From Isoetes taiwanensis (Eukaryota > Streptophyta > Lycopodiopsida > Isoetales > Isoetaceae), in the NCBI GenBank assembly GCA_021234155.1, contig JAJEKV010000008.1, positions 22,845,106 through 22,909,105 of the forward strand: a stretch of DNA of 64,000 nt. The letters run 5' to 3'. The notes below the pieces were generated by a model. The model had not been told where the DNA came from, searched no databases, and saw nothing but the letters and a program-made list of their open reading frames with translations. The translations under genes and the position numbers were made by a program. Positions within the stretch are counted from its first letter, which is position 1. Every line of letters begins with the position of its first letter. Positions 1 to 64,000 of this stretch are shown piece by piece.

Positions 1-171
1 TAGGACCATTGGCTCGGGTGTGCGCTGCGCCTTGTTTGTCAGGTATTTGGCAATGTTTGGAACATCACCTACATCTACCTCCTTTCGGAAGACATGGAAA
101 ATTTGGTCGATGTCGGCCTCGGCAGCATGAGCACTGGCGCTATACCATCTGCGGAAATCAGAAGTTGCCAT
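1..171 (-). CDS. Element A ORF2, N-terminal 57 residues (partial)
   Basis: The ORF starts at the ATG at 171-169 in a good context (ACCATGG) and stays open for 57 codons to the window edge. It begins MATSDFRRWYSASAHAAEAD. The start resembles ORF2 of element B, which begins MAATDLLAWYQDGEHWDLQ and also follows the H3-like ORF. Both share MA, then T/S-D, then W-Y at position 9-10. No known domain is recognised. The matching position and N-terminus argue that this is a real second accessory ORF of the family and not a chance reading frame. Confidence 0.6.
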   Translation of the reverse strand, partial: MATSDFRRWYSASAHAAEADIDQIFHVFRKEVDVGDVPNIAKYLTNKAQRTPEPMVL

Positions 172-484
172 TGGTTAAATGCGAAAGAGGGTATCAAACG
201 GTTGCAAGAGCACCTCAGGGAGTTGGAAAATCGGCTAAGAGGGCAGGAGCAAACTTGTAGGGTGCCTTGTGTAAAATAAGGGACCTATTTATAGGAAAGG
301 GGAAAACCCTAATTTTTGGATGACTTGGAAAATTTCTGGGGTTGGGCAATTCTAGTCTATACTGAGGTCAAAATGGGAATTTGAAAACTAGTTCAAGTGT
401 TTGAGCGTGGCTGGATTACCTAAAGAATGCTATACAACAGGTTGGGAATCATTCGGGCAAGTTTTGGTGAAGAAATGGTAGGAG

Positions 485-551
485 GTCTCACAGCTTGCGC
501 CTCGCTCAAAAACTAAAGTTTAGTTTCTTGTCCAGGCGCGAGCTGTGAGAC
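485..551. repeat. 67-base foldback repeat, copy 1
   Basis: The 18-base arms 485-502 and 534-551 are inverted complements with a single T/C change, which a G-U pair tolerates. The loop holds a second palindrome, AAACTAAAGTTTAGTTT. This is one of four copies within element A, lying between ORF1 and ORF2. Confidence 0.8.
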
Positions 552-685
552 ATCAGTCTCATTTTCATCAAAACATGACCAATTTGATTAAACTAAGGGT
601 GTAAGGATGATGGTCTCATCAAATCAGGTAGAATCGACCCCTTATTTGGTCGATTTGGAGCTGTTTCGGGCGTGTTTTGGGCAAG

Positions 686-752
686 GTCTCATAGCTTGCG
701 CCTCGCTCAAAAACTAAAGTTTAGTTTTTAGTCCAGGTAAGGATTGTGAGAC
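686..752. repeat. 67-base foldback repeat, copy 2 (right arm decayed)
   Basis: Same unit as at 485-551. The left arm (GTCTCATAGCTTGCGCCT) and the inner palindrome are kept, but the right arm reads AGGTAAGGATTGTGAGAC and has lost part of its pairing. Confidence 0.75.
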
Positions 753-831
753 ATCACGTCTTTCTATCTACAATTGTCCTATTTTTCCAAAATAAAAGCT
801 AAAACTTGCTAACTTATCCTAATTAAGCAAG

Positions 832-1103
832 TTCAGACAATTAAAGTACTCAAAATTGTTCTATTATCACAAAAATTTTTCGATTATTTACAAAAAGTTT
901 AGGGGCGTTCTCCCTTGATGTGAGTAGCAAGTTGCATGTCTTGCCTCATCAGAGTCACTCGCTTCGCTTCAGACAATTAAAGTACTCAAAATTGTTCTAT
1001 TATCACAAAAATTTTTCGATTATTTACAAAAAGTTTAGGGGCGTTCTCCCTTGATGTGAGTAGCAAGTTGCATGTCTTGCCTCATCAGAGTCACTCGCTT
1101 CGC
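832..1103. repeat. 136-base exact direct duplication
   Basis: Bases 832-967 are repeated at 968-1103. The unit covers the 3' end of the H3-like ORF1. It belongs to the constant 136-base series and is probably an untrimmed contig overlap. Confidence 0.9.
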
Positions 1104-2194
1104 ATGGACAGTGCAAGCTGTGGAGTCTTCAAAATCTTTGCACTATCTTCGCGCCACCGCTTCTCGGAGTCTGGCGAAATCAAAGATCTCGCTCTCAGGA
1201 CCTCAGAGTCCGATCCTAAAATCCCCTGCATCACTTCTCTAACTAGCCGAGCAAAGGGGCGGGGAATCGGGGAGGCCGAGCTGTGTTGGAAGTGTCGGAT
1301 TTCCCCGTAGTGCTCTCTGCCGAGCCGTTTCTTGGTAAGCTTCTTCTGTGCAGGCTTTTTCGGGGCCTTGGGCTTGGGTGGTGGCGGTCTTAGGGTCTGC
1401 TGCTTGGTTGGGTGTCCTCCTTCAATGGCCCCGACCCTCGTTTTTCCTGGTAGTACTTGTCGTATGCCTCCCACTCCTTCATGTAGGCATTGTGCCTGAT
1501 CGGTTACTACCTGTTCAACTACTACTTGTTCAACGGCCGGGGGTTTGGAAGAACTTGCCCCTTCTGTGTTGGGGTGAGGCTCTTCGTCAGAACTCTCCGA
1601 GGGGGTTGGGGGATGATCGGGTGGCCGTTCAGTAATGGTGATCTTCGGGTTGGGCTTTTTCACCCTGGGGACGTCCTTGAACTTCCTTGGGCTCCCCACC
1701 CATTTCCCTTTCTTCTTTTTGGTCTCCTCGGCCGATTTCTTCTCTTCTTCTTCCCTCTTCCTCTTCTTCTCTTCTCTTCTCTTTTCTCGGCGTTCGTATT
1801 TCCTGATAAACCGAGCGAGGTCTTTTTCTTCTTCTGGCTGAAGTTTCGGCTCCATCTGCTCCTGTTGCTCCTCCGCTTCCTTTTCTCGGATCCAGGCTTC
1901 GACTTGTTCTTCGATGGTCGGCTCTGGAGTGGGTGTCCTCCTTTCCTCTCGGGCTTTGGTTCTCCTTTCCCGCTGCGCTTCCTCCTCCTCCTCCTCAATT
2001 ACTTCCGTCCCTGCTTCCGAGTGTACTTCCTCTTCTCCATTGTGCTCGTTCGAAGGTTCTCCTTCACTCGAGGAAGTTGGGTCGTTAGGGTTAAGGAGGC
2101 GCTCCTGCAGCATGCGTCGAATCGTGCTTGCATCGACGGCGCCGGTCGCTTCGCCTGGGCGGGCTTTCCTCGCAGTCTGTTTGGTCCGTGCCAT
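1035..2194 (-). pseudogene. Element A ORF1: histone H3 chimera with intact H3 tail, broken fold
   Basis: The first reading frame runs 2194-1091 (367 residues). It starts MARTKQTARKARPG, identical to histone H3 through K9; S10 is replaced by A. Residues 30-250 are charged and low in complexity: glutamate runs, then an R/E/K coiled stretch, then a basic proline-rich linker (PPPPKPKAPKK). Near residue 290 the H3 fold begins: YGEIRHFQ, then PFARLVREVMQG matches the H3 alpha-1 helix (REIRRYQ...PFQRLVREIAQ). After that the frame slips. The H3 C-terminus continues in another frame at 1136-1035, with [15 protein letters not shown] and KGERP then stop, aligning gap-free to the last 33 residues of H3 (19 identical by my count). 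An in-frame TAG also lies upstream of this piece. So the tail is pristine and the fold is disrupted by a frameshift around 1150-1190, real or from assembly. The long tail and VTLMRQD wording lean towards a CENH3-like ancestor. Confidence 0.85.
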
Positions 2195-2406
2195 GTTTGA
2201 CGGATCGTCAATCGGATCTCGGGCGCCAAAGATCGCCTTAGGGAGCGAGAGCTGGTTCCTAAGGCGGGAATGTTCAAATGAGGGGGGTCTACTTCTATTT
2301 ATAGCTTTTCAAATTTTTAGGTCAAACTTCAAGTTGCTCTATTTAACATGCTAAGATACCTATTTAGTTAAAACTTACACTTATTTCAGACTTTTCCTAC
2401 TTATTG

Positions 2407-2473
2407 GTCTCACAGGTCGCGCCTCGCTCAAGAACTAAAGTTTAGTTTTTAGTCCAGGCGCGAGCTGTGAGAT
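2407..2473. repeat. 67-base foldback repeat, copy 3
   Basis: Same unit as at 485-551, in the leader between the primer site and ORF1 of element A. Arms are GTCTCACAGGTCGCGCCT and AGGCGCGAGCTGTGAGA(T). Confidence 0.8.
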
Positions 2474-2596
2474 CTCACACATCTTTAAGTAATTAATGTA
2501 ATCAAATCATGCTATTATTACTAATTCCTATCTTAGAATTAGCTTTACCCTATTAGTTTTCTCAAATTCATCATGTTTAAGTGATCTTGGCTCAAT

Positions 2597-2663
2597 GTCT
2601 CACAGCTTGCGCCTCGCTCAAAAACTAACTTTTAGTTCTTCGACCAGGCGCGAGCTGTGAGAC
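2597..2663. repeat. 67-base foldback repeat, copy 4
   Basis: Same unit, same leader. The arms pair fully with one G-U. The inner palindrome has changed to AACTAACTTTTAGTT. Two copies sit on each side of ORF1. Confidence 0.8.
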
Positions 2664-2730
2664 CACCTCACTTGGAAAAAATTTTTGGCTTATTCTTTTT
2701 AGTCTTATTAAATTCCAATTTACTTAATTA

Positions 2731-3002
2731 TTACTAGCTTAGCATAAACTACAAAGATGAGAAAAAATTTTCCCACTTTTCGAAGCTTAAGGATCCTACC
2801 AAGTTAGTACTACTGGGAGCATGGCCAGTGCTTTGCTCTTGGTCTCCAAGAACATGCTCTGATATGTTACTAGCTTAGCATAAACTACAAAGATGAGAAA
2901 AAATTTTCCCACTTTTCGAAGCTTAAGGATCCTACCAAGTTAGTACTACTGGGAGCATGGCCAGTGCTTTGCTCTTGGTCTCCAAGAACATGCTCTGATA
3001 CC
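2731..3002. repeat. 136-base direct duplication across the element A primer region
   Basis: Bases 2731-2863 recur from 2867. The offset is 136. The second copy runs into the primer binding site. Same artefact-like series. Confidence 0.9.
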
Positions 3003-3003
3003 A
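2992..3003 (-). other. Primer binding site of element A (tRNA-iMet type)
   Basis: The minus strand reads TGGTATCAGAGC, the standard site complementary to the 3' end of plant initiator tRNA-Met. It starts one base inside the LTR end, as expected for minus-strand DNA priming. Confidence 0.9.
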
Positions 3004-3004
3004 T

Positions 3005-4498
3005 TGTGGACGCCCCTACTGTGATAACGATGCCCGCACCGTATACAGGGGGAGTTCATCCCACATACACGTCAGTAACATAACATCATATATCCACCTC
3101 GAAGGGTGGCGCATCAACATCTGCATAGACAAAGATCAGCACAATACAAAGGAAGTTCCTACCCACGGCTCAGACACAGGGATGGACTGACAAGCTTGGG
3201 TCTCCAGAGTTCCTTGTAGACAGAATCATGACAATGGAGGGGGCTGGCATAAGAACATGGCATTGGGTTGTCCACTCCATCCGCCCCTCCTGTGCACACT
3301 TTGCAGAGTAGGTTGACAAGTGTTAGGACCCGACTGTAGCCCGCCGGGTGCGTAGCCAAAGGGGCTACTCCTGGGTTACATCTCCCCAGGCCCGATGGGG
3401 CAGGTAGGGATCACTCCCACCCGAGGTCTACATACTTTGCAGAGTAGGTTGACAAGTGTTAGGACCCGACTGTAGCCCGCCGGGTGCGTAGCCAAAGGGG
3501 CTACTCCTGGGTTACATCTCCCCAGGCCCGATGGGGCAGGTAGGGATCACTCCCACCCGAGGTCTACATGCTGACCCAAGGTGGACCGGAGGGCCACCGC
3601 CCTTATTCGACTTAACCCACTGGAAGGTGAACTCCACCCCCGGAAATCGAGAGCCCATGCCTTGCCCGCACGCAGTGGCAAGCCATTAGACCTAGTCACT
3701 CTGATCCCCGGTAGGCCTTACACACCAGAGGGATCGATCAAGGGTCAGAACACGAACCTCGTTCTGAGCCAGTCTGGTCCCTTCACCCTCAACCGGTGAG
3801 GTTCTTGTACAATGGCCTAAAAACTTGTAATGCACTAAGAGGGACTAACTAGGAGCATCATCTACTAAGCTTTAAGTCTCTACCCCCTTCCCAATACAAT
3901 GAGTTCACGTAATCCATCCGGTCCATCATATCAACATAACAAATAATAAAGAACTAATCTATCTCATAGAGTTAGGTTCTTTAGTTAGATCAATCTCGGG
4001 ATCTACTTAGCTGTTAGGGGTGATCTAATAGGCTAAACCCCTTTGGTTCAAGGCCGGAGTGAGGTTTATGCTATTTGATCGACCAAATACCGATCCCCGG
4101 TTCACTCCTCTCGATCCGGCGTCCATGTCTCGAGATGCGGTCGGAAGGGCGACCGACACCGGGCGTGCTGGCGCATCGTGGGAGTTGGAATCGACTCCTC
4201 AGCGCCTTGACCGGGAGCTCGGAAGGTCTGTGGGTGAAAAAGGGGAATGTTAGGGTTTGATGCCTTATGTAGGCTATTAGTTAGGGTTTAGGGTTTCCAT
4301 GACCCTTGGTCTACCTTTAATGGGTTAAAGGTCTAAAGGTGCGCGCATTGCTTAAGTGTGCGCACCATTGCAAGTTGCCCCCTAGGGCGCCCCTTGTATA
4401 CGTATCGCGCATTACGCCGTCGGATGGGCGGTAATGTCTGGATTCGGCCAGAAGCAGGTAACGCCTTGAGGCCGTATATATCGCATCGAACGTCCACA
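3005..4498 (-). repeat. 5' LTR of element A (1494 bp)
   Basis: The ends form an 8-base inverted repeat, TGTGGACG at 3005 and CGTCCACA at 4491-4498, with canonical TG/CA termini. The inner end abuts the primer site. It contains a 136-base duplication (3301-3572), so the true LTR may be about 1358 bp. It shares a short block with the element B LTRs. Confidence 0.85.
3301..3572. repeat. 136-base direct duplication inside the element A LTR
   Basis: The unit starting TTGCAGAGTAGG at 3301 recurs at 3437 with no differences for about 133 bases. Confidence 0.9.
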
Positions 4499-5039
4499 GT
4501 ACCCAAGGGCTGCTTCAGCCAGCGGTTGTGGGGAGGTTGCGATCTCACTGACCACACTTAGGATCCTTCTATTGTGCGCAGACCCTCTTTAGCACAATTG
4601 TTGTAGTACATGAACGCCAAACTTTTATGACGTTTGGGAAAAATATGATTGTGGTATTCAAAGTATATTAAAGGAAAAAGGGAATTATTTTCAGATATAT
4701 CAAGAACATGTCACAGGATTCAAAACCAGTATTAATGAAATGCCCTGCTCGCAAGGGGCAATTTCAAAAATGAAGTGGCAATTTGAAAATTGGTTTCGCT
4801 TAATACCTTTAACTTAAAGTAAAAGATCTAGCTCCAAATGATACTTATGAGATGGAGTGTTAAAGTTCTTAAAAGGATAGGCGAGTGACAATGTATTGCT
4901 TCCGTTTACAAATGATTGGGTAGTTTTAATAGAGGACAAATGTTGTTAAATTGGTTGTTTTATTGAGAACATATAATATATGGCACAGGAGGCCAGAACA
5001 AATTTGAAGGCGAGCAAACACAACATGAATACAAACATT
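4499..5039. other. Interval without recognised gene
   Basis: AT-rich sequence between the element A LTR and the first LINE fragment. No open frame with recognisable content and no obvious repeats were seen. Confidence 0.5.
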
Positions 5040-6005
5040 CTACCACCAATGTGTAGTAGAAATGAACAAGCGGGAATACGGAGGGGTCGCCTGCTACTAC
5101 TGGACAGTCTTAGCACAATCAATTTCCCTGTGCAAGACAGACAAGCACAATAGGTACCTGTGGGTGCGCGTGCAAAACTGCACTGGCAACCCTCTCTTTG
5201 TGGCGGCCTGCTACTTCCCACATGCTGAGAGCAACTTCTATCATGCCCACTCGGATGTGGATAGGCTTCCTATGCCGATATATACAATGACATATAGCAG
5301 CAAAAGCAGTGGGGTAGTGTCATGCTCATTGGAGACTTCAATGCACGCACTTGCACAGAACAGCCCATGAGATTTGGCCCTTTGGCAGATGGTGTGTTGC
5401 AACTGAACCCTTCAGAAGGAGCTTGGCCACGGGCATCGGCTCACATTCAGGCCATGTGCTATGGAAGGCAGTTGTTCTTCCTTTGTAGTATCTTTGACCT
5501 GGTGATTTGCAATGGACTAGCACCGTGGTCGTCCTCTCGCCAGTACACTTGCAGGCAGGAGAATCGGGGAGGCGGGTCCAGCGTGGTGGACTATGTGTTG
5601 GTGGCCGAGCAAGACATTCATGTCGTCAAGCACTTCCGAGTGGGGGCAGATGGTAGGGATGAGGAGGTGGACTCAGACCACCTACCACTCTACTTGCAGC
5701 TGGCTTGGCAGGTTGCTTCAACCACCTGTACAACACCTCCTCGATTACTATGGGCACGCTTAGACTTACTTCCAGATGCTCATAGAGGATCTGGCAAGCA
5801 TTCCACAGTGCTCTATGCTGGAGCAACAAGCGGACATGCTCATTGACGTCCTCGAGACTACTGCAAAAGGTGTTTTGGGAAAAGCCGCCCCCGACGAACC
5901 TCGAGGGCAACGACCTTCCCGTGTAACCAGTGGTTTAATGCTGAGTGCAAGGAACCGCATGCTCCTCATAAGTAGAGATTTGAGTGGCGCAACGTGGGCC
6001 CTCTA
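5040..6005 (+). pseudogene. LINE fragment 1: endonuclease domain
   Basis: Two overlapping frames (5062-5370 and 5322-5846) encode the exonuclease-endonuclease-phosphatase domain of a plant non-LTR retrotransposon. Visible motifs are GDFNAR near 5330 (the catalytic D/N strand), GGGSSVVDYVLV near 5570, and SDHLPLYLQLAW near 5672 (the terminal S-D-H motif). A frame change falls just before GDFNAR, and no reverse transcriptase follows, so this is a truncated, dead copy. It is related to the LINE copies at 7860 and 54940. The EEP domain nicks target DNA for target-primed reverse transcription. Confidence 0.8.
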
Positions 6006-7859
6006 GATCTGGGATCGACGGCCGACGCGGCGATACCCAAATCTCTACTTATAATGGGGCAGCTTATATAATTGCATATATATACAAGTTTTTTAATCGA
6101 TCCTACGGTGCATGTTCCAGTTTGTGCATGTTTCAGTTTTCTAAGAGTTTATGAAGATTCTCCCTTAGATTTCCTTAGTTTTTAGAGATTCTCTAGCCGG
6201 CGCCTTGTGCACCTCTGGGAGTCGAAGCCAAGTGTGACCCTTTTATTTATGGAAGTAGCTCGTTGTAGACGACATTTGTTGTAGTCCTGCTTGTATTTGA
6301 TTTGTGTGAGCCTATTATGTAGTGCCAAATGGAAATGACGGGTTGCTGGTAATTAGAATCTATAACTCTAACTTGTTCTACTCCAAAACTTATGGGTTCG
6401 CTCTTGGAATTGGTAGATGTGCTAGAGACAATGTAGGATTGGGCGGGATGTTTAATTAGTAAACATAGTTGTTATGCTTACCTAGTTTGCCTCGGGACAT
6501 TGTGTGGCAATGTTTTACTTTAGAGGCCTGGGCAATTGAATAAATGTATAATGGTTTTAGACCATTAAAGAAAAGGTGAGCACCCATAAATCGGGGGCTC
6601 ACCATTGATCTGGGGTAATCGACAGGTGCAGCAAAAGGTGCTGAAACAAATCGGATGTTTCCGATTTCTCTGCCATTGACCAGAATCATCAATCTAGAAA
6701 GGGAAAAGCACACACCAGATTTCTTCCAGTCCTTACCTGCTGTACACACCTTTTGCATTACACACCCTTGGGCATATTATAGGACCTTGAGGCAGTTAAG
6801 ACACTTTGTTTCTTTGCACGGCCTCATGGACAATTGGATGACTTGGGCATATGACTAGGTGGGTGAAGAAAATGTCGTTTTAGAGCCACATTGGATATAA
6901 AGAAGAATTTTGAATTTTAGAAATTACCATAATGTGGGTTGGGCGAATAGCCATCCACCACTATTTGGCAAGCTTTGGAGACACGTTATATACAAAATGA
7001 ATTAAAATTTATTGAAATGTGGTATAAGGCTTGGAAAGGAATCTTGTAGTTGTAAGGATATAGCATTATTGGACCTACTCTCGGCATGCTATATTTTAAG
7101 TGACGATGGGACCCGTAAAGGTAGGGGCATTAATTTCATTGACCCATTATTACTTGGACACCCATAAAGTTGGGTGCTTTAATTTCCTTGATCCTTTGTA
7201 ACTTGGACATACACGTATGGCATTGCAAAAGAAAAGGGGAAAGGAGAATCTTTCCCCACAAAGATTTGCATGATGGAACTTTCCATCTATGGATTTACTT
7301 TAAAAGGGCAATTTAAATTTGGAGCAGATTTAGATGGAAATTTGTGATTGGAAGGAGGTTGGAGCAGGGTTCGAAATTAGAATTTGCCCCAACCATTAAA
7401 AATGCCAGCTTACATTTAAGGCTGCCGGAAATACATGAAATTATAGTGTATTTTCCCGGAAATCCTTAGAAATTTCTCCGAAAATAGCCTGAAAAAACGC
7501 CGGGAATATTTTTTGGCTATCGGAAATTTTTTGGAATGACTGGATTTTTAAGGGTCGAACCCCCCCAATTTCGAACCCTGGGTTGGAGCTTTATTTATCC
7601 TAGTTTCTAGTTTAGTTTAGATATGCTAAACTTTAAGTGAGGTCGTACACATAAAATTCGAGGCTATAATTCCCTTGCCCATTGTAACCCGGACTAACAC
7701 GTATTATTATCTGACTCTTTTACCCTAGTGAACGCTGTTGTAGAAATAAAATTCTAGAGTGTGTAAGAAGAGTGCTTTGAACGGTAATGAAGGACCATAG
7801 CGGACTCTGCCAAGCTATGGTCAATCTATGGTGCGCTGCATTTTACAGATGTTCTTAAA
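6006..7859. other. Interval without recognised gene
   Basis: About 1.85 kb between two LINE fragments. Short frames on both strands (for example 6456-6758 minus) show no recognisable motif. Confidence 0.5.
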
Positions 7860-9345
7860 GAGTTGTTTCGGGAAACCACACGCTTTTGTTGCACGGTTAT
7901 GTTGCTTGGCGACTTTAATGCACGCACAGGAGCCGAGCAGGTCCCAAAATTTGAGCCCCTGGCAGAGGACGTCTTGCAGCTGAATCCCGCAGAGGTGGCT
8001 TGGTCAAGGGTATCAGATGACAACCATATTTCGCGCTATGGCAGGCAGTTGTTGTTGCTGGGTAGTATCTTTGATCTGGTTATTTGTAATGGGTTGGCAC
8101 AATGACCATCTTCCACCTGCTTCACTTGTAGACAGGAGAACCAATGAGGCGGCTCCAGTGTGGTGGATTATCTGCTGGTTGAGGAACAGGATCTGCACCT
8201 GGTTGCCCATTTTTCCATTGGAACAGACACTCCGGACGAGGAAGTGGACTCGGACCACCAGCCCTTGTTCGTGCATCTCCAGAGGCGGCTCCAGTGTGGT
8301 GGATTATCTGCTGGTTGAGGAACAGGATCTGCACCTGGTTGCCCATTTTTCCATTGGAACAGACACTCCGGACGAGGAAGTGGACTCGGACCACCAGCCC
8401 TTGTTCGTGCATCTCCATTGGCAAGCTCCCCCGCATCCTCGCCTCAACACCCGGGTGCCCTAGCTGCGCTGGACTACCCGCCATGCGGGGACCTATGCCC
8501 GGTTGCTGGAGCATGACCTGGCGGGACTGCAACTCCCCACACTTCAATAGCAATCTGCTGCTTGCGACTCACACTCCGGCGGCCGGTGAGAGGCGCTTTG
8601 GGAGAGGCTCCCTCACGTGAACCCGGGCACTACCACCTTCCCCTTAGCGGGGTGGTTGATGATGAGTGTTGGGAGCTCAAGCACACCTCCGCAAGTCAGC
8701 GATCCCACCTCCAGCCCCACGGGCCATCGGTCAATACCGCTCCTTCCTCAAGAGCAAGAAATCCGGCTACCTCAGAGCATCGATAGCAGATGTTTGGTCT
8801 CCGGATCGGCACCCCAAGACGATCGGAGAAGGGTCTTGAGCAAGGCTGCTGACCCGGGGAACATCACCCCTGAGCAATGGGTGCGGTATTTGCAGCGGAC
8901 TTTGACCCGACTTTCTCGGGCGCGGGACACCAATCCCTCCACAGATAGGCTTATTCAACAAAGCATTGCAAGAAGGCTTCCCTCCGCAGTGGACCACTAG
9001 TAGAGTTGTGCCCATATACAAGGCAGGGGACCCTCAATGCCCGGCCAACTATCGTACTATTATGGTCAGCTCTCTCTTTGCAAAACTGTTGGCTGGCATC
9101 CTTGAGCAGCGACTGACAATATGGGCAGAGGAGGCAGATGTGCGAGCTCTCACACAGGCAGGTTTTTGGCCCATGCATTCCACCATTGATCATATCTTCA
9201 CTCTGTGCACATTGATTGAGGATAGCAGGAATCACCGACAAAACCTGTACTGTTGTTTCGTGGATTTCGCAAAAGCTTTTGACACAGTGCCCCGGGACAG
9301 ATTATGGAACAGACTGCGGCAGCTGGAGACTCCCCTTGACTTGCA
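7860..9345 (+). pseudogene. LINE fragment 2: endonuclease and start of reverse transcriptase
   Basis: This copy is of the same family as 5040-6005. GDFNAR lies at 7908-7925, and SSVVDYLLVEEQD with DSDHQPLF lies near 8155-8270. The reverse transcriptase part follows at 8966-9345: VVPIYKAGDPQCPANYRTI and then FVDFAKAFDTVPRDRLW (RT motif A, with the FVDF aspartate). The frame breaks several times, and a 136-base duplication at 8146-8417 repeats the SSVVDYLLV part. The homology stops abruptly at about 9345, upstream of the catalytic DD motif, where it meets the interrupted host exon. LINEs normally lose their 5' end, so this 3' loss suggests a deletion or a misjoin. Confidence 0.8.
8146..8417. 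repeat. 136-base exact direct duplication in LINE fragment 2
   Basis: GAGGCGGCTCCAGTG... at 8146 is repeated at 8282 without differences. It duplicates the last endonuclease motifs. Confidence 0.92.
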
Positions 9346-9551
9346 GAGGAGCAAGAGCACCAAAATTTTGGCTTCTCCAAATAGCATGACTCCAAGCAAC
9401 AGCGAAGCACTCAACATTTTGTTCTGGAATAATAGGAAACTTAGATGAATTTTGTAGAGTCAAAGTAGGAACCTCCTCTTGGTCATCCAAATCATGGCTG
9501 TCACTATCATTATTTCCATCATCAAACAGATCATCTTCAATCGAATCTTCA
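9346..9551 (-). pseudogene. Downstream half of an exon split by element B
   Basis: Minus-strand reading from 9551 gives an acidic stretch (DSIEDDLFDDGNNDSDS) and then VECFAVAWSHAIWRSQNFG. It continues in frame the coding sequence that ends at 25284 on the other side of element B, once one copy of the CTTCA target duplication is ignored. The encoded protein is not recognised. At 9345 it abuts LINE fragment 2, so the gene is cut twice. Confidence 0.7.
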
Positions 9552-10984
9552 TGTGACGTTCCATGTATTTATACGGAACACGTATAAACAACATGCTGAC
9601 ACGTCACCAACAAAGGTACGCCACCATGGGGTATTTTGACATTGACCTAAAAGGGATTTAATTAGCTATGTTAAATTAACCATTAAAGGATAATTATCCA
9701 ATTATTTGAATTGGACTAATTGGCTATTTAGGGGAGCGCCACCTGGCCTAATTCGATTGGCCAGCATGGGGACTTCCAAATTGGGTCACCAACTTGACCC
9801 CTAGCCCTGATTGACTCCCTAAAATCGTCCCAGAGGAGCAGGAGCTGAGCGCCCACCTTGCCAAGCACCTTTACCTGTGTAGCCAGAGCTGAGCGCCAAG
9901 TCCAGGGAAGATGGAAGCACCAAATGACAACGGATCCAGCAGGAACTCAGGTGGGTGGTTAGGATAGCTTGAGAATTCTAGGGTAGCGCCCCTGTTGGGC
10001 ACTTGTTGTGTTAGTTTCGTCTGTTCTCTCTGTGCTTTACTTGTAGGAACTAACCCTTGATTGTAAAGGTAAGTTCTCTTTATTTCGGATTCTGGTCTTG
10101 CTCTTAAAGGATGGATTGATAGTTCTTTGCATAGTATTATTCTGGAAATGGGGGAAATAAGGTGGGGTAGAGACCTCTGAGCCATGTTAGTAGTATACTC
10201 CTAGGTTGACTGCTGTAATTCCCATTATTGCGGCCTGTGCACAAGAGACCACCGAGTCATGGATGCTATGGAATTGCTTAGCACCAAATAAGGGACGTTG
10301 GCTAGGCCTGATAGCCAGTCACGAAGAGGGCCGGGTATGGGTCTGACACGATGCGGGGGTCGCTGATGCGGCACGTATTCTCTAGCTCACCCATGGAACC
10401 ACTGTGATCCTGAAAGGGGACGCTTCCCCGACCTGCCTCATCGGACGGGGCTTCATGAACCTTGTAGTAGGCTCGAAGGGTGATACCTTGAGTCTGCGTG
10501 TCCGGAAGGCTATAGTGATGCCATAGCATGATTGGACTCATCTGCAAAGTGTGCACAGGAGGGGCGGATGGAGTGGACAACCCTAGCCGATGTTCTATGC
10601 CAGCCAACGCCATGTCAAGATTCGGTCTGCTGATCTCTTGAGACCTAGCCGTCAGTCGATCCTCACTGGTGTCGGAGCCAGGGTAGAACCATGGGTTTGG
10701 GTGTTTTCCTTAGTATTAAATGCATATTCTTTGCCGTTGTCACTTGGATGGATGTGCCACCCCTCGTGGTGGTAAATTAAGATATGATTATGCTGTGTGC
10801 TAATCTTGTATTCATGCTTCCGCGACGTAGGAGCCCCATTGAAGGCGTGGGCCGAATGACCCCTCTATGTCCTTCACTTGAGCATCTTCTTATAGATGGC
10901 CCGAGTCAGACGGAGGGCCCTGCTCATGGTGAGTTTGTCGCCATGGGAGGGGAAAGTCCCCGTATGTATATGTCCGAGTGTCGT
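9552..10984 (+). repeat. LTR1 of element B (3' end missing)
   Basis: Begins TGTGACGTTCCATG right after CTTCA and follows the LTR3 sequence to ...GTCCGAGTGTCGT, where it jumps into integrase sequence (GATGTGCCTAACGCC). It is the genuine 5' boundary because it shares the target duplication with LTR3. Confidence 0.85.
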
Positions 10985-11235
10985 TGATGTGCCTAACGCC
11001 AAGTGGGAAGTGATAACCATGGATTTCATTGTAGGCCTTCCACGTACTCTCCATGGATACGATGCATTGATGGTAGTGGTCGACAAATTGTCAAAAATGA
11101 TGTATATGTCCGAGTGTCGTTGATGTGCCTAACGCCAAGTGGGAAGTGATAACCATGGATTTCATTGTAGGCCTTCCACGTACTCTCCATGGATACGATG
11201 CATTGATGGTAGTGGTCGACAAATTGTCAAAAATG
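10964..11235. repeat. 136-base exact direct duplication at the LTR1/integrase joint
   Basis: Bases 10964-11099 recur at 11100-11235, so the joint between LTR1 and integrase appears twice. Confidence 0.92.
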
Positions 11236-11277
11236 GCTCACTTCTTGCCATGTCGGACCACGGACCACGCCAGCTTG

Positions 11278-11490
11278 CTATGAGCACGGCCTATCATCCT
11301 CAGACGGATGGTCAGACAGAGCGTATCAATCGTATTATAGAGGACATGCTACGCAGTTATGTGTGGAGTAAGCAATCACAATGGGCTGACTATATTTATC
11401 TAGTTGAGTTTGCCTATGAGCACGGCCTATCATCCTCAGACGGATGGTCAGACAGAGCGTATCAATCGTATTATCAAGGACATGCTCCAG
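11278..11490. repeat. Partial direct duplication, offset 136
   Basis: CTATGAGCACGGCCTATC at 11278 recurs at 11414 (offset exactly 136). Only about 75 bases match, then the second copy diverges into CCAGACACATGG. Confidence 0.8.
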
Positions 11491-11522
11491 ACACATGGCA
11501 TAACCCCGTTTCTAAAGTGGAG

Positions 11523-11794
11523 GTATCTCAACAACTCCTCTTGGAAATGCAAGCTTTGGTAGAAGAAGTTCGTGGGTACTTATTGGCTGCATGCAGTCGT
11601 CAGAAGAGTCTAGCGGATAAACACAGAACACCACGAGTCTTCCAGGTGGGTGAATCAGGTATCTCAACAACTCCTCTTGGAAATGCAAGCTTTGGTAGAA
11701 GAAGTTCGTGGGTACTTATTGGCTGCATGCAGTCGTCAGAAGAGTCTAGCGGATAAACACAGAACACCACGAGTCTTCCAGGTGGGTGAATCAG
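11523..11794. repeat. 136-base exact direct duplication
   Basis: GTATCTCAACAACTCC at 11523 is repeated at 11659 over the full 136 bases. Confidence 0.92.
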
Positions 11795-12686
11795 TTTGGC
11801 TTAAGATTAAGGTAAAACAAGCCAAGCTTAAAATTGGTAAGCGCGAAGAAGCGGCACCCGGATGGGCTGGGCCGTTCAAGATCACCTAACGCGTTAGGGA
11901 GCAGGCATATCGCCTCGAATTGCCACCCCGTTTGAAGATCCACAAGGTCTTTCATGTGAGTCTTCTAAAGCAGCACACCCCAGATCCAGAGGAGATCTTG
12001 GATACACCCACCCTACTTGAAATGACGAGAAGAGCATTTAGATATAGTGCACGAAGCTCTTCTTGATCGAAAACATATAAACGCACCGTGAAGGACCCAA
12101 ATGTTGCAATACTTGGTCAAGCGGGAAACACTTGCCGGTTGAGGATGCTACGTGGGTAATGGAAATAGACCTTGAGAAGCACTATCGATGATGGGATCAC
12201 CTTCGTGTTCCCTAGGACGTGGTGTACTGTCAACGAAGACATGACCGCGAATTGCTTGGAAAGCATTATGCCGCAATCAATTGCGAACCATAAACATGAT
12301 AGGTTCCCTTGTAGATAGATTTGCTTTTATTTCTTATAGGGAGTGGTCCCTTCAACCACAACCTAATTATTTTATCCATATAAACTAATGTGTTGACATG
12401 TGCAAGCCAGTGAGTAGTACGTGACCTGCCCATGTATAGAGGGTTGCTGATGACCCAACTTCTCCAGTTTTATTTTGTCTACAAGCCTTGTCTTTTTGTT
12501 ACTCTGATGTTGGTATTGGACTTCGGTCCTTGAACTTTTTGCTTACCATGAGCATGTGAAATGCACCTCGGTGCTTAAACTGTTTCAGACTTTAAAGTTT
12601 CAATGTATTATCTTCGGATACCTTTCTTCGTAATATAATTTTCTATTGTTGTATCTGACCCCAATGCTGAGGACAGCATTATTTCT

Positions 12687-12699
12687 AAGGAGGGGAGAA
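12687..12699 (+). other. Polypurine tract before LTR2
   Basis: AAGGAGGGGAGAA lies directly 5' of the TGTGACG LTR start, the position of the plus-strand primer. The same tract precedes LTR3. Confidence 0.8.
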
Positions 12700-12791
12700 T
12701 GTGACGTTCCATGTATTTATACGGAACACGTATAAACAATATGCTGACACGTCACCAACAAAGGTACGCCACCATGGGGTATTTTGACATT

Positions 12792-13063
12792 GACCTAAAA
12801 GGGATTTAATTAGCTATGTTAAATTAACCATTAAAGGATAATTATCCAATTATTTGAATTGGACTAATTGGCTATTTAGGGGAGCGCCACCTGGCCTAAT
12901 TCGATTGGCCAGCATGGGGACTTCCAAGACCTAAAAGGGATTTAATTAGCTATGTTAAATTAACCATTAAAGGATAATTATCCAATTATTTGAATTGGAC
13001 TAATTGGCTATTTAGGGGAGCGCCACCTGGCCTAATTCGATTGGCCAGCATGGGGACTTCCAA
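12792..13063. repeat. 136-base exact direct duplication in LTR2
   Basis: GACCTAAAAGGGATTTAATT at 12792 recurs at 12928. Confidence 0.92.
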
Positions 13064-13110
13064 ATTGGGTCACCAACTTGGAACTCAGGTGGGTGGTTAG
13101 GATAGCTTGA

Positions 13111-13382
13111 GAATTCTAGGGTAGCGCCCCTGTTGGGCACTTGTTGTGTTAGTTTCGTCTGTTCTCTCTGTGCTTTACTTGTAGGAACTAACCCTTGATT
13201 GTAAAGGTAAGTTCTCTTTATTTTGGATTCTGGTCTTGCTCTTAAAGAATTCTAGGGTAGCGCCCCTGTTGGGCACTTGTTGTGTTAGTTTCGTCTGTTC
13301 TCTCTGTGCTTTACTTGTAGGAACTAACCCTTGATTGTAAAGGTAAGTTCTCTTTATTTTGGATTCTGGTCTTGCTCTTAAA
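13111..13382. repeat. 136-base exact direct duplication in LTR2
   Basis: GAATTCTAGGGTAGCGCCCC at 13111 recurs at 13247. Confidence 0.92.
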
Positions 13383-14276
13383 GGATGGATTGATAGTTCT
13401 TTGCATAGTATTATTCTGGAAATGGGGGAAATAAGGGGGTAGAGACCGTGGAGCCATATTAGTAGTATACCCTAGGTTGACTCGAAATTCCATTATTATG
13501 CCGGCGACAAGAGACCATCGAGTTGTGGATGCTATGGAATTGCTTAGCACCAAATAAGGGACGCAGTGGTGAAGTGGGGGTGGGGACTTGCACGAACATA
13601 AAAGGCTCCTGAGACTCCTACAGTTGGCTAGGCCTGATAGCCAGTCACGAAGAGGGCCGGGTATGGGTCTGACACTCCCTGGGTGTAAAGGTGTGATCTG
13701 TATGGAGCATCTTGCACTTTGAGTAGATTTAGGGTGAGTAAGTCGGGTACGGATGCGGGGGTCCGTGATGCGGCACGTATTCTCTAGCTCACCCATGGAA
13801 CCACCGCGGGATCCCGAAGGGGACGCTTCCCGACCTGCCTCATCGGACGGGACTTCATGAACCTTGTAGTAGGCTCGAAGGGTGATACCTTGAGTCTGCA
13901 TGTCCGGAAGGCTATAGTGACGCCATAGCATGATTGGACTCATCTGCAAAGTGTGCACAGGAGGGGCGGATGGAGTGGACAACCCTAGCCGATGTTCTAT
14001 GCCAGCCAACGCCATGTCAAGATTCCGGTCCGCTGATCTCTTGAGACCTAGCCGTCATTCGGTCGATCCTCACCGGAGCTCCGAGCCGGGTAGAACCATG
14101 GAGCCCCATTGAAGGCGTGGGCCAAATGTCCCTTCTGTGTCCTTCACTTGAGCATCTTCTTATAGATGGCCCGAGTCGGACGGAGGGCCCTGCTCATGGT
14201 GAGTTGGTCGCCATGGGAGGGGAAAGTCCCCGTATGTATACGTCCGAGTGTCGTATATGTTCAGGGAGCGTCACAG

Positions 14277-14294
14277 TGGTCGCTTGCTTTTCGC
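14277..14294 (+). other. Candidate primer binding site of element B
   Basis: TGGTCGCTTGCTTTTCGC begins one base after the LTR2 end and starts with TGG as a primer site should. It is not the initiator-Met site used by element A. I cannot name a tRNA ending in GCGACCA with confidence. Confidence 0.45.
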
Positions 14295-14608
14295 CGACCC
14301 CCAGTCGCGGTGGGAGTGCGTAGAATGCCGTCGGCGCCCGACCGTATTCTCGCACGTATTTTCCGCCGTATAATGTTTAAAAAAAAAACAAGCAAACTTT
14401 TAAAACTTTTTAGGGTTAAGGGCCGTTAACTTTTTGCTCTCTCCTTGTCTTAAAGCGCCTCCGCCCGCTAGAGCTGACGCCCGCCATAACCACCAGACCT
14501 GACCCTGTTGCTCCACCCTGGTTCTTCGCTAACCCTAGCGCCTTCACTACCGCCTTCCTAACCACAAGCGCCCTACCGCCTGTTGCCTTAGATCTCAGCG
14601 CCATAGTC

Positions 14609-15864
14609 ATGGCCAACACCAAGAGTACTGTGGACCCCGCTACCCTTACCATAGCTCAGATTTATGCTTTGATCACCCGGCACATGGCTACTGACCCTGC
14701 CTTGATAGATATAGTTCTGGACGAGTTGGTAAACAGATTTGAGAACAACGATAGGATCCCCTACCCAATTTACCATTACTCGGAGCCGTTTTTGGTCAGG
14801 CTGAATCTCCGACAGCTTCCTTACACCATGGCCGAGCAACCTGACTTGGTCATGATGCTAATAAAATTTTACCCTCCCGAATGTGAAGGCCACACTGAAG
14901 AGGAGGATATAAGTAAAGAGGCCGACCGCATTCGGAACTTGGCCAGGGAGGATGACCGCAGGGAAGTGGAGCGAGCCGATACAGCGGCTCGAGGTAGGGA
15001 ATACCGGTATCTTGGAGATGGAGTTGCCGTTATAGATGGCAGGGCCATCGAGATTCCCCCATACCAATGGCATGAAGCTTCCCAGAGCTTCACGTGGGGC
15101 GAGATCCCTGACATCAGCATAGATTATTTAACGACGATTCAGATAGATATGAACTGGAGTTGCCGTTATAGATGGCAGGGCCATCGAGATTCCCCCATAC
15201 CAATGGCATGAAGCTTCCCAGAGCTTCACGTGGGGCGAGATCCGTGACATCAGCATAGATTATTTAACGACGATTCAGATAGATATGAACCAGCGGCCCG
15301 ACCGATACCACATGAGAACTCCCTTCGCCGCATTGTAGAGCGACAATACAATGAGATTGAAGAAGACCCTGGAGAGCTTCGGGAGTACAAGGAGGAGCAG
15401 GAAAGGATCCAAAAGGAAAAGGAGGAGAAGGCGGCAAGAAGAGCACCGGATCAGCAGAGGCGATGGGGATCGTGGAGTGGGCGGGCCCAAACCCAACGGA
15501 GCATACGATTAAGCACCGGAGGAAACTGTGAGTCCGAAAAGTCCCGCAGCCAATACAAGGAAAAGTTGAAGACACTTGTCGGAGCCTTTGGGAAGAACGC
15601 CAGTTCCAGCCGGAGACAGGAGCGGGTGGATGCCTCTCGCCCCGGCCCGGGGCCAGGTAAGGGCCAAGACGATCCCGGGCCCAAGAGGTTAAAACCGACC
15701 TCCGCTTCCAGACTTTTGCCATCCTAGCGCTGCAAGAGGCTGCAGAAGCCTACCTGGTGGCACTCTTTGGTGATGCCAATCTTTGCGCTATCCACGCAAA
15801 GAGGGTCACCATAATGCCAAAGGATTTAGCCCTCGCCCGCAGGATTCGGGGAGAGCGTCCTTAG
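14609..15864 (+). pseudogene. Element B ORF1: histone H3 chimera with intact H3 C-terminus
   Basis: Starts at ATG 14609 in context CATGG with MANTKSTVDPATLT, possibly a decayed MARTKQT tail; V-D-x-x-T also aligns with VDAST in element A. A middle region of about 300 residues is mainly acidic and coiled (for example EYKEEQERIQKEKEEKAARR). It ends at 15682-15861 with 60 residues aligning gap-free to histone H3 from loop 1 to the end: [47 protein letters not shown], stop TAG at 15862-15864. By my count 47 of 60 match canonical H3 and about 49 match plant H3.3. The alpha-1 helix is not clear. The frame is broken by a 136-base duplication (15019), by a further one-base slip near 15130, and by another between 15600 and 15682, just where a splice-donor-like CAG/GTAAGG occurs (15654-15661). 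So it is either a spliced gene or a recently damaged one. Confidence 0.85.
15019..15290. repeat. 136-base direct duplication inside ORF1 of element B
   Basis: Bases 15019-15154 recur at 15155-15290 with one difference (CCC/CCG). 136 is not a multiple of 3, so the duplication shifts the ORF1 frame. Confidence 0.9.
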
Positions 15865-16051
15865 CAAATTTTGCAGGATATTCGCATTGTAAATATTTTT
15901 TTTATATATTAAATAAAAATTTACTTTTTGTTTTGTATTGAGTACGAAAATGCTGACGTCAGCATAAATAAAAGGGATACAAAGGATCTTCAAAGTTTCA
16001 TTTCATTTGTTCATATCTGTTTCTCTTCCTTCCTCCTCCCTTCCAGCGCCC

Positions 16052-17446
16052 ATGGCTGCCACCGACCTACTTGCATGGTACCAGGATGGAGAGCACTGGG
16101 ATCTGCAAGTGCCCTTCGACCTGTTACGGCCCTTTCTCTGTCAGCGCCTCGATCTCATCACTAATATGCAGCGGCACCCAGATTATGTCGGATTCCTAGA
16201 GTTTTATACAGAGGAGATGCTTCCTCTGTGTATTCCTCTTGGGGAACCTCCCCAGCTGTATCTAGAATGGGAGGTAGTTCGGGATATGCTAGGAGGTGAC
16301 ACCCATGCATATGATGTGCTAAAGGGTAAGCTTAGATGGGGCAAGCACCTACCAGTTGTGCAGCACCAGGGGCAACAATATCTTGAAGTTGCCTTTGCCC
16401 TAGCCATCCTCATGGATCAGTACGTTGAGGATGAGACATTGCCAGTAGAGAAAGGCAAACTTCCTGAGTCTTCCGAGGAGGAAGACGATGAGCATATAGG
16501 TATGGGTGACTTCACCCGTTGGAAGCAGTTGGCAGAGGAGATGCCACCACGTCGGGAACAAGCTGCACGCTTGTCAGGGCTAGACGCCCTTCCAGTTGTG
16601 TATCACCAAGGGCAAGAATATCTTCTCTTGGATGATATCATCTGGACCTATCACATGGTGGCCGGGTTTAAGCGCCAGCGCAAGGACCATGTACTCTATG
16701 AGTTAGCGGAGTACTGTATGGATGACTTCATCGACTTCGCTCCTATTGATCTGCCCTAGGAGGTGCAGCAGCTGCTCCAATTCCACCGGGAGACCATAGA
16801 GCCGGCCGAAACCTTGCTACGACTTCGGGAACTCGTTATGCAGGATCCGCCATCTCAGCCCTCGCCGGATGCTTTCACAGCTATGGGGCCTCACGTCCCA
16901 AACATTAACATGGTCGAAGTTCCCTCCGGTTCGGATGAGGAAGATTTATACCATAATCCTGGCCATTTGAAGGAAGAGCAGCAGGAACTCAAGGAAGAAG
17001 AAGTCCCTATGGACTTGGATAAGGAAGTTGCCATGTCGGAGACCCCTCAAGGGAAGCTACTGGGGAATCACCTTACTCGCTTCTTCCTATCAGCTTTTCG
17101 GCAGGGGCAAGTTCTTTTTGTAGCCCGGGACTTAGGGCCAAAGGCCGAGGCTTCATGGTGGACCCTCTGTGCTCTTTCCACATTGGCAGGGCACAAGAAG
17201 CTTCCTTATCGTACGCTTACTTACGTACTCGTACGATGGGATCTTGCCTTGACGGCCTTGGGGCAGGATATTGCACCATGGATGAGTATGAAACTCCTTA
17301 CGGCGGCCCCATTGGCTATTGCCTATCCACCAAAGGTTGCCTCCATTGCAGCTGCCACGGTAGACCCAGGGGTGACTTTGTTACGACATCGACCGCCGCC
17401 ACCACCTCCTCGGCCTATGGATGAAGAGGGGGGACCTAGCTCTTAG
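16052..17446 (+). CDS. Element B ORF2, accessory protein with internal repeat, one in-frame TAG
   Basis: The frame runs from ATG 16052 (CCCATGG) for 464 codons with a single TAG at 16757-16759 between DLP and EVQQ; CAG to TAG is the likely change. It starts MAATDLLAWYQDGEHWDLQ. An internal repeat is visible: LPVVQHQGQQYLEVAFALAI and LPVVYHQGQEYLLLDDIIW. Then come an acidic stretch (PSGSDEEDLYHN...LKEEQQELKEEEV) and a C-terminal proline run (RPPPPPPRPMDEE). A strong pyrimidine tract ending in CAG (16021-16046) sits just before the ATG and looks like a 3' splice site, suggesting expression from a spliced RNA. No known family is recognised. It corresponds by position and N-terminus to the ORF2 of element A. 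Confidence 0.65.
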
Positions 17447-17659
17447 ACAATTGTATTACGCATTTTGTATTGCGTATAGTTGTAAAATTTTGACCTGGCA
17501 ATCCATTAGCCATTCTATAATGGATGTTCCTTTCTTCTGAATTAGGATTATCATATCAATGAATACAATTAAATTAGTCTTATCCATGATACTTCCTTGT
17601 ATCTATTCGAGTTTCAAGTCTAAGAAACTGTTTCCCATTGTATGCTCATTCTTGCCGTT

Positions 17660-18128
17660 TTGCAGAATATGACCTCGTTGAGTTTGAGGAAAGGATCACG
17701 AATGAGATCCGAAGGACGATCCAGGGCCTCCAGAACAGGACTATGGCCAACGGTACGGGGAGTACCCCGAGCGAGATGGTAATGATTACGAGGTGGGGGA
17801 CCCTGCAGAAGAGGGAGAGCCTTATGATCCAGCCAAGGGATTGGGAATCATCAACATTCTCCGTGAACGTGCTTATGTGGATCTGCAACAGACTCTTCGT
17901 CGAACATGGGACTATTGGGACATGACACGGCACGAAGCTTTTGAGGATGCCAACGATCACCTGTGGCAGATTTTCTATGCACTAAGGAGGCTCTTTAATC
18001 TCCTTATTATTAGCCCAACGCTAGACTACCAACCTGTTATCGTCCAGGCCTGGGCGCGTTACAAGCTAGTCAGGGCTGTACGTGAAAGTGTTCGCTACTC
18101 TATCTTGTACCCATTTGCGAACCCCTAG
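17660..18128 (+). CDS. Element B ORF3, accessory reading frame before gag
   Basis: The long part is read from about 17705 to 18128 and contains DPAEEGEPYDPAKGLGI and LRERAYVDLQQTLRRTWDYW, ending YPFANP then TAG. The first ~60 bases are open in a neighbouring frame (EYDLVEFEERITNEIRRT). A pyrimidine-rich tract and TTTTGCAG at 17646-17664 form a good 3' splice site directly before the coding part, parallel to ORF2. The C-terminal part is rich in aromatic and hydrophobic residues and may be a helical domain. Function is unknown. It could also be an upstream exon joined to gag. Confidence 0.5.
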
Positions 18129-18459
18129 GCCCGGTTCCCTCAGTTTGTTTTTTTATGTCATGTGTGAGTTGAAACATGTCCAATGTATAATATCTGTCTT
18201 TGTAGCGTATCCCTTTAAGTTTTGTCACTACCCATGTACCAAACTCTGATGTAACACTGTTCTCACTTGTAATAAAGATCTTTGCTATGGTACTCTTTCA
18301 TGTACTTTCTCTCAATACTATCCGGAATGATATTCTTTGTGAGACTTGATGCCACTATAATTCTGCTTATACCTTTTTATACTCAATATAGACGGTGCAC
18401 GCAACGCCGCCTGGCAGACGCCCTCGAATGCCAGTAGACTAACACCTGAGCAGGAACTC

Positions 18460-19797
18460 ATGTTGATGAAGAGGCAATTAGTCGAGTTACAAACTTATGT
18501 GTTGAATGCCAACCCACCGCACCATGTACAGATGGATGGACCGGAGCTACCTCCGTTGCCGCCAAGTCCACCACCACAGCAGCCACTTGCACCTGAACCA
18601 AGCCCCATGCCTGCACAAGGGAAGCACCGTTCCAAACGCCATCGAAGTTCCTCAAGGGGTAGTGCCACCTCCTCACAGTCAGCCACTTCTGTGTCCTTTG
18701 AGTCGTCTATATCATCCGGTGACCATGCAAACTGCCAGGACAAGGAGTACCGTAAGACGGTTGATACGGCCATAACTAGTATATGGAAGAATAGGAAACT
18801 GGCCCAGTTTGATGGGAAATCTAGAGGCGGACTAAATGCAGAATCCTGGTTGGACGAGATGAAGGAGTTTGGGAAATCCTATGGCATGACAAAAAAGGAT
18901 ACAGGAAAGGTTGCCACCGCAAACCTTACATGAGCTGCCCGTATCTGGTGGAAGGGCTATGCCAGAGCCAAGCATCTGGATCGAAGCAGATGCAAATTCT
19001 GAAAGTTTGCCAAAGCTTTTAAGTCACATTATGTGCCTCGTGCGCAGAAATGCCAACAAATCCAGACCTTTTATAGGTTAGAGCAGAAGGGTATGACAGT
19101 TCAGGCCTACACCGATGAATTCATGCGCTTGAGGCTGTATCTACCAGGAATGAATGAAAAGAGGGCAGTGGAGGGCTATATTGAAGGGTTGGCCCCATCA
19201 ATTAAACGAATGGTGAAGGCCATAGACCCGAAATCAGTTGCAGAGGCTGAGGCTAAGGCATTGAGCCTCAAGGAGGACACACCAAGAAACCAGTACCCGC
19301 GTCCTGCCCCTTACTCGCAGCCACGCCCGTCCACACCTTACAAACCCCGTTCGCCAAGTCCGGGGCCCTCTCAGCAGAACTCTTACGGCCGCCAGGAAAA
19401 GAAAGTCACCTTCAACATGTTCGACAAACCGAACAATGTCGGTAAGGAAGTTCGGAACCTCTTACAGTCTATTTCCAAAGAGGCTCGAGAACAGCTCCGC
19501 CGTGATAAGGCATGTTACAGGTGTATGCGGCCCGGGCACTTCATGCAGAACTGCCCTTATGTCACACAGACTGCACAGCTGGCCATGGCCGACCTCGATT
19601 GGGACGATCTCGAGTCAACACTACCTGTCGAGGAGGAGGCTTCCGAATACATTCACGGTGAGTCCCATATCCTTGCAGCCATTGAAACCGGCAATGCTGA
19701 AAGTCAGCCTGCCGTTATTTCCACTATAGGTCAAGTAGACAGCAAACCTTTTATAATTCTGATGGATACGGGAGTACACATAATTTTGCTTCCCCTA
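18460..19797 (+). pseudogene. gag: gag of element B, through zinc knuckle to protease active site
   Basis: The frame starts at ATG 18460, with a plausible open extension upstream (RLTPEQEL). It has a proline-rich and serine-rich N-terminus, then the retrotransposon gag domain (FDGKSRGGLNAESWLDEM, IQTFYRLEQKGMTVQAYTDEF). The CCHC zinc knuckle CYRCMRPGHFMQNC is at 19513-19554. Nucleocapsid and capsid function in particle assembly follows from the family. A TGA at 18931-18933 interrupts the capsid region before AARIWWKGY (CGA to TGA is likely). The frame runs into the protease start, [12 protein letters not shown], with the active-site DTG at 19765-19773, and is then shifted by a one-base loss near 19775. 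Confidence 0.85.
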
Positions 19798-21690
19798 GAA
19801 TGGCCCAGGTATTGCGGCTTGAAACTTTGAGATCCGGACCGAAGCCTGTCACTTTGGCCAGTGGTAAGATCAGACACACTAATGGCCGTCGCATTAACCT
19901 TAAGATGCAGTTGCCAGGTGCACCAGTTGCCTTGGGTGCTGAGATAATGGATATTGGCAAATATGATCTGATTGCTGGTATGGAATTCTTGGCATCTGCG
20001 AAAGCCAATATAGACTGCGAGAAACGGGAAGTTACCTTCGACGCCGCTAACGGAGCCCGAGTAACTATAAAAGGTGACTCCTTAAACCCCATTATGCAGT
20101 CTATCACCAGCAGGCAGTTAGATAAGGCTATACGTAAAGATAAGTTGCTTTGCATTATTAGACTTGCCTCCATTGAGTCAGATGCCAAGCAAAAGCAAGT
20201 AGTTGATACCTTGCCGGAAGGGATTGCCAATCTTCTCCGAGAGTTTAACGATCTTTTTCCAGATGAGATCCAAAAGCTTCCTCCTTTTAGAGGAGTAGAA
20301 TGTGAGATAGCTTTGGAACCAGGTACTAAGCCTACCAGTAAGGCCCCGTACCGTATGAGTCCCCCTGAGTTGGCAGAGCTTAAGAGGCAACTGCAGGAGC
20401 TATTAAACCTAGGCTTCATTCGGCCTAGTGTCTCGCCTTTTGGCGCTCCTATCCTTTTTGTTAGAAAGAAGGATGGCTCCTTAAGGATGTGTATTGATTA
20501 TCGGCAACTTAATAAGCATACCATCAAGAATCGCTATGCTTTACCTAGAGCAGACGACCTTATGGACTAGTTGCAAGGGGCCAAGTATTTCTCAAAGATT
20601 GACTTACGTTCGGGATACCATCAGATAAGAATTAAGGAGGAGGACATTCATAAATCTGCCTTTCGCACTAGATATGGGCATTATGAGTTTACTGTTATGC
20701 CTTTTGGATTAACTAATGCCCCCGCAACTTTTATGCGGTTAATGAACGATGTCTTCCGACAATACTTGGATGATTTTGTTGTTATTTTCTTTGATGACAT
20801 TCTCATCTACAGTAAGACACTGGAGGAGCATGAGGAACATCTTAGGTTGGCCCTACAGAAGCTAAGACGTCACCAGCTCTTTGCCAAGTTCTCTAAGTGC
20901 AAGTTTGCCACTCCGAAGGTCGACTATTTAGGCCATGTCATTTCGGCCGACGGAACCGCTACAGATCCAGCAAAAATAGAGGCAGTCAAGGATTGGCCTA
21001 TTCCTGGTAATGTGTCAGAGGTCCGAAGTTTCTTGGGATTGGCAGGATATTATCGGAAATTTGTTAAGGATTTTGCAAAGATTGCAGCACCGCTTACTAA
21101 TCTTACAAATCATGAGAAGGTGAAGGATTGGATTGAGCATTGGAAGGAAAAGGTCCAGGAAAGTTTCCAGCAGCTTAAAGATGCTTTAACGTCAGCACCA
21201 GTCCTCACTTTGCCCGATTCTGAAAAGGATAAAGTAGTGGCAACGGATGCCAGTAAGATTGCCACCGATGGAGTCCTAATGTAGGAAGGGAGGGTCATTG
21301 CCTATGATTCAAAGAAAATGAATGAAACTGAGCAGCGATACCCTACCCATGATCAGGAATTGTTAGCCGTTGTCTGTGCTCTACGTATATGGAGACACTA
21401 TCTTCTTGGTAGAAGATTCCAGCTGGATACGGATCATCAGAGCCTCCGTTATCTAACAACCCAGCCCAATCTCAATCTCCGTCAGAGAAGATGGATGGAG
21501 TTTCTCGAGGAATATGATTTTGAGATTATGTATAAGCCTGGGAAACACAATGTGGTTGCGGATGCCTTGTCACGCCATCATTTGGTGACCCGAACCCATT
21601 GTAACGCAATTTCCACACTCACCAGTGAGTTTGGGAAACAGATAGAACAGACCTTGGCCACAGATCCCCAGTTCCGTGATGTTGGGATAG
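19765..21690 (+). pseudogene. pol: pol of element B: protease, reverse transcriptase, RNase H
   Basis: After the DTG the protease continues in the next frame ([16 protein letters not shown] ... [13 protein letters not shown]). RT follows with [69 protein letters not shown] and the catalytic FFDDILIYS (DD at 20793-20798). RNase H shows [28 protein letters not shown] and LDTDHQSLRYL. TAG stops lie at 20568-20570 and 21282-21284, both where Q (CAG) is expected. The frame shifts near 21690, just before integrase. All domains of a Ty3 pol are present, but the copy is not translatable without corrections. Confidence 0.9.
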
Positions 21691-21691
21691 T

Positions 21692-23178
21692 TTGGCTAAG
21701 GAGGCACGCACAGATACAGAACATGAAGCTTTCCATTCGTATAAGAAAGAGGGCAATTTGTTATATTACAAGGATAAGTTGTGTGTACCTGAAACTTCAG
21801 GAGTGCGTAAGGTAATTCTCCATGACACGCACAACAGCCCTATAGCTGGACATGCAGGCTTTATGAAGACCTACTTTAAGATCCGCTCCAGTTATTTTTG
21901 GCCTTCGATGAAGAAGGACATTGCCAAGTACATTAAGCAGTGTCAGGTGTGTCAACAAACCAAGGCTGAGCAATTAAGAATTCCAGGTGAGTTGCAACCT
22001 CTGGATGTGCCTAACGCCAAGTGGGAAGTGATAACCATGGATTTCATTGTAGGCCTTCCACGTACTCTCCGTGGATACGATGCATTGATGGTAGTGGTCG
22101 ACAAATTGTCAAAAATGGCTCACTTCTTGCCATGTCGGACCACGGACAAAGCCTTTGATACCGCGCTGCTATTTGCAAAGGAGATCTTCAGGTTGCACGG
22201 AATGCCACGAGTTATTGTATCCGACAGGGATCCCAACTTCGTAAGTGCGTTCTGGAAAGATTTCTTTGCCACCATCCAGACCAGCTTGCTATGAGCACGG
22301 CCTATCATCCTCAGACGGATGGTCAGACAGAGCGTATCAATCGTATTATAGAGGACATGCTACGCAGTTATGTGTGGAGTAAGCAATCACAATGGGCTGA
22401 CTATATTTATCTAGTTGAGTTTGCCTATAACAGTATGAAACAAGAGTCTTCTAGAATGTCTCCATTCATGATAAATTATGGTTATCAATGCCTTACTCCA
22501 GACACATGGCATAACCCCGTTTCTAAAGTGGAGGTATCTCAACAACTCCTCTTGGAAATGCAAGCTTTGGTAGAAGAAGTTCGTGGGTACTTATTGGCTG
22601 CATGCAGTCGTCAGAAGAGTCTAGCGGATAAACACAGAACACCACGAGTCTTCCAGGTGGGTGAATCAGTTTGGCTTAAGATTAAGGTAAAACAAGCCAA
22701 GCTTAAAATTGGTAACTGCAAGAAGCTGGCACCCAGATGGGCTGGGCCGTTCAAGATCACCGAACGTGTCGAGGAACAGGCATATCGCCTGGAATTGCCA
22801 CCCCGTTTGAAGATCCACAAGGTCTTTCATGTGAGTCTTCTAAAGCAGCACACCCCAGATCCAGAGGAGATCTTGGATACACCCACCCTACTTGAAATGA
22901 CAGAAGAGCATTTAGATATAGTGCCTGAAGCTCTTCTTGATCGAGCATATAAACAGACCAGAAGGACCCAAATGCTGCAATACTTGGTCAAGTGGAAACA
23001 CTTGCCGGTTGAGGATGCTACGTGGGTAATGGAAATAGACCTTGAGAAGCACTATCCGGACTTCATGCGCCAATCTCAAGGCCGTACCATCAACGATGCT
23101 ATCAACCCCGCTCCAGACGGTAAGCTTGAAGGCTTGATTCGCCGAGAATCATGCAGTAGAGGGGTACATGCATCGTAA
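21692..23178 (+). pseudogene. Integrase with C-terminal chromodomain, element B
   Basis: The HHCC zinc-binding part runs from HDTHNSPIAGHAGF to CQVCQQTK (about 21825-21965). The DDE core has D in ITMDFIVGL (22040), D in VIVSDRDPNF (about 22222) and E in HPQTDGQTERINR (22330-22332). A frameshift near 22285 separates ATIQTSLL from MSTAYHPQTDG. The C-terminal part has the GPFKITERV/LKIHKVFHVSLLK fold typical of plant Ty3 integrases and ends with a chromodomain (MLQYLVKWKHLPVEDATW, 22970-23030). Chromodomains of chromoviruses read methylated histone H3 tails and steer insertion to heterochromatin. This is notable because the same element carries an H3-like ORF. Confidence 0.9.
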
Positions 23179-23693
23179 GTGATAATAGTTACCGATGATG
23201 GGATCACCTTCGTGTTCCCTAGGACGTGGTGTACTGTCAAGGTAGACATGACCGCGAATTGCTTGGAAAGCATTATGCCGCAATCAATTGCGAACCATAA
23301 ACATGATAGGTTCCCTTGTAGATAGATTTGCTTTTATTTCTTATAGGGAGTGGTCCCTTCAACCACAACCTAATTATTTTATCCATATAAACTAATGTGT
23401 TGACATGTGCAAGCCAGTGAGTAGTACGTGACCTGCCCATGTATAGAGGGTTGCTGATGACCCAACTTCTCCAGTTTTATTTTGTCTACAAGCCTTGTCT
23501 TTTTGTTACTCTGATGTTGGTATTGGACTTCGGTCCTTGAACTTTTTGCTTACCATGAGCATGTGAAATGCACCTCGGTGCTTAAACTGTTTCAGACTTT
23601 AAAGTTTCAATGTATTATCTTCGGATACCTTTCTTCGTAATATAATTTTCTATTGTTGTATCTGACCCCAATGCTGAGGACAGCATTATTTCT
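23179..23693 (+). other. 3' untranslated region of element B
   Basis: Non-coding stretch between the chromodomain stop and the polypurine tract, also present in the scrambled copy at about 12190-12686 with few changes. Confidence 0.7.
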
Positions 23694-23706
23694 AAGGAGG
23701 GGAGAA
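23694..23706 (+). other. Polypurine tract before LTR3
   Basis: AAGGAGGGGAGAA immediately 5' of TGTGACG. Confidence 0.85.
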
Positions 23707-25283
23707 TGTGACGTTCCATGTATTTATACGGAACACGTATAAACAATATGCTGACACGTCACCAACAAAGGTACGCCACCATGGGGTATTTTGACATTGA
23801 CCTAAAAGGGATTTAATTAGCTATGTTAAATTAACCATTAAAGGATAATTATCCAATTATTTGAATTGGACTAATTGGCTATTTAGGGGAGCGCCACCTG
23901 GCCTAATTCGATTGGCCAGCATGGGGACTTCCAAATTGGGTCACCAACTTGACCCCTAGCCCTGATTGACTCCCTAAAATCGTCCCAGAGGAGCAGGAGC
24001 TGAGCGCCCACCTTGCCAAGCACCTTTACCTGTGTAGCCAGATCCAGGGAAGATGGAAGCACCAAATGACAACGGATCCAGCAGGAACTCAGGTGGGTGG
24101 TTAGGATAGCTTGAGAATTCTAGGGTAGCGCCCCTGTTGGGCACTTGTTGTGTTAGTTTCGTCTGTTCTCTCTGTGCTTTACTTGTAGGAACTAACCCTT
24201 GATTGTAAAGGTAAGTTCTCTTTATTTTGGATTCTGGTCTTGCTCTTAAAGGATGGATTGATAGTTCTTTGCATAGTATTATTCTGGAAATGGGGGAAAT
24301 AAGGGGGGGTAGAGACCTGTGAGCCATATTAGTAGTATACTCCTAGGTTGACTCCTGTAATTCCCATTATTGCGGCCTGTGCACAAGAGACCATCGAGTT
24401 GTGGATGCTATGGAATTGCTTAGCACCAAATAAGGGACGCAGTGGTGAAGTGGGGGTGGGGACTTGCACGAACATAAAAGGCTCCTGAGACTCCTACAGT
24501 TGGCTAGGCCTGATAGCCAGTCACGAAGAGGGCCGGGTATGGGTCTGACACTCCCTGGGTGTAAAGGTGTGATCTGTATGGAGCATCTTGCACTTTGAGT
24601 AGATTTAGGGTGAGTAAGTCGGGTACGGATGCGGGGGTCGCTGATGCGGCACGTATTCTCTAGCTCACCCATGGAACCACTGTGATCCTGGAAGGGGACG
24701 CTTCCCCGACCTGCCTCATCGGACGGGACTTCATGAACCTTGTAGTAGGCTCGAAGGGTGATACCTTGAGTCTGCATGTCCGGAAGGCTATAGTGACGCC
24801 ATAGCATGATTGGACTCATCTGCAAAGTGTGCACAGGAGGGGCGGATGGAGTGGACAACCCTAGCCGATGTTCTATGCCAGCCAACGCCATGTCAAGATT
24901 CGGTCTGCTGATCTCTTGAGACCTAGCCGTCAGTCGATCCTCACTGGAGTCGGAGCCGGGGTAGAACCATGGGTTTGGATGTTTTCCTTAGTATTAAATG
25001 CATATTCTTTGCCGTTGTCACTTGGATGGATGTGCCACCCCTCGTGGTGGTAAATTAAGATGTGATTATGCTGTGTGCTAACCTTGTATTCATGCTTCCG
25101 CGACGTAGGAGCCCCATTGAAGGCGTGGGCCAAATGTCCCTTCTGTGTCCTTCACTTGAGCATCTTCTTATAGATGGCCCGAGTCAGACGGAGGGCCCTG
25201 CTCATGGTGAGTTGGTCGCCATGGGAGGGGAAAGTCCCCGTATGTATACGTCCGAGTGTCGTATATGTTCAGGGAGCGTCACA
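23707..25283 (+). repeat. LTR3 of element B (1577 bp, most complete)
   Basis: TGTGACGTTCC...GGGAGCGTCACA with a 7-base terminal inverted repeat, followed by target duplicate CTTCA. No 136-base duplication inside, so it is the best reference LTR. Confidence 0.9.
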
Positions 25284-25779
25284 CTTCATCAAAAAATAGG
25301 CAATTTCTAACATCATCTTTTAGAAAATTACTGGAACCAGAAGCAGCATCAATGTCAACAAGAAGAGAAGACTTTATATCATGAACATTTTCAAGGTGAG
25401 ACAGACCAGTAACAAATTTTCTGCCCAGATCATCTTCTAAACAAGTCCTAGCAAATAGGACAGCCTCCATATCATTATATACCTTAGCAATAAAGGTCTT
25501 GCAAGTTTCCAGTTTAAAGTTTGCAACCTTTATTTTATGAAAAGTGGAAAACCACCCATTAAACCCAAGGTAACTTACAGGAGACATGTTCTTGTTGCTC
25601 AGACTACTTTCCTTATGAATAATAAAGGCATGGATTTCCCAATTCCTGATACACGCAATCAAGGTCTGGACAGTGAAGTTTGGGCTAGAGATGTTACACT
25701 GGTCATAACCCAAAGCAACCAGCTCTTTAATCCATATGGAATTCATATCAATCTCATCATTATTCAACATTGGATACTG
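25284..25779 (-). pseudogene. Upstream half of an exon split by element B
   Basis: On the minus strand a splice acceptor (ACTTTTTTCAG) precedes an open frame starting YPMLNNDEIDMNSIWIK and reading through LEDDLGRKFVTGLSHLEN to NCLFFDE, where the LTR begins. Past the element the frame continues at 9551. The protein is not recognised; it has no clear motif beyond an acidic segment at the insertion point. A donor-like CCT/GTAAGT inside (around 25577) may mark a short intron. The gene was disrupted by the insertion unless the element is absent from other alleles. Confidence 0.65.
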
Positions 25780-26420
25780 AAAAAAGTAAAAACACTATTA
25801 GTAAGGTACAGGAGGGAAGATAGAAAAAACGAAAGAAGTAATAAAAGAAGGAAAGCACCACGATCCAAACCAAGGTTTCAAGTTGAACTTGAAAGCTGAA
25901 GTAACATTAAAAAACCCCCAGTCTGAAAGATATCAGATTTAAAACTAGAAGACCCATGTGGGAGATCAAGTTTTTTAGATTGCAGCCTTGAATAGGATTT
26001 GGTGCAGAATCCTACCCAAGCCTTGATAAGGATCATAAAAATAAACTAAAAGAAAGAAAGAATTGAAAAGGACAAAGAATTAAAGACTTAAAGGATAAGA
26101 AGACAACAAATTACATATAAGTAAAGAAAAAGAGGAATAAAGGATGCATGTACAAAAAAGAATAATACAAAGTATAAATCAAACTAAAGCCTAAGACAAA
26201 AAAAGGAGGAGATAAATTTAATAGACCAAACAAATGATAAAGAAAGAAATGAACCGAATAAGAGTGATGTATTATAAAAGATCTTGTCACATGAACATAG
26301 CAAGTGTAAATAGAGATAGAACACCATGGCCATCCAAAACCACAAAAATGGTGCATAAAAACAGGCCACAAAGTAACTAAAGTTCGAAACTTATCACCAT
26401 AAGGCAGAAACAGCAGAATG

Positions 26421-26578
26421 GAGCAGTAATAATGCTCGAACTGAAACCAAGAAACCACATGGAGGGTTTAGTCCGGTTACCTGCAGTAGAACCAAAACAA
26501 TATTAGCCTAAGAAGGGTAATAAGTTAAGCTACATGCAGGTAAGCAGTGGACTAAAACCGGCTTAACGCCTATCACCA
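26421..26578 (+). ncRNA. Structured repeat motif, copy 1 (strand uncertain)
   Basis: Outer stem TTTAGTCC (26467) with GGACTAAA (26549). Inner stem TTACCTGCA (26477) with TGCAGGTAA (26535). A small stem TATTA/TAATA closes the loop GCCTAAGAAGGG. A tail hairpin GGC-TTAAC-GCC lies at 26560-26570, followed by ATCACC. A hairpin GAGCA...TGCTC (26421-26437) precedes it, as in copy 2. Stem sequences differ between copies but keep pairing. It lies in intronic or intergenic DNA between 25779 and 27043. Confidence 0.55.
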
Positions 26579-27042
26579 TAAGAAACTTAGCAAATAATTA
26601 CAAAACAGTGGCAAGCCAATGCCAACTAAAGGACTAAACCTGAATATATGCATAAGTTCAGCATATTATCAAACAGTACGTTTACTTTTGAAGACAATAC
26701 AAGGTATGGAATGTATTAAATCAGCAAAATGAATGTTAGAAGAACTTGGATAGCATAAGAAGAGAACATTATAGAACAGCCATAATAGATAATGGATCAG
26801 GGTAGTTATGCTGTAAACAAAAACAGCAACATTAAAACAGCATAAGAGAGAGTTAAGGACAAGAGATTAAATTCTAAAAAACATTGGAACCAAGTAGATA
26901 ATGGAGATCCACTGAGGGGCAGTGCATAAAAGAAGTTAACCTATAGAAATTAGAAAATAGAGGTCATAGCAGAATGTTACAAGTGATACAACCAAGCTAA
27001 CGTGTGACTAAAAAGTAAACATATGATGAGACCTGCTTGACG

Positions 27043-27512
27043 TCATTTGGTGTTAGACAAAACATCCGGTTGAAGAGGAACATGCATCTGAGCAATAACA
27101 AGGGTAATGGGAACACCGGGCATATCCAACATGGAGGAATTGGTTCGAGAGTCAATAATAATGGGAGCAGCACTACTCTGGCCTTCCATACCAGCAGATT
27201 TCATAGAAGGATCTGCCACTTTAGCAGGTTTGTGAAAATTGAACATGCTTTTTCTCTTCTCAGCCATCTTCCGATCGTTCTCTAATCTAAGAATGGTAGC
27301 TTTGTTTAGGCCACCCTTCTTTCTTCCCATCCAAAGAAGGCAATAGTCAGCCAGCAACCAAGGGTAAGGAGCAACTGGACGATGGGAAAATAGTTCATGA
27401 AATAGGTAGAAGAGAAAGCGGACAGCAGTGAAACCTTGGAAGGCCATTCGTCTGTAGAAGATCCAGCCGTGAAGACGAATAGTTAGAGCAGGTAAATGGA
27501 CGTCTCCATCCA
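27043..27512 (-). CDS. Possible first exon of an unidentified gene
   Basis: On the minus strand the frame opens at ATG 27512 in a good context (GCCATGGATGG) and reads MDGDVHLPALTIRLHGWIFY ... MGRKKGGLNKATILRLENDR ... to a stop at 27043. The basic stretch MGRKKGG and MAEKRKSMFNFHKP could be nuclear-localisation-like. It lies upstream of the split exon at 25284-25779 on the same strand, so it may be the start of the same gene, with the structured motif at 26421 in the intron between. No family is recognised. Confidence 0.4.
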
Positions 27513-27559
27513 TGGCCGGAGCCTCTGGTGCCGTAAGCAAACCCTAAACTAGGAGTTTT

Positions 27560-28218
27560 TTTGGCAACCAAAGCCAAATATGCAAATGAAATAAGAAAAC
27601 ACAAAGATACGAAATATTAGATGGAAAATCAAAGGTGTAAGGTATAAGAAAAATTGTTGAATAAGAAACTGAAGGTGGACAAAGATATTAGAGGGGCCAG
27701 ACTATTAAAACAAGGTGCTGCGCACGGAGGGTTGCCCTCTATGGCCCGAGGGTGAAGTGGCTTAAATTAAATCCACATGTGACCTGACAATATACACAAG
27801 ACTAGTTATGGAGAATTCTGTGGAAATTGCCATCTTTATAATATTTTTTGATCCATAATGTTACGCAGTCTTTTGAGCCCGACCTGAGCTATTGCCCACA
27901 TCATCATGCTTTTATGAGTGTTGGGGGATCGTAATGTGTGGTAGGAGGACGTTATCCTATTTCAGGCCCTTATCCAAACTAGAAAATTGCCCACCTTCGA
28001 TGGGGATTCCATGTGATTGCACATGAAGAGTATACTTAATGTGTGTAGTATTTTGCTTGTAACACGCTCTATGTCCTATCACAACACGAAGAAGGTTTTT
28101 TGGGGTGATATATAGTTTGTGCAATTTTTTATGTCGTAAACTGCTTCCTTTTATCTTCCTTGGCATCTTGTCAAATATTCTATGGACATTGTCAAGCATT
28201 CTAGTTTCCACATACTCT
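27560..28218. other. Interval without recognised gene
   Basis: No recognisable protein. A minus-strand frame at 27957-28211 (METRMLDNVHRIFDKMPRK) shows no known motif. Confidence 0.4.
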
Positions 28219-28576
28219 TAAGCCATACGGGATTACTCCAGGTTCATCCAAATGCTATGTCATTGGCAATGCTGCAAAAAAACTCACAAAAGTTACGTTG
28301 TCTACCGACCTGCAAGCTTACTACAACCCATCGAAAAGTTATCATTGAGCAAGCATCATTGTGTCTTGACAAAAAGTACTTACTAAAACTATTGCTATCC
28401 TAAGAGCCATAGGGGATTACTCCAAGTTCATCCAAATGCTATGTCATTGGCAATGCTGCAAAAACACTTACAAAAGTTACTTTGTCTATGCACCTACTAC
28501 AACCCATGTGAAAGTTGGCATTGAGCAAGCATTATATTGTATCTGGACAAAAAGTACTTATTAAAGCTATTGCATC
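28219..28576 (+). repeat. Two diverged tandem units of about 184 bases
   Basis: GGATTACTCCAGGTTCATCC in the first unit matches GGATTACTCCAAGTTCATCC in the second. The units differ at many positions, unlike the exact 136-base series, so this is an older natural duplication. Confidence 0.8.
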
Positions 28577-28910
28577 CATATGTAGTATCCATCAGTATCG
28601 AAAAAATAACCTTTTTGAAAGTTATGTTTTGACATTTTATTGAAATGGGTACTTTTAGACAATAGAGTAATTGAAACCATGACTTTATTAATAGGGTGAT
28701 ATACATTGGAGTACTTGATAGTTGATAACAGGAAGAAGAGACCAACCTTTTTGAAAGTAAAGATGTTAAGATTTATAAATTGTTTTGCATGTGAATTTTG
28801 TTTAGGACATGAAGGAATAATTCAATACTTTAATTGAAGAAGGTTGCTAAGAATTTAATAGCATGGAATACATGGAAGTTACAAGCAAAGTAACAAATAT
28901 TTCACTTTAG

Positions 28911-29182
28911 TAAATAATTTCATTGACTGCCCCATGAGGACTTGGCCTACCATAATAGATATGAAAGACATGTTGTTCTTTCAACAACATGCATGCAAAT
29001 TAGTAAGTGTTGCTGCTCCAATAGCTAACATGCAAATTGCTAACAGTAAATAATTTCATTGACTGCCCCATGAGGACTTGGCCTACCATAATAGATATGA
29101 AAGACATGTTGTTCTTTCAACAACATGCATGCAAATTAGTAAGTGTTGCTGCTCCAATAGCTAACATGCAAATTGCTAACAT
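28911..29182. repeat. 136-base exact direct duplication
   Basis: TAAATAATTTCATTGACTGC at 28911 recurs at 29047. Confidence 0.92.
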
Positions 29183-30027
29183 TAAGGCAAACATGGCATG
29201 CCAAGAAGCCTTTACATTCTCATCCGTGCATCCAAATATGAAGAATCTAGAGGAATAGAAGGTTGTAGAAACAAGGAAATAAAAACATATCTAAAGTTTA
29301 ATCCAATCCCTTGAATGAATCTATGAACTTTCTTCTAGAACAGGGCAATGTACATAAGACTACATTGTTTTCTCTAATGCCTTGTCATACATGCGAGAGA
29401 AAAAGAGTCTCGCGCTTTACCTTTTGTTTATATCTTGCCGACTTCCCACACGGTAACAATCACAACTTCAACATGAAAAACCCCAAACAAGCAAAAATTC
29501 TGGAAAATCTTGCTTAGGGAGAAAAATAAAAGAGAGCACATGTCTCACAACAAACATGTAGCAGCTTGTGAAACCTTGAAGTAAAACTCCTTGTCTTTTG
29601 CAGGAACAACACTGAAACATAATATTAAAGCTTCATTTTTGTGGAGATATATATGAATAGCCTAGAAAAAGAGCAGGAACTATACCCACCATCAGGCAGG
29701 GCCCAACAAAGCAATGTAGTGTGGTGTGTGGTCACATGTCCAGTTGGATGCTGCCTAGTGGCGTGACGTTAAAATACTATCTATCTATCTATCTATTTTG
29801 TACATGTGTCAAGCGGAAAGAACACCGCATGCCCAAAGCATGTGCAGCAAAATCGGCCAAGTGCAGAGAGAGAGAGAGAGAGATTATTTGCTGAAAGGCC
29901 TGAGCAAAATATGGCATCATGAAAGATGATGCTCATTCAAACAAATATTTCACTTTAGTAAATAATTTCATTGACTTACCATAACAGATATGAAAGACAT
30001 ATTGTTCTTTCAACAACATGCATGCAA

Positions 30028-30299
30028 ATTAGTAAGTGCTGCTGCTCCAACAGCTAACATAAAAATTGCTAACATTAAGGCAAACATGGCATACCAAGAA
30101 GCCTTTTACATTCTCATCTGTGCCATCCAAATAGGAGGAATCTAGAGGAATAGAAGATGGTAGATTAGTAAGTGCTGCTGCTCCAACAGCTAACATAAAA
30201 ATTGCTAACATTAAGGCAAACATGGCATACCAAGAAGCCTTTTACATTCTCATCTGTGCCATCCAAATAGGAGGAATCTAGAGGAATAGAAGATGGTAG
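30028..30299. repeat. 136-base exact direct duplication
   Basis: ATTAGTAAGTGCTGCTGCTC at 30028 recurs at 30164. Confidence 0.92.
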
Positions 30300-31096
30300 A
30301 AACAAGGAAATAAAACATATCTAAAGTCATGAATCAATCTCCTTGAATGAGTCTATGAGCTTGGCTTCTAGAAACGGGGCAATGTACATAAGACTACATT
30401 GTTTTTCTCTAATGCCTTGTCATACATAGAGAAAAGAGAGTATGCCTTTACCTTTTGTTTATATCTTGCCGACTTCCAACCAATTGTAATAATCATCACT
30501 TCCAACATGAAAAACCCCAAACAAGCAAAAATTGGAAAATCTTGCAAGCATTACTTCATGGGCGATTTTGGAGGAGAGCATTAGAGAAAAATGGACCGAG
30601 CCAAAAATTCAAGAAATCTAGGCACCTCGAGGGGACTTACCCTTTTCCTTGCTTCGAACTGGCCGTGGGTGCAAAATAATGAGGTAAATTGATTGTCAAG
30701 AGTAAACATAAAAGTTAGAGCGGGACAAAAACCTATCATCATTGCCAAGATAACACACATGCTTCAACGAAATTCACTGGGATAGCGGTCTTCACCGGAT
30801 TTATAAATGATTAGCTCCAACAAGAAACATAAGGATGCATACTATATATGCGCCACTGCTATCTTTGCCATCAATCAATTGAGTTGACATGAGGATGCTC
30901 TATCGGAAGCAATAAAGACCGGGTCAGGTGAGAAGATCCAAAACATAGAACTTGCCTTAGAAAATTTTAAGGAAGCAGACAAAGCTCGAGATACAAACCC
31001 TTCGGATCGACAGAACATAGCACGAAAGGTCATCGGCCGAAGCAATCCCTCCATCCTCCGCGTCGGCTCGCGACAAAAAACAAGGGTTGCGCTCGT

Positions 31097-31192
31097 TATG
31101 CTAGCATATACCATGAATATGCCAAAAACCCACATAAACAAGGGATTGCCCCCCTAGGGGCAACCCAAAAAGATGAAATTACAAAGATACAC

Positions 31193-31225
<33 letters not shown>

Positions 31226-31320
31226 CTAGGTATATGCTAGCATATACCATGAATATGCCAAAAACCCACATAAACAAGGGATTGCCCCCCTAGGGGCAAC
31301 CCAAAAAGATGAAATTACAA
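31097..31320. repeat. Offset-136 duplication interrupted by a 27-base A run
   Basis: An 88-base block at 31097-31184 recurs at 31233-31320 (offset 136). Between them lies AGATACACATT followed by a long A run (about 31197-31223). The block contains the palindrome TTGCCCCCCTAGGGGCAA. A diverged relative lies at about 60490-60570. Confidence 0.85.
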
Positions 31321-31329
31321 TCTAAGCCC

Positions 31330-31677
31330 TGATATGAGGCTTTTTTAAGAAAAAATGAAAAATACAAATAAGGATAAGTTTATGAAACATTGGCCAAATA
31401 GACAAAACGATTCAAAAGACATAGGAGATCAACATCAGACTATATGGAAGACTTTTTGAGCTTTGAATTCAGACAGATGATAAAACATGTACAAATATCC
31501 AAAAAAAGGAACTTAATACTAAGATATGAACCACAAATCAATATAATACTGATTTGCATAATATAATTTATGAGTCAACCATCCACGGTGGTGGAACAAC
31601 ATATAACAACTTAAAATAGAGAAAAGTAGATAGATGTCACCAAGAAGCTAGCTTCCGAAGTTTAATCTTGCAGATTT
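31330..31677. other. Interval without recognised gene
   Basis: AT-rich, no coding content seen. Confidence 0.5.
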
Positions 31678-31837
31678 GAGCAGTAGTTTTTGCTCATTGA
31701 ACACCATGGAAAACACCACTTGGAGGGATGAGTCCGGTTACCTGCAGTGGAACCAAATGCAAGTTAGCCTAAGAAGGGTAAATGCATAAGCCACAAACAG
31801 GTAAGCAATGAACTCATCCGGCTTAACGCCCTTCACC
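31678..31837 (+). ncRNA. Structured repeat motif, copy 2 (strand uncertain)
   Basis: Outer stem GATGAGT (31727) with ACTCATC (31812). Inner stem TTACCTG (31738) with CAGGTAA (31798). Next stem GTGG with CCAC, where copy 1 has GTAG with CTAC. Loop TTAGCCTAAGAAGGGTAA is identical to copy 1. Tail hairpin GGC-TTAAC-GCC at 31820-31830, then CTTCACC. The leading hairpin GAGCA...TGCTC is conserved. Confidence 0.6.
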
Positions 31838-32900
31838 ATAAAACAAACACATATAACCAAAATAATAAGGCCAAGTAGTTAGGAAAATCAATTCTGAAAT
31901 TAATGCAGCAGTCATAGAGGGAGATCATAATAAACCTAAAGAGTTAATGGTCCAACTTTAGGGAAGCACGTAATAAAGCGCAGATTAAGAGAGAACAGCA
32001 AAACAACAAGCATCAAATTGTGCACAGCTAAGAGCAAGGTTCATAGGCTAAACTATGCAATAAGCATGGTTAGAACTATAAATAACAAAATTTTAATTGG
32101 AACTGGAGCTTAAAAAAGGACCATAAGGAAACTAGCTAAAGAGGAATCGATAGAGCTAGATAAGAAAATGAATAATGGAGCTTACACTATCATGTTTGCA
32201 TAGGTAAAATTGTGCAAGGCAGCAACGTGTAGAAAATCTAACCAGCTTAAGTAGCTTAAAAGGATAGAACTGTATCAGCTTATGATGGAAACGAAATAGA
32301 ACATAACTAAGGACGACTAAAGATCCATGCGATAACAAAGATCAAACAAGACAGAGAGAAGATAATGTTAACATCAATATACAGCAAGAAACTTTGGATT
32401 ATTCAGAAGAAGATACTGCATGGCCATCATACAAGGGCAGATCTGCTCCAAGTTGCTTTCAAAACACGAAATAGAAGGATATGCATCTACTTCCTGAAAT
32501 TGTTAACAAGAAATAGTAGACTTATACATCAATAAAATATTACGGTTCAAGTAGCATGCAAAACAAGGGATATTACATATCCACTGTCACATCTGTGCAG
32601 GTCATATATGTGTAGAACTAGAAAATCCATCTAGCTATCCAGAAATTCTAAGACAGATCCAAATTCAAATACCTAATACAGGTCAATGTGCTGTTTATTT
32701 CTTAAGTTACCAACGAGCTAAATGAGAACCATTATTAGCAGCATAATATGACATCCCATCCTTATGATACGGTGTACTTCTAGCGGCTAGCTTATTCTTC
32801 TGTTTTGCTATTTTAGATAGAGATCTACATAAGCTGTATTTGATATATTTTCAGTATAACCATATAGAACATCAAGATCAACCTGTATTTTAAGTTCTAC
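31838..32900. other. Interval without recognised gene
   Basis: AT-rich intron-like sequence. No open frame with recognisable content. Confidence 0.5.
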
Positions 32901-32929
32901 CTAGTTAAAAAATTGTGGTAGAATTAAAA

Positions 32930-33170
32930 ACGAAAATGGGTAAGAACCTGGTTCGTCATGATGCCATCTACTTGGTCGATTTGCGCTTTTGCAGCAGAGG
33001 CCGATGGTATATTGTACTTTGGGCAGAGAAACTCTCTTCGGGAGTGCGTAGCTAATCATGAATAGATTCTTTGCTGGCGAGACCTTGCACATTCTGAGCC
33101 GAGCTCCCTTGTTCTTCAAGATCAGCGAGTTCATTGGCTGGGAATGCATTACAGGCTTAGTGAAACCTCA
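32930..33170 (-). pseudogene. Possible exon remnant of an unidentified gene
   Basis: On the minus strand one frame reads AFPANELADLEEQGSSAQNV, then QGLASKESIHD and a stop. The next residues (TPEESFSAQSTIYH) remain protein-like beyond the stop. A donor-like CCAG/GTTCTTACC follows near 32945. It may be a decayed exon on the same strand as the neighbouring gene fragments. Function unknown. Confidence 0.3.
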
Positions 33171-33227
33171 TTTTGGTCTACCCATATACTGAAGGCAGCT
33201 CAACAGTGCAGCATGTCTCTGGTTTAA

Positions 33228-34231
33228 CACTAGAGTTGTCCCTTGATGAACCCAAATGGGTTCATTCGTACACGTTTTTTGAAATTCTATTATAGCTCCG
33301 AGATAAAGAATTTGTCTACATACTCACAATATGTTGTCATCCATATGAGTGTATATATAAGGAAAAATTTATGAAAAATATAGAAAGCTTCTATTACCAA
33401 ACATAGTGTGGAGCCGAATGCAAAGGGATCAAGTTTACTCTCAAAGTCTTTAACATTTCTCACATTATTTTGCAAATATGATTTTTCCTCGGAATTCTAA
33501 TTCTTCCATCTTGTAAATCATGATATGAGAAATCTATCACAAGAAGAATTAGAAAAATCTATGGTAGAATTTGCGAGAAATAAATCCTTAAAGTTTGAAG
33601 TTCAGAAGTTCTTTATGGATCTAGTTAGGTCCCCCGAGGGTCAAAATTTTGAAAATTCATAGTATTACTCCACTTTTTAGAAAAATGAAATCCAATTAGC
33701 AAGACATGTAGTACTTAGTATCTATTTCCATTGAAAAATAATAGTACCTTCACATTCTTATTCTATTTCAAATATCATAGATATGAAATGGTTCCTGAAT
33801 GTTTGTTTTTCAAAAATTCCTTAGGGACCTGACTGGGTCTCTCAAGGATTGAAATTATGATTTACTCATCGATACATCAAGTTTTTATGAAATCACATGA
33901 AATTTAAAAAATGAGTAGCATTTGTAGGCTACATCCATAGAAAATTAATGTTATCTTGAAATTTCTATTTCATGTTAAGTGTCATGAGATTATATCATAT
34001 CATCGAAACCATTGAATTGAGTGTATTTCAAGGTGCAATTGTGTCAAACTTGTGAAGAATTCTATTTTGCCATTGAATATCGTGGTACAACTTCGAGTTA
34101 ATCTTACAATTCAGGTGTTCATAGTTAAAATATCATAAGTATCATGAAGAACTAGTCCCTAATATGGAGAAGGGATTGAGGGACCCATACGGGTTGATGA
34201 ACCCAAACAGGTCTTTGAGACAACTCTAGTG
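33228..34231. mobile_element. 1004-bp terminal-inverted-repeat element, non-autonomous
   Basis: It begins CACTAGAGTTGTC and ends GACAACTCTAGTG, a perfect 13-base inverted repeat, flanked by TTAA on both sides (33224-33227 and 34232-34235). The subterminal parts also match in inverted order (TGATGAACCCAAA with its complement near 34195). No transposase is encoded. The CACTA start suggests an En/Spm-type deletion derivative, but those make 3-base duplications; TTAA would fit a 4-base duplication, so the superfamily is open. Confidence 0.8.
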
Positions 34232-34235
34232 TTAA

Positions 34236-34842
34236 TACAATCCCAAGATACGCGAGGATGATTTTCATATGGAGCAACCCCTTGGAATATCTGTTAGGGT
34301 AAGGAGACGTGTGCGCCCATCATAAAGTGAAGAAGCTCAGAGAAATGAAAGAAACCTAAACCTAAAAGAATCATGCAAAATATTGACGGTCTGGATTTTT
34401 TTAACCATACTACCATGTAATTTCTAATTGTAGAATAGAAATACCAGAGGTTGAATAATAAAAAAATTATTCTAATCATACACTTAGAAGGTTCAATGGT
34501 TAAGCTGAACATTGGTAGAGTTTACGATATTCAATGAAGCAAACGTTAACTCATAAAAATGCAATACCGAATTGAATGTCGTTTTCAAGGTGGACATGAA
34601 CTCCACAAGGGGACTAGAGATAATGCAATACCAAGCTGAATGCCATTTCCAAGGTGGACCTGAATTCCACTAAGGGGACTGGAGATATCAATCTAATTTA
34701 GAGAAGGGAAAATCAGTTGCTAACAAGGATCCATTTATTTTAAGAAGATACAACAACACATGGGTCAACTAGGGGGTCTCAAAACATCCGTTGCTAATAA
34801 GACCACTGGGGGCATGATTTTAAGAAGAATCAGCAGTGTATT

Positions 34843-34873
<31 letters not shown>

Positions 34874-35550
34874 AACACCCGGACATAACTTGTTTGGACA
34901 ACAATCCTACTAGCACATCAAACTATTTCGGTCAATCCCTCTATAGCTTAATCATTCCATCCCATGACCAATTAGATCATAGTCTGGTGCATCAATCCAT
35001 GGATAACAGGTTCTTAAACTATTAACTTTTTGTAAAGCATAAATCATATGAAGACCACCTATCTGTAAGGTATTGGCCAGCAGTCTTTATGCCATCATAT
35101 AATTGTGACAATAACAAATGATCTCTAATGACATTTCCATATAGAAATGCATGAATAGACTATTTAAACAGAGCAAAGTATTTACCACCACATGAATCAT
35201 ACAACCACGTGAATCTGTGCGTACCAAAATTTCCATATATTCAAAAACATGATCTTATAACAGCATATACATGCATGATCATCACATATGTATGACCTGA
35301 GTTATCTTTTTGTTCTGAGTCAGTTCTTTCCTCAAACAAAACATGTATACTATGTCTTATTATGCATAACATAACAGCAAATGCACTTAGCCTAGTAATA
35401 GATTTTGCCTATAGCGAATACAAAATTCAGATTTTTCTCAAACCCGTATTCATTTCAGTTTTATATCCAGCATATCTTTAAGCCTTTGTATCCAAGACCA
35501 TACATCCGTTTCGAGCAACCAATCACCATAACAGCAAAGCAAATGCATTG
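34236..35550. other. Interval without recognised gene
   Basis: AT-rich. It holds an A run at about 34850-34875 and two similar 70-base pieces (AATGCAATACCGAATTGAATG near 34558 and AATGCAATACCAAGCTGAATG near 34621) forming a diverged tandem pair. No coding content. Confidence 0.5.
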
Positions 35551-35664
35551 GGAGAAGAATCACCACGTACCTGCAGCCAATCATGAGAACGTTAGTGATA
35601 GACTCGGTAACGACCCAAGGGCCAAAAGGTACATCAGGTGATTCTTGGCTCTTCGCCCTTCACC
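35551..35664 (+). ncRNA. Structured repeat motif, copy 4 (variant type, strand uncertain)
   Basis: Outer stem AGAATCACC (35556-35564) with GGTGATTCT (35637-35645), 9 pairs. Inner stem GTACCT (35567) with AGGTAC (35627). Small stem CGTTA (35590) with TAACG (35608). Tail hairpin GGC-TCTTC-GCC (35647-35657), then CTTCACC. The architecture equals copies 1-3 with other stem sequences. An alternative pairing, GGTACAT with ATGTACC (35666 onward), could compete with the outer stem. Confidence 0.6.
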
Positions 35665-36342
35665 CAATGTACCCTTTGCTCTTGATAAATGAGAGCCTAC
35701 TAAGAACGTATGGTTCAGATAACATAGTAATTCAAATGAATTAAAGATCACTGTTAAACATCACAGTAGATTTTACTGAAGGTATTTAGCGAGAAAAGTA
35801 CAACTAGCATATCAAATTGGCCTGTAGATATCAGATAACATATCTTATTGGCCTATTATTATGTCTCATAAAGGAACCATTTGGAAACCTGCTTAAATAT
35901 ATACAAACCTGGGTTTGTAGACCTGGACTGCAGCCTTTTGCTTCACAAATCGTTTGCTTCACAGATTTGAATGGGCCTTATGGTAGGTTTTTCTGATCAG
36001 AGAAAGAACACTTTTATGCCAAGTAGCAAACACGATGGACATATTACCATGAGTAATCCATGAAACAAAATTCGAAATTGGAGAAGAGGTCCATATCTAG
36101 CACAAGAAATCATTTTGATGCAACTGTGCTTGCAGACACAAATCGAGCTGGCAACTAGCTCGAAAATGGGTAAGAGACCTTTTCCTTGCAGAAACAGATT
36201 AAGTCTGATGGACATATTACCATGAGCACTCCTGTAACAAAATTCTATCATTGCTGAATCAGCCACCCTTTAACGTAGTTAATTTAGACCAGTACATCCG
36301 TTTCGACCAGCAAAACACCATAACAGCAAAGACAATACATTA

Positions 36343-36456
36343 GGAGAAGAATCACCACATACCTGCAGCCAATCATGAGAACGTTAGCGATAGACTCGGT
36401 AACGACCCAAGGGCCAAAAGGTACATTAGGTGATTCTTGGCTCTTCGCCCTTCACC
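36343..36456 (+). ncRNA. Structured repeat motif, copy 5
   Basis: Near-identical to the copy at 35551. It is part of a duplicated block (about 35500-35680 and 36290-36480). Outer stem AGAATCACC/GGTGATTCT and tail hairpin are intact; the inner stem has one G-to-A change (ATACCT against AGGTAC). Confidence 0.55.
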
Positions 36457-36807
36457 TAATGTACCCTTTGCTCTTGATATCTTACAATCTACTAAGCATG
36501 TACGTTCGCCTATATGATAGAATAATCAGCATATAGCTAAGCAAGATTGCTAGTTTAATCCTATAGTCCAGATCACGACTACAATATAATTGGTTATTAC
36601 TCTATTACTCTGGTATATCCAGCATATCACATGGGTCTGTCAACTGCCCTATATAGATCTTATTGACCATATTTCTATTTATATGATTAAGGTTAAACTC
36701 AGCTTTCCCATAACCTGTCCAAAAGATCAAAGATCAAATTTATACATCACAAGTGATCTATTAAGCTATTATTGCCTTATATTATCGTGTACAAACCACC
36801 TAAGCTG
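36457..36807. other. Interval without recognised gene
   Basis: AT-rich flank of the copia insertion; nothing recognised. Confidence 0.5.
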
Positions 36808-37257
36808 TGTTAAATGGTGTCATGTTATTTGGGAGACCTATGAGAAGCAGTGGCAGTAGGTCAAAGTCAAAGTCAAAGTCAAAGTGGCGGGCACCCCCTA
36901 CCCGGGTGTTGCTGGGCTCGCTAGAAACACACAGACAACCCCTGCCCGCCACTTAGGGTTTGCGTTGACCAGTCAAAGTCAAAGTCAACTAGGGCCGAAA
37001 TTTTAGGAGAGCAAGTCTATCTACTCCGGATTTTTAGGCAAGTTGGAGAACTTTCCATATGAAGGGAGATGCACAATATGACAAGTGGATGCACCCAGAT
37101 TGGAAAGAAAATATGGACATAAATGTGGAGTGATGCAAAGAGGGGAGGGCTTGCAGGTCGAGATAGTGAAGCAGGAGATTGTTTGAGCGCCTGATTGATC
37201 TTGGTGTCAGTGTATTGAGTATCAGTTTATTGAATACATCATCTTCAGATCCCAACA
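36808..37257 (+). repeat. 5' LTR of the copia element
   Basis: 450 bases, TGTT...AACA. It contains a block absent from the 3' LTR: a (GTCAAA)n run, a GC-rich GGCGGGCACC...CCCGCC hairpin-like part and GTCAACTAGGGCCG. This could be a nested insertion in the 5' LTR or a deletion in the 3' LTR. Confidence 0.85.
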
Positions 37258-37450
37258 GTGGTATCAGAGCCATGTCAAGCAGGTTTGGAGCAGGGTTGTT
37301 GAACTCTATTGCAATTGTTTGAGCGCCTGATTGATCTTGGTGTCAATGTATTGAGTATCAGTTTATTGAATACATCATCTTCAGATCCCAACAGTGGTAT
37401 CAGAGCCATGTCAAGCAGGTTTGGAGCAGGGTTGTTGAACTCTATTGCAA
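37179..37450. repeat. 136-base direct duplication across LTR end and primer site
   Basis: TTGTTTGAGCGCCTGATTG at 37179 recurs at 37315, one mismatch. The primer site and LTR end therefore appear twice. Confidence 0.9.
37259..37271 (+). other. Primer binding site of the copia element
   Basis: TGGTATCAGAGCC, tRNA-iMet type, directly after the 5' LTR. Confidence 0.9.
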
Positions 37451-39605
37451 AGGTGTATGAAGGGGACGGGCTTTCCAGATTTGGAAGGAACAAATCAAAA
37501 ATGTTCTTGAAAATGAAGGGCTGCGGGGAATTAGTTCAAGGAACTAGTTCAAGTGGGGATGCGTCTGTGGCTGCAAGAAGAAGTTCTACCTCCGGAAAGT
37601 CCGGTGAAACTTCAAGAGTCCGTGAAGTAGACTCAAGTAAAAGTGGTAAGGATGAAGTTGTTAAACTTCGTGAAGCATATGGTATTTTGACCACAAAGTT
37701 GGGGCTTCAATTTCTTTCAAGATAAGGGAAAGTCCCCTAGTGATATTTGGAAGTTCCTGCTCAAAAACTATGAGGAAAAACATCATCTCAGATTGATGTT
37801 CTTGATAAAGCACTTGGGATGCTAAGGGTAAAAAGAAGGTGATGACTTACCAAAGTTTTTCTCTAAGTTTGATAACATTGTGGCGAGACTTAGAAGGTCT
37901 TTGGGGTATTCTTTATTGTATGATGATAATGTGCATGTGGCAAAAAGCTTGAGGGGAACAAGCGATTTTGTCAACTCTTATTAGGAATGTGGCCAAAACG
38001 AGAGAGGGCGTGAGAAGAAATGATTCGAACGAGTTTGAACAAAATAAGGTATTGTATGATGATAATGTTGTATGCGAGGTAAGGGCAAAGCAAAGTTTTC
38101 GGAAAAAGTGCTAAAGATAAGAGTGAAATAGGTCCTTGTTTTCACCGCAAAGCAAAAGGGCATTTAAAGATAAGTTGTCCTAAATTGAAAGAGGTTGAGT
38201 GCTTTAACTGTGGAGGCGAGAGGTCACTTTGCAAACAAGTGCTCAAGCAACAAAATGAATAAGCCCGAGACCAAGTAGAGGAAGAAATTATTCTAGAGGT
38301 CGAGGAAGAAATCACGATACACAAAGGTCTCTTTGTAAATTTGGTGCAAGATATTGAAGAAGAATCAAGTGAAGAGGATGAAGATCTTTGAGGTAAGTAA
38401 TTATGACATTTTGGTTGTTTCAAAAGAAAAATCTAATGATGATGATGAAATGTTAATATTAGATAGTGGAGCGTAAAAAATCCGTGACGATTCGACCAAA
38501 TTATTCAAGGAGAAAAAGAAAGGAAGAATTAAGCATATCAAGTTAGGAAATGGGAAGTTACAAGATGTTCAATGCGGGAATGTTAGAATTGTTTGACCTT
38601 CAAGGGAGAGCAAATAAACTTGAAGGATGTTTTGTGTGTACCTTCACTAGTCGAAATTTAATTTACATTTGCCACGATTAGTAGACATGGATTACCTTTG
38701 TTGTTTTGACAAGTATCAATGTAAAGTGCTTTTGAATAATGAGATCAAATTTCTTGGAAGAAGATTTGGTAATTTGTTTGCATTGGATAGTGGTTGTTTG
38801 CCCTGTGTTAATTACGTTATGATTCCGGATATGGATACTTGGCATCACGAGGTTATGTCATGTTAATCATAGCACCATAGATACTATGATTAAACAAAAA
38901 TAATCAAAGCAAAAAATGAAGTTGATGAGCCAAGACGCCTAGGTTGCATGTTAGGAAAACATGCAAGATTGCCTTTAAAAGGGCAAAGAGAAAACCAAAG
39001 GGGTGTTGGAGCTAGTGCATATAGATCTCTGTGGCCCTCTTAATGTTAGAGGAATATCGGGAAAAAAAGGTATTTCATTACCTTTATTGATGACTTTAGT
39101 AGAAAGACAACATGCATGTGTCTTAGAACTAAAGATCAAGCCTTTGAGGCTTATAAAATGTTTGTACTGCGAAGTGGAATTAGAAACGAGGAAAAAAAAG
39201 TGAAATGTATTCGATCCGACCGTGGTGGAGAGTTCATGTCATCTGAGTTTATCAAGTTTTGCAAGGTAAGGGGAATAAAGAGACAGTTTACATGTAGTTT
39301 TCTCCACAAACTAATGGTATTTGCTGAAAGGAAAAATAGGACAATTTTAAATGTTTGTCGAGCTATGATAAAACACAGGGCTACCCAATTATTTGTGGGA
39401 GGAAGCTGTCTTAACAAATGATGAAAGTTCGAGAATATGTTACCAAATAGAGTCGATTGGAATGATCCCGAGATGAGCTATGGTGGGGAGTTAAACCAAA
39501 CTATGAGACACCGAGAGTTTTTGTTGTCTAAGCTTTGTTCATGTACCAAAGCAACAAAGGTTAAAGTTGGATGATCGAGCAAGAATAGCCTTTCTTGTAG
39601 GATAT

Positions 39606-39850
39606 GTTCAGAAATTGAATACGAACTTTATTGATGATGATGATGAGCAGGATGCCAACAAACTCTCCTCTCAACAAGTTGGTGCTGAAGACGCTTCAGA
39701 TAGTGTGACAGATTTTCTCTGTTAATCCTAAAGAAAAGGAAGTTCAGAAATTGAATACGAACTTTATTGATGATGATGATGAGCAGGATGCCAACAAACT
39801 CTCCTCTCAACAAGTTGGTGCTGAAGACGCTTCAGATAGTGTGACAGATA
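39606..39850. repeat. Offset-136 direct duplication (108 bases match)
   Basis: GTTCAGAAATTGAATACG at 39606 recurs at 39742; the match ends after GTGACAGAT. Confidence 0.85.
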
Positions 39851-39884
39851 CTATAGAAAAGGAGGTAACACGTACCCAAAGGTG

Positions 39885-40089
39885 TTGGATACTGAAGTAC
39901 CAAAATCTTATAGAGAAGCTATAAGTGTGGGTGATGCAAAAGAATGGAAAATTGACAGGTAGAAGTAGGAGAATACAAAGTGAAGCAGAAGGTGTAAACC
40001 TTATTGAAATCCTTGCCTTGTTGGATACTGAAGTACCAAAATCTTATAGAGAAGCTATAAGTGTGGGTGATGCAAAAGAATGGAAAATT
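39885..40089. repeat. Offset-136 direct duplication (69 bases match)
   Basis: TTGGATACTGAAGTACC at 39885 recurs at 40021; the match ends after GGAAAATT. Confidence 0.85.
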
Positions 40090-41604
40090 GCCATGAATGA
40101 TGAGCTGGATGCATTTAAGAGAATAGGGACGTATGAGCTTGTAAACTTACGAAGGAAGGTAGACATGCGATTGGGGTGTAAATGGATATTTAAAATCAAA
40201 GCGAGGAGTACAACCTCACTCAATTAAGTATAAAGCTCGATTAGTAGCACAGGGGATATACGAAGAAGAAGGGAATTGACTATGAGGAAACTTTTTCCCC
40301 TATAGTAAAAATAACAAGTATCGGGATGTTGTTAGCATTAGCAAATGCAAAAGAATTTTGAGGTACATCATATGGATGTCTCTCTTGCTTTCTTGAATCT
40401 TTGACTTGGAAGAGGATATCTTTATGATGCAACCTCGGCTTTGAGCAAGGGAAAGATAAAGTGTGGAAACTTAAAAAGGTTGTATATGAAATTTGAGAGG
40501 CAGGTCCACCAAGACAATGGTATATTTGCATGGACTCATATTTAAGGGAACAAGGTTTTATAAAACTAAAGGATGATGGAAATATTTATTTATTTAAGGA
40601 TGGAAATGAAGTATGCTATATTGCATTATATGTAGATGACAATGTGATGGTTAGTAGCAATCTTGATGTGCTACAAAATGCAAAGACATTCTCAAGAATC
40701 GGTTTAAAATAGCCGGACTTGGGCGAACTTAAAAGTTTTTAGGAATTGAAGTCTTGAGGAGATAGAGACAAGCAAGGTTCTTACTTTGACACAAGGTGAG
40801 AATATTGCGGGCATGCTCAAAAGATTCAATATGGAAGATTGTAAGGTGGTAAAAACTCCCATGGTTCCAGGTAACAAACTAACCTTGAATTTGAATGATG
40901 ACAGTCGAGAAATGGAAAACATTCCATATCAAGAGTTAGTTGGTCGCTTACTATATTTATCTAGTTGCACAAGACTCGATATTTCATTTGCGAGTCAATA
41001 TTCTAAGTAGATTTTGTCATAACTTTGGAAAAGAGCACCGGCAGGTGACTAAGAGGGTTCTAAGATATTTGAAAGGAACGTAGATTATGGGATACAATTT
41101 AATTACGATAACATGGAGTTGCTATCATTTGTGATTGATTTGGGGTGGAGACCACGATGAAAGAAAATCAACCTTCGGGAATTATTTGCATGCTAGGAGG
41201 AGGGCCCATTTCATGGAAATGCAGGGAAGCAAAGGCAAATAGCTTGTCATCTGCGAAGCGAGAATATGCATTGCAAACCCCTTGCCGCTAAGGAAATAGT
41301 ATGGAGTGAAAAGGTTGCTACAAGAAATAGGTATAGAGCAAAGAAAACCTTTGAAATTGTTTTTCCAGTCTCGATTTGCATAGGAATGACGAAAAATCCA
41401 ATACAACATGAAAGGACCAAGCATATCGAACTGGAGATGCATTTCATAAAAAGGGATCTAGTGAAGAAAAGAATCATTGAAGCTGCAATATGTTCAAAGC
41501 TGAAAAATGGGTTGGCGAGATATTTTGACAAAGGCTTTGTGAGTTAAAATTTAGTAGGCCGAGACATATGATGGGTTGCAAGGAAAAATAACATGAAGGG
41601 AAAG

Positions 41605-41922
41605 TGTTAAATGGTGTCATGTTATTTGGGAGACCTATGAGAAGCGAATGTGATAGGTCAAAGTCAAAGTGAAAGGCAAGTCTATCTACTCCGGATTTTT
41701 AGGCAAGTTGGAGAACTTTCCATATGAAGGGAGATGCACAATATGACAAGTGGATGCACCCAGATTGGAAAGAAAATATGGACATAAATGTGGAGTGATG
41801 CAAAGAGGGGAGGGCTGGCAGGTCGAGATAGTGAAGCAGGAGATTGTTTGAGCGCCTGATTGATCTTGGTGTCAGTGTATTGAGTATCAGTTTATTGAAT
41901 ACATCATCTTCAGATCCCAACA
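41605..41922 (+). repeat. 3' LTR of the copia element
   Basis: 318 bases, colinear with the 5' LTR apart from the block noted there. Followed by AGCTG. Confidence 0.85.
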
Positions 41923-41927
41923 AGCTG

Positions 41928-42550
41928 TCCGCTTGTGCCTGCTCCATAACTTGTAGCCTTCTATTGAAACTTCCACTATCGTGCAGGCCATGCATTATAT
42001 GCATATAGGAGGTCGTGTTTACCAACAAAAGGAGCACCAGACCTATCCCATAGGTCTGTCATCTGCATCTATATGGACCTTATTGGTCATTTATCCATTT
42101 AATATATGCTTTGAAAATTAAGCTTAGTCATCCTATAATCTGCCTAAAGGATCAGAGAATTAAGTATGCTACAGTACTTTCGTGTATAAACTACTGAAGC
42201 CGTCTACTCATGCTCATATCATATCTGCATGCCTTTTAATGATACTTCAACCATCATGGGTCATGTATACATCATGGATCCTATTGGCCATTTATCTAGT
42301 TAAAAGAATAAGTTTAGGCTAAGCCATTCAAGACTCTGTCTAAGAAATCAGAGATCTAATTTATAAGTTACAACTGAGCTGATATTCTTGTTAAAGCTTT
42401 ACATATTCGTGTAAGGACACCCTTAGCTATCTGCTCATGCCCATCCATATCTTGTTACCCTTTATTGATACTTCAATCTTCATGGGTCTTGTTTAACTCA
42501 GGAAGGGTCATTTTTAATTTAGAGAAATCACAGCTGATACATTTTTACCT
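41928..42550. other. Interval without recognised gene
   Basis: AT-rich flank. Two diverged pieces (ATATGGACCTTATTGGTCATTTATCC near 42071 and a relative near 42270) also resemble 36640, so they are old duplications. Confidence 0.4.
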
Positions 42551-42556
42551 GTAAAT

Positions 42557-42959
42557 CCTCGTTTTCAGAATCAATGTCCTCTTCATTTTGTTGTGTCTCA
42601 GGCACATATTGTTCACTATTACTGCCTCTGAAATATCCCCCTGGGTTTCGATTAAATCCTCCACCTCTTTTAACTGTATAGCCGATTTTGCTATCCTCAA
42701 AACTCCTCTTGGAATCAAAGCTTCGACCGCCTTCCCTTCTATTCATATTTAGTTGCTTCAGTCTTACAGAGTTCTTGCACCAGAGAAGCTCCCTCTCCGT
42801 CTCTATATTTGGTGTCAACTCTTCCTCAGAACTGTGGCTACCAGACCAGCCATCTGAATTAAAACCCATGAATCAATTGCCTGCCAAAATCTCAGGAAAT
42901 ATTTTGGGTCTTACACGATCTGCCAGGTCTTGTAAAGGATCGAGGATCCGCCATACCAT
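42557..42959 (-). CDS. Possible first exon of an unidentified gene, one in-frame TGA
   Basis: On the minus strand ATG 42959 opens MVWRILDPLQDLADRVRPK, then after one TGA (near 42876, CGA expected) it continues FMGFNSDGWSGSHSSEEELT and ends EDIDSENEDLQ at a strong donor, CAG/GTAAAA. It is acidic, then R/G-rich (KRGGGFNRNPGGYFRGSN). It could start instead at the second ATG (42869). No family is recognised. The next exons would lie at lower coordinates, possibly with the copia element in the first intron. Confidence 0.4.
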
Positions 42960-42975
42960 TTAGGTCAAAACCCTA

Positions 42976-43891
42976 GTCTTCACCATAAATTGCAACGGCG
43001 GTATAATCAAACTCTTGTCAATTATTTTTCGAGAAAATGCCCCTTACCCATGGTCACATTTAGTATTTGGCAAAGGTTACACTTAATCGTTTATACTAGC
43101 TATTTTTTAATGGTGTTAAGCCGACCATTTTTGTATTTCCACTACAACATCAGTCATGCTTTGTTATGCTTATTTGAACCAAGCAATCCGGACAAATATC
43201 ATTAAATTGCTACATCAAGTTCAAGGAGTATTCCTATACATGTTATTAAAAAAAAAAAAAAACCTTAAGTCTTTCTAGAACCCAAAAAGGAACCATCAAG
43301 ACTTTAACCTTACCATTCCTAATCTGCAGATTGAGGACTTAAAGGTTCAATAAGCAGCCCCAAAGAAAACAGGTGCAGCTCTCTTTAGGCCAAGACTTGG
43401 ATATAATTTATAAGTATAAACTTGTCAGATTATTGAACAAAGATATCTTCAAACTTTATATTCAAACAATGCGTATACAACATCATATAAAATTCATACA
43501 GTTTATCAAAGGCATGCCTAGATGTTGACTAATTCTGCCATATAGTTTCCATCAAACATTATTTTTGGATACTTGTTCTAAGTCAAAGAACAATTTGTAA
43601 AGGAAAAATGTGTTAACAAGATAACTTTCCTTGTAATTCTAGCTGTAGCAGCAGCAAATCCGTAACCAAAATGGGCAGTGTAAGTTCCCATAAAATCAGT
43701 CAATGTATGTCTTCAGCAGAATCCACATTATTTCTGCATTTTCAAGATAAGACTTAAATGTTGAAATTTCATGTGCCAAACAGAATAGATAGCAGGGTAC
43801 TTATCTGCATCAATTATGCTATTTGTAGCAAGAAGTTTGCTCAAATAATCATGTAGTATTTTGTAACATTCATCCTAAGAACGAAAATCAC
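42976..43891. other. Interval without recognised gene
   Basis: AT-rich with an A run near 43247; no coding content seen. Confidence 0.5.
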
Positions 43892-44005
43892 GGAGATGGA
43901 GTTCCGGTTACATGCAGCCAACCAGACAAATGTTAGCCTAAAAAGGGTAACAATGAAAGGACTGACAGGTAAGCAAAGGAACACCATGGTTTATCACCCT
44001 TCACC
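43892..44005 (+). ncRNA. Structured repeat motif, copy 3 (strand uncertain)
   Basis: Outer stem ATGGaGTTCC (43896) with GGAACaCCAT (43978). Inner TTACATG with CAGGTAA. Small stem TGTTA/TAACA around GCCTAAAAAGGG. Tail hairpin GGT-TTATC-ACC (43988-43998), where copies 1 and 2 have GGC/GCC, then CTTCACC. Paired changes in three separate stems support a conserved RNA fold. Confidence 0.6.
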
Positions 44006-44430
44006 ATGTTTACTTCAAAATATGTGGCTATCAAAGCTCACATTAACTTCAAAATCAATGTAAATAAACTCTAGATTCTTCAAAAACCTGCCAACATGAC
44101 CGTCAACAAACTGCTGCAGCTGCAATTTTTTTAAATAAAGATAGCATTCTATAATGGTGGCATTCCACGTTTTTTATCGTGGCCAAATGGACGTTGAATG
44201 CAATGCATCCATGTCCCATAGTCAGCATATAATATTTTGGAGTAGATATCTACAAGAATTAAGTTTTCTAGCCACCAAATTCTGCGACTCATATTTCAGT
44301 GTTCACAACCACAATGACAAGCCAGTAATCTTGTTATACCTTACGATGCATTTATAATATATCTTCAATGTCAAATGTTTATCAGATCAGGAGTCCCAGC
44401 CATTTCATTGACGTACAAAGTAAAAAATGA
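44006..44430. other. Interval without recognised gene
   Basis: AT-rich; nothing recognised. Confidence 0.5.
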
Positions 44431-44438
44431 AATCATAC

Positions 44439-44560
44439 AGACCTTTATTGGAGCTTCGACTCTGTTTTGGCGTTGTTGCAATAGCATTAGAGATTGAAAT
44501 CCTTGTTGTCCAGTCAATCTTGATATATAGATTACCAGCATCCAACGAACATGGAAAACA
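44439..44560 (-). CDS. Possible exon of an unidentified gene
   Basis: On the minus strand the frame reads DAGNLYIKIDWTTRISISN then ATTPKQSRSSNK and ends at a good donor, AAG/GTCTGT. It is on the same strand as, and downstream of, the H3-like exon at 45363-45537, so it could be a later exon of the same transcription unit. No family is recognised. Confidence 0.3.
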
Positions 44561-44649
44561 ATACTGGAGCGCACTAGAATGCTCATAATCCAGATTCACA
44601 CAATAGCACATAGCACAGACGAAATGGATCGCTATCTACTGCTCATATA

Positions 44650-45362
44650 GATGATAGAATGAATCAGAGTTAGCCGCCAAGAGCATGACTGTCAGTAGAA
44701 CATTTTAGGGTTTCACAAGCACAGCCGTATATACAGCCCTTTTCAGATTTAATTCCAGGTGTGAAACAACGTGGCATTTCATACTACAAAGTTATGCAAG
44801 GAAAATGTTTGTTTGATATATAGGAAAGTTCAAATAAAAGGTCTTTTACATGCACACTCTAACAACGACAAGTGGCCTACATGCATGATAAGCCTTTTTC
44901 TTACGTAGAGAAAGTATCATAGATAAAGTAACATATAGTAGACATAAATGTGAAATCGATGCCACATGGTGCACTAGATAAAGAACTTTATTGAGATGTG
45001 AAATCGATGCCACATGGTGCACTAGATAAAGAACTTTATTGACCCATGCTACAATATGTCTATCCACATTTAATCCCTTGTTAGAATCAAATATGTTCAT
45101 TCCATGCCTTAGAATCATATTTTTCATATATATTATTTCTAGCCCAGAATATTTCCATTAATATATATTATTTCTAGACCAGAATGATTCCAAGTCAACC
45201 ATTTAACTATGTACCTGATGTTGTGCACAGCCCGGCGAATGCTCAAAGTACGCACATCGATGATGATAAAAAAAAAAGGAAAGCATGTTAAGTTAGTCAT
45301 AAAGGCACATTAGGATCTGGTAGCTCTTTTTTCGTGTTGATGCAGATTCAAAATTACGACCA
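44650..45362. other. Interval without recognised gene; 48-base tandem pair
   Basis: TGAAATCGATGCCACATGG at 44951 recurs at 44999 (48-base unit). This is not part of the 136-base series. No coding content was recognised. Confidence 0.5.
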
Positions 45363-45537
45363 TCATACTTCGGATCGCTTATGCGTAAGATCAGCAGCCA
45401 TTTGAAGAGCATTTAAGGCCGTTGCTTGAATCCTGTATGTGGCATTATATATAGCGCCACATTCTTGCAGTATCTCTTTCGCAAGCCTCGTAAATGGGAG
45501 ACGTGTAATGACCAACTCAGTGCTCTTCTGACCCTGC
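45363..45537 (-). CDS. Histone H3 / CENH3-like exon
   Basis: On the minus strand a splice acceptor (TATACGCAG) at 45538 leads into GQKSTELVITRLPFTRLAKE, then ILQECGAIYNATYRIQATAL and NALQMAADLTHKRSE, and a possible donor GTATGA at about 45367. QKSTEL and R-L-P-F-x-R-L match the H3 alpha-1 helix exactly, and ALNALQMAA matches alpha-2. Loop 1 is about four residues longer than in H3; a longer loop 1 is a mark of centromeric H3. Flanking exons (tail, alpha-3) are not found, so this may be a CENH3-like gene with long introns or a remnant. Not part of the LTR elements. Confidence 0.65.
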
Positions 45538-45806
45538 GTATAGCACATGAGAGTTCAAGTGATCTACTGTAAATGCTATAAGGACTCGGGGAGAGATGTT
45601 TTTGTGTTGTTTGAGCCATTTGCAACTTATGTTTAGGGCTTATATTCGTTTTTAATCAATCACATCATGCTGCGTATAGCACATGAGAGTTCAAGTGATC
45701 TACTGTAAATGCTATAAGGACTCGGGGAGAGATGTTTTTGTGTTGTTTGAGCCATTTGCAACTTATGTTTAGGGCTTATATTCGTTTTTAATCAATCACA
45801 TCATGC
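45535..45806. repeat. 136-base exact direct duplication
   Basis: TGCGTATAGCACATGAGAG at 45535 recurs at 45671. It touches the 5' boundary of the H3-like exon. Confidence 0.92.
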
Positions 45807-47358
45807 GCACTCTATTGTTTTGGGGGCGAGACGAGACGAGAGATGGGGGTTTCAATCATGTGCAACGTATACTAAGGGGATAAGGTATGTCAACTCAATC
45901 AAGAACCGGGACAACTCTAGTGGTGTTAAAGTGCAGGGCCTATCAACGTGCACGAGAATGCACATGCCTACATTTTGGGATAGAGCATCATTCTCCTTGA
46001 AAGGACGGGTCACATAAGGAAGGGTTGCCAAAATAGAGCAAAGTTCACATTTTGTACCCATATATACCACTTGAGTGGCTTCTAGAGGTTTTTCTACCCC
46101 TTAAACCATATGTAGAAGGGCCAAAGATGCCTTGGTATATGGAAGTGTTTTTTATCACCCTCCGCATGTGCATGGCATAGTCCCTATGTAAGAGTGCTTT
46201 CCCCAGGATCATCTTGTAACTAAGGGAAGGAGTATGACCATCACCATCATAGGAACAGCCTTAGCCATCGCTGGTGTGGAGCTTATAGTCAGGCTTGTTG
46301 GATTAGGGCATGCCACGCATCGACATTTATGTATCTTGGCCATTCTTTTATGCAATAAAAAGAAGACTAGTAAAATTAATGGTTGGATCTAAGGGATGCC
46401 TTAAAAAGTTATTTGCCTTCTAGGCATTCCCATGTGTCTCCATCATTCCACTTTGTTTTCAAGATTGCGCTCATTTCATTTAGTATTTTAGATGCCATGA
46501 TAATCTATTTCGGTTGTAAACGTAGCCAAGCTAAATAGTTGTCATTAAAATGGATCAATTTCAAATGCCACTGGGAAAGTATTAAGTCTCTAGGGAGTCA
46601 TTGACAAAAGAATTGTTTTCTTTGTTTGTTTCTTTCTTGAAGAGCAAACAATATTAAAATCATGGCATGTCATTGCAATTTTAACTCTTAATTGTTAACC
46701 TCTTAGAGCAATTGCAAAATTAATGATAGAGAATGATATGTGTCTCGCAATGAAGATGCTAATATGAAGGAATAATATATCATGGCAAAGCAAATGGATT
46801 TGTGAATTACTTTTGGTGATGATCTGCTGCAATTTGTGAATAAACCACACGTTTTTTCCTATTTCTTATTGGTTGATTATTGGGTGATTTGTGTAAATTC
46901 CTGGCAGGATTTGGCCTATCCTATTAGAATGGACTAGAACACGGCATGTTTTCTGTTAAAGGTGAGCTCAATTTGAAAAATATGGATTTATTTGTGACCT
47001 CTTTTGTGGGTAGTTTTGACCTTGAACTGTGCAGGGTTCTCGCATGCAGGAAGTCTTACATTTACACATAAATAGAACCCATCTCAAAAAACGAAGATAG
47101 ATTTGTGTTGCGGACAGGGAATTACCAGGACAAGGTTAAGTATGCATAAAGACCATCACAAAAAATAGGATGCAGATCACCTTTAGAAAACCACTATAGC
47201 ACAGTAATGCCATGTCCAAAAAACTTCACCTTCGGAAAACCACAACAGCACAGCAAAGCCATGTCCAAAAACTTCATGTGAGTCAGAATACAGCGCCAAA
47301 ATGTTATTCAAAACCATTCTGATCCTGCCATTACAACACATAGTTGATTACCTTTGCT
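45807..47358. other. Interval without recognised gene
   Basis: 1.5 kb between the H3-like exon and the B3 gene. Short frames only. Confidence 0.5.
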
Positions 47359-49223
47359 TCATATCCTGAAGAGATGAACATCGAAGGTCCTGGGATCTAA
47401 TAACTCCAACAACAACACATCTCCTTGTTTAAGGTGGTGTTCTGTTATAAAATCTGGCCATCCTTCAAAAAAGGCTCCTGTGCAGTTCCAGCCCAACTTA
47501 TGGGTGCAGTCAATTAGGCATTTCAAGGTCACATGCTCACCTTTTTTCACATCTCTTAGGTGCTCAAGAATAAACGATTTCTGAATGAGCTGTTACAACA
47601 TAATGATTTTATGTTAGAGATGACATGCCTAACACAAGACTAGTTTATTTGCTGAAATTACTTACAAATTTATAGAACATAATGATTCTATTTTAGAGAT
47701 GACACGCCTAATAGAAGACTAGTTTATTTGCTGAAATTACTTACACATTTATCTCCAAGCCTGGATTTAGTCATCTCCATTTTTCAGCATTTTAGAATAC
47801 TCTTGTACCTTCCGCTTGAATGAAGATCTGGTTTCTCGTTTGGGTGATTTCAAACTCTGCTTTGGAACTTTGTCATTACATTTTTCAGCACTTGACTTTT
47901 TACAAATCTTTTGTTCATTAGAAGATGAGAAAGAAGGGCTAGAATTTGAGGAGAAAGAAGGGTTAGAATTTGCTGGCTTTTCCCAGGAAGAAGGGCTAGA
48001 ATTTGCTGGCTCTTGGTTAGAATTTTCTGGCTCTTCAGAAAAATCGTCTTCATCACACAAATCTTCTTCATCAGAAGAGCTAGAAGAGCATGAAGAAAGA
48101 AGAGGAGTAGAAGAAGAAGAAGGGCCGCTACGGCGATGCATATGGATAATGATAGTATTCTGGACTGTTAGTTCCAGCAGTGCCCAATCACCCTTCTGTA
48201 TCTTATGTACCCTTCTGAATTTACTCCAGCCTGCACCAAGACCTTTGTATGTTGGAAAAGAAACCCATTTTATACGTTTACTCTTATAACCAGGAACTTT
48301 CACATCCACAATGCTCCCATTTTCTGCTTGAAGCTTTGATGCAAAAGGCCATGGAAGGGGCTGCATCAAACCGATCTATCCTTAGCAAAAACAAATAATC
48401 CATGAACAACCTAAAAGGAGAAAAACCTACACATGTAGGATACTTGATTCTAGCTGTTGTGAACTCGATAATCGCACTTGGATTACTAAGTCTTTCTTTT
48501 GCAGCTTCTACCTCGACCTTTAAATCAAGTCTTTCTTTTGCAGCTTCTACCTCGACCTTTAAATCCTCGGCTCTTTTATCACCGGTTGCCTTCTTCTTTG
48601 CCATATTATCCTCTTCAGACCTTGCCCTTTTCTTCTCTTTTCCCCTCACGAATTGTTTTTCATTAGTTTCAAACCTTGCCTTGTTCTTTGGCTCTTGAAA
48701 GCTTACACTCTTTTTTTTCACATTCTGCCCTTCAATATTCTTCTTCTCATAACTGAGATCAACCTTTTCTCTAAAACTCATATTCTCATTTTCTCCAGAG
48801 CCCATATTCTGTTTCATCATATTCTCTAATATTTCAAAGCATAACTTTGAACCTTCAAACAGCTTGAAAAAGAGAATGTCTCCCTGTTTCAAGCCATTCT
48901 CATCTTCAATACCCGTCCACCCATCTACGAAATATATGTTATCTTGTCGCTTCACAACTTTGATAGAGTAATCTTTACCATTTGGTCCTCGAACGGACAC
49001 TGAATCAGTGATCAAATGCTCGTTTATCACAGAGAAAGGGAGGACCTACATGTTACAAAAGAGTTTTTAGCAGAGATGCATGCAAGAAAAAATCATACAA
49101 TAGCAGCAGATTACCAAGCATGGGATGCATCCAACTGTGGCTGTAAAATTTGCAACCATTTTCGCCATATCTTCTCACGGATTGTTTCTTTTCCGCCTCC
49201 AGTCCAGTTTCGACTAAATTCAT
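47359..49223 (-). CDS. REM-type B3-domain protein gene, three B3 domains
   Basis: Spliced minus-strand gene. The likely first exon starts at ATG 49223 (MNLVETGLEAEKKQSVRRYG) with a donor near 49106. Exon 2 is 49045-48431 and opens with B3 domain 1 (VLPFSVINEHLITD ... GWTGIEDENGLKQGDILFFK) followed by a charged linker with a 39-base tandem repeat (DLKVEVEAAKERL twice). Exon 3 is 48360-47767 with B3 domain 2 (PLPWPFASKLQAENG ... KIQKGDWALLEL) and a serine-rich acidic tail. Exon 4 is 47580-47359 with B3 domain 3 (KSFILEHLRDVKKGEHVTLK ... HHLKQGDVLLLELLD). B3 domains bind DNA in the nucleus. The join between exon 3 and exon 4 is uncertain: exon 3 is open to a TAA (KNGDD stop), and reaching the donor at TGT/GTAAGT needs a one-base shift, so the last domain may belong to a variant transcript or the gene may be damaged. 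Confidence 0.75.
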
Positions 49224-49249
49224 ATATGCTGTCACATCAAGGTTCTCAA

Positions 49250-50275
49250 TCGTAATGTCACACGGAATAAATGCTTTTTATATCCACTTTAATTACCCAA
49301 ATTTTCCACATCGGATTTGCCCGTTTAGAGAAACCCAAAATCACGTACAATGTCACAAAATTTCAACTTCATTGCAAGGTGCCGGTGAAGAATTGTTCAC
49401 TTACTATCTGCAACAGAATTGTGTGGAACCATCAATGTCAACATGTTCACTTAAAATTATTGTAAAAATATCTCAGAAATGATTGTAGTACCTGTCTACT
49501 CAGTGTAAGGCTCAAAGCGTGGCTAAGACTAAGCAGCAAAATCATGTGGACCCGTAACCCAATATTTCATACATTACTTTATGTAAGGCCTTTTTATGAC
49601 AGTCCCTATCTATGTACTCATTGTAAGGGCTATGCATGTAACTTCTAAAAAGCTATATCAATAAGTTGCAAATATTTCATACATTACTTTATGTAAGACC
49701 TTTTTATGACAGTACCTATGTACTCATTGTAAGGGCTATGCAACTTCTAAAAAACTATATCAATAAGTTGTCATTTGCAATCACGTGTAAAATGGACCCA
49801 TCACTTTTTTTGAACCTTTTATGGAAGAGGGAACATTATTAAGAGGAATCTTTGTGTGCATAAATTTCATTTATAAAGTGAATGTACATTCAACCATAAC
49901 TAATGCAATATTAGAAAATCCCTTGCAATCAATGGAGAAACTTTAGTTAACATGAAAACCATTTAAAGATATCATGAAACTTTGTACAAGAAGTCAAGAA
50001 ACTTTCTAACTTGAATTTCATTGCACCACCGTAAAATATAACAGAGAACATTATACAACATAACAGAAAACATTCTAACATAAATTTTATGGCACTACTG
50101 TAACTCAATACTTCAGAATTACATAAGAGCAAGCTTGTAAACAAATATTTCAGAAATCACATAATAACAAGCTTTTAACACAATATTTCAATAATAGCGA
50201 GCTTTTAAAAACAAATCCTACTCTAACTTTTCATCTACAATTCCATAGTGAATGTAGTTGCACAACTGCCATTGT
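49250..50275. other. Interval with natural repeats
   Basis: 49266-49400 resembles 51784-51900 (AAATGCTTTTTATATCCAC and AAATGCTTTCTATATCCAC), an old duplication on both sides of the Harbinger gene. A diverged tandem pair of about 107 bases lies at 49560-49770. No gene seen. Confidence 0.6.
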
Positions 50276-51616
50276 TCATCGATTTGACCACAAATGGTCA
50301 CATATGACTTGTCGCAATTGATGTCCAGTGTTGTGAGGCTCACGCCCAATGGGCTCATCTCTATAAGGAGCTGCATGATTATAGTCGTTGAGGCTTTCAA
50401 TCACAGTTTGTGAGTAATGATCACCTCTGTCTATCATGATGTTGTGAAGCATACAACAAGCAATGATGATTCTGGACAAAGCTTTCTTGTTAGGCTTATA
50501 AAGCTTCCTATTAAGCAGCTGCCAAGACTTTTTAAGAAGACCAAAAGAACGCTCCATAGGCATACGAGTAGATGAATGCATATAATTGTACCTGTCAGTT
50601 TTAGGAGGTAATGTTGTACCAGGAAAAGGTACAATGAGCCATGGCAGCAATGGGTAACCAGCATCACCAAGAATGTATTCAGGAATACTCTGACCCGATA
50701 TTTGGATTGATGCACCATTCAACCTCTCACCTCTTTGAACTAGATGGGCAAAATTTGAAATTCTAAGCTGTCGTGCATCATTTACACTACCAGGATATCC
50801 AGCAACAACATCCAAAAATCTAGTTCGACTGTCAATGGCTTGCACTAGCATGGAGAAGTTCTTCTCTCTGTCAAACTAGTCAACTTCACTTTCATATTCA
50901 GGGAGCTCCATGACAATGTGTGTGACGTCGATGGCTCCACAACAATTAGGAAAGCCATGGATAGCTTGAAAACTGCAGTTCACTCTAACCATATCTTCAC
51001 CTGTTGGCCATTGCAAATGCCTCTGAGCAGTCATTAATAATGCTTCAACAAACTTCAAAGTTACCCGTGATGCTGTAGATGTTCCAACACCAAATAGCTC
51101 TGATAAAGTTAAAAAGCTATCATCTGATGCTAATCTCTTAAGAGCAATGGCAACCTGTTTCTCTACGGAAACCACACGATTGGGAATGGAATAGAAACAT
51201 GCAGGTGTACGGGACTCTAGTTCAGGTGCAACCAATTCACAAATGTAACGAAAGGTACCTTGAGAAATTCTAAAAAGATCTTTGAATCTAGTTGTATCTA
51301 CTATCATCACATAATCTTCAAAATGGTACCACCAATGAATTGAACGAGGTCTAATGTACCATTGTCCATATCTAATTCCAGTTAGAGTACCTCTGGGAAG
51401 ATGTAATTCTTCTGACAATATTGATAAGAATAGGATGGCTGACATTCTCTCTTGTTGTTCGTCATTTTCATTGTCAGAAAGCAACAAAGAAATCGTTTGT
51501 TGAACTTGGAAATCTTCTTCGTCATCCCAAAGGGCATCGATGTCATCCAAGAGCTTCACTGCTATCGTCATAGCTTGGAGCAGCAGTGCTAGTAGAAGAA
51601 ATACTTGTGCATCCAT
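50276..51616 (-). pseudogene. PIF/Harbinger transposase (HARBI1-like nuclease), one stop
   Basis: Minus-strand frame from ATG 51616 to stop 50276, about 446 codons with a single TAG at 50878-50876. The N-terminal part has a helix-turn-helix-like region (EKQVAIALKRLASDDSFLTL, FGVGTSTASRVTLKF). The DDE catalytic triad is visible: D in GAIDVTHI, D in ILGDAGYPLLPW, E in MPMERSFGLLKKSW. The C-terminal ACCMLHNIMIDRGD is typical of the family. Length and domains are complete, so only the TAG separates it from an intact ORF. It could be a decaying transposon or a domesticated nuclease gene; clear terminal repeats were not established (candidate GGGTGCATTCCAG near 51783). Confidence 0.85.
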
Positions 51617-51900
51617 GAATTTGTTTTGGCAGTAGGAAAATTGGAACGAGAAATCGGCAGTTGAAAAATTCGAACTAAAAAGAGAAACCGGAACGCAAAC
51701 GGTAAATAAACTAGCGCCTAATTGGGAAAGGTATCCCAGTTACAATCCCAGTTTTGCTGACGTGGAAAACTGGAATGCACCCTAAATGCTTTCTATATCC
51801 ACTTTATTGGATTTGCCCTTTTAAAGAAACCCAAAAATCACATACAATGTCACGAAATTTCAACTTCATTGCAAGGTCCAGCCGGTGAAGATATTTTTAC
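51617..51900. other. Upstream flank of the transposase
   Basis: Contains CCCAGTTTTGCTGACGTGGAAAACTGG (an inverted-repeat-like stretch near 51746) and the copy of the 49266 block. Confidence 0.4.
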
Positions 51901-51904
51901 TCTG

Positions 51905-52860
51905 CTTTCAGGGATCCCAGAGCTGGAAATTTTGTTCTTCGGAATCCCAAGCCATTCTCGACGGGATCCGTTCGCGAACCCCCATTTCGAGTACTGACAC
52001 CTGCCAGGTACCATCAGGATGATCTTGGTCGTCCAACCCCCGTGAAATCTCAGCCGTCCGCGGAAGATCCCGTCCTCTGGGGTCACGACTGGCTATCCCC
52101 TCCTCCAAGATCCCTGGGCCTGGCTATTATCCTCTCCTGATATCAACCCCAATGATCTCCACCTCTGGGATCACGTCCACAACACAGTTGTGATCCCCGC
52201 CTCCGGGATCCCGCCCCGCGATGACCCTGTTATCCGCCATCGAGGCCGGTGATCCCCATCTCCAGCGATCTCTGGGATCTCCGTCACCGTGATCCCCGTC
52301 TCTGGGATCAACATCAGTAGGATCGTGTAATCCAGCCCTCCGGGATCCTGCCTCTGTGATGACTTGACCGATATGCCACGGTGTTCCTGCGTGATCTCGC
52401 CCTTCGGCATCCCGTGTCCATAGCTGACCTGGCCGACATGCCACACCATCAGCAGTGTTTTAGCGTGATCCCGCCCTCAGGGATCCCGCATTCGTCGCTG
52501 ACCTTGATGATATGCCACGCCATGCCATCGGCCACGGTGTTCCTACGTGATCCTGCTCTCCAGGATCCCACGTCGTAGCTGACCTGGACGACACACCATG
52601 CCATCAGCCACGGTGTTCCTGCGTGATCCCGCCCTTCAGGATCCCGAGTCCATTATTAGCCTCGGTTATCCCGACTTCCGGGATCCCACGACTGTTATCA
52701 GCTATAGTGATCCTGGAGCCAGGATCCAACCTCCCTTATCAGCCAGTGGTATCCCCATCTCTGGGATCCCATTCTTGTTGGTACCTAAGTCCGGATCATA
52801 CATTGGTAATTCCGGAGGAGGGAATCACCTTACTGAATCGACTGTCCAAGATTGAGCGTA
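51905..52860. repeat. GATCCC-hairpin repeat cluster
   Basis: About fifteen short inverted repeats of the form GATCCCGCCC-T-CGGGATC spaced 40-85 bases apart. The clearest tandem stretch is 52385-52660, with units around ATGCCACGCCATGCCATC and GGTGTTCCTGCGTGATCC. GC-rich in otherwise AT-rich DNA. Related hairpins (GTGATCCC...GGGATCAC) occur at 62790-62935. Confidence 0.7.
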
Positions 52861-52899
52861 AACCCATCGAGCATTCCTCTTTGAATATGCAGGACTATG

Positions 52900-54100
52900 C
52901 ATGGCCTAGCCAATAGAATTTTGACGTGTGTAATCCATGAGACCAACCTCCGAAATCCCCTGGTCTCACACTTCCATTCTCTTGCTGCATGTCAAAACAG
53001 TAATGAGGAGGCCGCGTCAGGCTGCGCCATGGACAATTTGGAGGAAAAGGAGCAGATAAGCATTGCATGCACCCTTCCCATTTGATTATCGAATCTGAAC
53101 TACTTTTTGCAGCTCTAGGCTGAAACATAGCTCGAATCCCCACCCGAAGGCTTATATGATCATAGCAATGTCCACTGGTTTCCTCAAGATCATGAAGTTC
53201 CCACTCTTCAAGGAGGTGGACATATGCTAGTATGGACATGCTACATCCTTACCAACCGGGTTGAGGATTTCATTCTTGGAAAGCAGCAAAATTGTGAGGC
53301 ACCTTGCAGTTTTACTTGAGGAGTTCTAATTTCAAAAGAGTATTAACAAGACTAACAAGGACTCTTATTTGACATTGAATAAATATGTTCGTAAGCTCTT
53401 TCAATTCAATAGAACCATTAAATCAGTGTTCTAGAGCATTTCCAATAGCTTGGATTAAGCATTGCTGTTATCTTCTCTCTAGCATTGCATATGCTTTACA
53501 CACTAACTTGCAATACATAATTCAGGTATTGGTGCACATATGGACCTCAAGACAAGACATCAAACAGTCACGTGGTTGAAGATGGGCCACGTCCACCCGG
53601 CAGATGTATGACAAGGGTTAAGAGGGGTGAGGGTGTATGTAGGGGCTGCCAGTGCACTTCACAGTTAGGCAACTTTATCTTCTTCCAGATTGCTCACATA
53701 TTAGTTATTACGGGTTTTATCATAAGAATCTCCAAGGTCTTCCTTGTTATGGTAAGTTAATAGACCCCAAAAAATGAATCAAGTTCAAGTTGGCACCTTG
53801 GATCTCCCAAGAAATGAAGGAATGCGTTCGAGAGAAGCTTGTGCATTGGTATACACACAAGGCACCTAAAATTAAAACACTACATGGTTTTTCCCATGGT
53901 TATGACTAAAAAACCATTCTACAAAATCAATGCCTATCTAGAGGTTAATTTCATTAAAAACCATATGTGGCTAAACTAAATGGTTTTCATATAGGGTTTG
54001 TTAGTGTGGTATTATAGCATGGTAATTATAAACAGCTCTTTTGTAGAGTTTGACAAAGTGGTATTACATGCTGATAAATGGATGTGGTATATTATAGTGT
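52900..54100. other. Interval without recognised gene
   Basis: Only short frames; no motif seen. Confidence 0.5.
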
Positions 54101-54119
54101 TTTAAGGGTATGGTTTGTC

Positions 54120-54360
54120 CATTTGGTATGACATGATGGTTGTGGTTGTGGTTTAATATAGTGCTTTATTCATGTGATTTTATAATGTGGTTGGTTATTG
54201 TGGTAACTAGCATGGCTAAGTGTCATGGTAAACGCATACGCTTTGATGTGGTTGATTATTGTGGTAAATTAGCATGGCTAAGTATCATGGTAAATGCACA
54301 TGGTTTAATGTGGTTAGTTATTGTGGTAAACTCGCATGGTAAATGCGCATGTTTCGCAAT
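54120..54360 (+). repeat. Diverged tandem repeats, units of about 60 bases
   Basis: Repeated GTGGTTGATTATTGTGGTAAA / GCATGGCTAAGTATCATGGTAAATGC units with changes; GT-rich on this strand. Confidence 0.65.
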
Positions 54361-54622
54361 ATGTTAGATGCAAATTACCATTATTGTTATCAATCTTAGA
54401 TGTATTTGTTTGTTCTAAATGTGCATGGTTTTGTTACGCATCTTTGTGGTTATTATTTATAAACCAATTATGATAACCAATAAGGCTTTTTAATTTGAAG
54501 CATTCCAAGTTTAGTAGACAAACTATTGATTGTGGATTGTGTCACAAGTTTAATAGACAAACTATTGACTGTCGATGTGTCACTATGTCTGCATTCTTCA
54601 ATTAGTAGCAATAAAAATTAGG

Positions 54623-54894
54623 AAGCAAGGGGATTTGAAACCCAACCATTTTCAAAACTCATAAACAATGATAAATTTATTTCTAGACTAGACATACAAA
54701 ACAAACTTAGATCAAATAGCAACATGTAGTTCAGTTTAAGGTGGTGGTATGAGTCCCCAAGCAAGGGGATTTGAAACCCAACCATTTTCAAAACTCATAA
54801 ACAATGATAAATTTATTTCTAGACTAGACATACAAAACAAACTTAGATCAAATAGCAACATGTAGTTCAGTTTAAGGTGGTGGTATGAGTCCCC
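54623..54894. repeat. 136-base exact direct duplication
   Basis: AAGCAAGGGGATTTGAAACC at 54623 recurs at 54759; the second copy ends at the LINE 3 boundary. Confidence 0.92.
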
Positions 54895-54939
54895 GTCCTG
54901 ATGGGGTCTTGCCCTCGCAAGTGCACATGCGCACATGAC

Positions 54940-57500
54940 AATCGTGGGGAGGGTCTAGTGTGGTGGACTATGTGCTCGTGGTTAGCGAAGATATGCATCT
55001 CGTCGGTCGTTTCGGATGGAGCCACAGACGGTCGGGGATGAGGAGGTCATTCGAGATCACCTCCCACTTTATTTGGACTTGGTTTGGCATAGCGGGACCC
55101 CACTATGCGACCCCTCGCCGCCCCTCGGTTAAGACTAGAATATGAGCGAGCTGAGAGGACTTCGCCGAATGCTCATGGGCGCCCTCCAGGTAATTACCGG
55201 ACCTCACACTGAAGCGTGACGGACCGGTGACCGGCTATTACGGGGGAGCGGAACCCAGTGTTTAAGCGGATTGGCGGTCGCCCGTTGAGGGGTCAGCAAC
55301 ATTCAGCGTAACCGATGGTTTGATCGCGGTGTAAACGCCAAAGCGGCGGCTCCGTCACGATACGGATCGGTACCCGGCTTGACCAGCCACCCGATGCAGC
55401 CCATGTCGGAAGGAGACAAAGGGTACCTTACCGGGCTATCGAGAGGGAGATGTTGACCGGACCTCATCCTCGGGCGCGCAGCCAGCAGAGAGTGCTTCAA
55501 GGCCAGCCCAGCCCTACAGGGGGACATCACACCGGCGTTGGGAAGCAGTACTGCAGCAGCTCTATGACCCCCGGGGATGCGTGCGCCCATACCCCACGGG
55601 ATGGCCCCCATTGGTTCGTGGAGGAGGATGTTGAGGAGGGCACGAACGGTCGGCTAATGGGAAGGCTGACCTCGATGGTATGCGGGCCGAAGTTACTCAA
55701 ATGGGCGGGCGGCCCGCTTGTCGCAGTCCTCACTACCACATTTCAGCGAGCATTGCGGGAAGGTCTCCCCGACAATGGACCACAAGCTGTGGTTGTTCCC
55801 ATTCACAAAGGCAGGCGACCCCCCTTTGTCCGCCAATTACCCGGACGATCATGGTCATTCGGATTTTGCCAAACCGGTTGCGGGGCATTCTCGGCGGCAG
55901 TTGACCGGTAGGCGGCCGGATGTGATGCGAGCCCTCACACATGCGGGCTTTGGAGCCAGCCCTCAGCGATTGACCATATCTTTTGCTAATCGGGCGATTG
56001 AAGACAGCGGAATCATGGGCGGGGACTTGTATTGCTGCTTTGTGGACTTAGAAGGCTTTTGATCACGGTTCCGAAAAGCGTAGGCTAGACTTACGTCAGC
56101 TGGGGCTCCCCGCTACATGCGGAATGCCATATACAGGTTGTATGAGAGTTGTTTTGGCGGGGATGCAGGCGGACCAAGCATTCACCAAAGAGTATCGGGG
56201 TCGGGGTTGCCCCCTCTCGCCAACACTTTTGGCTCTACATTGATCGTTTAGAGCCCGCTTCATCGAAAGAGCATGGGGGTGGCATCACGACTTTGCACCG
56301 AGGTCATCCGCCGAGCTCATCTATCGCGGACGATGTTGGCCTGGCGGCCCCACACCCGAAGCTATCACGGTCTCACGGATGCCCTAGACACATTTTGTCG
56401 GGCTACGGACATGCGGCGTGAATCTGGCCAAGACCGGGGTGGTTCTCATATCCTCTTCACGTCACCCCATGCCTCCCGCACTCTCACATATCGGGGGGGC
56501 CGGCGTGGGCGTCCACGCCCACCTACAAGTATCTAGGGGTGGAGTTCCCCTCCTCGCTTTCTGGAGGGCGTCTATCCGCTTAAATTGACAGCAGCATCGG
56601 AAAGCTTTATGCCATCAGAGGGAACCATGATCCCCGTGGCGAGCTCTATGCGATTGGGGCCACCGGTCCTGATCTGATTCGAATCGGTCGAACTGTCCTT
56701 AATGCGGTCGAGGTTTGCCCTACGTCGTCTCTTTGGCGACATGGAATGACGGAGCAGGTGCGAAGGCATTTTGGCAGCGGCATTTGGGGTGAAACCTTCA
56801 GTTCCCTATCAGATTTTTGCTGGGAAGCCGATTCTTGCAGCCCGGCCGGGCAGTTTTGATAGACACATCATCTATTTTTTGAAAGTGGATTTACTATGGG
56901 TGATGCCGGCTCCCGCACTGCTTACTTGTGGCAATGAGTCATAGCGGCTTAGGGCCTGTTGGAGGGTAAGAGAGATCGGTGGTTCTCTAGATGGAGCGAT
57001 GCGAGAACCGAGATCGTGCGGTGGACACGTGGCCCGATCGCATTGACTGCGGGGGAGTACCCTAGGCAGCTTGTTTCCTTGGCAAACTCGGGACCGACAC
57101 TCTAGAGCAGGTCAAACGGCCCATTACAAGAAGCACATCAACCCGTGTTATCCGGGGCCCACGGCTCTACGCGTTCCCAAACCCCGAAAAGTCTGACTCA
57201 TTGCCTCCATTCGCATACGGTGCCCACCATCTTCATGTCGAGGGCAGGCAGGTGGATTGGGGGACCCGCCGACGAGAACTCCTCATCGATCTGCATCAAG
57301 CGGGTGCCATTGAGGATGAGTCTCACACTTTCCGAAGTTGCCCGGCGTTGATCCGGATCCGTGCGGATACGCTCCCTTAGTGCGGCGGACTTGCCCCTTA
57401 CATTTGCTGATGAACACACCGTCCGATGCGATAATGCAGGATCGATCGCATTCGGGGAGGTACTGGACCTCCGCGAGGTCACCTTTACCCTTTGGGCTGC
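54940..57500 (+). pseudogene. LINE fragment 3: endonuclease end, reverse transcriptase, C-terminal part
   Basis: Same family as the LINEs at 5040 and 7860. Visible are SSVVDYVLVVSEDMHLVG near 54955, then RT pieces: VVVPIHKG near 55790, ITRTIMVIRILPNR near 55833, GDLYCCFVDLEGF near 56020 (motif A), GCPLSPTL near 56205 and SSIADDVGLAAPHP near 56320 (the A-D-D catalytic motif). The frame changes repeatedly and stops are frequent, so it is inactive. GC content is clearly higher than in the flanks. Confidence 0.75.
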
Positions 57501-57922
57501 TCGTTGATTAGGTGAACTGCATTTTTGTATTGGGTCCCATAGATCGATTGGTCTCCGTGGACGATAAAAGTACCTTCCTTCCTTCCTAAGAAACTCCCTG
57601 TATCATTTCCTTTTATTAAAGGCCTCCTTGTTTTAATAGTTAAGGAATTTAATGCAAAGGAAGAAAGTAAGCTGGGAATGAAGAAGAGAGAGGAAGGGTT
57701 CGAGTATCGCTCGAGGCAGCATCAGGGTTAGGGCTCACCATCCATCATGGAGAGGCATTCGCGTTCAGCCTTCTGGCCTTCTATCTTTAACAGAACGCTA
57801 CCTCTTGTTGAGTCGTTTTTCTATATCTATCTACCATAGAGTATCATTATGGTAAGTACTTTGCCAACTTCTGAAGGTTGGTATACCATACAACAAATGA
57901 TTGAAGCAGAAAAGAAAGAGCA

Positions 57923-58260
57923 TTATGTTTTGCCAGAAATCCAATCCAGCTGCTTAGATTTACGAATAAGAAGTTCTAGAGACTGCAAATGTTCAAAAAC
58001 TTTCTTGCCATGCGTATAGCTGCTTCCAAATGTAGTGTGAGATATAACATCTCCAGTTAGGCATTTTAAATGTTCTGAAACATCAATTTCTGCCTCAGAC
58101 CTCTGCTTTGCAATAGCACCTGATTTGAGCTGATCCATCTAATTTTGTTTGCTCCCCTTTTCCCACTCTTCCAACATTATTTCTACGGTGCAGCTGGGCC
58201 GGAACCAAAATATGAGTACCCATTTCTGACAAATCAAAAGGCTGTCAAATGGGAATCCAA
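57923..58260 (-). pseudogene. Cytochrome P450 remnant, CYP72-clan-like
   Basis: On the minus strand the frame reads SCTVEIMLEEWEKGSKQN (58190-58144), then a TAG, then DQLKSGAIAKQRSEAEIDVS, EHLKCLTGDVISHTTFGSSY, THGKKVFEHLQSLELLI (58138-57950). MLxEWE and the DVSEHLxxLTxDVISxTxFGSSYxxGKxxFE pattern are the helix C to helix E region of CYP72-clan P450s. The stop and the absence of the I-helix, ExxR and heme-binding parts in the window show that it is a fragment. P450s of this clan act as membrane-bound monooxygenases in the ER. Confidence 0.7.
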
Positions 58261-58320
58261 CACCCGAAAACAAAATGACCCAAATGATCTTTTTGCAGTT
58301 GAACTGGGAATCGAATCGTC

Positions 58321-58990
58321 CCTGTACAAAAGAAAGAATTAAAGGCAGAAATTAGTGCAGTAAGAAGCATATCATGCCAGCAAGAATGGCAGAAACATCC
58401 GATATAATTTGGGTATGGCAAAAAAGGGTATTCTTTCATTATGTTCAGTCGCCACTGTTGCGAGCTCTGATGCCTTTGAAGATCAAAATACAGTGCCAGA
58501 GTCAAAGGCATTTTTACAGGAAACCATCTAATTTTTATTGCTGCCATCAGACCTATATGTTCAAAACATACAGATGCAATCTGATCATTGTTATAAACAT
58601 CATGCACCTTAACGAAGTTGGCTTCGCTGCCCAAAGGACTTCATACAGAAGATTCCCTGTACAAAAGAAAGAATTAAAGGCAGAATTTAGTATAGCAAGA
58701 AGCATATCATGCTAGCAAAAATGGTAGAAACAGCTGATATAATTTGGGTATGGCAGAAAAGGGTATTCTTTCATTCCGTTCAGTCGCCACTGCTGCGAGC
58801 TCTGATGCCTTTGAAGAGCAAAATACAGTGCCCGAAACAAAGGCATTTTTACAGGAAACCATCTATTTTTTATTGCTGCCATCAGACCTATCTGTTTAAA
58901 ACATACAAATGCAATATGATCATTGTTATAAACATCATGCACCTTAACGAAGTTGGCTTCGCTGCCCAAAGGACTTCATACCAGAAGATT
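58321..58990. repeat. Tandem duplication of 335 bases, diverged
   Basis: Units 58321-58655 and 58656-58990, both starting CCTGTACAAAAGAAAG (second: CCTGTACAAAAGAAAG) and ending near GCCCAAAGGACTTCATA. They differ at several percent of positions, so unlike the 136-base series this is a natural duplication. Confidence 0.8.
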
Positions 58991-60570
58991 TTACATTTTG
59001 AGAAGTGGTTCACAGGTCATAGAAAGAGATCAAAGTCCCTGTTGACTTGATCCTAAGCCCACAATTGTATTTGATTCTGTACACTCCTGATAAATTGAAC
59101 CTGGATGTTACAGGTTTAGGCTCAGGAAACATGCTTTCTTCATGTATCGACAATACAGTTGTTGACAGGGATATGAGGCTATCATTTTCGCCTTCTAAAG
59201 TTGCATCCTGATATGGACCTTGACATGATATTTAGTGCATAAGGGATAATTTTTTAATACGTTATAACTCAAACTATCTCAAATTGCCTGAACTATTTAT
59301 GTCGTTTAATTTAAAACATCCAATGAACAACTCATGTCTTTGGATACACGTCAACATTGCTTTATAGAAAGAAAGATCTACCTCCTTTATAACCTGACCT
59401 ATAGTCTTGTAACCCATCAGGAAATGTTTGTCTATCACTGAGTCGCGCAATCACATTTCCATTCATTGCAGTTATCATTAGATTTTATAATCTGCTTACA
59501 TCGTCAACAAGCAGATATACCATTCACCTCATAATGAACCCTTTTACATGCTTGAACCAAACCAAGAACTGACGTGAATCGTTATGAGACAGATAGTTTA
59601 ATAGATATGAAGCCATATCTTTGTTAATACTCGACGGTGGAGAAACTTCCAAAGCCGTTTCTGAATTCGTCTGCAAAATTCTCTAGAAACATACAAAGAA
59701 CATGTCATTACAGTTTTCTTTCTCGCAACAGACCTGTGAATGAGTAGATAGATAAGAAACTGAAAAGAAATCTTGGCCTGATTATAACTACAGCATTAAG
59801 ATTTCACATTATACAATACAGGGATGCATGAAATAAGAACATTTGTACTTTTTCAACTATAGAATACTCGTCAAATTGATAATGCATGGACTTACTCACG
59901 GCCCTATTGATAACACTTTCTTCATACAGTTTTGTGAATCACAGAACCTTCTGATATCTACAGAACCTCTAAATCACATTTCAAGAAATGGAGCAAGGGA
60001 AGAATCGTCAAAGATCAAGAAAAAATAGCCAAAACATTTTACATTTTGCAAAAAAAATCGGATGTACACTTTAAACAGCAGAATTGATTTTTGGAGGTCT
60101 TCGTGGAACTGGCTATGGTGCAATGACAAATGTGGCTTTGTGGAAAATATTTGTGGGGAAGAAAAAGCATGCCACACTGATGATTCTGTATGTGAAAAGA
60201 CCTGATCCACCAATGGAACTGGAGAACAAAAATATCTGATGCAAAACTGGCGATCCAAAATGGCGACTTGCTCTTCAGATTTCTTAGGATTTAAACTCCA
60301 CCGCGTAATGATGGAAAGTGGAGGAGTATCCTCTGCGATATCATATCGCTAATTAACTATAACAATTCCTAATTGTTACCCACTACGAGAAGGGAAAACA
60401 AGGTTTCTCAATTTTCACTCCAGCAACAGGGGCAATCGATATTTTACAGCCTATGATGGATTTGGAGCAGCCATTGGCATATTTTGGGTATATATTGGCA
60501 TATACTAAGAATATGCTACAAACCCACCTCAACGAGGGCTTGCCCCCTTAGGAGCAACCCAAAAACCACA
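58991..60570. other. Interval without recognised gene
   Basis: AT-rich, no recognisable exon. A relative of the 31097 block (palindromic TTGCCCCCTTAGGAGCAA) lies at about 60490-60565. Confidence 0.5.
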
Positions 60571-60574
60571 TCCT

Positions 60575-60615
60575 AATCATAAAAACCACTATAATGTGTG
60601 GTTTTTATTATGATT
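60575..60615. repeat. Hairpin
   Basis: AATCATAAAAACCAC pairs with GTGGTTTTTATTATGATT with a one-to-two-base bulge around an 8-base loop. Confidence 0.7.
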
Positions 60616-60710
60616 ATTATTTCTTGCATAAATAACCACATTCATAATGGTTCCTTAGTGGTTAATTATGGTAGCCAAATTTTAGGATACCTTGTGCACC
60701 ATGTAGTGTC

Positions 60711-61830
60711 ATGAATATGCAGAAGGAGAGGTGGAGATTGAAACTTGATGTGCATGGAATGGAAAGTATGAATAGGGATGCACTCTTAAAATTAGAGATG
60801 TTTACGATATTGAGAAGCACGTGGTACGAAACACATGTAAGTTACATGAAGACCTTCCTACCAGCATCAACATGTGAGTGCAACAACATCAAGAATCCGT
60901 GTTCCTCTATCAATAAGGGGACTTTTTTCAATTGGGATTTATTACTCCAATTCAAAGAGAGTATATATTGATGTTTGGCTATAATAGAGCAATACGCATG
61001 GACTCCACTTTCAAAACCAATTACAAGAGGTATTCCCTTTAAAGTAGTTAGTGCTTGGGATAATTGTAGATCTTACTGTTCTATCTTTTCACATTGATTG
61101 AATTTGATAACCATTGCAATGGTTTGTCATTGGCTTATGTTTTGACCAATTCTCAAAAGACCAGACCTATAACAATGTGGCTGCAGGCTCTAAAGAATAG
61201 CATGTGCAAGGATGATCCTTCTTAGCATCTTCTTGTTTCATTACTGATGATGCCCATGCGGAAATAAAGGTCATGAAGAATGTAAGTTATTCTCTCTTCC
61301 ATCTTCCTTCGACGTGTTTGTGATCTAACCTTGTATGTTGGTATAGGTTTTCCCAGATGTGCTTGTCCAAATTTGCATTTAGTACGTGAGAAGAGCATGG
61401 ATTAAGTGGCTTCATAAGAATGTAAGAAACAAGGTTGCTAGGAATGAGATGTTCAAAGAACTTGGGCACATTATGTACAAGACAGAGGGTCCAGGAGGAG
61501 ACAATGTGTATGGTGCAGAGTATGGGGATGCGGTTAGAAAAGAATCCATCAAGAAACTAGAGGAGTTGGTGAAGAAGTACACTCAGTATCCAAAGTTGGC
61601 CTCCTATATGAGTAAGGAGTGAAACTAAGAATATTCGTCAGTGGGTTTTGGCTACAAGAATGTATCCACATTCCAACCAGGAGACCAACGCTGTCATAGA
61701 GGCATGGCATGTGCTCTTAAGATGCGCCTAGGCATTTGCAAGCGTGCACTTAGAGGAAGAAGAATTGATTGGTGGTTGCTCTACATTCTCACAAACAATG
61801 TGGAGACGAATATGCCATACATTAGGTAAT
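60711..61830 (+). pseudogene. Mutator-type (MULE) transposase remnants
   Basis: The frame at 61386-61622 reads AWIKWLHKNVRNKVARNEMF ... KKLEELVKKYTQYPKLASYM. It shifts to RQWVLATRMYPHSNQETNAV, then IEAWHVLLR, and then RALRGRRIDWWLLYILTNNV at 61740-61800. The TN-x-x-IE-x-W-H-x-x-L and RR-x-DW patterns are typical of the C-terminal part of MULE/FAR1-type transposases. A frame upstream (60711-60971: YETHVSYMKTFLPASTCECN) may be a decayed SWIM zinc-finger part. Multiple shifts show that it is inactive. Confidence 0.55.
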
Positions 61831-62760
61831 GTTTCTTCACAATAGTATTGCTTTCCCATTGAAACATGTTTGTCTCATAATCCATATGCTTTTCTATTGT
61901 GAACAGGTCATTGAAGGAACACGGGTTTGTAGTGAACACCTCCAAGAATAGATCATAGAGTGTGTCATACAGGGAGCCCGAAACATTAGCGATGACCAAG
62001 TTACATACACCAACTTTGAGGAAGGTGAGGCTGAAGTGCAAAGTGAGCGCATTCTTGGGCAAGGTCTGTATTTCGTTAATGGGGCACGCAAGAATTGGGC
62101 ATGTTGTGATTGTCCTTGGGATGCTAAGGGCGATCTATATAAGCATTAAGTGAAAATTATGCAATTACTGGGCAACTATCGGGATCAAGATATTCTACAA
62201 ATGCTAGGTTCCTAATATGGGATAATTGGTGATGGACTAGACCACCTGAGGCCACACGAGGAGGTGGTGATTGAGCAGGAGAGTTGTGAATTTAAACAGA
62301 AGGTTGAGGTTGTAAGTCTAGGAGAGGAGACTCCTACGTCACAAGCATTAAGATCAATTTGGAGAAGACTAGAGCATCCTTGGAAGCAAACATTAATAGA
62401 GTGGTGTATAGGGCTGCCAAGCACCCTAACCTCCTAGTTGCAAGTGATTCTCTCAAGAGGCAACTCGACACTAGGCTTGAGAAGATGGATGATGATGGTG
62501 GACTAACACGAAGATAGCTAGTCTCCCTCGGCTGAGAGAATTGTGGCATTAGCTTGGTAAGGTTGAAGCCCTTGATAAAGCTCGGGAAAAACAAGGCTAA
62601 GGAACCAAGGAAGAGTTGGAAGCAAGTTGAGATGGAGGCATTATGTAAGTTAAATAATGGAGATGACACTTGATGGAGGTTCATGAAACTTATGTGCATT
62701 TCAAATTGTCTTATATTATCTTAAATTTGCCAAACTATTTGAACCTTTGAAATAACCCTA
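61831..62760. other. Interval with weak coding traces
   Basis: Short plus-strand frames (QESCEFKQKVEVVSLGEETP near 62270; a lysine/arginine coiled stretch near 62360-62510) may belong to the MULE remnant. No motif is recognised. Confidence 0.35.
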
Positions 62761-62789
62761 CTCCAGACCATTAGAACAATACGCAGACG

Positions 62790-62935
62790 TGTGATCCCGG
62801 AGGACGGGATCACTCACAGCGAATATGCGGTGTGATTCTGGAGTAGGAAATTACACATAAATATCCCCTCCTGTGATCCCAGAGAGGCGGATCACACGTA
62901 ATATGTGGTGTGATCGTGAAGGAGGGGATCACATG
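62790..62935. repeat. GTGATCCC hairpins, three units
   Basis: GTGATCCCGGAGGACGGGATCAC (62790 region), GTGATCCCAGAGAGGCGGATCAC (62872 region) and GTGATCGTGAAGGAGGGGATCAC (62911 region). Each has complementary GTGATCc/gGATCAC arms. Related to the cluster at 51905-52860. Confidence 0.7.
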
Positions 62936-62939
62936 TACT

Positions 62940-63379
62940 ATTTGAAAACCATTGGAGGTACCATTTTATAATTTAGAGAATGGATAGTACAACATATCTC
63001 CTACTGTTCATTATGCCTTGCACTATATATATGTCCCTTATAAATTTTCCTCAAGCTAAGTGGAGACGGTGAGGACCCAATAGCAGCTCGGTGAATACAG
63101 TGCCAGCAACGTGCACACTCTTGAGGATATTCTAGTCCACCTGAATGATCTTCAGGAGGATGTGAGGTTTGATCTTCTTGAGAAATGAGAGCTTCCACAC
63201 ATTCACAAGTAAGCATTTAATGTTTTCCTTTAAATTCATGGTTTCCCTCTTACTGTACGATTCCAGATGCATGTTTTATACAGAGGCAGTGGAGAGCATC
63301 ACCTTTAGAGAGACCCCTCGGCCTCTCCAGAACGATATTAATAGGCCAATTGAGATAAGAAGAATCTCCTTTTTCAACA
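62940..63379. other. Interval without recognised gene
   Basis: Nothing recognised. Confidence 0.5.
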
Positions 63380-63459
63380 TGCTTTTGTGGTGTGGTGTGG
63401 TTGGTTATCGCGTTAGTCTAACACATTGAAGGTCTCCAGTTCGAATCTGGGAAAAGCCA
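63380..63459 (+). tRNA. tRNA-Val(AAC)-like gene, expanded D-arm region
   Basis: From the D loop on it follows plant tRNA-Val(AAC): GTGTGGTTGGTTATCGCG, the anticodon arm TTAGT-CTAACAC-ATTGA with AAC in the loop, the variable GGTC, T arm TCCAG-TTCGAAT-CTGGG, and 3' acceptor AAAAGCC plus discriminator A. The 5' acceptor reads TGCTTTT (first pair mismatched), and about six extra bases (a GTGTG/GGTGT duplication) sit between the acceptor and D stem. No internal intron. It may therefore be a pseudogene or a tRNA-derived sequence. A T run is not directly downstream. Confidence 0.65.
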
Positions 63460-63760
63460 TGCAACAAATGTGTATAATGTGTTAAGTGTATAATGTGTTA
63501 ATCTAATCTTTTTTTAACTTTTATATTTGTTATGATAATGCCATAAGCAATTGTATTATGATCTCAAACAAGGTATTGGGTTTTACTTGGCACAAAAACA
63601 TATCAAGCAATCACTTTTCCTCCCTATATAATAAAGAAATAGTGTCCGTATGTAAGTGAGTGAGTCTGTATTCCACGCCCCATCATCGGTGGACGAGGCA
63701 CCACGTGGCGCGATCTCGGCCCTTCTTAGTTCTCCCACCCACTTTAAAACTTTTTGATCG
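63460..63760. other. Interval without recognised gene
   Basis: AT-rich, then GC-rich CACCACGTGGCGCGATC near 63702. No gene recognised. Confidence 0.5.
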
Positions 63761-63761
63761 T

Positions 63762-64000
63762 GCTGGGGTGCATGCCCATAAGCATCTGGAACATTCTAGA
63801 ATATTCTATTTTGAGTGTTTGCAAAGTTTCTAAAAACTTGCTATTTTTAGACTGGGGTGCTTGCCCATAAGCAGCTGGAACATTCTAGAATATTCTATTG
63901 TTCTATTTTGAGCATTTGCAAAGTTTCAAAAAACTTCTCATTTTTAGACTGAGGTGCTTGCCCATGAACATCTAGAACATTCTAAAACATTCTGTTTTGA
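63762..64000 (+). repeat. Tandem repeats with heat-shock-element-like sites
   Basis: Three units of 89-97 bases starting CTGGGGTGC(A/T)TGCCCATAA; the third runs off the window. Each holds alternating GAA/TTC blocks: GAACATTCTAGAATATTC at 63789-63806 and 63878-63895, and GAACATTCTAAAACATTC at 63975-63992. The first two match the nGAAnnTTCn heat-shock element consensus for four blocks. Confidence 0.7.

Follow-up and report, generated by a model that had tools for sequence, protein, structure and literature searches.

A chromovirus of Isoetes taiwanensis with an upstream open reading frame predicted to encode a histone H3-derived protein

A multi-copy LTR retrotransposon of Isoetes taiwanensis carries, ahead of its gag-pol region, an additional open reading frame (ORF1) that almost certainly encodes a protein derived from histone H3. 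One copy of this element (termed here element 1) lies at the left end of the window, that is, of the whole 64,000-nucleotide stretch of DNA analysed here (contig positions 22845106-22909105); genome searches covered 1,658,258,908 bases in 1,110 contigs. In its intact form ORF1 (~425 residues) consists of the exact H3 tail, a charged insert of ~320 residues and a complete H3 fold, a layout that departs from that of canonical H3 (~136 residues, with the tail joined directly to the fold). Judged by its sequence, the ORF1 product is H3-derived, but it is not a canonical H3.

Read along the minus strand, element 1 begins with an LTR, which is followed by a primer binding site (presumably of the tRNA-iMet type), a leader with two palindromes, ORF1, two further palindromes and the start of ORF2 (Table 1). 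Pieces of its LTR recur ~8.8-10.1 kb past the window's left edge (L048/L049), where they are 91-100% identical by piece. In other copies ORF2 encodes, in broken frames, gag, protease, reverse transcriptase, RNase H, integrase and a chromodomain; among the seven copies whose downstream DNA was read, none has ORF2 as a single open frame. Downstream pieces of other copies match the Pfam families Retrotrans_gag (E 6.7e-17), a zinc knuckle (weakly, 0.015) and aspartyl protease, and pieces from loci L038 and L047 match PF00078 (8e-27), PF17917, PF17921, PF00665 (2.5e-9), PF24626 and PF00385 (1.4e-10). Element 1 is a chromodomain Ty3/gypsy retrotransposon (a chromovirus) present in multiple copies. 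Ends were inspected in three of these, and the target duplication was resolved in one: the C1049 copy, which has LTRs of the form TGTGACG...CGTCACA, a primer binding site, a polypurine tract (PPT) and a 5-bp target duplication, AAATT, with an insert interrupting its 3' LTR. In two other copies the paired LTRs differ, counting substitutions only, at 33 of 1,460 (2.3%) and 55 of 1,371 (4.0%) positions, and ORF1 is still open in both; LTR BLAST pieces, gaps included, are 89-96% identical.

Table 1. Coordinates of features in the window that bear on H3-carrying elements.
Feature	Position	Strand	Remarks
Element 1, 5' LTR (TGTGGACGTTCG...GGGGCGTCCACA)	3005..4498	minus	one 136-bp duplication, probably an artefact, inside
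Element 1, primer binding site (TGGTATCAGAGC)	2992..3003	minus	at most one mismatch in 4 of 6 other copies
Element 1, palindrome 1	2596..2667	minus	~67-nt hairpin, in leader
Element 1, palindrome 2	2406..2477	minus	in leader
Element 1, ORF1, 367-residue frame	1091..2194	minus	H3 tail, charged insert and start of H3 fold; disrupted
Element 1, exact H3 tail MARTKQTARK	2165..2194	minus	
Element 1, aN-a1 part of H3 fold	1223..1303	minus	in ORF1 frame (EIRHFQ...PFARLVREVMQG)
Element 1, a2-a3 end of H3 fold	1035..1142	minus	in another frame; ends KGERP-stop
136-bp tandem duplication	832..1103 (832-967/968-1103)	unstranded	exact; overlaps 3' end of ORF1
Element 1, palindrome 3	685..756	minus	between ORF1 and ORF2
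Element 1, palindrome 4	484..555	minus	between ORF1 and ORF2
Element 1, ORF2 start (MATSDFRRWYSAS...)	1..171	minus	leaves window; continues in broken frames in other copies
Element 2 (second chromovirus), left LTR region	12183..14275	plus	
Element 2, ORF1 N-terminal frame (MANTKSTVDPATL...)	14609..15211	plus	
Element 2, H3 fold piece	15679..15861	plus	a2-a3 part; ends RGERP-stop; frame differs from 14609-15211
Element 2, gag-pol	18460..23178	plus	
Element 2, right LTR region	23190..25283	plus	
Third H3-like fragment	45390..45530	minus	H3 residues 56-98; longer loop 1

Two further features of the element deserve description. Its four near-identical palindromes (~67 nt, two on either side of ORF1) stand at fixed distances in five of six other copies, with one of the 20 palindromes in those five being partial, and the downstream pair is also present in the sixth. 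The two that were folded as RNA form strong hairpins, with energies near -41 to -43 kcal/mol and z-scores of -8.3 and -8.8; two-sided change was seen at 1 of 24 pairs, and the palindromes may act as RNA or as DNA. Possible roles are in ribosome shunting, in splicing by looping out or as the borders of a cassette; scans of the window against Rfam (at the gathering threshold) and for tRNAs returned no matches. The other feature is the integrase chromodomain. Group I chromodomains, which bind H3K9me, have a cage of Y24, W45 and Y48 (as given in passages of PMC3350952). In alignments to Chd1-type domains, that of element 1 keeps W45 and apparently lacks the other two aromatics (PELIL..., KWKHLP); on this reading it falls outside group I and resembles plant group II chromodomains. 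With two cage aromatics missing, a direct link from this domain to H3K9me is therefore weak.

In the window copy, ORF1 is damaged. The 367-codon frame described in an initial annotation is indeed present, 3' of the LTR and primer site; it opens with MARTKQTARKARPG and retains R2, K4, Q5, R8 and K9 of the H3 tail, while S10 is replaced by Ala (ARKA instead of ARKS), an absence which that annotation had also reported correctly. The tail peptide, in its K9 form, is ARTKQTARKARPG. As to the fold pieces that had been placed in this frame, PFARLVREVMQG does lie there (within 1223-1270), but the piece ending in KGERP-stop belongs to another frame, the fold being broken by a frame change near 1206-1222 and then by a TAG at 1143-1145. 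Because the end of the fold sits out of frame, the 367-residue frame has no Pfam match up to E 0.1; the proposed relationship to the histone family PF00125 emerges instead from two intact copies, with E values of 1.3e-28 and 1.4e-28.

The intact ORF1 has an H3-type histone fold, which is identical to host H3 at 53 of 88 positions and keeps 10 of 12 residues of the H3-H3 interface. On the DNA side it differs from host H3 by R40E, Y41Q, K53H, R63P, K64R, F84V and K122Q; of 27 core positions listed, 10 are changed, the least conservative changes being L65A, L103H and L109A. Structure prediction for the full-length protein is poor (pLDDT 57.7), and hence the fold was modelled alone; the full-length model, of low confidence overall, places long helices within residues 66-163 and 266-298. 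Candidates in homologue searches were restricted to 0.55-1.75 times the query length, and ordinary H3 was therefore ineligible. For the whole of ORF1, none of 8,000 scored candidates reached E ≤ 0.001 (the search was probably swamped by low-complexity words), and for its first 56 residues none of 34 candidates reached E ≤ 1. The fold of an intact copy gave 12 matches among 66 candidates, the three with species names coming from two Caenorhabditis and one Cudoniella; a MARTKQTARK start is absent from all 10 of the fold-match sequences that were read.

A search of the plant's own genome with ORF1 scored 111 of 26,093 candidates at first look and yielded 213 matches; the H3 sequence is neither a chance resemblance nor confined to one copy, and confinement to one copy is what the initial annotation had named as fatal to its proposal. 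The 30 loci nearest to the window copy in sequence were read: the tail is exactly MARTKQTARK in 22, altered in four and not aligned in four. Many copies are damaged, and in 6 of the 30 no stop interrupts the stretch between the tail and the fold's end. Selection was gauged, as that annotation had suggested, from pooled pairwise dN/dS in 13 of the 30 loci (those with a single alignment of at least 380 residues and at most two stops; the pairs are not independent): 0.20 for ORF1 overall, 0.175 for the fold and 0.18-0.25 for the insert. By this measure ORF1 is maintained by purifying selection. For the 15 tail codons of the same 13 copies dN/dS is 0.50, with pS 0.030 (0.35 for ORF1 overall) and pN 0.015. 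Because synonymous change is nearly absent from codons 1-15, conservation of the tail within the subfamily of the window copy may, to judge from these sequences, act partly at the nucleic-acid level.

The contig itself contains anomalies, one of which overlaps ORF1. Counting those whose units agree exactly over 95% or more of their length, there are 12 tandem duplications of 136 bp in the window (the one in Table 1, those at 2731-3000, 3298-3569 and 8146-8417, and further ones at 10964, 11521, 12792, 13110, 28909, 30028, 45534 and 54623), and six in the adjacent 20 kb (L048, L049), while the further 141 kb examined has none. They probably reflect faulty assembly of this part of the contig, and they break reading frames. 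The duplication at 832-1103 does not create the similarity of ORF1 to H3.

H3-type tails are numerous in this genome. MARTKQTARK, in any spelling, occurs at 1,051 sites, and MART-x-QTAR starts number 1,902 (host genes are included in both counts, and the reversed control gives 0 for each); position 4 is Lys in 1,888. Lys occupies position 9 in 1,051 of these 1,888 MARTKQTAR tails, and a codon with T as its second base is found there in 753, namely Met in 80, Ile in 314 and Leu, Val or Phe in the remaining 359; the other codons are Arg or Ser (MGN) in 26, other VAN in 9 and unassigned in 49. Ile and Met together account for position 9 in 394 of the 1,888 tails. The 97 MARTKQTARK tails that are listed individually (of the 1,051, host genes included) show 55 distinct DNA spellings, and six of them coincide with known ORF1 sites: C65 (by nearness), C147, C209, C380, C539 and C676. 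The tail of C539 has the commonest spelling among those listed, and its ORF1 is 61% identical to that of the window. The tails with a hydrophobic residue in place of K9, which are known as counts, presumably belong to H3-carrying retroelements, and the same is presumed of K9 tails away from known ORF1 places. Host-like H3 was found, by score, at 15 places, and the eight of these that were read are separate canonical genes of 136 codons. A genome search with PF00125, a family that covers all core histones, scored 150 of 8,705 candidates, of which 135 lie outside the 15 host-like places; these score 144-155 bits and lie in open frames of up to 494 residues. A MART-x-QTAR start was found near none of the four that could be checked, and the 135 places may be of the element 2 kind described below.

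Silencing of retrotransposons in plant genomes runs through H3K9 methylation, and phosphorylation of S10 acts as a switch beside K9. K27M and K36M/I are oncohistone substitutions, and K-to-M/I substitution at K9 would act in a dominant-negative way on H3K9 enzymes. Excerpts of two papers describe Met or Ile at K36 of H3 in chondroblastoma (PMC11748643) and a plant virus that inhibits the H3K9 methyltransferase KYP and thereby escapes silencing (PMC4606454). For a decoy the tail by itself would suffice, and for a packing protein the fold; ORF1 retains the two, at opposite ends of its insert. The most economical interpretation is an H3 variant that would pair with H4, its interface residues being largely present, and would display a displaced tail. 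It is plausible, if still tentative, that such an element-encoded variant, paired with H4 or occupying the enzymes that act on H3 tails, interferes with H3K9-based silencing. The ORF1 protein would enter the nucleus, where its fold would pair with host H4, and it would be incorporated into nucleosomes or retained next to chromatin with its extended tail displayed; the tail would then occupy or block H3K9 methyltransferases and readers, as either a substrate sink or a poison. S10 being absent, the phospho-switch beside K9 would be removed, and the element 1 tail would be a K9 substrate unable to carry the S10 phosphate. H3K9me silencing would thereby be lowered at the element, which would favour either its transcription or its insertion through the chromodomain integrase. 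ORF1 has in common with histone H3 the tail MARTKQTARK. If the tails elsewhere in the genome with Ile or Met at K9 belong to H3-carrying elements, they would parallel the K-to-M/I changes of oncohistones. ORF1 differs from H3 and from oncohistones in its 425-residue length, its ~320-residue insert and its being encoded by a retrotransposon, and the tail of element 1 itself keeps K9. A wider proposal is doubtful: that a superfamily of retrotransposons, with more than 1,000 element-encoded tails, uses H3 against silencing, a K9 branch serving as sink and a branch with Ile, Met or another aliphatic residue poisoning H3K9 methyltransferases.

Several other accounts of ORF1 compete with that of an H3 variant directed against silencing. 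ORF1 might instead pack nucleic acid beside Gag in the virus-like particle, without a role in chromatin and with the tail serving as a basic peptide or nuclear signal; its position directly before gag-pol, the high charge of its insert and the long helices in the low-confidence model all accord with this, yet it is a rather unlikely account, leaving unexplained both the near-invariance of K4 (1,888 of 1,902) and the kept residues of the H3-H3 interface. Alternatively, the tail might by itself titrate readers and writers of H3K4 and H3K9, as a soluble decoy to which the fold is attached as an evolutionary remnant. The exact tail in many synonymous spellings (55 among the 97 listed, host genes included) and the frequency of Ile or Met at position 9 suit such a decoy, but its probability is low given that the constraint on the fold (pooled dN/dS 0.175) is no weaker than elsewhere in ORF1. 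That H3 is a captured passenger, spread by the element and without function for it, is improbable: against the damage in many copies, with 6 of 30 loci stop-free from tail to fold end, and the precedent of decayed H3 copies in fungal hAT elements (in part of PMC6710886) stand the dN/dS of 0.20 across diverged subfamilies, the constancy of K4 and the openness of ORF1 in the two copies with LTR pairs 2.3% and 4.0% diverged.

The remaining two accounts concern the origin of the H3 sequence. CENH3 is recognised by a longer loop 1 and a divergent tail, and a CENH3-derived fold might guide the chromovirus to centromeres; HFQ, LLIP and VTLMR are indeed common to the element fold and a plant CENH3 fragment, with which it is identical at 49 of 89 positions. 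This is very improbable, however, as the fold scores higher with canonical host H3 (257) than with that fragment (205), and ORF1 has a loop 1 of host H3 length, two residues shorter than that of the plant CENH3, together with a tail that is canonical to K9 (QTARK). Finally, a host H3 or CENH3 gene might have been mistaken for an ORF of the element, or misjoined into it during assembly, as the initial annotation had cautioned and as the 136-bp duplications in and beside the window might suggest. The chance of this is negligible, and this reading is refuted: 111 scored candidates with matches are spread over the genome; LTR, primer binding site and gag-pol surround ORF1 in the copies read, with a target duplication in one; and the eight host H3 genes read are separate genes of 136 codons.

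The window contains a second chromovirus (element 2), whose LTR region pieces are 92-100% identical and which resembles element 1 at 69% identity in protease and reverse transcriptase and at 76% in the region of integrase and chromodomain. Its fold piece is identical to host H3 at 51 of 60 positions (85%). The N-terminus of its ORF1, MANTKST, resembles MARTKQT. In a small tree of folds the element 2 piece groups with host H3, and element 1 sits on a long branch (100%). Elements 1 and 2 have a GERP ending in common, where the host has GERA, and by sequence this ending hints at a single H3 capture behind both; with support of 20-82% for its deep nodes, the tree accommodates one capture as well as two. 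The third H3-like fragment in the window is possibly an exon of a CENH3-like or other H3 pseudogene. Past the window's left edge, at L049:2254-2385 (minus), there is a remnant of an element-1-type fold, ~82% identical to that of the family.

As a chromovirus, element 1 is of a known kind. Like the chromoviruses of non-seed plants, it has gag, CCHC, protease, reverse transcriptase, RNase H, an H2C2 integrase and a C-terminal chromodomain, along with LTR, primer binding site, PPT and 5-bp target duplication; what sets it apart from them is ORF1, an additional upstream frame for a protein derived from H3. Extracts of PMC3350952 and PMC2864245 mention no H3-derived upstream ORF for chromoviruses, and as far as searched the H3-derived gene is new to them. 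The closest parallels lie elsewhere. According to sections of the respective papers, fungal hAT DNA transposons carry an H3-like gene, in Pyrenophora tritici-repentis (H3L) with full-length genes that have ESTs (PMC3538342) and in Pseudocercospora fijiensis as mostly truncated copies (94% have exon 3 only) inactivated by RIP (PMC6710886). These too, on the evidence of those sections, are transposable elements that carry and amplify an H3-like sequence, but they are DNA transposons, whereas element 1 is a plant LTR retrotransposon encoding tail, long insert and fold under purifying selection. Viral histones, which in portions of one review (PMC9145170) comprise bracovirus CvBV-H4 (with an extended N-terminal region), singlet H3s and nudivirus Orf1, are likewise host-type histones in a genetic parasite, but the parasites there are DNA viruses; a term search of that review's main text did not find 'retrotranspos'. 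LTR retrotransposons with an ORF added beside gag-pol are exemplified, in what is visible of PMC3485330 and PMC5408684, by Retrosat2 with its ORF0 and by elements of bdelloid rotifers, and the openings of their abstracts name no histone. The term 'histone' is absent from the main text of the genome papers on I. sinensis and I. taiwanensis and from a 2026 review of gene capture by plant transposons (PMC13317346), as judged by term search. The claim in the initial annotation that no LTR retrotransposon family with an H3-derived ORF had been described accords with these searches: the open-licence PMC papers searched yielded no description of an LTR retrotransposon that encodes H3, although absence there is no proof of novelty.

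Should the proposed interference with silencing be true, a retrotransposon lineage that encodes an H3 tail and fold, maintains them by selection and multiplies them would be making a direct counter-move in the very substrate of the silencing machinery, and H3 variants would arise naturally from such a lineage. If the tails counted above are H3s of elements, the co-occurrence of K9, K9I and K9M would amount to a natural experiment on sabotage of H3K9 writers. For annotation there is a warning, in that many matches to 'histone H3' in such genomes may be retroelement genes.

Other parts of the window contain further coding remnants. Degraded LINE-like pieces lie at 5322-9448 (plus), where one frame matches RVT_1 (3.6e-10) and a weak match is of endonuclease type (E 0.016), and a frame for a protein with a B3 DNA-binding domain (PF02362, 3.9e-8) lies at 48284-49030 (minus). 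Two frames at 50276-51616 (minus), which presumably represent a Harbinger-type DDE transposase (the Pfam scan covers the upstream one), include a sub-threshold match to HTH_Tnp_4 (7.5e-4) in the upstream frame.
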